IMG/VR virus record: IMGVR_UViG_3300029981_000047
Location: 1-30,044 of that record
From: a virus
Length of the DNA stretch: 30,044 nucleotides
Strand: one strand, 5' to 3'
The position numbers and the translations under genes were made by a program. A model generated the notes under the pieces. The model saw only the letters and a list, made by a program, of their open reading frames with translations. It was not told where the DNA came from and ran no database searches. How positions within the stretch are numbered: the first letter of the stretch is position 1; every line of letters starts with the position of its first letter. Shown here in pieces: positions 1 to 30,044 of the stretch.

Positions 1-1
1 C

Positions 2-334
2 CTATTAAACGGAATTCCTCTAGAGGAGTGCAAGAAAATATTGCACACTAGCGAATCGACACTAAGACGTATACTACGGAGCTATCGGGTAGTGCTGTCG
101 TCAAAGGAACGAAAGTCTCAGCTACTTAATGCGATGAAAATCATTATCGCATTTAGAACGCAGACATCGGAAGAGACGAAGGCGATGCAAGTGGGCGGGC
201 TTATGTGCGTGAGTTGCGGAACGATTGAAGTACGCAAACACGGGCATGAGTGCCAAAGGTGCTACTCCATTTCACTGCTAGGTAGGCCGCCCATTGACTC
301 AATTGCAAAGGATTATTTTAAGGAGTACGCATGA
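2..334 (+). CDS. Zinc-ribbon protein, 5' end cut by the window edge
   Basis: The frame is open to the left edge with no stop, so this is the C-terminal part of a longer gene. A TTG at 41 could serve as a start but has no convincing ribosome site. The visible part has a basic, helical N-terminal stretch with many Arg and Lys, then CVSC and, after a short basic spacer, CQRC. This four-cysteine pair of knuckles is typical of small zinc-ribbon proteins. The stop overlaps the next ATG in an ATGA junction, so the two genes are translationally coupled. The function is unknown; a nucleic-acid-binding accessory protein is an inference from the zinc motif and the basic charge. Confidence 0.6.
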   Translation, partial: LLNGIPLEECKKILHTSESTLRRILRSYRVVLSSKERKSQLLNAMKIIIAFRTQTSEETKAMQVGGLMCVSCGTIEVRKHGHECQRCYSISLLGRPPIDSIAKDYFKEYA

Positions 335-558
335 ACATCATAAAAGCGAAAGCGGAAGCTAAACGATACTCATGGGCAAAGTGGATCGTGAGAACACGGG
401 CGGGGGATTGGTACATTTATTCGCATCGCGATCTATTCAGCGAGAAAGGGTTAACCGTCGGAAGGCGAGTCATGGCGTGGCTGAGTGGATGCCAATACGA
501 ATTTATCGGGTCATCGAAGAAATGTAAAAACGTGCTGATTAAGGAGGTGAGGAAATGA
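331..558 (+). CDS. Small hypothetical phage protein
   Basis: This 75-residue basic protein starts at an ATG that overlaps the previous stop, with TTAAGGAG just upstream. I do not recognise its family. Its first 25 residues follow the pattern AxAEAxxxxWAxW followed by GDWY, and the next gene shows the same arrangement (AIVEAFKLEWANY followed by GTW), so the two look like diverged tandem copies. No membrane segment or signal peptide is visible. It overlaps the following gene by four bases (ATGA), so it belongs to one operon with its neighbours. Confidence 0.6.
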   Translation: MNIIKAKAEAKRYSWAKWIVRTRAGDWYIYSHRDLFSEKGLTVGRRVMAWLSGCQYEFIGSSKKCKNVLIKEVRK

Positions 559-743
559 ATAGGATGCAAGCAATAGTCGAGGCGTTTAAACTTGAATGGG
601 CTAATTATCTAGCTAAAGATGGTGATGGAACTTGGACTGCATTTGCAGATCGTCCTAGCTTAGATGACGAATATGGGCAAGGACGTAGTTCTGAAATCGG
701 AAAAGACGATGAAGATATAATTGAGCTAAAGAGGTCGAAATGA
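555..743 (+). CDS. Small hypothetical phage protein, paralogue of the preceding gene
   Basis: This 62-residue protein has a strong ribosome site (AAGGAGGTGAGG before the ATG). The N-terminal half resembles the upstream gene product (WA, then G-x-W), while the C-terminal half is acidic (DDEY, KDDEDIIE). It overlaps the next gene by four bases. No function can be given from sequence alone; the coupling suggests co-expression with the neighbouring small zinc proteins. Confidence 0.55.
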   Translation: MNRMQAIVEAFKLEWANYLAKDGDGTWTAFADRPSLDDEYGQGRSSEIGKDDEDIIELKRSK

Positions 744-931
744 CACCAAACCAATGCTTTATGTGCAGACAGATGATGCAAAAAGGTTATGGGCTTGAGA
801 TTGTCAGAGTCCAGCACCATACAACCTTTATGCATGATCTGTACAGGCTTAAACCTGATCTTAAATCGTTTCGTGTGTGCCGTGGATGTTTGGAGACATT
901 CAAAGAAATTGATTTGGAGGGTGTAAAATGA
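740..931 (+). CDS. Small CxxC...CxxC zinc-knuckle protein
   Basis: This is a 63-residue protein with CFMC near the N-terminus (residues 6-9) and CRGC near residue 48, so the two knuckles are about 40 residues apart. The spacer contains HH and basic residues. It is coupled to the previous gene through an ATGA overlap and has GAGGTCGAA as its ribosome site. Small four-cysteine proteins of this kind are common in phage early regions; the role is not known. A ten-codon open frame (928-960) follows directly and is probably not a gene. Confidence 0.55.
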   Translation: MTPNQCFMCRQMMQKGYGLEIVRVQHHTTFMHDLYRLKPDLKSFRVCRGCLETFKEIDLEGVK

Positions 932-966
932 ACGTAAATAAGTGCATTTCAAGAGGATGACGAGGA

Positions 967-1155
967 ATGAGCGATTCTAAGCTGTTCGTGTGCTTTCTTA
1001 TCAGCTTTATAGTGCCTTGCGTTACGGTTTTCCTGTATGCCTACGATGGGACAGACCTTACGACCACTGGCTTGACGATCGGTTCTGTAATTAGGTTTTG
1101 CTTGATGGCCTGTCTTTGGGGTGGAATGATTCTAGAGAATAGCTTTAAAGACTAA
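967..1155 (+). CDS. Small membrane protein with two hydrophobic segments
   Basis: This is a 62-residue protein with a hydrophobic segment at about residues 5-25 (LFVCFLISFIVPCVTVFLYAY) and a second at about 36-56 (TIGSVIRFCLMACLWGGMIL), joined by a short polar loop. A GAGGA ribosome site precedes the ATG. It is the last gene before a hairpin and a fresh promoter-like stretch. The topology fits a small inner-membrane protein. A holin is possible, but the better holin candidate lies in the lysis cluster near 19438, so this is left as an unassigned membrane protein. Confidence 0.6.
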   Translation: MSDSKLFVCFLISFIVPCVTVFLYAYDGTDLTTTGLTIGSVIRFCLMACLWGGMILENSFKD

Positions 1156-1163
1156 AGAAGTCT

Positions 1164-1195
1164 GCGTTATTGGCGGCAATAGCGCATTTTCGTTT
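1164..1195 (+). terminator. Hairpin terminator ending the left small-gene operon
   Basis: A nine-base-pair stem (GCGTTATTG with CAATAGCGC, one G-T pair, loop GCGG) is followed by the T-rich tail ATTTTCGTTT. It lies directly after the membrane-protein gene and before the terminase operon. The tail is imperfect, so termination may be partial. Confidence 0.55.
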
Positions 1196-1197
1196 AA

Positions 1198-1240
1198 AAA
1201 TGTATATTAGAAGATGATGATTTAATCATAGAGGTATACC
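1198..1240 (+). promoter_or_regulatory. Candidate promoter and leader for the packaging operon
   Basis: A TATATT hexamer at 1203-1208, next to an upstream TG, sits about 30 bases before the TerS start and after the terminator. The same GTATATT core occurs in the short gaps before the tailspike (13525-13555) and lysis (19104-19135) genes, so it may be the -10 of a phage promoter class. No clear -35 box is visible here, so the call is tentative. Confidence 0.3.
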
Positions 1241-1663
1241 ATGGGAGCTGACCGCCCAGAAACAAACCCTGTAGGACGGCCTACAAAGTACAGACCCGAA
1301 TTCTGCGATAAGATCATAGAGGCGGGAAAGATCGGGTGTTCTAGGGCACGCTTTGCGGTTTTGTGTGGCATATCCATAGATACGCTATACCAATGGGCGA
1401 AAGAAATTCCGGAATTATCCGAAGCCTTAACACTTGCAAGCGCATACTCACAAGACTGGTGGGAAGAACAAGGTCGAAAAGGTACTTGGGATGACAAGGA
1501 ATCAGGGCATTACCTAAACGCTAGCTACACGAAACAAATGGCGGCAAGATTCCCGAAAGACTGGCGCGAGAATAAACAGCTAGAACTATCTGGAGAAATA
1601 AAAACTGAAACAACCGTTAAATTTGCGGAACGTCCGATCGAGGTAGATGATGAACAGGGCTAA
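1241..1663 (+). CDS. Terminase small subunit
   Basis: This 140-residue protein would recognise packaging sites on phage DNA and load the large subunit. The N-terminal third reads GRPTKYRPEF, then a helix-turn-helix-like stretch (FAVLCGISIDTLYQWAKEIPELSEAL), then a WWEEQGRKG segment. This pattern is characteristic of a common family of small terminases. The ATG is preceded by AGAGG. It opens the packaging operon and lies two genes upstream of TerL, as expected. The packaging start site is often inside this gene in headful phages, but I could not locate it. Confidence 0.8.
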   Translation: MGADRPETNPVGRPTKYRPEFCDKIIEAGKIGCSRARFAVLCGISIDTLYQWAKEIPELSEALTLASAYSQDWWEEQGRKGTWDDKESGHYLNASYTKQMAARFPKDWRENKQLELSGEIKTETTVKFAERPIEVDDEQG

Positions 1664-1868
1664 GATTCTCACTCTATCGGATCGGCTTAACAATGTTATG
1701 GGCGATCAGGTAAATGGATTCCATTGGGGTGTAGTCTCTGGTAACACGGACGAAACCACGGTAGAGCTTATCCTTTGCCTGATGAATGACTCCGATGAGA
1801 TGATATTGGGTCTACCTGAAAGCCTGCTCAACCTAGGCAATGTCGTCCTAGATGAAAAAGCAGATTGA
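1647..1868 (+). CDS. Hypothetical protein between the terminase subunits
   Basis: This 73-residue acidic protein overlaps TerS by 17 bases and TerL by 17 bases. That tight packing supports a real, translationally coupled gene. GAGGTAG lies before its tandem ATG codons. I see no known motif, no membrane segment and no cysteines. Its place inside the terminase pair suggests a packaging accessory role, but this rests on position only. Confidence 0.5.
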   Translation: MMNRAKILTLSDRLNNVMGDQVNGFHWGVVSGNTDETTVELILCLMNDSDEMILGLPESLLNLGNVVLDEKAD

Positions 1869-3171
1869 AATCGTCCCTGCCCATTGGAAATTTAATCGAC
1901 TTTACAGACGACACGCTAGGAAGATCTACAAGGTCTATAAGGGTGGACGTGGGGGAATGAAGTCTTGGGAATGCGCCAAGGCCCTTGTACATCACCTAAA
2001 CGCCTTTAGCGGCCTTTTTGCGGTAATATGCCGTGAGACTGAGAACAGCTTAAAACACTCAGCGCAAAAGCTGATGTGGGACACGATATGCCGCCTTGAG
2101 TTGCAGCATCAATTCCGCAATATGGTTGGCGAGATTCGCCACGCGTCCAATGGTTCCTTTGTAATTTTCAAGGGCATTGGGCGAGATCCTGACTCAATCA
2201 AGTCGATGGAGGGTGCCGATATTGTTTGGGTAGAAGAAGCCCAGACAATTAGCAAGACCAGCCTTGAAATCCTAATCCCTACGATCACGCGCAAGACTGG
2301 CGCGGAAATTTGGTTTACGTATAACCCTAGATTTCGTACCGATGCTGTATCGCAAATGTTTGATAGCGGACATCCATTAGCATCAATCCAAACAATAAGC
2401 TACACCGAAAACCCGCATCTATCGGTGTCATTTATCGAGGAAGCTGAGGAACTTCGCAAGCGTAATCCGTCCATGTACAACCACGTATACGGTGGTGAGT
2501 ATCTTGATGAGTGCAATCTAAAGATGGTGGCCAAGATTGTTGTTGATGATGGAGTACAGAACCGAATCAATGACATAACCGTGGTGGGCGTTGATATTGC
2601 CCGTGACGGTGGAGACCGTACAACCATCTACGTTAGGCGAGGTCGAAAGATCGTAGAGCGCAGACGGTTTGATGTGATGGATCTTGATAAGCTCATTGTG
2701 GAGATGCAAGAGATTAACCGCATCTATGCGCCTGATAGGATCAACGTAGATTCCACAGGCCATGGCGCCTGGGTGCCTGACGCCCTGCGTAAACTTGGAA
2801 TCAAGAACGTCCACGGCATTAACTTTAGTGAATCGGCATGGGATGAAGACAAGTACGCCAATAAGCGTACAAACCTTTACGGCCTTGCCGATGATTACTT
2901 TGCTGCAGGCGGTACAGTTCCAGATGATCCAGAGTTGCAAGAGGAGCTTGGTGCAACATGGTACACCTATGACACCAAAAACCGACCTCAATTAGTTCCA
3001 AAGGCTGAAATCAAGAAGAAAATAGGCCGATCCACTGATGACTCAGACGGATTTTGCCTATGCCTTTACACTGGATCGGACGATATGTTTACCCGTAAAT
3101 CCGTTATGGCGACTAGGGTTAGCTCTGAATTGCTGGCACATGAAATGTTATCCAATAGCGGCTGGGGCTAA
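1852..3171 (+). CDS. terL: Terminase large subunit (ATPase and nuclease)
   Basis: This 439-residue motor protein pumps phage DNA into the prohead and cuts it. The ATPase half has a Walker A loop GGRGGMKS at residues 31-38 and a Walker B segment DIVWVEEA at about 123-130, with the catalytic Glu following the hydrophobic strand. The nuclease half has an RNase H-like fold signature: VGVDIARDGGDRT with Asp near 248, INVDSTGHGAW with Asp near 300, and GRSTDDSDGF with the third acidic cluster near 396-399. Length and motif order match the PBSX/Terminase_6C-type group. It follows TerS and precedes the portal, the standard order. Confidence 0.93.
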   Translation: MKKQIEIVPAHWKFNRLYRRHARKIYKVYKGGRGGMKSWECAKALVHHLNAFSGLFAVICRETENSLKHSAQKLMWDTICRLELQHQFRNMVGEIRHASNGSFVIFKGIGRDPDSIKSMEGADIVWVEEAQTISKTSLEILIPTITRKTGAEIWFTYNPRFRTDAVSQMFDSGHPLASIQTISYTENPHLSVSFIEEAEELRKRNPSMYNHVYGGEYLDECNLKMVAKIVVDDGVQNRINDITVVGVDIARDGGDRTTIYVRRGRKIVERRRFDVMDLDKLIVEMQEINRIYAPDRINVDSTGHGAWVPDALRKLGIKNVHGINFSESAWDEDKYANKRTNLYGLADDYFAAGGTVPDDPELQEELGATWYTYDTKNRPQLVPKAEIKKKIGRSTDDSDGFCLCLYTGSDDMFTRKSVMATRVSSELLAHEMLSNSGWG

Positions 3172-3224
3172 ATTATCATATTCGAATATACGCAATATCA
3201 TAATATTGTTATATATTGGATATT
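3172..3224 (+). promoter_or_regulatory. AT-rich intergenic element with palindromes
   Basis: The gap between TerL and portal is almost all A and T. It contains a perfect 12-base palindrome ATATTCGAATAT (3178-3189) and an inverted repeat CAATAT-cata-ATATTG (3193-3208). Such a sequence could be a promoter with an operator or a weak termination point; no clear -35/-10 pair can be assigned. Confidence 0.3.
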
Positions 3225-5288
3225 ATGATTGATGACCCTACCGATACCGAAGCCTCAGAGAATAGTGAGACGATAATTGCAGAGTTTCAGGACTTTGCAA
3301 GGGCATCTACTAAGCGGTACTCCAAGGAATATAAGGCAATACGCCAAGAGTTAGCTTTCGAGGGTGGCGAACAATACGGTGAAAAAGATCGTGCTATCCG
3401 TGGTGAATCCCGTGCCGAAATGAAATTCAATATCGTGCGAAGAAAGTGCAATGATGTCATCAATCAATTCAAACTTTATCCCTATGGATCCATTGTAAGC
3501 GCAAAGTCGAACGACTCTGTAGACAAGGCGAAACTGGCACAGGCTTTAGTCCGTGGCATTGAGACCGATAACAACGCAGTACAAATCTATGGGAATGCGG
3601 TAGACCGCCAGGTTAAGTGTGGGCGTGGCTATGTCTTTGTAACGACTGACTACGTAGATGCCGAAACCTTTCAGCAACGGATCAAGTTGCAGCAGATCCT
3701 AAATCCTTTAATGGTGATTGAAGATCCACATAGCGAAGATCCAACAGGAAAGGATTCTACTCGAAGGGCTTTTGTCGAGTACCTATCAAAGCACGAAGCA
3801 ACAGACACTTACGGCAAGGATGTTGTAAATGACAACACCGTAGGCGACTCTTTGCTAAATGAGACCTATTGGAAAGAGCCTGATGACTCCATTGCCGTTG
3901 TGACATACTTTGAGTTGCACCGCAAGCGAGAGGCTATCTATCAAGACGCAAGCGGTAATATCCTAAAGGGAAAGGACGTACCAAAGAAAACCAATGGTAT
4001 GAAGAAGCGCATGGTCACTACTCCAAGCGTTACCGTCCATAAGATTGTTGGGAAGAAAGTAGTATCGACCACAGAACTCGCTCTATCCTGTATTCCAATC
4101 ATCACCTTTGCGGGTGAACGTGTTGACCTCATGGATGGATGGCGATACATTGGCCTTGTGAATCCCTTGATGGATGTGCAGACCGTCATAAATTACGGTG
4201 CCTCTCATACCGTCGAAAAGATGGCGACGGCACCTAAGACAAATGTATTTGTAGACATGAAGTCCATTGCTCCATATAAAGACATTTGGCAGCAGTCAAA
4301 TAAGCGTAGACTTCCATTTAACCCCTTTGATTCTATTGGCCCTGATGGGGAAAAGTATACCCCGCCCTTTGTGCAGAACATGAATCCTGACATTGGAAAC
4401 GAATTAAGCGTTATCCAATCGTATCAAGGTTTAATGTCTGCAATTGATGGCGTACCCGCTGACATGGGCGGTGGTGCCAATGAGACCGCAGAGGCCGTAC
4501 TTACCCGAGCTAAGAGTAAAGAGACTAGCAACTATCAATTCCTATCTAATGCCGCTGAATCAGTCAAACAGGTTTGCCGTGTGATTTTGGAAATGGCCTT
4601 GCTTGTTGGCGATACAGAGCAAGAGTATACCTTTGTCACTAGCGAAGGAATCGAAGTTCGCAAGATTGATCTTTCCCAGCAAGCCATTGATCTAGGAAAA
4701 CTCAAGTTTGACATTGACGCTGGCCCATTGATTTCAACGCAGCGCAAGGAAGATTTGCGTAGCCTTATAGCACTAGGCTCCATGCTTGGGTCTGATACGG
4801 CTATTGCCTTTGCGCCTGACATTGTGCGTAAGTCCGACATTGGAAACGCTGAAGACATCGCAAAGAAATTAGACATCCTTGCAAACCAGAAACTTGGAAC
4901 AGGCGCAACAGGTCAAGCAGACCCCGCAGCCATTGCCGCACTCGAAAAGGCAAGCCAAGCGACGGATGCACTTAATCAGCAATTGCAACAGGCGAATATC
5001 TATATCCAGCAGTTGCAGCTTGAACTTGCAAACGGTGAGGCGCAAATGAAGCAGGCGATACTTACCACGCAAATGAATAACGAAAATCGCATCCAGATTG
5101 AAGCAATGAAGCAACAGGGCGCAATGAATAAAACGCAGTTGCAGATACAAGCTGATGCAGCAGCCGATACACAGGCCGCGCAATTGGAGCTAGAAAAAGT
5201 CGAAGCAAATAAACCCGTCATTACGGTTGTGCAAGGCGTAAAGCCTAATTACAACTCAGTGGGTGGAATGCGTAACGACCTAGGATAA
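3225..5288 (+). CDS. P22-like portal protein
   Basis: This 687-residue protein would form the dodecameric ring at the capsid vertex through which DNA passes. I chose the ATG at 3225, after TTGGA, over an upstream in-frame TTG. The length is close to that of P22 gp1. Family-like features include an N-terminal helical region, a central stretch with MGGGANETAEAVL and a long helical segment after it, and a C-terminal coiled coil rich in Gln (about residues 560-670) that would form the barrel-like extension. It lies between terminase and scaffold, as in P22-like phages. The assignment rests on size, context and family resemblance. Confidence 0.85.
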   Translation: MIDDPTDTEASENSETIIAEFQDFARASTKRYSKEYKAIRQELAFEGGEQYGEKDRAIRGESRAEMKFNIVRRKCNDVINQFKLYPYGSIVSAKSNDSVDKAKLAQALVRGIETDNNAVQIYGNAVDRQVKCGRGYVFVTTDYVDAETFQQRIKLQQILNPLMVIEDPHSEDPTGKDSTRRAFVEYLSKHEATDTYGKDVVNDNTVGDSLLNETYWKEPDDSIAVVTYFELHRKREAIYQDASGNILKGKDVPKKTNGMKKRMVTTPSVTVHKIVGKKVVSTTELALSCIPIITFAGERVDLMDGWRYIGLVNPLMDVQTVINYGASHTVEKMATAPKTNVFVDMKSIAPYKDIWQQSNKRRLPFNPFDSIGPDGEKYTPPFVQNMNPDIGNELSVIQSYQGLMSAIDGVPADMGGGANETAEAVLTRAKSKETSNYQFLSNAAESVKQVCRVILEMALLVGDTEQEYTFVTSEGIEVRKIDLSQQAIDLGKLKFDIDAGPLISTQRKEDLRSLIALGSMLGSDTAIAFAPDIVRKSDIGNAEDIAKKLDILANQKLGTGATGQADPAAIAALEKASQATDALNQQLQQANIYIQQLQLELANGEAQMKQAILTTQMNNENRIQIEAMKQQGAMNKTQLQIQADAAADTQAAQLELEKVEANKPVITVVQGVKPNYNSVGGMRNDLG

Positions 5289-5334
5289 TAGGGCTGACAG
5301 ACCTCTAAACAATGTCTGTAAAGGAACTCACAAG

Positions 5335-6210
5335 ATGAGCGACACACAAGATACGACAAACGGTAACGACTTGGAAACCGCCTCCCAAATTCCAAGTAAA
5401 TACGATGCCTACTATAAGGCTAGCGGTGATGGCTCCGAAGATCTGGGAGGATCTAAAGAGGAATCGAGCGAGACTGTAGTAGATGTCGAAGGCGTAAAAA
5501 CCGAGGCCCCAACGCCAAAGGCCGAAACAAAGGTAGATGAATCTCAGCCGAAGAAAAGCGGATACGAACGAAGAATAGGCGTCTTGACCAATCGGAATAA
5601 GATGCTTGAGGATCGTTTAGCAAAGCTTGAGGCGGCACAGAATCAGAAGCCTGAAAAGGTGCTTACTCGTGAAAACTTTTTGACCGACGCAGAGTATGGC
5701 GCATATAAGGATGAGCAACTAGAGAAGCGGATTCTTGGAAGGGTGCAGCCTCAACAGCAGGCACCACAGGATGACGGGTTTAAACGCTCCTGGAATGAAA
5801 AGGTTAATTCGACCTTGAACGAAGATGAGCGTGGAGAGTTGTTTGATTTGATTGGAGCGTATAAAGACGACCCAGCATTTCAAATTCACGAAGACCTTAA
5901 CGAATTCTTTGCCCATTCCCCAGTTGGCGCAAGGGCTATGCTTGATCTCTTGAACCGCCCAGCGGTGTTGCAAGAGATAAATAATATGCCTGCATACCAA
6001 CGCTATGACGCTTTGCGAACGATTGAACAGGGCTTGACTGCTAGAACGCAGAAAGTACCACAGCCCGCGAAGCCCGTAGTTTCAAAGGCTCCAAGTCCTA
6101 TTGGCACTATCGGAAATACTGGTATGCCCGCAGGCATTGACACCGATCAGGAGAATGATCCTAGACAGGTGCAAAGCTACTATATGAAACGATATGGCCC
6201 TAAAAAGTAG
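5335..6210 (+). CDS. Scaffolding protein
   Basis: This 291-residue, highly charged and low-complexity protein is rich in Glu, Lys and Gln. It has a disordered N-terminus, a helical region around residues 80-120 (RIGVLTNRNKMLEDRLAKLE) and a short basic C-terminal tail ending KRYGPKK. P22-type scaffolds use a basic C-terminal helix-turn-helix to bind coat protein, which fits the tail. It lies between portal and coat, the standard scaffold position. AAGGAA precedes the ATG. Confidence 0.75.
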   Translation: MSDTQDTTNGNDLETASQIPSKYDAYYKASGDGSEDLGGSKEESSETVVDVEGVKTEAPTPKAETKVDESQPKKSGYERRIGVLTNRNKMLEDRLAKLEAAQNQKPEKVLTRENFLTDAEYGAYKDEQLEKRILGRVQPQQQAPQDDGFKRSWNEKVNSTLNEDERGELFDLIGAYKDDPAFQIHEDLNEFFAHSPVGARAMLDLLNRPAVLQEINNMPAYQRYDALRTIEQGLTARTQKVPQPAKPVVSKAPSPIGTIGNTGMPAGIDTDQENDPRQVQSYYMKRYGPKK

Positions 6211-6229
6211 GGTCGGGAGATAAAAGACA

Positions 6230-7408
6230 ATGGCTAATACAATCGTAAAAAGTGATATTGTCGTTCCGCTGCTTGGTGAGTTCGAACGCAATATGCAAAT
6301 CCTAATGAACGGCTCTACTCAGTTCAACAAGAACTATGTAGGCGGTCATGGCTCAACTATCAATGCTGTGATTCCTTCCTATGGAACCACGTCCACAGGT
6401 GCAAGCGTTGCATCTAACATCTCTGCCGTCACTGGCGGTAAGGTGCCTATTACCCTGTTGCAATACAACCAAGCGGTTGAATTGACTCAGGTGCAGCAAG
6501 CCTTGGAACTCTCTGACTTTGAAGGTCAGGTTGGTGATCCATACGGAATGAAGATGGCAAGCGACATTCAAACTATTGCTGCAACTACCATCATGCTTGC
6601 CCATGATACCATTGACGTTATCGGCTCTGGTACTGCTGGCTACTCCAATATCGGCTCTGGTATTGGTGTAATCAAATCAGCCCGTGCCTATGGTGAAATG
6701 GTAGGATGCTTGTCGAATGACTTAGCGTCTCAGGTGCAAAACTCTGGTTTGACTTTGTTCAATCCATCTACTCAGATTTCCAATAGCTTCCTTAATGGTG
6801 GCCTTGGAAAATATCGTGGTGCAGATTGGTACGAAACACCAGATATTGCGCCTCTCGTAACTGGTACGTGCACAGGATTCACCGTTACAAGCATCAGCAC
6901 CGAAGGTACAACTGCCCTTGCCGTTACCGCTGCGACTAGCGGTCACACACTCAAGGCTGGTCAGTCCTTTACCATCCCTGGACACTTTGCAGTAGACATT
7001 TATGGTGTGGCTCTCTCTAGCTTGTATCAGTTCATCGTGCAGTCCGACTATACTTTCCCTGGCACAACAGGAACCGTCCCAGTCAAGGCGTTGTATATGG
7101 CTGCTGGCCCACTTAAAAACATAAGCGTCTCCGCTGTTGTGGGTGCCGTTACCATGTCTCACGCTACTAGCACGACCTACTATCGTGGCTTCATGTGGGC
7201 AAAGCCTGCATTCGTGTACGCTTCGGCTCCGATGAAGAAGCTGACCATGGTTGAATCCTTCATGGGCAAGTCTCCCAAGGGCTTAACCTTGCTTGGTTCG
7301 ACTGGTACGGACATCAAGGCGGGTACTGACATTATCCGTTGGGATACCTTGGCTGGCTTTGCCATCCTTCGTTCCAACTGGGTTCGCGGTATCCACGTTA
7401 AGGTCTAA
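6230..7408 (+). CDS. P22-like major capsid (coat) protein
   Basis: This 392-residue protein is the main shell subunit. Its N-terminus (MANTIVKSDIVVPLLGEFERN) and the region VELTQVQQALELSDFEGQVGDPYG resemble the P22 gp5-type coat family with an HK97 fold. A Thr/Ser-rich insert around residues 210-300 would fit the extra domain found in P22-like coats. It follows scaffold and is followed by a strong hairpin terminator. GGGAG lies before the ATG. Confidence 0.85.
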   Translation: MANTIVKSDIVVPLLGEFERNMQILMNGSTQFNKNYVGGHGSTINAVIPSYGTTSTGASVASNISAVTGGKVPITLLQYNQAVELTQVQQALELSDFEGQVGDPYGMKMASDIQTIAATTIMLAHDTIDVIGSGTAGYSNIGSGIGVIKSARAYGEMVGCLSNDLASQVQNSGLTLFNPSTQISNSFLNGGLGKYRGADWYETPDIAPLVTGTCTGFTVTSISTEGTTALAVTAATSGHTLKAGQSFTIPGHFAVDIYGVALSSLYQFIVQSDYTFPGTTGTVPVKALYMAAGPLKNISVSAVVGAVTMSHATSTTYYRGFMWAKPAFVYASAPMKKLTMVESFMGKSPKGLTLLGSTGTDIKAGTDIIRWDTLAGFAILRSNWVRGIHVKV

Positions 7409-7418
7409 TAAATAACAG

Positions 7419-7459
7419 GCTCACTATCCTCTATCATGGGGATAGTGGGCTTTCTTTAT
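7419..7459 (+). terminator. Hairpin terminator after the coat gene
   Basis: An 11-base-pair stem (GCTCACTATCC with GGATAGTGGGC, one T-G pair) and a ten-base loop are followed by TTTCTTTAT. It is the only strong hairpin inside the virion gene cluster. It would lower downstream transcription relative to coat, or stabilise the 3' end of the coat message. Confidence 0.75.
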
Positions 7460-7472
7460 ATATGGAGTTCTC

Positions 7473-8192
7473 ATGTCATTAAATGTCCGCGCTCTTGTAA
7501 ATGACGCATTCCTATCCGCTGGCGTTCTCAACTCGAATACAGGCCGTGGGGTAGAAGGTATTGACGCTAATCAAGGTGTCATTATTTGCAATGAGGTGTT
7601 AGGACAGTTGAACGTGGAAGAATTATTTCCGTTCCAAATGAGTATTGTAGAATTTGTCATTCCTACACTCAAGTTTAATTGGACTATCGGGCTAAGCACC
7701 GCAGACATTGCGGCAATCCGTCCAAGCTTTATCAATCAAATTTATTTCCAGTATAACACGAACGCAAGCCCCGTGCGTGTTACTCAGATCCCAATCTCTG
7801 AAATATTGAACTACAAAGCGGTAAACGCTTCGGGTTCCCCTATCTATTTTGCTTATAATCCAAAGATGCCGAATGGCGAAATCATGTTCAACATTCGCCC
7901 TTTTGCGAGTGGAACGATCTCAATCATGTACACCACGGCAATTCCACAGGTTACGATCAATGATACCTTGGATATTCCTCTTGAGTACAACGAGCTAATC
8001 AAATACGCCATTGCCCGTAAGGTAGCACAATACAAGCAAATGCCACTTGACGTAGTTAACTCTATTGACGTTCTCTACAAGGATGCCCGTTCCCGTGTTG
8101 GTACTCTGAATAGCCGTGGCAAGGTTCCCGTGCTTGACGATACGGGCCGCACAAACATCACCCAGAACAATGTACTCACGGGTGCAACATGA
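7473..8192 (+). CDS. Head completion / tail accessory protein (gp4 position)
   Basis: This 239-residue protein occupies the position of P22 gp4, between coat and the gp10-like hub. The N-terminal helical region (SLNVRALVNDAFLSAGVLN) and the later LEYNELIKYAIARKVAQYKQMPLDV helix are typical of head-tail connector or portal-adaptor proteins. A GGAG ribosome site precedes the ATG. Its stop overlaps the next ATG in an ATGA junction. The family match is less certain than the position; an equivalent connector ring protein is the alternative. Confidence 0.6.
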   Translation: MSLNVRALVNDAFLSAGVLNSNTGRGVEGIDANQGVIICNEVLGQLNVEELFPFQMSIVEFVIPTLKFNWTIGLSTADIAAIRPSFINQIYFQYNTNASPVRVTQIPISEILNYKAVNASGSPIYFAYNPKMPNGEIMFNIRPFASGTISIMYTTAIPQVTINDTLDIPLEYNELIKYAIARKVAQYKQMPLDVVNSIDVLYKDARSRVGTLNSRGKVPVLDDTGRTNITQNNVLTGAT

Positions 8193-9685
8193 TTATAGAC
8201 TTGATTGGTCAGTCATACGAAAGCCCAAGCCGAAGCAATAGCCCACAAAGGACTATCAATTGGTATTTGATCGACAATGAAGACAAGCAGGCAAAGTCTA
8301 AATATGTGATGGTGCCCACAGCGGGAAGTACATCAAAGCTAACTCTTATCCCCACAAATGGCTCTGGATGCCGTGGATTATACTATTCATCCTCTGGGCC
8401 TGCACCTGACTTTGAAAGCCGCCTATATTGCGTGTTTGGTACAACGGCCTACCGTATCAATTCAGACATGACCTACAAGAAACTAGGCGAAATTAACAAC
8501 GCTACTACAGCGGTTTCCATGATCGACAATGGGTTCTACTGCTTCATTGCCGATGGAACAAGCCTATGGCGTTCGCGCTTGCTTGATGATGATGCAACAG
8601 CCGCACTAGAGGCGTGTCCTTTGCCTTACTTGCCTGGCACAACCGATGTCATTAGTCCTGTGAGTGTTGTATTCACGGGGCAGCGGATTGTAGTTAATGC
8701 TGGCAACTCAAATCAATTTTTCTATTCGGACTTGGCAAGCAATACGTTCCAAGCGGATTCATTTTATTCTGCGGAACAATCGAGTGACACGATCAAGTGT
8801 ATCGCAAACGTGTCTGGCAACCTATGGGTATTTGGGCCTCGTTCCTATGAAATCTGGCGGGGAACAGACGTGTTTGATGACCCTATTGCCTTTGTTGGTG
8901 GATCCGCTACAGCTATCGGATGCCGTGCTCCATACTCTGTTGGACAGATCGGTGATACCGTTTACTGGCTTGGATCATCTGACGTTGGCGATAATGCCGT
9001 ATTTATGGGGGCAGGATTAACCGCAAAGCGAGTATCTACTCAGCCTATCGAGTATGCAATCAGCAAGCTATCAAACAAGGATAAGGCTATTGGATACTGC
9101 TATCAATCTACGGGAAATATATTTTACGTTCTTACCTTTGTTCAGGATAGGCGTACATTCGCCTACGAAGCCACTACAGGGCTTTGGGCAGAGCGAAACT
9201 ACATTGACCCAGCAACGAACGAAGAGTACGCCTACAGGCCAGCATACGCCTCTAGAGCGTTCGGGGAGACTTTCTTTGGAACCTTAACAGATTCACAACT
9301 TTGCATCCTTGACGATGATAAGTATGTGGAATATGATGGTGCCCCGATCATTCGGCAACGCATTAGCCCTGTATACTTTCAGGATCTTGATATGTGGCTA
9401 TTGCAGCAGCTTACCATTGACATGGAGGTGGGTACAACTACTCTGTTGTCAGGCCAAGGATCCGATCCGAAAATGATAGTTTCCGTATCCTATGACGGTG
9501 GAATGACCTTTGGGGATTGGATGCTTATTAGTGTTGGACAGCAAGGCGCATACCGTGAGCCTGTGACCTTAAAGGGCTTGGGAATAGGTCGAAACATTGT
9601 AGTCAAGTTGCAATACTCAGAGCCTACCCCATGTTCTGTATATCAAGGTGCTATCTATGCAAACAAATGTCATCGGGGTAGCTAA
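8189..9685 (+). CDS. P22 gp10-like packaged-DNA stabilisation / tail hub protein
   Basis: This 498-residue protein is beta-rich throughout, with repeated aromatic-Gly strands (NLWVFGPRSYEIWRG, DTVYWLGSSDVGDNAVF). The phrase VFGPRSYEIW and the blade-like repeats match the gp10-type hub proteins that seal the portal and hold the tail appendages. Length is close to P22 gp10 (about 470 residues). It is coupled by ATGA to the upstream gene and by TAATG to the downstream one. The hub would bind the tailspikes encoded at 13556 and 16030. Confidence 0.8.
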   Translation: MIIDLIGQSYESPSRSNSPQRTINWYLIDNEDKQAKSKYVMVPTAGSTSKLTLIPTNGSGCRGLYYSSSGPAPDFESRLYCVFGTTAYRINSDMTYKKLGEINNATTAVSMIDNGFYCFIADGTSLWRSRLLDDDATAALEACPLPYLPGTTDVISPVSVVFTGQRIVVNAGNSNQFFYSDLASNTFQADSFYSAEQSSDTIKCIANVSGNLWVFGPRSYEIWRGTDVFDDPIAFVGGSATAIGCRAPYSVGQIGDTVYWLGSSDVGDNAVFMGAGLTAKRVSTQPIEYAISKLSNKDKAIGYCYQSTGNIFYVLTFVQDRRTFAYEATTGLWAERNYIDPATNEEYAYRPAYASRAFGETFFGTLTDSQLCILDDDKYVEYDGAPIIRQRISPVYFQDLDMWLLQQLTIDMEVGTTTLLSGQGSDPKMIVSVSYDGGMTFGDWMLISVGQQGAYREPVTLKGLGIGRNIVVKLQYSEPTPCSVYQGAIYANKCHRGS

Positions 9686-10077
9686 TGGCGGGAGCACAGA
9701 AACTACCAACTCGAATCACCGAAATTACCCTATCCCTTGCGAAGCCTGCAACCGAAGGGGAACAGAGGCTTGCATTTACCTCTGTGATAAATGCGTTGCA
9801 GGGGCAATACGGGCAGGGCACCTTTGACGGAGGCGTTGCGGGTGACGGGTATTGGTGTAAGTACGGATATTTCTTTGATTGGCGACTATCGGTAAATATA
9901 ACTACAGCGGGAAGCTATACGATCACAAGCCCGTTTAGTTCCATCGACTCTTCTATATTAGTTTCTTATAATAATGCTACGCCAAAAACATATATTGTAA
10001 GTGGAAACACGTTCACGGTTCCACTCGTTACTGGCGTGAATATTATTGAGTCATTTTTCAATCGGGTAGGTAAATAA
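9685..10077 (+). CDS. Small beta-rich virion protein (gp26/gp14 position)
   Basis: This 130-residue protein has a helical first third and a Thr/Ser/Val-rich beta C-terminal part. It overlaps the genes on both sides by single bases (TAATG junctions), so it is firmly part of the virion operon. In P22 this interval holds the tail needle and a head assembly protein, but the sequence lacks the long trimeric coiled coil of a needle. The family is not recognised; a minor structural protein is the safe call. Confidence 0.5.
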   Translation: MAGAQKLPTRITEITLSLAKPATEGEQRLAFTSVINALQGQYGQGTFDGGVAGDGYWCKYGYFFDWRLSVNITTAGSYTITSPFSSIDSSILVSYNNATPKTYIVSGNTFTVPLVTGVNIIESFFNRVGK

Positions 10078-10892
10078 TGGTTTTGCCATGGGCAGCGATA
10101 ATCAATTCCGTAGACGATAACAAAGATAAGACGGCCGCAAACTTTGGCAGTGGTGCAGAGGCGTACTACAACAACAAAATGACAAAGGCCGAACTCAAGG
10201 AATATCTTGAGGGTCTTAAAGCCCAGAATGCGGATATTGCAAACCGTGGGGCAGAAACATCGCAAATGTACCAAGATGCTTATGGCAATCTGGTATCTAA
10301 TTACGATGACACAGCAAAAGGGTATTTTGATTACCTGAATAATTACGACCCGAATCAGTTCAACGTATCAACTCCGAAAGAAGAATTCTCGTATGATCTG
10401 ATTGGAAAGACGAATGAGTTCATGAACCCAGAACTGGATGCAATCATTGGACGGGCATCCGATACCGTTCAACAGAGTGCAGCCAATAATGGCAACCTAT
10501 TCAGCGGTGCAACGGGTAAGGCTATTACTCGTTCCGCTTCTGACATCACAGCACAAGAGTATGATAAGGCACGTCAAGCGGCACAGCAAGACAAGCAGAG
10601 CGCATATCAGCAATACACTGATAAGTTTAATCAGGCTTTGCAAGTAGCACAACAGAACGCAAACAACTATCAATCAGGAATGACCGCAAAGACGAACTTG
10701 TTTAATGCTCAAAGCGGAATTAATGACAAGCTATTGCAAGGCAAGGTCGACACAAAGAACGCAGTCGATGAAGCGCAATTGCAGAACGAAACAAACCAGA
10801 TCGAAGCGAACGCAAAGGCAGCGGGAACCACTAGCGGTTTAAGAGCATTTGGTCAAGGATTCCTTGGATCTTTCGCAAGCGTGGGTAAATAA
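10077..10892 (+). CDS. Putative DNA ejection protein (gp7 position)
   Basis: This 271-residue protein is rich in Gln, Asn and Ala, with long predicted helices (about residues 160-260) and a Gly-rich C-terminus (LRAFGQGFLGSFASVGK). These are hallmarks of P22-like ejection proteins that leave the capsid with the DNA and help it cross the envelope. It is the first of three consecutive proteins in the gp7-gp20-gp16 position. Assignment to gp7 is by order and composition. Confidence 0.6.
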   Translation: MVLPWAAIINSVDDNKDKTAANFGSGAEAYYNNKMTKAELKEYLEGLKAQNADIANRGAETSQMYQDAYGNLVSNYDDTAKGYFDYLNNYDPNQFNVSTPKEEFSYDLIGKTNEFMNPELDAIIGRASDTVQQSAANNGNLFSGATGKAITRSASDITAQEYDKARQAAQQDKQSAYQQYTDKFNQALQVAQQNANNYQSGMTAKTNLFNAQSGINDKLLQGKVDTKNAVDEAQLQNETNQIEANAKAAGTTSGLRAFGQGFLGSFASVGK

Positions 10893-12094
10893 TGGCTCCT
10901 AACTACGCACAGGGTTTAGGACGTTTCAATCCTAACGACTTTGAAGATCAAAGCCTTTTTTCTAAGGCTTTCCAGAATAATGGAGTGAGTACACGCCAAT
11001 CTACCCAAGCCCTCGCCAATGGGATTCAGGGAATGGTGGACAGCAATAAGGACGAACAAAACAAAGCAAAGGCGCAGGCGATTCTTGCCAAGATGCAAGA
11101 CCCTAACGATCCTGATTTCAAGGATCTTACACAGTCACAGAAATATGCAAAGGCGTCTCAATTGTTGCTGCCTTATGACGAGAATGCAAGTAAGCGTTAT
11201 TTAGATGCCTCTCAAGAGACGGCAAAGGATGAGACAAAGGTAAACACCGAAAAGGAATTACAGCCTTTGTACGATAATTACAAAAAATCTCTGGACGCCT
11301 ATAGTGCAAGCCCTAGCGACGAAACGGCAAAGAATAATGTTCGCTACGCTATTGCAGAGCTAAAGCGCAAGGGCGTAACTCAAGTAGAAAATCCTATTGA
11401 TGATACCCTACGTCAAAACCAGATCGACGCAATGAGCGGATTTCATACAAGCTCACTTGAGCAAAATCAAGAGCAATTTGACGCGCAGCAAAAGTCAAAT
11501 GAAGAAAAGTTTCAGAATATGCTTGATGAGCAAAAGAAAGATAGAGATTTGCAGTGGGCGAATTTCAATTTGCAAAAGAAAAAGCTTGACGATGAAGCAA
11601 AGAAAACTCCAGCGGGTGACAAAGTTGGGGGCGTTACCGAAGCACAGAAACAAAAGGCAATACAAGCGGACGCGGTATTTGATGAGCTTGCGCCATTGAT
11701 GACAGATAACTTTGCTACTACCATCATTGGGAATGGGCTTACATCGCATAACACGATTATCAATGCGATTGCAAATAAGGTCGCAACCGATGACCAGCAG
11801 CGAGTCGGACAGGCATTCCAGTCGTATCGAAACATTGTAGGCCGTGTACTTTCTGGTGCTGCAATCGGGGACAATGAATGGACGGCCTTTGAAAATGACA
11901 TCCCCAAGTATGGGGACACTCAGCCAGTTCTAGAGCAAAAGAAAGCAAATCGAATGGCGTGGATTGATAATATGGTTGCAAGGGCAAATAAAAATGCACT
12001 TCAATCTTCGGTTATTCCTGTCGATACTTCAGCTGCAGTCCAACAACCAGCAGCAAAAAAGAATTACACCTTTACACAGGTAGGCCAACAATGA
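10892..12094 (+). CDS. Putative DNA ejection protein (gp20 position)
   Basis: This 400-residue hydrophilic protein has a long central coiled coil (about residues 190-250, heavy in Gln, Lys and Glu) and a disordered N-terminus rich in Gln. A C-terminal helical region (RVGQAFQSYRNIVGRVLSG) precedes a Gln/Ala-rich tail. The gene starts at a TAATG junction with the previous gene and overlaps the next by four bases. By order and composition it corresponds to the second of the three internal ejection proteins. Confidence 0.55.
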   Translation: MAPNYAQGLGRFNPNDFEDQSLFSKAFQNNGVSTRQSTQALANGIQGMVDSNKDEQNKAKAQAILAKMQDPNDPDFKDLTQSQKYAKASQLLLPYDENASKRYLDASQETAKDETKVNTEKELQPLYDNYKKSLDAYSASPSDETAKNNVRYAIAELKRKGVTQVENPIDDTLRQNQIDAMSGFHTSSLEQNQEQFDAQQKSNEEKFQNMLDEQKKDRDLQWANFNLQKKKLDDEAKKTPAGDKVGGVTEAQKQKAIQADAVFDELAPLMTDNFATTIIGNGLTSHNTIINAIANKVATDDQQRVGQAFQSYRNIVGRVLSGAAIGDNEWTAFENDIPKYGDTQPVLEQKKANRMAWIDNMVARANKNALQSSVIPVDTSAAVQQPAAKKNYTFTQVGQQ

Positions 12095-13524
12095 TGTATT
12101 TCATTCCCAAGGGAAAAGGGCCGCAAGATGCCGTAATGGTTAATGAGGCTGAAAGCGTTGCTGATGTGAAAGAGGCGCTAAAGCAAGCCCAATACGATTC
12201 TACAGGCGTTCGCGTCTTTACTCCAAAAGAGTTTAACGACATGAACACAAAGGCGACTACTTTACGCACTCAAGGAAAGTTTGAAGGCGCAAAGGCAAAC
12301 GAGTTAGCAAAGAATCCAAGAATGCAACCAGAGCAAATTAACGGCCCTGTAGATGCTCTTGGAATTGGACTCTCACGCTTTATGTTTCCAGTTGCCTCAG
12401 ATATTGCAGAACGTGGTGGATCTGAAAACGAAATAAATGCGTCCGCTTCAATGGAAGCCCCTTCGTTGTTAATGCTTGCAAATCCTATGGCAAACACCTT
12501 TGGTAATGCGGTAAAGCAAGGTGCAGTATACGGGGCTTCTAATGCGCTTGCAAGGTTTGCGGGTGGTGACGAAGTAAATCCAGTTGAAACAGGTCTTGCT
12601 GCTGCGGGGCCGTTAGCTATTGGGGCTTTGCCTCGAATGGGGGCTAATGCTGGTGCGGAGATGGTGAAGATGGCACCAAACATTTTGCATTCCTCGGTCG
12701 TTCCTAAATCGGGAATGATGAAGGGAGCAAACCCCCCAGACTTTGAATTCGCTTTGCAGCAGGAAGGCTTGATTCCTATGGGCGGAACTATGGGAAACCA
12801 GATTGAAGGAATGGAGCGGGGTATTGAAAACAATGTAAAGCGCATAAGCGGAGAGCGCGAAGCAATTCCCGCATGGTCGAAGGGAACCCCGATAAATATC
12901 ATCAATGGCGTATTTAAAAACGCAGAGCAAGCGATTAACAATGAGCGCATGACTGTACCACTAAAAAAGGCCGTACGCACTGAGCTTGCAAAGCTACGCA
13001 ACGACTACGCGGAAGAGTGGGGTAGCAATTGGAAATCTGTTGGGGACGCCATGGATGAGCGCTCAAAGTTAGGGAGCGAATCTAAGGCTTTTGTAACGGA
13101 TGCTGAAAATGTAACAGCAAAAAAGAAAGCCCAAGAATTGCTTGCCCGAGAAATTGGAAACTACGTAGAAAATGTGTCCCCCGAAGTAATGGCAAAGACA
13201 AGGGAAATGGCCCCTTGGATGTCGCTCAAGAATCCTGTAGAGAATGCAGCCGATAACACACGTTCTAAGACCTTAATTCCACTGGGATACACTCAGGCCG
13301 CTATAGCCGGAGGAATGGCGGCTGGCCCTGTTGGAGCGGCTGCTGGGTTGCTTGCTGCCAACCTATCAAAAACCCCAGCGGGCGCAAAGCGCATTTATGA
13401 CCTTGGGCGATTTATGGCAGAAGAAAACCCAGAAACGTTAAGCCCTATAATCAATGGCGGAAGCCGATTACTACAGAATCAAGTAGAAGGCAAGAAAAGA
13501 AAGCTATCTGATTACGGCAAGTAA
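12091..13524 (+). CDS. Putative DNA ejection protein (gp16 position) with hydrophobic segments
   Basis: This is a 477-residue protein. An Ala/Gly-rich hydrophobic segment lies at about residues 150-200 and a second at about 405-435 (AAIAGGMAAGPVGAAAGLLAANL). The middle and ends are charged and helical. Membrane-active segments are expected in an ejection protein that forms a channel in the inner membrane, and the gene ends the gp7-gp20-gp16-like trio. No lysozyme or transglycosylase motif is visible. Confidence 0.55.
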   Translation: MMYFIPKGKGPQDAVMVNEAESVADVKEALKQAQYDSTGVRVFTPKEFNDMNTKATTLRTQGKFEGAKANELAKNPRMQPEQINGPVDALGIGLSRFMFPVASDIAERGGSENEINASASMEAPSLLMLANPMANTFGNAVKQGAVYGASNALARFAGGDEVNPVETGLAAAGPLAIGALPRMGANAGAEMVKMAPNILHSSVVPKSGMMKGANPPDFEFALQQEGLIPMGGTMGNQIEGMERGIENNVKRISGEREAIPAWSKGTPINIINGVFKNAEQAINNERMTVPLKKAVRTELAKLRNDYAEEWGSNWKSVGDAMDERSKLGSESKAFVTDAENVTAKKKAQELLAREIGNYVENVSPEVMAKTREMAPWMSLKNPVENAADNTRSKTLIPLGYTQAAIAGGMAAGPVGAAAGLLAANLSKTPAGAKRIYDLGRFMAEENPETLSPIINGGSRLLQNQVEGKKRKLSDYGK

Positions 13525-13555
13525 AATCTAAATTATCGTATATTACGAGGTTATA
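13525..13555 (+). promoter_or_regulatory. Candidate promoter before the tailspike gene
   Basis: This 31-base AT-rich gap contains CGTATATTACG, where TATATT matches the -10-like core seen before TerS and the lysis genes. An AGGTT ribosome site follows. No clear -35 box is present. Confidence 0.3.
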
Positions 13556-16030
13556 ATGTTCTCACCTATCACAGACCAGAGACCAGTATTTATTGATTCA
13601 TTCGGGAACCCTGCGTCTTATGGACGGGTGACATATTATAACCTCGGAACGACTACGCCAAAAACGATTTACTCTGATTACACGCTTGCAACCCCAATTC
13701 AAAACCCGCAAATCCTTAACGTGGCGGGTCGTACCGATACACAAGTATTTGCAGGATACGGAAACTATACCGTACTTGTGGAACGCTTTATAGGCGTAGA
13801 CATCTTGACGGCTGACCCCATTACCGATTGGGTATTTGATAATCAATTTGATGTGAATGGACTCGAAACAATTGCCGCATCGGGAACGATGGCAACGGTG
13901 TCTACCATTGCGCTATTAAAGGCGATCAATCCAGCTACATACGCAAGCGTATTGGTTACGGGATATAATACGCTAGGAGACTGCCCTGCCCGTGTATTTA
14001 ACTGGATTGTAGGATACGCTACGAGTGAGAACCTTGGCACTGTGGTAGACTCGAATGTGTCCAGTGCGGGCCGTTGGGTGCTTAATGTTGTGGGCGACTC
14101 TGTGGATGTTCGCATCTTCGGGGCTATCCCTGACACCAATGGAGCGGTAAACGGTTCCATTTCAAACTGTGAGGGGTTCTGTAATTCGCTCTCAGGGCAT
14201 CCCGTGACAATGTACTTCCCAAAGGGAATCTACCAAGTTAGCGGAACACTAACGCAAGTAGTGCGTGTGAATTGCAAGATAGACAAAGGCGTTTATTTCA
14301 ACAACATCACAGCAGCAGCAAACTATAAACTTGACTTACAATCGTCCTATGACATCCACTTAGATGATTGTTTGAATCTATCGGGTGCCGTTGGATCGTC
14401 TCATTTGCTCTTTAGCAAGCAAGGAACCGTTAACGCTGAATGGTTCGGGGCGGGAAGTTCGGGTCTACTTGAGATCCTCAATTACGTTTCTGACGGCAAT
14501 ACGCTTGTAGTAAATGACGCCCGTGGAGGCAATGTCACTACAGGATACCCAACAGTTAAACATCATTTAGTATTTGGATATAACGGATCATTGACGCTTA
14601 CTGGAGCAGGGTATACGGTTAGACCGTTATCTGTTACGAATGGAAATCCAAACGGATGTTTCCTTGGTTTAACTACAGGTCTATTAAATCTTCGTGATAT
14701 TCCAACGCATCGCCTGTCCTGGTTTAATTCCGCGATTGATGCGGGGCGTGTGATAGCGGCTGAATTCAATCAAACAATTTCTGGACACCCTTTAATAATC
14801 GACTGCAATAGAACGCTATCCAATGCGTTTGTGGGACGATTGGACATAATGCCAGAAACGGGAATACTTACCATGGATAACGCAGGTATCGACCTGTCTA
14901 TATCAAAAATACTTGGTGGTGATATTGCGTTATTTGACGGAACAGTTGCATTTGTTTCAAAGGGTATAACTCGCCTTGCATGGTGGGTATACGGTGGAAT
15001 GAGCCACACAACGGCACTACAGAACGCTTGTAACGTAGCAAGCCTTTCCGATGTGAAAACACTAGAAGGATCTAATATTCATTTGTCGTCTGTTGCGGGA
15101 ACGATAAACGTAGGCGCAAACTACGTCAACAATTTACGCATCCAGTCAGGAAGTGCAAGTCTTAACTTGACGTCATACTGTACATTTACTGGATGCTATG
15201 TAAACACAACAGGTAACGCTATCGTAAACAATGGAGGCTACTCTTGTGTTATCAGCAATAACGATATTGAGTCTACTTCATACGCTTATTTCGGTGGTGA
15301 TTGCGTAGAATTGCGGATCACAAACAACCGTTTCCGTGGTGACATGGATATATCATCCAGTGTAATCATGGATAGCAATTTCCTTGGGTCGGGTGGAACC
15401 TACAACGGAATTGCAATCAAGAATACAGCTATCATTGCGGGAAACGTAATTGAAAATAGTATCATCATGTCAAGTACTTCAAGCATTCATGGGATTACAA
15501 TTACCGACAATGTATTTACTGACGTAGGTAATCACCCAATAGTAACAATGACTACATCTACGGCTTTGACTGCCATCAAGGGCGTAACGATTGTCGACAA
15601 CGTATTCAAAGATTATAGCGTCTTGACTGATGTATTTACCTCATCCATTACGGGTTCTGGCTCATGGACGGGTGATCCAATGATAACAATCCATAACAAC
15701 GCCAAGACAAACAGCAATGTGACTGTTCGCCAAACGCAAGGAACGGCTGCAGCGGTATTCAAAACAGGCGTAGTAAATAACTACACTGGAAGGATTGATA
15801 TGTCTGCGGCTTCCAATATTTTCCCTCCGTTTCTTATCGGAAATACATTGGGCGTTTTTGCCATTACATCCTTGACGGGTGGATATAACCAAATTCTAGG
15901 CGCATTGTCAAACGTATACGCCACTACTGGCTATCCTTATGCAGACATACAGTTAACGGGTAGCACCGCAGTGATAAACACCAATTACAATGTTCAGATT
16001 TCATATATCCTTTATTCTCAGGCCATATAA
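13556..16030 (+). CDS. Tailspike with adaptor domain and beta-helix
   Basis: This 824-residue protein would bind and probably degrade or modify host surface glycan. Residues 1-95 form a P22 tailspike-like adaptor: an FIDSFGNPASYGRVTYYNLG start, then GTTTPK, then NPQILN and a short GNYTVLV strand. From about residue 150 the sequence has the look of a right-handed parallel beta-helix. It opens with FGAIPD...FCNSLSGHPVTMYFPKGIYQVSG, as in pectate-lyase-like spikes, and later has repeated rungs with ISNNDI, ITNNRF, ITDNVF and IVDNVF. Catalytic residues cannot be assigned. The stop overlaps the next ATG (TAATG). Confidence 0.8.
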   Translation: MFSPITDQRPVFIDSFGNPASYGRVTYYNLGTTTPKTIYSDYTLATPIQNPQILNVAGRTDTQVFAGYGNYTVLVERFIGVDILTADPITDWVFDNQFDVNGLETIAASGTMATVSTIALLKAINPATYASVLVTGYNTLGDCPARVFNWIVGYATSENLGTVVDSNVSSAGRWVLNVVGDSVDVRIFGAIPDTNGAVNGSISNCEGFCNSLSGHPVTMYFPKGIYQVSGTLTQVVRVNCKIDKGVYFNNITAAANYKLDLQSSYDIHLDDCLNLSGAVGSSHLLFSKQGTVNAEWFGAGSSGLLEILNYVSDGNTLVVNDARGGNVTTGYPTVKHHLVFGYNGSLTLTGAGYTVRPLSVTNGNPNGCFLGLTTGLLNLRDIPTHRLSWFNSAIDAGRVIAAEFNQTISGHPLIIDCNRTLSNAFVGRLDIMPETGILTMDNAGIDLSISKILGGDIALFDGTVAFVSKGITRLAWWVYGGMSHTTALQNACNVASLSDVKTLEGSNIHLSSVAGTINVGANYVNNLRIQSGSASLNLTSYCTFTGCYVNTTGNAIVNNGGYSCVISNNDIESTSYAYFGGDCVELRITNNRFRGDMDISSSVIMDSNFLGSGGTYNGIAIKNTAIIAGNVIENSIIMSSTSSIHGITITDNVFTDVGNHPIVTMTTSTALTAIKGVTIVDNVFKDYSVLTDVFTSSITGSGSWTGDPMITIHNNAKTNSNVTVRQTQGTAAAVFKTGVVNNYTGRIDMSAASNIFPPFLIGNTLGVFAITSLTGGYNQILGALSNVYATTGYPYADIQLTGSTAVINTNYNVQISYILYSQAI

Positions 16031-17040
16031 TGTCAAAACTATTCATGCCTTGGTTGATTACCCAGTTCCGTGATGCGAATGATAATCCTCTATCGGGTGG
16101 AAAAGTATACGCATACCAAGCGGGAACGACTACGCCACAGGTCACTTACAACTATACGGGGACTGCAAACCTGCATCCTGTAATTCTTGATGGGTCAGGA
16201 TGTGGTGAAATTAAACTTGATGATACTTTGCCGCCCTATGACGTTGTGGTAAAAGACTCAAACGGGGCTTTGGTTCGTTCGTACCCAAGCGTGTCATTCT
16301 CTAGTGGTGGTGGTAGCTCTGGTGTAACATCCGTCAACGGTGATACAGGCCCAGCAGTCATCCTTGATGCGGGTGACATTGGAGCGTTGCCGATTACGGG
16401 CGGGACGATTGACGGATTTGCTTCTGTAGTCACGGCTCATACAATGCCCATACACTCAAACCCACATATTGACTTTACAAACCCCTACGGTAAAACAGAA
16501 GGTGCCGCATCAAGAGTAGAGAATGGTCAGGGTCAAATCGCCCAAGTATATGCCAACGACCAGTTAGATATATCTAATGCAGGTGAGCAAGGTATTGAAT
16601 TTCTCAATGCAACTTATGGCGCAAAGATCAGAACGACAAGCGGACTTGGAGATACGGATATAACCATTAGGCAGACATACGCAAGCGAAAGCCTTGCCTA
16701 TCTGTCAGACATCCCAACGGTCATCACAAACCACAATACCCTATCAGGAAAGCAAGGTGGAACTACCGCAGAGTTTTACCATTTGACCGCTGCGGAAACT
16801 TTAGGCGTGAAACTTGCAATCGTCACACGCACGGGAAGCGCATCTACAGAAGCGACAACACGCACGGTACGATACATGGGAACGGGTGGACATATTGAGA
16901 CATTGCCTACACCTACAAGCGATGGGCGTTTGATTACGTTCATCCATTCGGGTAGTGGCGTTTGGACTGTGGACGGTGAAGATATTTACAACGGTGAAAG
17001 TTTAACAATGAAAGACTCTGGTCAATGGGAGATTATATGA
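16030..17040 (+). CDS. Second tail appendage protein with related adaptor domain
   Basis: This is a 336-residue protein. Its first 95 residues repeat the layout of the tailspike adaptor: FRDANDNPLSGGKVYAYQAG, then GTTTPQ, then HPVILDGSG and a PYDVVVKDSNG strand. A Gly/Ser linker follows, then a beta-rich body, and a C-terminal segment VRYMGTGGHIETLPTP...WEII. It probably attaches to the same hub as the tailspike and forms a second receptor-binding or branching appendage. The C-terminus may be a trimerisation domain. No enzymatic motif is seen. Confidence 0.65.
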   Translation: MSKLFMPWLITQFRDANDNPLSGGKVYAYQAGTTTPQVTYNYTGTANLHPVILDGSGCGEIKLDDTLPPYDVVVKDSNGALVRSYPSVSFSSGGGSSGVTSVNGDTGPAVILDAGDIGALPITGGTIDGFASVVTAHTMPIHSNPHIDFTNPYGKTEGAASRVENGQGQIAQVYANDQLDISNAGEQGIEFLNATYGAKIRTTSGLGDTDITIRQTYASESLAYLSDIPTVITNHNTLSGKQGGTTAEFYHLTAAETLGVKLAIVTRTGSASTEATTRTVRYMGTGGHIETLPTPTSDGRLITFIHSGSGVWTVDGEDIYNGESLTMKDSGQWEII

Positions 17041-19103
17041 GCAATCGACTTAATGGGCGTGGAATTGAACAGGGGTATGCCCCATTTTACGGTGTCAGCA
17101 CAGAAGAGCAATTAGCGACTACGGTAGACGAATCTGGAGCACAACAGTCAAGAGCGCAGGTATTGACTGACGAAGGTGGGTATCGTGTAAATTTTGCAAA
17201 TAGCTCTTTGGCTGTATCTATCGGTACTTGCACCTTTACCAATGGCTCAAACATTGTATCGGGTACGGGTCTATCAAACTACGATCTGCACAATGGCGAC
17301 TACATCTATCTCAATGCGGACGGTGTAACGGCACAGGCACATATTGATTATTTTACAGACACAAAAATAATTCTTGAAAAAAACTACACAGGTGCAGGGG
17401 GCACAGGAGCTTCTAGCCGTCAATTAGTCGCTTCAAAGACTGGCACAGGTCAAACTATATCAGTTGCATCAGGAGCGTGTACGATAACGCTTGGCAACAC
17501 AACGGGAGCGACAGCGGAATTAGAGCGTGATGTAGACATGATGCCTATTGATAAGACTTGCGCTATGTCAATTTCACAACGCGTAGCAAACCAAGATATT
17601 TACGCAGGGTTTTACAATGAGGCAATTGACCCTACCAATATTTTTGCATGGTTTCATTTTAACGGCACAACGAATACAACGGTAATATGTGAGACAGGCC
17701 GTAACCCAACCACAGCACCAAGTGTCGCTGAAACGCAGAGCACTACAATTACATTGCCTTCCGGTTTGACCACGGCAACGTCTAACCGTTACCGTGTATC
17801 AGTCTTACAAGACAGAGTCGTATTCTCAATTAACGATACCATTGTAGCAGCACATCAAAAGGTAGTTCCTTTATTTTCAGATTTGCTTACCTCAACTATC
17901 CGAGGCATTAACGGTACAACTCCGACTACAGGTACGTCTATTGTTGTTGATTATGATTATGTGCGTAACTTTAACTCTCTCATGATTGAGACAAGTTCAA
18001 CGGCTATCACAATAAATGATGATAATGTACCTATCACAGACTCGACTACCTATAACGCATCTGGTGTAATTACAATTAACACCGTGCTTGCAACTTTTGA
18101 TTGCTCTCAGGTTCGAAGTGTGTTCGTTTCTGGACAGGCCGGAACGACTGGCGCAATCACACCTGAATTCTACAATGAGATTACTACCACTTGGGTTCCC
18201 GTTGCTCTTATCCCCGCTCTTGGCGGTGCTATTGCTACAACAATTAGCACTACCACAGGGTTATGGATGATTCCTGTCACGGGTAAGACGTTGCGATTCC
18301 GCCTTTCAACGGCTACCACAGCAGGAAATACTCAACTTGTCATCAATGGATCTCGGGAAAATATCGCAATAGCTCCGACTACCATAGCGGCTACTCAGTC
18401 AGGTACATGGAATATTGGAACGGTAACGCCAGGCACGGCAGCGACAAACTTAGGTAAAGCCGAAGATGCAGCACATACTAGCGCAGACGTTGGCATAGAA
18501 ATGCTTGGCGTTCGTACGGATTCGCTTGTCTTGGGGGCGGGAGCAAATACTCGCTATGGGTATATTGCCCTTGATAAATTTAATGCCCAACTTGTAAGGT
18601 CGTTTGAAAAGCAAGCCAAAACATACCGTGCCGCTACAGCATTTGCAACCACAGCGGGAGCATTAAAGGATTTCTTTGAAATATTTGGCAATGCCACCAC
18701 TACAGTAGTCGTTACTGGCATAACAATAACGGGATACGCAACAGCAGCAACTCAGTGGTTAATTGCAGCTACGAAGCGATCTACGGCCAATACCGCTGGA
18801 ACTAAAGCAGCACTTACCGCTGTTCCTTTGGATTCAACTGATTCCGCTTCAAGCTCAATCCCTCAACAGTATTCCGTCGATCCTACTGCGATAGGCGCAT
18901 CTGTTGGTGATGTAGACTCAAGGTATGTAAACCTAAACGCTGGAGCGGCATCTACAGGAAACTCGAGTACATTTATTTCATTCGGTGATAAAGGAAAGGG
19001 TGTTCTTCTCTCGGGCGTTACTCAGGGACTATGTATTAGGACTATCGGAGCGGCACCAGCGGGAACAACTATTACCATTACGATTGAATGGTATGAATTC
19101 TAA
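17037..19103 (+). CDS. Large beta-rich virion protein
   Basis: I chose the ATG at 17037, which overlaps the previous stop (ATGA) and has GGGAG at the right distance; an in-frame ATG lies 12 bases upstream. The 688-residue product is Thr, Ser, Ala and Gly-rich with many short strands. It contains a stretch (ATQSGTWNIGTVTPG, then NLGKAEDAAHTSADVG) that I associate with structural proteins of environmental phages. No transmembrane or catalytic motif is visible. Its place after two receptor-binding proteins suggests a tail or capsid decoration. Confidence 0.6.
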   Translation: MSNRLNGRGIEQGYAPFYGVSTEEQLATTVDESGAQQSRAQVLTDEGGYRVNFANSSLAVSIGTCTFTNGSNIVSGTGLSNYDLHNGDYIYLNADGVTAQAHIDYFTDTKIILEKNYTGAGGTGASSRQLVASKTGTGQTISVASGACTITLGNTTGATAELERDVDMMPIDKTCAMSISQRVANQDIYAGFYNEAIDPTNIFAWFHFNGTTNTTVICETGRNPTTAPSVAETQSTTITLPSGLTTATSNRYRVSVLQDRVVFSINDTIVAAHQKVVPLFSDLLTSTIRGINGTTPTTGTSIVVDYDYVRNFNSLMIETSSTAITINDDNVPITDSTTYNASGVITINTVLATFDCSQVRSVFVSGQAGTTGAITPEFYNEITTTWVPVALIPALGGAIATTISTTTGLWMIPVTGKTLRFRLSTATTAGNTQLVINGSRENIAIAPTTIAATQSGTWNIGTVTPGTAATNLGKAEDAAHTSADVGIEMLGVRTDSLVLGAGANTRYGYIALDKFNAQLVRSFEKQAKTYRAATAFATTAGALKDFFEIFGNATTTVVVTGITITGYATAATQWLIAATKRSTANTAGTKAALTAVPLDSTDSASSSIPQQYSVDPTAIGASVGDVDSRYVNLNAGAASTGNSSTFISFGDKGKGVLLSGVTQGLCIRTIGAAPAGTTITITIEWYEF

Positions 19104-19135
19104 TCTTAATTAGTATATTCTAATATAGGTAAATA
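19104..19135 (+). promoter_or_regulatory. Candidate promoter for the lysis genes
   Basis: The gap carries TTAGTATATTCTAA, an inverted repeat whose centre is the same TATATT core found before TerS and the tailspike. A weak AGGTAA ribosome site follows. A promoter under late control is a reasonable reading, but no -35 is clear. Confidence 0.3.
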
Positions 19136-19441
19136 ATGACATCAGTAGACCAGAAAGCAAAGAAGATGGGAAAGACCATGACTGGTTTACTTGCGTTATT
19201 GTTTGCCGCTGTTGGATATATATCATGGCAACCATTATTGACGGCTGTTGGATCAATCGGAAACGAATCAAAAGCAAATGAAAGCTATGAGATAAGATTG
19301 GAAAAGCATATTGCTAGTGACTCTGTAACGACTCTCTATATCCAAGCGGATATACAGGACATCAAGCAGAGCGCAAAAGAAAGCGAAGCAAGAGAAAGAC
19401 GAATGATTGAGCTACTAACAGAAATAAGGAATAGACCATGA
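19136..19441 (+). CDS. Membrane-anchored coiled-coil lysis-cluster protein
   Basis: This 101-residue protein has a basic N-terminus, one hydrophobic segment at about residues 14-38 (TGLLALLFAAVGYISWQPLLTA) and then a charged helical tail (about 48-101) rich in Glu, Lys and Arg. A single anchor plus a periplasmic or cytoplasmic coil is the shape of an inner-membrane spanin or of a small class III-like holin. It is coupled by ATGA to the likely holin. The exact role is open. Confidence 0.55.
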   Translation: MTSVDQKAKKMGKTMTGLLALLFAAVGYISWQPLLTAVGSIGNESKANESYEIRLEKHIASDSVTTLYIQADIQDIKQSAKESEARERRMIELLTEIRNRP

Positions 19442-19641
19442 ACAAAATAATGAATTTTCTTAATGGCCATAAGACATGGATTGGTGCGACCATGATGGTG
19501 GTCGGGACAATCGGCCTACCTTTTGTTACCATCCCCGCACAGGTTGCCACGCTTCTCCTATACGGTGGAACTGCTTTGGGTGGTGCTGGCATCGCTCACA
19601 AGGCCATTAAAGCCGCAGAAGAATTGAAGGCGGCTAAGTGA
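19438..19641 (+). CDS. Probable holin
   Basis: This 67-residue protein has two hydrophobic stretches, at about residues 13-32 (TWIGATMMVVGTIGLPFVTI) and 35-53 (QVATLLLYGGTALGGAGIA), with a lysine-rich tail (KAIKAAEELKAAK). It lies between a membrane coiled-coil protein and the endolysin and is linked to its neighbours by ATGA overlaps. Holins collect in the inner membrane and open it at a set time, releasing endolysin. The topology and place support this; no family motif proves it. Confidence 0.65.
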   Translation: MNKIMNFLNGHKTWIGATMMVVGTIGLPFVTIPAQVATLLLYGGTALGGAGIAHKAIKAAEELKAAK

Positions 19642-19826
19642 GTTGGGTACAGCCACACGAAGGACAGTTAGGAGCGTGTCGCATTAAGCCAAGCCCTACT
19701 AAGTTGTGGGAGTCTGGCTATACAATCAGATCATGGTCTAGCCCTGATCGAATAATGGTTACACGTAATGGACATGGGCAAGGCGTTTACATCTACTCCC
19801 CAACACAAGTACAGGTTAACGATTAA
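19638..19826 (+). CDS. Small hypothetical lysis-cluster protein
   Basis: This 62-residue soluble protein is rich in Ser, Pro and Trp, has a single Cys and no membrane segment, and is coupled to the holin gene by an ATGA overlap. I do not recognise it. It does not look like an outer-membrane spanin because there is no lipobox. Confidence 0.5.
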   Translation: MSWVQPHEGQLGACRIKPSPTKLWESGYTIRSWSSPDRIMVTRNGHGQGVYIYSPTQVQVND

Positions 19827-19841
19827 CACATGGGTGGTTTT

Positions 19842-20171
19842 ATGATCCTGAAAAATTGCGACTTACGAAAGATGTCAACACATATCGGGCTTGCCATTTC
19901 CCTCACAGAGCGTATCTATGCCCATTATAACCGTGAGATGGTAATCACATCGGTATGCGATGGAACGCATGGCGTAGGCTCTCTACACGCCTCTGGCAAT
20001 GCCTTTGACGTTAGGATCAAGAACCTAGACGGTGATGATACGAATATCACCGATAATGATCAGCATCTAGCAGCTCAGATTGTAGAGGATCTTAGGCATG
20101 AGCTAGGGGCACAGTTTGACGTTGTGTTGGAAAAGGATCATATCCACGTTGAATATGATCCTAAAGGTTGA
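19842..20171 (+). CDS. Endolysin, M15-type peptidase
   Basis: This is a 109-residue enzyme predicted to cut peptide cross-links in peptidoglycan. I chose the ATG at 19842 because GGGTGG lies at the right distance; an upstream in-frame ATG at 19830 lacks a site. The zinc motif of M15/hedgehog-like peptidases is visible: SLHASGNAFDVR (His and Asp ligands) and, near the C-terminus, DHIHVEYD (catalytic acid region and His ligand). The length is that of a single catalytic domain without a cell-wall binding module, usual for Gram-negative phages. It ends the late operon. Confidence 0.8.
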   Translation: MILKNCDLRKMSTHIGLAISLTERIYAHYNREMVITSVCDGTHGVGSLHASGNAFDVRIKNLDGDDTNITDNDQHLAAQIVEDLRHELGAQFDVVLEKDHIHVEYDPKG

Positions 20172-20236
20172 CACGTTTCAAAATTGCGTTAATGTTTGTC
20201 TGTTTTGTTAACGGGTTTGGAGATCCTAGCCGAAAT

Positions 20237-20263
20237 GCCCTTGAGAAATCAGGGGCTTTTTTT
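20237..20263 (+). terminator. Rho-independent terminator of the late operon
   Basis: The stem GCCCTTGA/TCAGGGGC (one T-G pair) with a GAAA loop is followed by seven T residues. It stands 65 bases after the endolysin stop and faces the convergent minus-strand operon. Confidence 0.9.
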
Positions 20264-20270
20264 ATCAAAA

Positions 20271-20307
20271 AAAATGGCCGCCAACTAGCGTGGCGATAAT
20301 CGCTAGT
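20271..20307 (-). terminator. Probable terminator of the minus-strand operon
   Basis: Read on the minus strand, ACTAGCG and CGCTAGT form a seven-base-pair arm around a ten-base loop, an overlapping CGCCA/TGGCG arm is possible, and a run of eight T follows (20274 down to about 20267). Together with the plus-strand terminator it separates the two convergent operons. The base of the stem is a few bases from the T run, so efficiency is uncertain. Confidence 0.5.
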
Positions 20308-20312
20308 CAGTG

Positions 20313-20378
20313 CTACTCAATGGTAGCCATCTGTACGCACAGGTAAAGCTCTTTCATCGTGTAGGGGCGTGTTGTCAT
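20313..20378 (-). CDS. Possible 21-residue peptide after the last cassette
   Basis: A short frame (MTTRPYTMKELYLCVQMATIE) starts at an ATG with a strong AGAGGAAAC site at the right distance and ends just before the minus-strand hairpin. It begins right where the last attC-like site breaks off. It may be a real small protein, the remnant of a cassette gene, or the phage-side flank of the array. Codon evidence is too short to decide. Confidence 0.3.
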   Translation of the reverse strand: MTTRPYTMKELYLCVQMATIE

Positions 20379-20388
20379 GGTTTCCTCT

Positions 20389-20412
20389 TGTCGGGTACAT
20401 CGTTTGTTAGGC
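20389..20412 (-). repeat. attC-like site F, truncated (R''-L'' half only)
   Basis: On the minus strand this reads GCCTAAC, then AAACGATG, then TACCCGACA. It matches the first half of the other cassette sites, including the CCGAC with the unpaired A. The expected second half (L' and GTTAGGC) is absent; unrelated sequence follows. The stop codon of the upstream gene lies inside the core box, as in the other cassettes. It marks the distal end of the array. Confidence 0.7.
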
Positions 20413-20679
20413 TATGCCGTTAATTATTGCCCAATCGCAAATTATCTCTGTTGCGTTTTGTTCTATGAATCCTTCTGGCGTTACATTATAAATAATCGGA
20501 TTACCGCCATATTGCTTTACTGCTTTTTTTGCGTAGTATTCTGCACTCGCCTTAGACATAGTAAGAAACACAACATCCAAATTTTTATTTCTGAATAATT
20601 CACGCAAATATCCTGTTTCAATAGATGGCATAATCCTGTCTTTTATCTGTATTGCATCCGTTGTTCCATGAAACGCCAT
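20407..20679 (-). CDS. Cassette gene: ADP-ribosyltransferase-fold-like protein
   Basis: This 90-residue protein has an N-terminal FHGT, a central VFLTMSKASAEYYAKKA and a late PIIYNVTPEG. The order HGT, then (V/I)(F/Y)(L/F)T with a following A-x-x-YA helix, then (I/V)Y-x-V is the pattern of small Arr- and KptA-like members of the ADP-ribosyltransferase fold. Arr itself is a known integron cassette gene for rifampicin modification, but this protein is shorter and its third catalytic residue is unclear. The ATG follows GAGGAAC in a leader shared with another cassette, and the stop TAA lies inside the attC core GCCTAAC. A role in modifying a host target or NAD metabolism is inference. Confidence 0.5.
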   Translation of the reverse strand: MAFHGTTDAIQIKDRIMPSIETGYLRELFRNKNLDVVFLTMSKASAEYYAKKAVKQYGGNPIIYNVTPEGFIEQNATEIICDWAIINGIA

Positions 20680-20694
20680 AAGTTCCTCGCATTA

Positions 20695-20777
20695 GCCTAA
20701 CGCTGAGATAATCCGCAAGCCAGTTGGCAACCCATGTAGGCGTTACTTTGGCTTGTCGGATTCATCGTTTGTTAGAC
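20695..20777 (-). repeat. attC-like site E (83 bp, complete)
   Basis: Outer boxes are GTCTAAC and GTTAGGC (minus strand). Inner arms AATCCG-a-CAAGCC and GGCTTGCGGATT pair with one unpaired A, the typical extrahelical base of attC sites. The AACAAACG start matches known long attC sites. It is about 80% identical to site A at 26108-26190. Confidence 0.9.
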
Positions 20778-21351
20778 GGCTTTTATTTTCCTGAAAGTGT
20801 TTTGAATGCAAGTGCAGCCACGCTTGGAACTTGTCCATTTCCAACTCTTGCGAGCCGCTCCACATTTCCGGCCAATTCATCATCCACTCTGCAAAGGTAG
20901 GGTGGCAAGCTATCTTCTTCTTTATTCTTCCATTCATTTCTCTCCCTGCAAAATTCTTCCACAGACCGATCAAACGATGTGAAAGACGGCTGGTGTCTTT
21001 CCAAGTCTCGCTGGATCTTAGTGGCCCCACTTCGTGAATGATCCTTGCCATTTCTGCCCACAATCCGCTTCTAGTTCCCTGTTGGATTCCTCTTCTGAAT
21101 CCTGCGGGGCTGATGTCCTGGCATGGGAACCCTCCACAAACAATGTCTGCAATTCCTTTCCATGGCTTCCCGTCAAATGTGCAGACATCATCCCAGATTG
21201 GGAACCATGGCAAAGCTCCTTCTCGTTGCCTTTGAATGAGTTTGTCTCTAGCATCTTTTTCAAATTCAACTGCGCAAACTGGCCTATGTCCGAGAAGTAA
21301 GCCGCCGAGGATTCCTCCCCCCGATCCTGCAAATAAGTGTAGCTCATTCAT
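20743..21351 (-). CDS. Cassette gene: DNA cytosine-C5 methyltransferase, internally shortened
   Basis: This 202-residue frame begins MNELHLFAGSGGGILGGLLLG (AdoMet-binding motif I) and has GGFPCQDIS (motif IV with the catalytic Cys) at about residues 73-81, followed by RSGLWAEMARIIHEVGP. Typical relatives next carry motif VI (ENV) and motif VIII. Both are missing here, so a full enzyme is unlikely unless another frame is used. The end (PTFAEWMMNWPEMW...MDKFQAWLHLH) resembles one known type of phage Dcm tail, and it runs on into attC site E. An overlapping frame holds the classical C-terminal motif. The gene may be a deletion derivative or need a frame change. Confidence 0.65.
   Translation of the reverse strand: MNELHLFAGSGGGILGGLLLGHRPVCAVEFEKDARDKLIQRQREGALPWFPIWDDVCTFDGKPWKGIADIVCGGFPCQDISPAGFRRGIQQGTRSGLWAEMARIIHEVGPLRSSETWKDTSRLSHRLIGLWKNFAGREMNGRIKKKIACHPTFAEWMMNWPEMWSGSQELEMDKFQAWLHLHSKHFQENKSRLTNDESDKPK
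20783..21061 (-). pseudogene. Overlapping frame carrying the C-terminal motif of a C5 methyltransferase
   Basis: In another frame over the 3' half of the methyltransferase gene, the last 35 residues read RVDDELAGNVERLARVGNGQVP and then SVAALAFKTLSGK. This is the classical motif IX-X end of phage C5 methyltransferases. Its stop lies five bases before attC site E, exactly where a cassette gene should end. The upstream part of this frame (from the ATG at 21061) is not recognisable. Most likely it is the original C-terminus, now separated from motifs I-IV by a deletion or frameshift. A dual-coding end is the alternative. Confidence 0.6.
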
Positions 21352-21374
21352 TTTATTCCTGTATTGATTTGTCC

Positions 21375-21420
21375 GTCTAACACCCTAGTGACCCCTGTTT
21401 TTCACATCCCGTTATCCTGA
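21375..21420 (-). other. attI-like docking site 2 (single core box)
   Basis: On the minus strand the sequence ends GGTCACTAGGGTGTTAGAC, with GTTAGAC the core box directly before the methyltransferase cassette. There is no partner RYYYAAC box upstream, so it does not form an attC hairpin. About 38 of 46 bases match the site at 26387-26432, which also precedes a first cassette. A single-box site at the head of an array is what an attI site looks like; an attC remnant is the alternative. Confidence 0.55.
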
Positions 21421-21441
21421 ATTTCGTCACCGTGAAATTCA
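21418..21441. repeat. Perfect inverted repeat next to the attI-like site
   Basis: TGAATTTC and GAAATTCA form an eight-base inverted repeat around an eight-base spacer, directly beyond the conserved TTATCC edge of the attI-like element. The twin site has a different inverted repeat at the same position. It may be a protein-binding site or structural arm. The 120 bases from here to 21539 hold no gene or recognisable signal. Confidence 0.45.
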
Positions 21442-21539
21442 TTCCGTGATTCCTTTCGACTTTAGCCATTCTTTACGTTCCGAAATTCCTTCTGTTACCA
21501 CTTCGGGCATTTCTCGCTCATACACTCACCTCGTTTTGT

Positions 21540-21764
21540 TTATTGTTTGATCTTGCCTATCCAGTATTGCTTTACCCTCTTCCCATTCGCCAGTTTAACC
21601 CACTCCCAGCGCACTTCCAGATTAGTGCCTATCAGTAGCTCCCGAATGTCGCTTATTCGCCTTGTGAAGCCTCCTAGCACCCCGTACAGCTTGAAAGCGT
21701 CAAGGTTAGTCAGGTACTGCGTTTCCATGTGAAGGATCATCTTATCGACTTGAGTTTTGACCAT
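21540..21764 (-). CDS. Small winged-helix (HTH) phage protein
   Basis: This is a 74-residue protein. The start is set at the ATG in the TGATG junction with the upstream stop; a GTG one codon further is possible. The sequence LTNLDAFKLYGVLGGFTRRISDIRELLIGT, then WVKLANGKRVKQYWI, matches a common phage helix-turn-helix/winged-helix domain family: a helix, the RISDIREL recognition helix and a beta wing with K-G-K-R-V. It would bind DNA, probably as a regulator or accessory recombination protein. It is the last gene of the recombination operon. Confidence 0.65.
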   Translation of the reverse strand: MVKTQVDKMILHMETQYLTNLDAFKLYGVLGGFTRRISDIRELLIGTNLEVRWEWVKLANGKRVKQYWIGKIKQ

Positions 21765-21970
21765 CACATAACCGCCTTATAGATTGTGAACCATACCTGT
21801 GCAATCCCATCAAACACCCGATTCCAGCCCAGAGTCAGCGTCTCAAGGCCGTAATAAAACGATCCGATGATTGAGCCGATAGCGAGGAATCCGATGATTA
21901 GCATCAGCACCGCATCGAGTAGGATATAGTGCTTTCCGTGTGGTTGTTTGTAGTCGTTTTCAAATGTCAT
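21764..21970 (-). CDS. Small membrane protein of the recombination operon
   Basis: This 68-residue protein has a long hydrophobic stretch at about residues 16-42 (YILLDAVLMLIIGFLAIGSIIGSFYYG) and an amphipathic end. It overlaps the genes on both sides by three or four bases. No family is recognised. A membrane protein in an early operon could interfere with host functions or superinfection, but nothing in the sequence shows that. Confidence 0.55.
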   Translation of the reverse strand: MTFENDYKQPHGKHYILLDAVLMLIIGFLAIGSIIGSFYYGLETLTLGWNRVFDGIAQVWFTIYKAVM

Positions 21971-22854
21971 TTATTCACCCTGACGTTGATAAATGAAACA
22001 ACCTTCCCTAGCAATCCTCTTACCTCAATAGCGGTTGAATTTGCTTCTAGGGTCAAAAGGGATGGAAATTGAATTGAACCAATCAATCGAGCCAATTCAA
22101 GCAACTTTTCATTATCTGGTGCAGACTCAAATTTCTTGCGCTCATTTTCTTTTGCAATTGCTTGTTTTGCCTCAGATTCATCCTTTTCCTTTTGCTTTCG
22201 TAGTTCTTGTGCGGCCTTTGCTTGTTCTTCTGCAAGTTGCTTATTAAGTACATCCTTTTGCTTTTGAAGTTCTGCGTTTTCTAAACGAATGCGATCGTTT
22301 TCAATTCGTTCCGCTTCTTTCTTTTCTTCCTCTTGTTTTACTTCTAGTTCTTGCTTTTCTTTCTGAGAATTAGCAATTGAAATAATTCGTTCAAATTCAA
22401 AATCTGCCATCTTTCCAAGATCACCGAATGAAGGTAGAAAAACCTGATAAGAATCTAATACGGCTTGCCGTTCTGCTCGTAGCGCATCTTGGCGTTTCTT
22501 TTCCTGATTCTCTGCAAACTTTTCCTGTGTCTCTAGGTATTCCTCAATAGGAGAAATAACCGACTCAATAAGATTGTATGCGCCTTGCACGGCCTTGCCA
22601 TATCGCAATGAATCCTCTTTCAATTCCTTTCGAGTCTTATCTGCATCAATGCGAATTTGGCGCATGATAAGTCTAGATTCTCTCGCAAGTTTCATTTCTG
22701 TTAACTGGGTCGCATCAGTAACAATAATTGATTTCGCTTTGTCCGCTAATTCAATTGCCCTTTCGATAAACGGGGAAAATTTTTCCATCAACATAGATTC
22801 GGTCTGTTGCTCTACGTTTTGCTTCTTGATTTCGATAAACATTAATTCGTTCAT
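21967..22854 (-). CDS. Coiled-coil protein of the recombination operon
   Basis: This 295-residue protein is nearly all helix. A long charged coiled coil spans about residues 105-245 and is rich in Glu, Lys and Gln. The N-terminal part (FIERAIELADKAKSIIVTD..LARESRLIMRQIRIDADKTRKELKEDSL) resembles phage DUF1351-like proteins found beside annealing proteins. AAGGAA precedes the ATG. The gene lies next to an SSB-like protein and a Rad52-like protein, so a role in phage recombination or nuclease inhibition is plausible; the family assignment is by resemblance. Confidence 0.6.
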   Translation of the reverse strand: MNELMFIEIKKQNVEQQTESMLMEKFSPFIERAIELADKAKSIIVTDATQLTEMKLARESRLIMRQIRIDADKTRKELKEDSLRYGKAVQGAYNLIESVISPIEEYLETQEKFAENQEKKRQDALRAERQAVLDSYQVFLPSFGDLGKMADFEFERIISIANSQKEKQELEVKQEEEKKEAERIENDRIRLENAELQKQKDVLNKQLAEEQAKAAQELRKQKEKDESEAKQAIAKENERKKFESAPDNEKLLELARLIGSIQFPSLLTLEANSTAIEVRGLLGKVVSFINVRVNK

Positions 22855-22875
22855 TTTTATTCCTTTGTTTCTTGT

Positions 22876-23130
22876 TTAGAATGGAAGATCGTCGCTTGTA
22901 TTTTTCTGTTGCGCCTGTTGCGCTTGCGCCTGTGGCTTCCATGTATCCACACTCACGCTATGGGTGTTCCCCTTCTGGTCGATCTCCCGAAGCGTTCCAA
23001 CGTTCAGCGTGGCATACCGCTTGCTTTTAAACTCGCTTGTGTGCTCTTGTGGGATGTCATCAAGGCAGATGCGAATACGAATTCCGTATTGATTTTGTTT
23101 GCCTTTCCCGCACCAAATTTTATCAGCCAT
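22876..23130 (-). CDS. Small SSB-like protein with acidic C-terminal tip
   Basis: This 84-residue protein has a basic beta-rich first part (KIWCGKGKQNQYGIRIRICLDDIP, then YATLNVGTLREIDQKGNTHSVSVDTW), a Gln/Ala linker, and an end SDDLPF. The DDLPF tip copies the DDDIPF tail by which bacterial SSB proteins recruit partners. The body is shorter than a full OB fold but the linker-tip layout is that of SSB. It overlaps the annealing protein gene by eight bases, which supports a joint role in handling single-stranded DNA. Confidence 0.7.
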   Translation of the reverse strand: MADKIWCGKGKQNQYGIRIRICLDDIPQEHTSEFKSKRYATLNVGTLREIDQKGNTHSVSVDTWKPQAQAQQAQQKNTSDDLPF

Positions 23131-23827
23131 TGTTTACCCCGAACTCTTTAAGGTGATTATATACGTCTCTCATGTGAGACTCCGGTACGTCGTTGCATGA
23201 CTCAAATCCGATTTCGCCAAGCCTTGCAATCAGTACGCTAGGCGATAGCTTCAACTTGGCTACAGTTTCGAGGAATGCCTTTTTCTTTTCGCTAGCGAGT
23301 GGCTTTTTAAGCTCTTGCAATCGTTGGTTATCAGCGTCAATTTGTGCAAGCTTCGCATCCTGCTCTGGAGTTGACATTTCGACGGTGTACTTTGATCCAT
23401 CCCAAAAGCCTGAATAGATAGCGGCTGCAACACCTAACTGTTTCATGGCAACAGAAAGCGCATCTGTTGTTGCCATCTTATAGGCTTCATCGGAAAAATG
23501 CAGACCCCTTGTTTCGGCAGATGCAAGTCTTGACCCGCCAATACCTTCGATGGGTTCCGACCATTCGCCTTTATACTTTACCCTCATGGCGATCTTAACG
23601 AACACGGCTATCTCTTCGCCTACAGTCCTCTCCCATCGGTCAACCTCTTTATACGCCCATCCAATACCAATAGGGCCAAACACCCTAGTCATGGCAAGGT
23701 AACGCCATTGAGGGTTAATATCGGTCATCCCCTTTAATCGGCCTGCACCAATCGTCTTTAGTGCGCCTGCTGGTGGATATGCTACGCTTTCATAGATTTC
23801 CGTATTATTGATTGATTCACTATTCAT
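23123..23827 (-). CDS. Single-strand annealing protein, Rad52-superfamily-like
   Basis: This 234-residue protein reads INPQWRYLAMTRVFGPIGIGWAYKE, then an IEGIGGSRL turn and SDEAYKMATTDALSVAMKQLGVAAAIYSGFWDGSKY. That signature is widespread in phage Rad52/Sak-type recombinases, including the A-x-TDALS-x-A-x-K-x-LG helix. The last 80 residues are helical and variable. It would anneal complementary single strands during phage recombination and genome repair. It sits with SSB-like and coiled-coil partners in one operon and between the two cassette arrays. Confidence 0.75.
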   Translation of the reverse strand: MNSESINNTEIYESVAYPPAGALKTIGAGRLKGMTDINPQWRYLAMTRVFGPIGIGWAYKEVDRWERTVGEEIAVFVKIAMRVKYKGEWSEPIEGIGGSRLASAETRGLHFSDEAYKMATTDALSVAMKQLGVAAAIYSGFWDGSKYTVEMSTPEQDAKLAQIDADNQRLQELKKPLASEKKKAFLETVAKLKLSPSVLIARLGEIGFESCNDVPESHMRDVYNHLKEFGVNNG

Positions 23828-24050
23828 TTTCTCCTAGCTCCTCTTTGATAAATTCAAGTGCGTCATTTCTTGCCGTGCCACCGTTTTCAATCAGGTACAT
23901 CCTTGCATCCATAAGTACATGTCGCAATCGGTCAATCTCTTTCAGAGCCTTGCACAAAGGGCACTCTGAATCCTCAATGACAGCCATGCGCGTATAGGTC
24001 ACGGTGTCATCGTGGAATTTGTTGTGCAGATCGCAAGTTCGAGTAATCAT
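23820..24050 (-). CDS. Small CxxC protein, tandem paralogue 2
   Basis: This 76-residue protein has a CDLH near the start, then ECPLCKALKEIDRLRHVL, a knuckle followed by a helix. It shares the CxxH...CPLCxAxKxI arrangement with the gene just upstream, so the two look like a tandem duplication. It overlaps the annealing protein gene by eight bases and is coupled by ATGA to its paralogue. A zinc-binding role is likely; the function is unknown. Confidence 0.6.
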   Translation of the reverse strand: MITRTCDLHNKFHDDTVTYTRMAVIEDSECPLCKALKEIDRLRHVLMDARMYLIENGGTARNDALEFIKEELGENE

Positions 24051-24223
24051 CTCCTGAGCTCCTCTAGTACGTGCTCAACAACTGGGTTTAGTACGGCACT
24101 ACAGTTTTTGAGATTGATGACCGAATTTGTAATTTTCTTTTCAGCAACGCATAAAGGGCAATCCGAAATCTTCTTTTCGTCCCACACAATTGCAGCGTAC
24201 TTATGTTCGTGACATGACTTCAT
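24047..24223 (-). CDS. Small CxxC protein, tandem paralogue 1 (58 residues)
   Basis: This frame fits exactly between its neighbours: its ATG overlaps the upstream stop (ATGA) and its TGA overlaps the downstream ATG. The product starts MKSCHEHKYAAIVWDEKK and continues ISDCPLCVAEKKI, matching the next gene's CxxH and CPLC pattern. It ends with a helix, LEELRR. Two linked small zinc proteins of this type are common in phage early operons. No function is assigned. Confidence 0.65.
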   Translation of the reverse strand: MKSCHEHKYAAIVWDEKKISDCPLCVAEKKITNSVINLKNCSAVLNPVVEHVLEELRR

Positions 24224-24399
24224 TTCTTTACCGCCTTGATTGCTTTGCAGATTACCGTATCGACTGTTGGCTTTTCGCTTTCATCGCAAGGGTTCGCAGC
24301 TTTCATCTTCTTCGCGATTGCTTTTTGCCGTTCCACTTCTTTTGCAACAAAGTCACGAGTTGCAAATTTTACCGATATTGTTGTGTAGCTTCGATTCAT
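24220..24399 (-). CDS. Small basic protein, first gene of the recombination operon
   Basis: I chose the ATG at 24399, which has AAGGAGAAAC before it; the frame extends further upstream without a site. The 59-residue product is lysine-rich (AKEVERQKAIAKKMKAAN) and starts MNRSYTTISVKF. It is coupled to the next gene by ATGA. The family is unknown; the basic helix suggests nucleic-acid binding. Confidence 0.55.
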   Translation of the reverse strand: MNRSYTTISVKFATRDFVAKEVERQKAIAKKMKAANPCDESEKPTVDTVICKAIKAVKK

Positions 24400-24417
24400 G
24401 TTTCTCCTTTTTGTGTA

Positions 24418-24456
24418 AGATAATAAATCTAAACGCAATTGCAAGACAATATGCAA
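24418..24456 (-). promoter_or_regulatory. Early promoter with TCTTGCA repeat before the recombination operon
   Basis: Minus strand: TTGCATATTGTCTTGCAATT, then TATCTT about 16 bases after the second TTGCAA. The doubled TTGCA element repeats the plus-strand promoter copies at 29541 and 29656. It lies between the cassette array and the first recombination gene. Confidence 0.45.
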
Positions 24457-24461
24457 GAAAT

Positions 24462-24513
24462 AAATAACGCTGAGATTACCCGCACGTAGTGTCGTGTACA
24501 TCGGTTGTTAGGC
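24462..24513 (-). repeat. attC-like site D (52 bp, one core box degenerate)
   Basis: Outer box R'' is GCCTAAC; the distal box reads GTTATTT instead of GTTAGGC. Arms TACACGACAC and GTGCGGGTA pair with an unpaired A. Forty-nine bases (24465-24513) are identical to site C (24705-24753). The damaged distal box marks the boundary between the array and the phage recombination operon. Confidence 0.85.
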
Positions 24514-24685
24514 GACAGTTAGTTATCTGCATCCATCTATTCGCCTCCATTCTGCAATTCCATGATTGTCTAAATGAGTTTCCTGCAAATCCGTTTATAG
24601 ATTCTGATCCACATTCAAACCTAACTCCATCAGGTTCCATCATTCCGGGTTTGCATTGTTTTGCTTTGCATTTTGGGCAATCCAT
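24476..24685 (-). CDS. Cassette gene: small zinc-ribbon protein
   Basis: This 69-residue protein starts MDCPKCKAKQCKPGMMEPDG and continues with FECGSESIN and a later SWNCR. The CPKC...FECG...C pattern recalls small phage Lar-like restriction-alleviation proteins, but only loosely. AAAGGAAC precedes the ATG. The frame does not stop before the site: it reads through the core box of attC D and ends inside its arms, adding about 14 site-encoded residues. An earlier version of the cassette probably ended at the core. Confidence 0.5.
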   Translation of the reverse strand: MDCPKCKAKQCKPGMMEPDGVRFECGSESINGFAGNSFRQSWNCRMEANRWMQITNCRLTTDVHDTTCG

Positions 24686-24701
24686 AAAGTTCCTTTTGTT
24701 C

Positions 24702-24753
24702 GCCTAACGCTGAGATTACCCGCACGTAGTGTCGTGTACATCGGTTGTTAGGC
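24702..24753 (-). repeat. attC-like site C (52 bp, complete)
   Basis: Both boxes are perfect (GCCTAAC and GTTAGGC, minus strand). The arms pair with an unpaired A, giving a compact hairpin of the shortest attC class. It is virtually identical to site D. Confidence 0.92.
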
Positions 24754-25361
24754 TATGCCGTTAATAAGTCCAATTGCGCTGTTTCGTACTTGATACGCTT
24801 TTGCATTGCCGCAAAGTAGTCTTTGTCTAGCTCTGATCCTGTTAGGTCAAAGCCCATTTGATGACACGCAATGGCTATGCTACCGCTTCCAAGATGCGTA
24901 TCTAGTACATTATCTCCTTTCTTTGCGTAGTTGTGTAGTAACCATTTATATAGGGCTACTGGCTTTTGTGTAGGGTGAAATCTATCTAGTTGCATTGGGT
25001 TTATCTTTTTTATTCGTGTACCACCAGAGCGAACCCAAGCAAACTCGCACTCCGCAAAATCACGCCCATACATTGTTTCTCCTTTATCCCAAATAGCAAA
25101 ATACTGATTAGGAGGTAGATTAAAATAATTACCTCCCCAGATTATTTGATTTTTAGATATTCTGAACAGCTCAATAAAATATGATTCATCTGGTACTGCA
25201 GAATCCCATGTTTTTTTTGTAGGCATTACAGTTTTACGAGATCCCATATTCATTTTATTTACATCAATCCCATAAGGTGGGTCAACAATAGCCAGCTCGA
25301 AGTGCTTGTCTGGGTATTGAGCCATAAGCTCCATGCAGTCCATGTTTCGTAAATCAAGCAT
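24753..25361 (-). CDS. Cassette gene: DNA methyltransferase (N6-adenine/N4-cytosine type)
   Basis: This 202-residue enzyme would methylate an exocyclic amino group in DNA using AdoMet. Motif IV DPPYG lies at about residues 27-31, then a WGGNYF segment, FHPTQKP near residue 129, and the AdoMet motif I region VLDTHLGSGSIAIA near 152-165. This motif order is that of the beta-class D12-independent N4/N6 group (PF01555), and the DTHLGS variant is common in phage versions. The length is full for a phage stand-alone enzyme. GAGGAAC in a shared leader lies before the ATG, and the stop TAG falls within the conserved cassette end. Target specificity is unknown. It probably protects phage DNA from restriction. 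Confidence 0.9.
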   Translation of the reverse strand: MLDLRNMDCMELMAQYPDKHFELAIVDPPYGIDVNKMNMGSRKTVMPTKKTWDSAVPDESYFIELFRISKNQIIWGGNYFNLPPNQYFAIWDKGETMYGRDFAECEFAWVRSGGTRIKKINPMQLDRFHPTQKPVALYKWLLHNYAKKGDNVLDTHLGSGSIAIACHQMGFDLTGSELDKDYFAAMQKRIKYETAQLDLLTA

Positions 25362-25381
25362 CGTTTTAGTTCCTCGTATTA

Positions 25382-25458
25382 GCCTAACGCCAAAATAACC
25401 TGCCGATTTTGCGCGACCTTATGCTAACAAAATCGGTCGGGTTCATTGACTGTTAGGT
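25382..25458 (-). repeat. attC-like site B (77 bp, complete)
   Basis: Boxes ACCTAAC and GTTAGGC enclose arms AACCCGACCGATTTTG and CAAAATCGGCAGGTT, which pair along their length with one unpaired A. This is the longest perfect stem of the set. Confidence 0.92.
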
Positions 25459-25865
25459 CACAGCCTAAAATTTACTCTATACATTTCTTGAGCCAATACA
25501 GATACTAGAGTTTCAGAATGTTCAATTCCATTCAACTGTAAAACTGCATGACACCATTCATGTATTAAAGTTGCTTCCTTTTGTTGGTCTGGCATTTCCT
25601 TATCAATAAATATTCTTAGGTCTTTGATGTCACATCGCCCTAAAGATTCGTCGCTTCTCGAATTTCTATCTCTGTTTACAACTTCAAAGCATAGTCCACA
25701 AATAATTATTTTTTTGTGTGAAAACTCTAATTTCATGGAATCATCTCTAATCAATTCTTTTGTTGTTAAAAATGCTATTACATTATCAACTTCTCTCGAG
25801 CATCCATTATTTTTTGACCACTCTGAAAATTCTCTCGCCAACGCACTTCTTTTGCTAAACAACAT
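25458..25865 (-). CDS. Cassette gene: HExxH metallopeptidase-like protein
   Basis: This 135-residue protein carries ATLIHEWCHAVLQLNGIEHSETLVSVLAQEM. That is a zinc-metallopeptidase HExxH helix followed by an acidic helix, as in the ImmA/IrrE group. The preceding strand GRCDIKDLRIFIDKEM and CGLCFEVVN fit the same fold. ImmA-like peptidases cleave or sense repressors and toxins. The N-terminal third (KRSALAREFSEWSKNNGCS) is helical and unassigned. The gene follows a 69-residue partner in the same cassette with a one-base gap, and its TGA overlaps the edge of attC B. Confidence 0.65.
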   Translation of the reverse strand: MLFSKRSALAREFSEWSKNNGCSREVDNVIAFLTTKELIRDDSMKLEFSHKKIIICGLCFEVVNRDRNSRSDESLGRCDIKDLRIFIDKEMPDQQKEATLIHEWCHAVLQLNGIEHSETLVSVLAQEMYRVNFRL

Positions 25866-25866
25866 A

Positions 25867-26076
25867 TTACTCCCTTATGTAGTTCAAAATTGCTTCCATC
25901 ATCTCAACAAACTCATGCTCATCAAGTTCTAGTTTTTTACGGAAATATGAATCCACAGGTTTTTTATGTTTAAGGCTTACTAATCCATCTTTGATGGAAA
26001 TTGAATATTGTGCAGCGGTTGAGTCTGCAAATAGAATTTCTCTTGATGCTATTACGCCTCGCGTAATTTCTTTCAT
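25867..26076 (-). CDS. Cassette gene: small partner of the metallopeptidase
   Basis: This 69-residue acidic protein (MKEITRGVIASREILFADST, then LELDEHEFVEMMEAILNYIRE) has a beta-rich N-terminal half and a C-terminal helix. ACGGAGAAT precedes the ATG. Its stop is one base from the start of the HExxH gene, so the two are co-translated and share one cassette, an unusual arrangement. A regulator-peptidase or antitoxin-like pairing is possible but unproven. Confidence 0.55.
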   Translation of the reverse strand: MKEITRGVIASREILFADSTAAQYSISIKDGLVSLKHKKPVDSYFRKKLELDEHEFVEMMEAILNYIRE

Positions 26077-26107
26077 TTTTATTCTCCGTTAAATGTTCGT
26101 TCTGCTG

Positions 26108-26190
26108 ACCTAACTCTGAGATAATCCGCAAGCCAGTTGGTAACCAATGTGGGAATTATTTTGTCTTGTCGTATTCCTCGCTTGTTAGGC
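26108..26190 (-). repeat. attC-like site A (83 bp, complete)
   Basis: Boxes GCCTAAC and GTTAGGT enclose arms AATACGACAAGAC and GGCTTGCGGATT, which pair with two mismatches and one unpaired A. It is closely similar to site E, five kilobases away. Confidence 0.9.
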
Positions 26191-26352
26191 TATGTTTCCT
26201 AGTTTTCTTGCAACCAATTTCTTCTGTTCATGTTCTTGTTTCTCATATTGAGCCATTTCTTTTTTTACACGGTCATTTACTCGGTTAAAGAATTTATTTG
26301 AATACTCTGCGTTTCCAAATTGGGCTAAAATCTCGTAGATACACCCATCCAT
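26185..26352 (-). CDS. Cassette gene: 55-residue charged helical protein
   Basis: This small frame starts at an ATG with AAAGGTGG at the right distance and ends with TAA inside the attC A core box, just as the other cassette genes do. The product (MDGCIYEILAQFGNAEYSNK, then a lysine/glutamate-rich helix ending KLGNIA) is helical and basic in its second half. No family is recognised. It is the first gene after the attI-like site, so it should be the best expressed cassette. Confidence 0.6.
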   Translation of the reverse strand: MDGCIYEILAQFGNAEYSNKFFNRVNDRVKKEMAQYEKQEHEQKKLVARKLGNIA

Positions 26353-26386
26353 TTTAACCACCTTTGTTCTTAGGGCACTCGCATTA

Positions 26387-26432
26387 GCCTAACATCCTAG
26401 TGACCCATGTTTTTTGCATCCTCTTATCCGGA
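26387..26432 (-). other. attI-like docking site 1 (single core box)
   Basis: On the minus strand it ends GGGTCACTAGGATGTTAGGC; the core box GTTAGGC directly precedes the first cassette. No matching partner box lies upstream. It is about 83% identical over 46 bases to the site at 21375-21420, and the similarity stops at the TTATCC edge in both. Confidence 0.6.
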
Positions 26433-26458
26433 CTCAACAGGGTAAAAAGTCCAGATAA
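26424..26458. repeat. Stem-loop at the outer edge of attI-like site 1
   Basis: TTATCCGGACT and AGTCCAGATAA form an 11-base stem with one mismatch (a G-U pair in the minus-strand RNA) and a 13-base loop. It overlaps the end of the conserved attI-like element. Confidence 0.45.
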
Positions 26459-26533
26459 TCGCCCCACATTTTCCACTTTACCCGCGCATTGCGTTTTATC
26501 AATTCAAGATAAAGTGAATGAGTGACTAAATCA

Positions 26534-26562
26534 ATGTAATAAAAATACAAGACATAACGCAA
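26534..26562 (-). promoter_or_regulatory. Candidate promoter of the cassette array
   Basis: Minus strand TTGCGTTATGTCTTGTAT resembles the TTGCAT-TG-TCTTGCAT element of the other early promoters. A weak -10 (TTACAT or TACATT) lies 17-18 bases from TTGCGT. It points into the attI-like site and the first cassette, the position of a cassette promoter in an integron. Confidence 0.4.
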
Positions 26563-26583
26563 GAAAAGATAAATTATCGCCCC

Positions 26584-26622
26584 AAAGTGTTCCCAAGAAA
26601 TTCCAATTTTCGAGAACACTTT
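26584..26622. repeat. Operator-like inverted repeat
   Basis: AAAGTGTTC and GAACACTTT are perfect nine-base arms separated by 21 bases, so the centres are about three helical turns apart. The site lies between the two divergent operons and suits binding of a dimeric regulator to two half-sites. Confidence 0.5.
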
Positions 26623-26673
26623 CGCAAAAACGCTTTTAGCTTTTACCGTGAAATGACTATATTTCCTATGCGC

Positions 26674-26759
26674 TGTCCCGAATCTCGACCATTCAACAGC
26701 ATTTTAAGATTCCGTTCCCCATAGGCCGTAAAAGGCATAGCTTGTCGAGAGCTAGGACA
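26674..26759 (+). repeat. Long imperfect stem-loop upstream of the replication genes
   Basis: TGTCC...TCTCGAC (26674-26689) pairs with GTCGAGA...GGACA (26744-26759): two perfect blocks of five and seven bases separated by a four-base internal loop, enclosing 54 bases. It could be a structured leader RNA, an origin element or an operator. A TATATT at about 26659 may be a -10 for the plus-strand operon. The whole stretch 26434-26796 holds no convincing gene. Confidence 0.45.
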
Positions 26760-26796
26760 CTATGGGGGCGGTTTCTTGTATTTGGAGAATGAAATA

Positions 26797-26982
26797 ATGG
26801 CAATTAGTTATGATGTCACAGACCGCAAAAGGAATAGCACAAAAACAATGAAGATTGGTTTTGACTGCTTGGATACAATAAGGATTGAGATAAACTCAAA
26901 CTATGAAAATGACCCAAATCCTATAAGGTCATTTTTGATTTCAAGCAAAGACTTATTTAAGATCATAGAGAATCTAAAATGA
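26797..26982 (+). CDS. Small hypothetical protein opening the replication operon
   Basis: I chose the ATG at 26797 (TTGGAG upstream) over an in-frame TTG further up. The 61-residue product (MAISYDVTDRKRNSTKTMKI, then IRIEINSNYENDPNPIRSFLIS) looks like a small alpha-beta protein. It overlaps the initiator gene by four bases. The family is not recognised. Confidence 0.55.
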   Translation: MAISYDVTDRKRNSTKTMKIGFDCLDTIRIEINSNYENDPNPIRSFLISSKDLFKIIENLK

Positions 26983-27668
26983 GTGGCTGGATAAAACTAC
27001 ATAGGGATCTTTTAAGCTGGGAGTGGTATCGAACTCCTAATATGGTTCATTTCTGGATACATTGCCTTCTAAGGGCCAACCACCTACCGCAAAAGTGGGA
27101 GGGAATAGACGTTTGTGAAGGTCAGTTTATCTCTGGACGACTTAGTCTATCTGCGGAAACTGGTTTGTCAGAGCAAGAGATCCGCACTTGCCTTGCAAGG
27201 CTAAAATCAACCAACGAATTAACCAGCATATCAACCAGCAAATACACGCTATTTACGGTAATTTCGTGGAAAAAGTACCAAATTGAAGAACCAGCCAACC
27301 AGCAACCTAACCAACCAGCAACCAGCAATCAACCAGCAATCAACCAGCAATCAACCACAAACAAGAATGATAAGAAAGAAAGAAAGAAAGAAGAAGAGGC
27401 GCAGATTCCTTCGGAACTGCTTTTGTTTGATGGATTTTCTGATATGTGGGAATCATTTCTTGAAAACCGTAAAAAGTTGAGAAAACCTGCAACCGAAAAA
27501 GCAAAGGCTTTGCTTTTAAGCAGCCTATGTGGAATTAAAAACCCTGTCTTATCTTTGCAGCGATCAATAGAAAACGGATGGTCTGGAGTTTTTGAAGGTA
27601 AAAATGATCCAGAGCCTTATAAGCCTACACCAAGAAGAATCCCACAAAAGGTAAACTATGACACTTGA
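26979..27668 (+). CDS. Phage replication initiator (O/DnaD-like)
   Basis: This is a 229-residue protein. Residues 1-100 (SGWIKLHRDLLSWEWYRTPNMVHFWIHCLL, then LSLSAETGLSEQEIRTCLARLKSTNEL) form a winged-helix domain typical of phage initiators that bind origin iterons. Residues 105-140 are a low-complexity linker of Asn, Gln and Pro followed by a Lys/Glu run. The C-terminal part (LLFDGFSDMWESFLENRKKLRKPATEKAKALLLSSL, then IENGWSGVF) is DnaD-like and would contact the helicase. Direct repeats inside the gene (27289-27362) are probably the origin. It overlaps the helicase gene by 11 bases. Confidence 0.75.
   Translation: MSGWIKLHRDLLSWEWYRTPNMVHFWIHCLLRANHLPQKWEGIDVCEGQFISGRLSLSAETGLSEQEIRTCLARLKSTNELTSISTSKYTLFTVISWKKYQIEEPANQQPNQPATSNQPAINQQSTTNKNDKKERKKEEEAQIPSELLLFDGFSDMWESFLENRKKLRKPATEKAKALLLSSLCGIKNPVLSLQRSIENGWSGVFEGKNDPEPYKPTPRRIPQKVNYDT
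27289..27362 (+). repeat. Iteron-like direct repeats inside the initiator gene
   Basis: Three perfect tandem copies of the 11-mer AACCAGCAATC (27320-27352) are flanked by degenerate copies on both sides. The phage lambda origin has iterons in the same place, inside gene O. The repeats encode the Asn/Gln/Pro linker, so a coding explanation also exists. Confidence 0.6.
27366..27399 (+). other. Purine-only A-rich tract after the iterons
   Basis: Repeated GAAA units make a strand-asymmetric, easily melted tract directly after the iterons, as an unwinding element would be placed. It encodes the Lys/Glu run of the initiator, so it may be only coding. Confidence 0.4.
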
Positions 27669-28827
27669 CTGGCAAAGAATCGAAGTACAGGCCGTATTTG
27701 CGGGTATAACCTCGCCAGATATGATCTGTAGGCAAGATGTGAGGGAGCTATTAAAAGACCTTGACAATGGCTACAGGAAGCCCATACAAGGCAAATGCAA
27801 TGCCCCTGACGACGTATGGCAGCTGTATATCCATTCTCGCTTTATGGGACTTGAGCATTGTCGCATAAACGGGGTAGCAAAGGTTACGTCACGTTACCTA
27901 AAGGAACAGAAGCGCAAAGAGACAGCAGAAATATACAAGCGGCTCAATGATGATTCAGACCCATGCTCTGATATTGTAGGTAATGGCATGGATAACACCA
28001 TGCTGAACGAGGATCAATTGCTAGACCGCTTGCAAAACAAGCATGACAATGTACAACGGTATAAGACCAATTGGGCGTGTACTGACAATATTCTGTACAA
28101 CTTCTCACCAGGGGATGTTTGCTTGATTTGTGGCCTATCGAACGTAGGTAAAACATCTGTGGCCTTGCAATTGACCTATTTTGCCAAGCATAAGACCCTA
28201 TACTATGGGGTTGACATGAGTGTTGAGGCTTTGACGGAGCGCATCATCAAGACCGTCTGGTATCGTGACCATGTCCAGCCATGGATCCATGATGTCAGGT
28301 TACGTTGTGACCGTGAAACGGAATGGGCGATTAAGAACCGTAAAGCGCAGATTGAAAAGGGTATCCATGTTTACAATTGCGATTCCATGACCCTAGAGCA
28401 AATTGAGTTTTCAGCACGTCAAGAGCTAGAAACATTTAAAGCGGAAGTGATTATTATCGACTATGCAGGGCGCATTGACTTTGAGGGTGATTCGCGGGAA
28501 ATGTGGAGGGAGGAGCAGAAGGTAGCTAGATCTATCAAGGGCATTGCAAAGCGACTTGGGGTTCGGGTTATCGCATTGGCTCAATTGAATAGCACAGCGG
28601 AACACTTTAAGAAACCTGAAAATAAAAATGTATCTGGATCAAGAGAATTCATTTCTGCTTGTGATGTAGTTATATGCTTATGGCGATCAAAGGATCAGAA
28701 CGGGCAAGCTGATTATTCCAAGCTCAATCTATCCGATGAAATCAAGAATCGTGATACTGGCGTTCAGGGTGATTTCGTTTTAGACCAGTTCGGGACTTGG
28801 CTTTATGAGGAGTTTGGAAATGACTAA
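27658..28827 (+). CDS. Replicative DNA helicase, DnaB-like C-terminal domain
   Basis: This is a 389-residue protein. From about residue 130 it has an F4-type RecA core: FSPGDVCLICGLSNVGKTS (Walker A) near 151-168, then a YYGVDMSVEALTERI stretch, the Walker B AEVIIIDYAGR near 257-267, and IALAQLN (sensor) near 300-306. A REFISACDVVICLWRS segment follows, as in DnaB relatives. The N-terminal 120 residues differ from the usual DnaB N-domain and may bind the adjacent initiator. It would unwind DNA at the phage fork. It directly follows the initiator gene. Confidence 0.88.
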   Translation: MTLDWQRIEVQAVFAGITSPDMICRQDVRELLKDLDNGYRKPIQGKCNAPDDVWQLYIHSRFMGLEHCRINGVAKVTSRYLKEQKRKETAEIYKRLNDDSDPCSDIVGNGMDNTMLNEDQLLDRLQNKHDNVQRYKTNWACTDNILYNFSPGDVCLICGLSNVGKTSVALQLTYFAKHKTLYYGVDMSVEALTERIIKTVWYRDHVQPWIHDVRLRCDRETEWAIKNRKAQIEKGIHVYNCDSMTLEQIEFSARQELETFKAEVIIIDYAGRIDFEGDSREMWREEQKVARSIKGIAKRLGVRVIALAQLNSTAEHFKKPENKNVSGSREFISACDVVICLWRSKDQNGQADYSKLNLSDEIKNRDTGVQGDFVLDQFGTWLYEEFGND

Positions 28828-29053
28828 TTGCGTTTGCGGGTGCGCCCCAACAATCAAAGAGCACCTAGGGTTTTTTATCGTAGGGTGCTACTCGGATAAT
28901 CACATAGAGGAATTTACTTGGGAAGATCTTTACGGAAAACTACAACTTGGGAAAGACCTATTTCCTCTTTGTGGTATGCCGAAGCCAACAGTAGCTGAGG
29001 CAATAGAGTCCTGGGAACTGTGGCAAAAAATGTTTAGGGAGAATGAAGAATGA
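28820..29053 (+). CDS. Small Cys-rich phage protein
   Basis: I chose the ATG at 28820, which has GAGGAG upstream and overlaps the helicase stop; an in-frame ATG 15 bases earlier lacks a site. The 77-residue product begins MTNCVCGCAPTIKEHLGFFIVGCYS, a zinc-knuckle-like N-terminus, and ends AEAIESWELWQKMFRENEE. The end motif recurs at 29440 in another frame. A Lar-like restriction-alleviation role is a weak possibility. Confidence 0.55.
   Translation: MTNCVCGCAPTIKEHLGFFIVGCYSDNHIEEFTWEDLYGKLQLGKDLFPLCGMPKPTVAEAIESWELWQKMFRENEE
29006..29035 (+). repeat. 30-bp direct repeat, copy 1 of 2 (copy 2 at 29452-29481)
   Basis: The two copies differ at 2 of 30 positions, both in third-codon positions of the frame encoding ESWELWQKMF. 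Copy 1 is read in that frame; copy 2 is in a different frame of its host gene. Confidence 0.7.
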
Positions 29054-29127
29054 ATAAGTGTAGTTTCGATGGCTGTGAAAAAGTTGTATACAACCCTGTA
29101 ATGATGATTTCAATGGAGGTGAAATAA
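29050..29127 (+). CDS. 25-residue Cys-containing small protein
   Basis: A short frame (MNKCSFDGCEKVVYNPVMMI, then SMEVK) whose ATG overlaps the upstream stop and whose TAA overlaps the downstream ATG. The double coupling supports translation. CSFDGC looks like the first knuckle of a zinc finger whose second half is missing. Confidence 0.45.
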   Translation: MNKCSFDGCEKVVYNPVMMISMEVK

Positions 29128-29486
29128 TGTCAGATCCGAAATGGCCTGTAGATTACACTACGCATGAAAAAGAAATTCTAATCCATATCATGACAGACTG
29201 TGGCTATGGGCATCCAGACTACACAAATGATAATGAACTAGATTACAAGTTCTTTGAAGATACCGACATGACCGATCATTTGTTTGTTCTTGTTCGTGAA
29301 ATCGCAAAACTTCGGGAGTATAAATTAGCTGCTGAATTTGCAATCAAAGAACTGGAATCAAAAGGTTGTAATTTGTGCTTTAATAATTTGCAATCAAATG
29401 CTCTTGGCTTTTTGCAAAATAACTATCCAGAAAGATTCAATGGCAGCCACCGAGTCTTGGGAGCTGTGGCAAAAAATGTTTCTTGA
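29127..29486 (+). CDS. Hypothetical acidic phage protein, possible 3' frameshift
   Basis: This 119-residue acidic protein has GGAGGTG upstream and a helical C-terminal half (ELESKGCNLCFNNLQSNALG). The last 15 residues (about GSHRVLGAVAKNVS) overlie, in another frame, ATESWELWQKMF, the C-terminal motif of the gene at 28820. An insertion or deletion near 29436 may have changed the true end. No function is recognised. Confidence 0.5.
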   Translation: MSDPKWPVDYTTHEKEILIHIMTDCGYGHPDYTNDNELDYKFFEDTDMTDHLFVLVREIAKLREYKLAAEFAIKELESKGCNLCFNNLQSNALGFLQNNYPERFNGSHRVLGAVAKNVS

Positions 29487-29527
29487 TTGATTTGGGTACA
29501 CTTATTGGGTACGGAATTTTCAATATC

Positions 29528-29621
29528 TCTTGATTTTGTCATGCATTGTCTTACATGAGTGGGTATATTCTCTGTACGGACGCAAGCAATGCCGCAGAGT
29601 CCAAAAGGAAACGAAAATGAA
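29528..29621 (+). promoter_or_regulatory. Promoter-leader unit, copy 1
   Basis: A -35-like ATGCAT (29541-29546) and TATATT (29564-29569) are 17 bases apart. A leader with GGACGCAAGCAAT and a ribosome site AAAGGAAACG leads to an ATG at 29617. The unit is repeated 115 bases downstream. The ATG-initiated frame reads through copy 2 into the following gene. Confidence 0.55.
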
Positions 29622-29642
29622 TGCAATTCTAAATGATGTGTC

Positions 29643-29736
29643 TCTTGTTTTTGTCTTGCATTGTCTTGCATTCGTTGGTATATTATCTCCATGGACGCAA
29701 GCAATACCGCAAAGAGTCCGAAAGGAAATGAAAATG
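29643..29736 (+). promoter_or_regulatory. Promoter-leader unit, copy 2
   Basis: -35 TTGCAT (29656-29661), a 17-base spacer and extended -10 TGGTATATT (ending 29684) form the best promoter in the window. The leader carries GGACGCAAGCAAT and AAAGGAAATG before the ATG at 29734. Two TCTTGCAT units overlap the -35 region. Confidence 0.65.
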
Positions 29737-29904
29737 AAAACTTTAATCGCAGTAAGAACTTCAGACTCAAAAGAACTTTTAGTGCATAGTGATTTTGGTG
29801 AAGATCAAGAAATATTTGGTGATCTTTACATTTCAGACGAGATGAAAGATTATATCACAAGTGAACTAGGCGATTCTTATACTTTGAAAATTATTGAAGA
29901 ATAA
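29734..29904 (+). CDS. Small acidic hypothetical protein
   Basis: This 56-residue acidic protein (MKTLIAVRTSDSKELLVHSD, then FGEDQEIFGDLYIS) starts after AAAGGA; an ATG two codons upstream is also possible. The in-frame reading open further left passes through the promoter and is not likely to be coding. No family is recognised. Confidence 0.5.
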   Translation: MKTLIAVRTSDSKELLVHSDFGEDQEIFGDLYISDEMKDYITSELGDSYTLKIIEE

Positions 29905-29907
29905 TTT

Positions 29908-29948
29908 GTCCCCAATGAAAATAACCACTGCGGGGACTGCAAACCCGC
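29908..29948 (+). promoter_or_regulatory. Mutually exclusive hairpins before the last gene
   Basis: GTCCCC (29908-29913) can pair with GGGGAC (29932-29937), while GCGGG (29930-29934) can pair with CCCGC (29944-29948); both share the same G run. This could be an attenuator or translation switch; there is no T run, so it is tentative. Confidence 0.3.
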
Positions 29949-29965
29949 TAACTTTGAGGTGACTA

Positions 29966-30044
29966 ATGACAACTAATGTCGATAACCGTTTTACACTCCG
30001 CATTAAACCAGAAGAACGTGCCGTACTACAAAAAAAAGCGGACG
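29966..30044 (+). CDS. Arc-like ribbon-helix-helix protein, cut by the window edge
   Basis: The first 26 residues (MTTNVDNRFTLRIKPEERAV, then LQKKAD) show the strand-helix start of an Arc-type DNA-binding domain: a short FTLRI beta strand followed by a helix that would be the first of two. GAGGTGA lies before the ATG. Arc-type proteins repress phage early promoters. The rest of the gene is outside the window. Confidence 0.55.
   Translation, partial: MTTNVDNRFTLRIKPEERAVLQKKAD

Follow-up and report, generated by a model that had tools for sequence, protein, structure and literature searches.

The near-complete genome of a podovirus-like phage, represented by an IMG/VR record of 30,044 nucleotides (the window; genome ~30.15 kb, two relatives bridging the record's ends, with just ~111 bases absent from it), carries two integron-type gene cassette arrays and no integrase, and the interpretation preferred, at a probability of about 0.7, is that these are genuine arrays forming an exchangeable accessory locus worked by an integrase of the host, the working itself being inferred. 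An earlier note, made from the letters alone, had proposed a phage-borne, integrase-less cluster of attC sites between lysis and replication genes. That is supported, with all five complete sites recovered by a covariance model, R2, built without them; the single array that it described is in fact two, about 3 kb apart (3,685 bases from site S1 to S2), with phage genes between (Table 1). By the rule published for CALINs, at least two attC sites no more than 3 kb from one another and no integrase (PMC9892861), array A qualifies, having no PF00589 match, and array B taken alone, with its one complete site, does not. A PHROG search gave no match for the presumed lysis gene beside array B; in phage V102, the neighboring gene is an endolysin gene. 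Rfam at gathering thresholds gave zero matches and a tRNA search found none.

Table 1. Features of the two arrays and their surroundings (window positions).
Feature	Position	Strand	Basis or remark
Array A	26387-24462	-	four complete attC sites
Array B	21375-20389	-	one complete attC site and one half site
Array-start (attI-like) element A	26387-26446	-	repeated at array heads
Array-start (attI-like) element B	21375-21434	-	repeated at array heads
Half attC site S0 (R'' and L'' only)	20389-20412	-	end of array B, adjoins phage backbone; sequence
attC site S1	20695-20777	-	R1 E 9.6e-18; R2 E 8.4e-14
attC site S2	24462-24513	-	end of array A; 3' box GTTATTT; R1 E 4.3e-10; R2 E 6.5e-8
attC site S3	24702-24753	-	R1 E 5.3e-12; R2 E 1.5e-12
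attC site S4	25382-25458	-	R1 E 2.3e-16; R2 E 1.8e-12
attC site S5	26108-26190	-	R1 E 4.6e-16; R2 E 5e-7
Cassette gene, 90 aa, weakly Arr ADP-ribosyltransferase-like	20407-20679	-	PF12120 25.6 bits (cut-off 25); phrog_2110 E 2.8e-15
Cassette gene, C5 DNA methyltransferase, frame-broken	20743-21351	-	PF00145 E 3.1e-13; two ORFs, second 20783-21061
Cassette gene, 69 aa	24476-24685	-	no match in family searches
Cassette gene, N6/N4 DNA methyltransferase	24753-25361	-	PF01555 E 5e-15; phrog_67 E 4.1e-39
Cassette gene, 135 aa, weak metallopeptidase similarity	25458-25865	-	PF20573, PF06114 below cut-off; phrog_1233 E 1.2e-13
Second gene of the same cassette, 69 aa	25867-26076	-	no match in family searches
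58-aa ORF, first cassette of array A	26185-26361	-	ORF list
Inter-array phage genes without attC	21435-24461	-	ORFs; no R1 or R2 match
Exonuclease-like gene between the arrays	23123-23827	-	phrog_7838 E 3.4e-36
Peptidase-like, presumed lysis gene flanking array B	19830-20171	+	PF06904 weak; homologous to G3 16978-17307
Helicase loader and DnaB-like helicase flanking array A	26979-28827	+	phrog_2514 E 3.7e-29; phrog_19 E 4.3e-38

The coordinates first proposed for the five complete sites (lengths 52-83) and the half site are exact in all six cases. The window sites meet the attC feature list of imperfect palindrome, central spacer, extrahelical bases and variable terminal loop, as given in the available part of its source (PMC8946536), and also lie, as had been claimed, at gene 3' ends in a single orientation, the R1 and R2 matches being all on the minus strand. 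An unpaired A is present in 5/5 complete sites, as the earlier note had it, and so is a second unpaired base, a G, at a fixed position. The inverted boxes, R'' (RYYYAAC) and R' (GTTRRRY), had been ascribed to every complete site; both fit the consensus in only 4/5, because of the 3' box of S2. S2 and S3 share 49 identical bp. Free folding gives the top strand a small stability advantage over the bottom one at all five sites. For the half site, no partner half is visible in neighboring sequence and neither model matches there; a similar half site is present in the related phage G3, at 17370-17396.

The covariance models R1 and R2 were built in this analysis and are not those of IntegronFinder or HattCI. 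Window sites form part of the training set of R1, and R2 was trained on 14 sites, taken from bacteria and from phages other than the window phage and G3. Each recovers S1-S5 at full length, and since 5/5 pass this check, which had been named beforehand, the refuting outcome of failure at all sites does not apply. On 337,721 bases R2 finds S1-S5 at E 8e-14 to 5e-7, its remaining matches being only sites inside known or newly found attC arrays. With R1, 13 other viral loci totaling 135,859 bases give no match. (The 25 rows listed for R1 amount to 11 distinct sites in the window and G3, the rest being repeats from overlapping or near-identical loci.) Compensatory changes occur at 10 of the 13 inner-stem pairs, and 88.9% of cells pair (90.5% with the window sites excluded from a set that includes one site 98.75% identical to S1), versus 27-41% in a slid control, so that attC structure is conserved more than sequence, much as first described. 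A plain scan for boxes and free folds is by itself weak evidence: on the plus strand it yields 7 matches in the unshuffled window, including 4 of the attC sites listed here, and 1-5 in each of 20 shuffles; S2 went undetected on account of its 3' box. The region has 6 terminator-like matches, all of them off the attC sites.

The window holds six cassettes, made up of a leader, one or two genes and an attC, and the last ORF of every cassette ends within or at the edge of its own site. The claim that every cassette gene does so holds to that extent; in the frame-broken methyltransferase it is the first ORF that ends in or at the site, and the second, inferred to be the C-terminal part of the C5 enzyme, ends 6 bases short. 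Cassette genes of clear family are mainly for DNA methyltransferases, probably with a role against host restriction, the benefit being inferred. A BLAST comparison of the array region with phage sequences gave 51 records and, among the 20 matches listed, methyltransferase genes only. A comparison of 37 cassette ORFs retained overlapping, probably spurious frames and left out ORFs of <60 aa.

Similar attC sites occur in six further IMG/VR contigs whose gene sets are P22-like, siphophage-like or contractile-tail. Three pairs of contigs have attC DNA in common at 93-99% identity on backbones that are distantly related or unrelated, and the shared blocks are flanked by different genes; S1 is 98.75% identical to one G3 site across 80 bp. 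Such near-identical swap sites in unlike viruses suggest a shared gene pool on which viruses draw. At the lysis-gene locus the window phage, G3 and V102 have different cassettes and the related phage G011 has no array, so the other refuting outcome named beforehand, intervals fixed and collinear in all relatives, does not hold. G010, a relative by terminase, is uninformative on the locus, since the peptidase gene is unmatched in it. A counterpoint to lively cassette turnover is provided by G1, near-identical to the window phage, whose arrays are unchanged, down to the same frame-broken methyltransferase, so no gain or loss of cassettes is visible at short range. The attC-derived motif TAACNCTGAGATNANCCGC is found in 12 viral stretches, 3 of which hold sites (L008, which is G3, L014 and L015), and R2 confirmed attC in 3 (L112, L119, L124) of 15 additional loci, leaving 12 without. 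One locus from a second pattern, L080, was rejected, neither model confirming it.

No tyrosine recombinase (PF00589) is present in the window record, as had been noted, so the integrase gene of a complete integron is lacking, and the same search of the window phage, G1, L014, G3, G690, V102 and V103 gave zero (G697 and G700 were outside this set). R1 matched 2/369 genomes in the class of G013 and 2/296 in the phylum of G014 (stricter filters), and none of the 14 genomes reached via loci. The bacterial matches mean that the model detects bacterial attC and do not indicate host identity. With an integron integrase above the family cut-off in 14/36 genomes, its mere presence in a genome has little diagnostic value, and only proximity to attC is informative. 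The bacterial loci matched by R1 and R2, L085 and L093, do adjoin integron integrase genes or fragments, a difference from the window despite attC recognized by the same models. Among the four R1-positive genomes, G414 has no integron integrase above cut-off and G252 has one on a different contig. A leader pattern search matched 1/369 genomes, with one mismatch, and plasmid searches gave zero matches. Bacterial matches to TAACNCTGAGATNANCCGC, 50 stretches, were discarded as attC: R1 on these loci gave 2 weak matches (best E 0.03), judged to be chance.

In sedentary chromosomal integrons, e.g. of Vibrio, the attC sites of a set are alike, the genes differ and the cassettes are mostly of unknown function; the window differs in its few cassettes, absence of an integrase gene and phage location. 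The earlier note, which placed known arrays in bacterial chromosomes and plasmids, did not take into account that phage attC clusters are already published. The available part of Qi et al. 2023 (PMC9892861) describes 17 CALINs and an IntI1 assay, in which both tested attC sites of TJE1 recombined with attI1, and carriers that include virulent phages. These CALINs (TJE1, P12002L, PH101 and others) are, like the window, integrase-less attC clusters with methyltransferase cassettes; R1 and R2 each have a match in TJE1 and neither detects the P12002L sites. As far as that part of the paper goes (PMC9892861), however, neither an attC sequence common to unlike phages nor an array-start element shared by phages is reported. 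New here are attC DNA common to unlike phages, differing cassettes at one locus and the array-start element. In the CALIN of the cryptic Shewanella prophage M16-3, also known from part of the source (PMC9892861), an attI likewise heads a cassette array in phage-derived DNA, but it is the host species' own and a complete integron is in the same prophage, whereas no integrase was found for the window, whose element is unmatched in phage and plasmid collections.

That 60-bp element heads both window arrays; two other contigs have it at three array starts between them, and it is absent everywhere else searched. By position and repetition it is a candidate attI-like site without an integrase, the attI role being inferred. 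In the preferred account, phage DNA that is single-stranded during infection would let each attC adopt the conserved hairpin, unpaired bases included, a host integron integrase would cut at G|TTRRRY and insert or remove cassettes, and the element would be the entry site, giving the phage an exchangeable accessory locus, chiefly of methyltransferases against host restriction. Action of a host integrase in trans is the most likely arrangement and remains an inference, activity not having been shown. Counting against it, recombination is unobserved and neither host nor integrase identified, a methyltransferase is frame-broken, an array ends in a half site, the G1 arrays are fixed, array starts of G3, V102, V103 and G697 are without the element, and promoters are at chance (sigma-70 scans: 15 in the window region versus 13.5 expected, 0 in the G700 element). 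Shared attC blocks beside different genes are, in addition, unlike the expected product of simple cassette transfer.

Several of these points would suit a relic, real attC in pieces of a host chromosomal array captured by chance recombination and unused in the phage: the missing integrase, terminal half sites in both the window phage and G3, the broken methyltransferase and the sameness of the G1 arrays. This is unlikely, though not to be ignored, given folds intact in every complete site, cassettes that differ at one locus among three phages, an array-start element common to otherwise unrelated contigs and similar arrays in several unlike phages. Exchange by phage recombinases using attC and leader repeats as short homologies, with no integrase, accords with identity blocks that coincide with attC while adjoining genes differ, and with proteins that are RecT-like (V103), UvsX-like (G690) and exonuclease-like (the window phage); it is improbable, since such exchange has no need of a fold, and compensatory changes and fixed unpaired bases point to selection on the fold and not the letters. 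Ordinary gene-end hairpins or terminators with chance box matches, of which shuffled windows do yield some, are virtually ruled out by the five matches of the independent model R2, the blank R1 result on other viral loci and the lack of any terminator-like match on attC.

Beyond the reading of arrays worked by a host integrase, a tentative proposal, held at somewhat less than an even chance, is that phages have their own branch of integrons, with attI-like entry site, matched leaders and attC and no integrase, common to phages of a single host group whether podovirus-like, siphophage-like or contractile-tailed. If so, it would be a phage-to-phage market, operated by host-supplied integrase, for anti-restriction genes and accessory genes of other kinds. 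Should the arrays be active, their carriage would not be just accident: phages would maintain a locus for exchange that has no integrase of its own and would rely on the host enzyme, joining two mobile gene pools and permitting fast swapping of counter-defense genes between unlike phages. Activity would also bear on how genes get attached to attC sites, as near-identical sites sit on different genes across phages.

The cassette DNA of the window phage is read here, at a probability of about 70%, as genuine arrays that an integron integrase of the host operates in trans, acting on phage DNA in its single-stranded form. At 30,044 bases, the window is an entire IMG/VR virus record, and since two near relatives, L003 (also L014; IMGVR_UViG_3300028862_000392) and G1 (also L015; IMGVR_UViG_3300028738_000069), connect its right end to its left across ~111 intervening bases, the genome is put at ~30.15 kb and is nearly complete. 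From its terminase, P22-like portal, head and head-closure genes (matching phrog_3717, phrog_156, phrog_283 and phrog_578), the phage is podovirus-like. A PF00589 search of the record gave no tyrosine recombinase, bearing out the earlier note's statement that no integrase is present. Elsewhere, an intergenic repeat of ~98 bp is present in two copies 85% alike (29526-29621 and 29641-29738), with related copies in the distant relative G3 (near 3296-3369 and 20623-20699), and 27392-29087, in the replication-gene region, is completely different in G1 and L003, with flanks 95-99% identical.

The single array at 20389-26432 that had been proposed resolves into two, separated by ~3 kb of phage genes that have no attC; all six sites, five complete and one half, lie at the positions given for them. 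In minus-strand orientation, that of the cassette genes as well, a complete site consists of the R″ box, 4 bases, a 3-base arm, an unpaired G, a 6-base arm and an unpaired A; after this A come a further arm with the loop, then the matching arms, 5 bases and the R′ box. Both consensus boxes are found in 4 of the 5; the 3′ box of S2, at the junction of array A with phage sequence, is GTTATTT. Sites S2 and S3 share 49 identical bases (24465-24513, 24705-24753), yet different genes end at them. The C5 methyltransferase gene is split over two frames (20743-21351, 20783-21061), identically in G1, and the stretch of DNA similar to methyltransferase genes of Vibrio phages covers both ORFs. The Arr-domain match is barely above cut-off and does not count as evidence of drug resistance.

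Arrays, sites and cassettes of the window phage, and further contigs with attC sites (E values are for R2, a covariance model trained without window or G3 sites)
Feature	Coordinates or record	Content	R2
Array A	26387 to 24462 (cassette direction)	four complete sites	
Array B	21375 to 20389 (cassette direction)	one complete site and terminal half site	
Half site S0	20389-20412		
Site S1	20695-20777	complete	8.4e-14
Site S2	24462-24513	complete	6.5e-8
Site S3	24702-24753	complete	1.5e-12
Site S4	25382-25458	complete	1.8e-12
Site S5	26108-26190	complete	5e-7
Array-start element, array A	26387-26446		
Array-start element, array B	21375-21434		
Cassette		small ORF	
Cassette		two genes, weak metallopeptidase similarity	
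Cassette		N6/N4 DNA methyltransferase	
Cassette		69-aa protein, no family	
Cassette		C5 methyltransferase, frame-broken	
Cassette		protein weakly like Arr ADP-ribosyltransferase domain	
G690	IMGVR_UViG_3300047181_000043	two sites; also third new leader contig	confirmed
G700	IMGVR_UViG_3300047181_000090	four sites	confirmed
G697	IMGVR_UViG_3300012931_000051	one site	confirmed

G3 (IMGVR_UViG_3300031918_000110; 31,358 bases), taken as complete because of its 127-base terminal repeat, has a backbone collinear with that of the window phage, with 37, 32 and 33% amino-acid identity in terminase, portal and head protein. Beside its homologous peptidase gene six cassettes stand in a row, with five sites complete and a half site at the end; an additional site in its head-gene region is accepted by R1, a covariance model built partly from window sites, and not by R2. 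A radical SAM gene (PF04055, E 8.7e-10) is in one G3 cassette (locus L069, 18992-19843). V102 (IMGVR_UViG_3300035670_001170), with related structural genes (21-36% identity to the window phage), has five attC sites downstream of its endolysin gene, two small genes intervening. No attC site was found in G011 (IMGVR_UViG_3300031999_000130; peptidase 62% identical). About where relatives have arrays, G011 has large direct and inverted repeat families (L077, L078) coding for repetitive SLRDSL-like peptides (reverse-complement coordinates 22305-23163, 24450-24833, 30566-32137 and 1-697). Among 37 cassette ORFs from seven contigs (phmmer, E <= 1e-3), only the methyltransferases of the window phage, G3 and V103 and one G3-G690 pair had homologues in another contig, and on this comparison cassette proteins are mostly different between contigs. 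Near-identical G1 has the same arrays (0 differences in array B, 1 in array A). In the suggested comparison of cassette content among relatives, the locus thus varies among distant relatives (G3, V102 and G011 differ) without sign of short-range turnover (the G1 arrays are the same). The rival reading, a relic of captured host cassettes, is unlikely without being negligible.

The attC arrays extend to unlike phages. Six viral stretches carry the cassette leader GTTAGGYTAATRCGAGGAA: G3, L014, L015 and three newly identified, and in two of these last three (V102 and V103) R1 confirms arrays. From 20 stretches matching a generic attC pattern, R2 confirmed three more contigs. The gene set of V103 (IMGVR_UViG_3300048930_000252) is of siphophage type (phrog_15 terminase, phrog_21 portal, head protease, tape measure); G690 has a tail sheath and a UvsX-like recombinase, G697 a P22-like portal and G700, as sole marker shown, a terminase fragment. 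G690 and G700 may be parts of one genome, being from one sample with 105 identical bases at the G690 end (L127 1-105, L125 13792-13896); these lie inside G700, near a transposase-like gene. Site DNA is common to S1 and G3 (98.75% over 80 bp), V102 and V103 (93.3% over 75 bp) and G3 and G700 (96.6% over 59 bp). The three shared blocks match attC limits within 4 bases and adjoining genes differ, which is not as simple cassette transfer predicts, where gene and site would move together. A further rival, in which phage recombinases exchange DNA at short stretches of homology, is given little credence. A second leader, around CAACCTTCGGTTGGATCGAGGAG, precedes three unlike G3 genes (L069 2876-2931, 18784-18827, 19837-19893), and a variant of it the first V102 cassette (L105 3664-3696).

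A simple box and fold scan is no proof of attC, since each of 20 shuffled windows gave 1-5 matches, against 7 in the unshuffled one, of which 4 were attC sites; when folded freely, all five sites are slightly more stable as top strand than as bottom strand. Covariation is more telling. With five window and six G3 sites aligned (A3, from which R1 was built), 88.9% of cells pair in a 20-pair structure, vs 27-41% with one side slid 1-3 columns, and both partners have changed in 10 of 13 inner pairs. Without window sites (six G3, four bacterial and phage TJE1) 90.5% pair, again with 10/13, one included G3 site being 98.75% identical to S1. An attC covariance model of the kind suggested in the earlier note, R2, trained on 14 sites from other phages and bacteria, recovered all five complete sites in a search of 337,721 bases. 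It also returned 5 of 6 G3 sites (missing 2174-2262), ten of the sites it was trained on and a second site in TJE1 (E 0.003); up to E 1 there were no other hits. Ordinary hairpins can be all but dismissed. The site sets of R1 and R2 are separate in sequence, not in discovery, because R2 training sites were found via R1 or the leader; neither model is a universal attC detector, since published P12002L sites were matched by neither.

Both models also recognise bacterial integrons. R1 matched 2/369 genomes of one class and 2/296 of one phylum: a locus with a second site close by adjoins an integron integrase fragment (L085 in G227; TIGR02249, E 9.4e-15), G619 has a fragment 5 kb away, G252 an intact integrase gene, but on another contig, and G414 no integron integrase over cut-off. 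Of eight integrase loci scanned with R2 (L093-L100, short flanks), L093 has two sites beside an intact integrase and L100 one weak site (E 0.005). No host was found; the leader pattern occurs in 1/369 genomes, with one mismatch. S1, array A and the array-start element had no plasmid matches.

This element, with a 41-bp repeat directly ahead of the first cassette in both window arrays, is also at one G700 and two G690 array starts, there within a ~157-bp block 86.5-91% identical between these contigs. Thirty of 60 columns are invariant across the five copies, and a sequence model of them (R3), run over 31 sources totalling 505,188 bases, found these alone; a motif search of 131 loci (1.3 Mb in all, with many loci overlapping or coming from near-identical phages) likewise found the element at these array starts alone. 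Its end, G|TTAGRY, is where crossover would be expected, and by position it behaves like attI, an attI role being inferred. It is absent from the array starts of G3, V102, V103 and G697, was without match in phage or plasmid collections, and contains no promoter above chance.

For genuine arrays worked from outside, a host integron integrase would act in trans, with single-stranded phage DNA as its putative substrate; PMC8946536 lists phage infection among routes to attC folding from single strands. Phage CALINs (attC clusters without integrase) are already known: Qi et al. (PMC9892861) describe 17 among 10,705 phage genomes, report methyltransferase cassettes and IntI1 activity for phage CALINs, and found TJE1 attC sites to recombine with attI1. 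R1 matches TJE1 at 1016-1075 (E 7.3e-5), which may or may not be the assayed stretch. Qi et al. also describe a cryptic Shewanella prophage CALIN that starts with attI, in that case the attI of its host. In the literature covered (most subscription papers and all preprints being outside its scope), no report was found of unlike phages with attC sites in common, nor of an array-start element shared by phages, and both are to that extent unreported. In chromosomal integrons, attC sites are alike regardless of gene. The simplest reading of the attC DNA shared by unlike phages is that their cassettes came, likewise, from hosts with one attC type.

Follow-up and report, generated by a model that had tools for sequence, protein, structure and literature searches.

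Across many phages and prophages, the intact members of a family of cytosine-5 methyltransferase genes appear to encode two conserved proteins whose reading frames overlap. The copy found in the window, i.e., the whole 30,044-nt stretch analyzed here (an uncultivated virus record of 30 kb), has most likely arisen from such a gene by deletion and lost its activity. According to this explanation, the first frame (A) would specify the catalytic chain with motifs I-VIII and X, and the +1 frame (B) a chain of 230-330 aa, starting at an ATG 4 nt past the A start and carrying a target-recognition region with a motif IX-like end. Together the chains would form a single enzyme of the M.EcoHK31I kind, which may protect phage DNA against host restriction. 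In some phages, internal G tracts might vary in length and thereby disrupt or restore the two frames simultaneously, and in the integron cassette of the window one out-of-phase deletion would have taken the middle of both frames, leaving a chimera of the A N-terminus and the B C-terminus. A probability of roughly three in four is assigned to all these elements jointly, namely the dual-frame family, A and B as one enzyme, phase variation and the dead chimera in the window.

The main ORF of the methylase copy in the window (202 aa, 21351-20743, minus strand; Table 1) matched PF00145 only over residues 3-110 (E 3e-13) and contains motif I (LFAGSGGG) as well as motif IV with its PCQ element (GGFPCQD). 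With a frame-A profile of the intact family, model positions 2-111 fell in the same ORF (E 1e-58) and positions 204-263 in a separate ORF in another frame (21070-20786; E 2e-11), while positions 112-203, including motifs VI and VIII, were missing from all frames of the window in this profile search. The frame-B profile matched with positions 1-107 in a minus-strand ORF (21347-21021) that represents the N-terminus of B (E 1e-33) and had not been mentioned in the original prediction, and with positions 216-263 in the C-terminal 48 residues of the main ORF (E 4e-14). Of the window's 877 six-frame fragments, none but these four gave a significant match to the A or B profile; by profile search, each frame keeps both ends and is devoid of its middle, the loss amounting to some 92 codons in A and some 108 in B. 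The C-terminal part of A additionally matched phrog_363 (E 0.003) and that of B matched phrog_26627 and phrog_35493 (E 1e-5). GNGQVP (motif X) is out of frame with motifs I-IV and does not belong to the same chain; it follows the start at an out-of-phase distance of 509 nt, whereas relatives have at least 618 nt between the two. The simplest explanation for the window copy is a single out-of-phase internal deletion in the gene, by which the A N-terminus was joined to the B C-terminus; since motifs VI and VIII are gone, the chimera should be catalytically dead. The original prediction, made from the letters of the window, had described motifs I and IV as kept and motifs VI and VIII as missing, which is borne out by PF00145 and the frame-A profile. 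Its observation of two family-like C-terminal frames on the same bases was confirmed by profile matches for both (A at about 20968-20789, B at about 20922-20779), and its reading as a deletion or frameshift remnant holds for the window copy.

Table 1. Features of the methylase cassette in the window.
Feature	Positions	Strand	Details and basis
attC closing the methyltransferase cassette	20695..20777 (83 nt)	minus	R'' GTCTAAC, R' GTTAGGC; imperfect arms, unpaired A
Main ORF, chimera of A N-terminus and B C-terminus	20743..21351	minus	
Frame B C-terminal part, motif IX-like	20779..20922	minus	HPTFAEWMMNWPEMW...MDKFQAWLHLH; frame-B profile
Frame A C-terminal part, motif X	20783..20968	minus	RVDDELAGNVERLARVGNGQVP...; stop at 20785-20783
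Deletion junction region, approximate	20969..21021	minus	gap between profile matches; start-to-GNGQVP distance
Frame B N-terminal part	21018..21347	minus	109 aa; ATG 4 nt past A start; stop just past junction
Frame A N-terminal part, C5-MTase motifs I to IV	21022..21351	minus	end ...MARIIHEVGP; frame-A profile, PF00145
Core site GTTAGAC, cassette 5' edge	21375..21381	minus	from sequence

The characteristics of an integron cassette, i.e., R'' and R' boxes and a bottom-strand hairpin, were found at 20695-20777, the bottom strand folding as single-strand DNA with -17.4 kcal/mol (z -4.8 vs. shuffles). As originally noted, the second C-terminal frame, now identified as frame A, stops (20785-20783) five bases ahead of the R'' box (20777-20771) of this attC. 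A second cassette ORF (20407-20679, minus strand) matched phrog_2110 well (E 3e-15) and Arr-ms, the rifampin ADP-ribosyltransferase, at a borderline level (PF12120, E 1.5e-5); the attC following it is truncated to the R'' box alone (20406-20412). Elsewhere in the same phage, another DNA methyltransferase-like ORF (24753-25361, minus strand) contains a DPPYG motif and by eye belongs to the N6/N4 type. Clusters of attC sites without integrase (CALIN) in phages and methyltransferase cassettes in phage genomes are already known (PMC9892861), and the presence of attC sites together with a methyltransferase cassette is common to that survey and the window. The methyltransferase domains named in the survey are N6_N4_Mtase, Methyltransf_11, and Methyltransf_16, whereas a C5-MTase cassette is not named (PMC9892861).

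With 202 open codons, an attC site as boundary and a layout like the natural N-to-B joined states of relatives, the chimera might be regarded as a working small protein carried by the cassette. This is quite unlikely, however, given that catalytic motif VI and motif VIII are absent, that the B core (model positions 108-215) is absent too, and that the main ORF (21351-20743) continues into the attC rather than stopping ahead of it. The deletion could also be an assembly or sequencing artefact, as the methylase gene is represented here by a single copy on one uncultivated virus contig from a metagenome; the coherent structure of the flanking cassette and the lack of any G or C run of at least 9 in the window speak against this, and an artefact is considered unlikely. 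From the lack of such a G tract it also follows that phase variation has no explanatory power for the frame change of the window copy itself, for which an internal deletion of a once intact gene is the preferred reading.

Homologues were collected from IMG/VR, GTDB genomes, phages, and plasmids. In nearly all of them frame A is full-length, comprising motifs I-VIII followed by ...EPNVGRVADGVAARVDRLKAIGNGQVP, and over these bases the +1 frame reads ...WPTPTA...LNPTWVEWLMGWPLGWTDLKPLEMDKF. An example of an intact family gene is that of Vibrio phage vB_VviC_ZQ26 (L083). No +1 stop was present in 124 of 132 family genes, compared with a mean of 4.65 stops after shuffling of synonymous codons, and the same was true for 64 of 66 full-length genes that had been located without the use of frame B, whereas none of 184 neighboring ORFs of at least 200 aa was open in +1. 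The longest +1 run was improbable (p<=0.05) in 128 of the 132 family genes, which are related by descent and hence do not amount to 132 independent tests, vs. 7 of 184 neighboring genes. An ATG for B exactly 4 nt past the A start was found in 107 of 132 genes, with the Asn codon that creates it being AAT in 121 of 121 cases vs. 578 of 1380 (42%) Asn codons overall. A Shine-Dalgarno-like motif is commonly located 4-5 nt ahead of the A start and consequently 8-9 nt ahead of the B start. Frame A is interrupted in two members (L070 and L073), in which frame B is still open over 350 and 290 codons, respectively, and the copy of the E. coli PCP07014 prophage (L367), annotated as a pseudogene, contains a stop in both frames (LLV* in A, LFE* in B).

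Chromosomal canonical methyltransferases such as dcm serve as the clean negative control for +1 openness, and in canonical chromosomal C5-MTases with a whole PF00145 domain, including E. coli dcm, the +1 frame was not open. A set of 70 methyltransferases from Gram-positive phages was rejected for this purpose: none of them is open throughout, yet between motifs II and VIII their +1 frame resembles B and is more open than chance would predict. In these enzymes (L270-L348), which keep their own motifs IX and X, the +1 run over motifs II-VIII was improbably open in 68 of 69 cases (p<0.05), and the B profile matched this stretch with E values down to 2e-18, an observation that the two-chain model does not explain. 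Long B-like +1 runs were likewise found in distant methyltransferases of phages and an archaeal plasmid, namely N15 gp58, BcepC6B, Lc-Nu, Tadhana, and a Methanomethylovorans plasmid.

Selection on frame B was assessed with 118 gene pairs against 23 equally diverged control pairs. A-silent substitutions that change B occurred at 0.295 per site in the family vs. 0.554 in the controls, and dN/dS was 0.49 for B vs. 1.3 for the +2 control frame. Doubly silent sites, although few (728), were saturated in both sets (0.80 in the family, 0.82 in the controls). Along the gene, the constraint on B peaks at EWLMGWP (0.10) and SxTWPxWGMM (0.18), with A-silent change at its lowest over EWLMGWP; in the linker between motifs VIII and X, A is nearly unconstrained and drifting while B is held, and the N-terminal half of B is also constrained. 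Purifying selection on B together with freely varying doubly silent sites points to dual coding and not to a constraint at the DNA or RNA level, and at the family level dual coding is strongly supported by these sequence comparisons. An overprinted 3' end had originally been proposed as one possibility: the family is indeed overprinted, but over essentially the whole gene and not at the 3' end alone, and conservation of one frame only, named at the time as the opposing outcome, was not seen when both frames were tested in homologues.

These data also bear on two ways in which frame B could be a by-product. Strong conservation of A automatically gives some similarity in B, and the second frame might thus be a mere shadow of conserved A residues and codon bias. 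However, the open frame is lost in synonymous shuffles, the effect is absent from neighboring genes and canonical C5-MTases, and A-silent sites are slow only where B changes, which makes such a shadow very improbable. A constraint on the DNA or RNA itself, e.g., by a recombination site or an RNA structure, would keep A-silent sites conserved as well. Here, the saturation of doubly silent sites, equal to that of control genes albeit at few positions, shows that the constraint tracks B codons and not nucleotides, by which an account based on DNA or RNA structure was rejected, and hardly any weight is given to it.

As for the nature of frame B, searches of Pfam, NCBIfam, PADLOC, and PDB sequences yielded nothing convincing. 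B proteins do belong to phrog_1008, which is labeled DNA methyltransferase (E values down to 1e-74), and frame A matches phrog_363; these two are listed as separate DNA methyltransferase families, whereas here they represent two frames of one gene. Informative relatives are the split methyltransferases of mycobacteriophages and related contigs (L349-L366). Their first gene ends past motif VIII, and the second, located in the +1 frame with an overlap of 182-260 nt with the first, contains in a single frame a B-like region, an EWMMGxxxGW element and motif X. Profile alignment of frame B with the beta half of these actinophage enzymes by hhalign gave an E value of 4e-22, and in one actinomycetotal protein (L180) a B-like stretch is fused in frame between motifs VIII and X (E 6e-24). 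Both split genes of phage PeterPeter (L265) are annotated just as "DNA methylase." In profile comparisons with canonical methyltransferases, the best local match of frame B coincided exactly with motif IX at a non-significant E value of 0.22, and it is from the pattern and from the fused and split relatives that the B end is designated motif IX-like. AlphaFold predicted B with low confidence (pLDDT 60), as it did the B part of L248, in which an A N-terminus is naturally joined to a B C-terminus, and Foldseek found no structural match in the PDB.

In M.EcoHK31I, the small chain is encoded in an alternative frame of the large-chain gene. This enzyme is described as two polypeptides, one with motifs I-VIII and X and the other with motif IX (PMC3404938, citing Lee et al. 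1995), while M.AquI is described as a natural two-chain enzyme divided into I-VIII and IX-X, and in other methyltransferases motif IX and the recognition region form a small domain (PMC3404938). Judged by this described motif layout, A plus B would share the arrangement of M.EcoHK31I; intact homologues have a large chain of its type (motifs I-VIII and X), whereas the deleted window copy does not. In contrast to M.EcoHK31I, the second frame of the present family spans essentially the whole gene with its start codon 4 nt downstream, and the family occurs in many phages and prophages, some with switchable G tracts. M.AquI and the split actinophage enzymes resemble the proposed A/B pair in having motifs I-VIII on one chain and the target-recognition region on the other, where they also carry motifs IX-X. 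Motif X is located on their second chain, though, and in the split actinophage enzymes the overlap is only partial, whereas motif X of the present family belongs to frame A, at the bases that also encode the motif IX-like end of B. Based on these likenesses, A and B are most likely two chains of one enzyme; we infer that B is translated, assembles with A and serves in target recognition.

Some relatives carry homopolymeric tracts that affect the frame. G or C runs of at least 9 are about 15-fold enriched in family genes (11 in 164 kb vs. 3 in 685 kb of flanks), although a long G tract is absent from the majority of family genes, and homopolymer lengths from metagenome contigs may be sequencing errors. 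In one clade (L248, L249, L253, L368-L395), a tract directly past motif VIII ranges from G10 to G15 in a DNA pattern search of relatives; with the same flank, reading continues into B at G12 (L253), into A at G13 (L380), and into the third frame where the tract is G14 or G11 (L384, L385, L395). A frame change that swaps the C-terminus, as anticipated in the original prediction, is thus seen in this clade, where tract length selects A, B, or the third frame. Another tract of 10-17 G directly past motif IV (L396-L446) was found by DNA pattern in 51 contigs, all representing this gene, and among 49 phaseable contigs it leads into A in 35, into the third frame in 10 and into B in 4. Contig pairs that are identical over 450 nt on either side differ only in tract length (L396/L437, 15 vs. 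13; L398/L435, 14 vs. 15; L440/L442, 13 vs. 15). These observations suggest that length changes in poly-G tracts past motif IV or VIII alter which frame is read afterwards, i.e., phase variation in some relatives. As a tentative extension, the two full-length frames could be a catalytic and a target-recognition chain, with poly-G slippage acting as a switch of three states, in which the catalytic N-terminus is connected with one C-terminal frame, with the other, or with neither, so that the methylation pattern is changed or silenced.

The same tracts might be taken to mean that the A and B C-termini are merely alternative ends of one catalytic N-terminal domain, reached by tract slippage or ribosomal frameshifting, and that there is no separate full-length B chain. 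The A N-terminus does read into B in several genes (L248, L249, L253, and others, also L258), the tracts past motifs VIII and IV vary, and the window ORF itself has this layout of A N-terminus and B C-terminus. On the other hand, B has its own conserved start codon and a constrained N-terminal half, most family genes lack a long G tract, and motif X is out of frame in the N-to-B joins. Alternative ends as the sole explanation therefore appear doubtful, and the two-chain enzyme, switchable in some relatives, is preferred.

No description of the A/B overlap in phages was found in the literature searched (open-access full texts). If the two-chain reading is true, a large group of C5-MTases from phages and prophages would be half-annotated, with databases giving either of the frames, at times as two distinct families, and a partner needed for activity would have been overlooked in annotation. 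To our knowledge, two conserved proteins of about 250-300 codons that overlap almost completely would rank with the longest same-strand overprints of double-stranded DNA phages. How a target-recognition module originates by overprinting would become directly testable, the poly-G tracts would bring phase-variable anti-restriction into phage biology, and cloning or codon-optimizing the annotated frame alone would destroy the enzyme. Existing annotations are heterogeneous. In Paenibacillus larvae phage records, both frames are often annotated as methyltransferases, and for three homologues (L092, L267, L268) the public annotation covers only frame B. In a further case (L095), the public annotation gives B in place of A, or both overlapping frames as methyltransferases.
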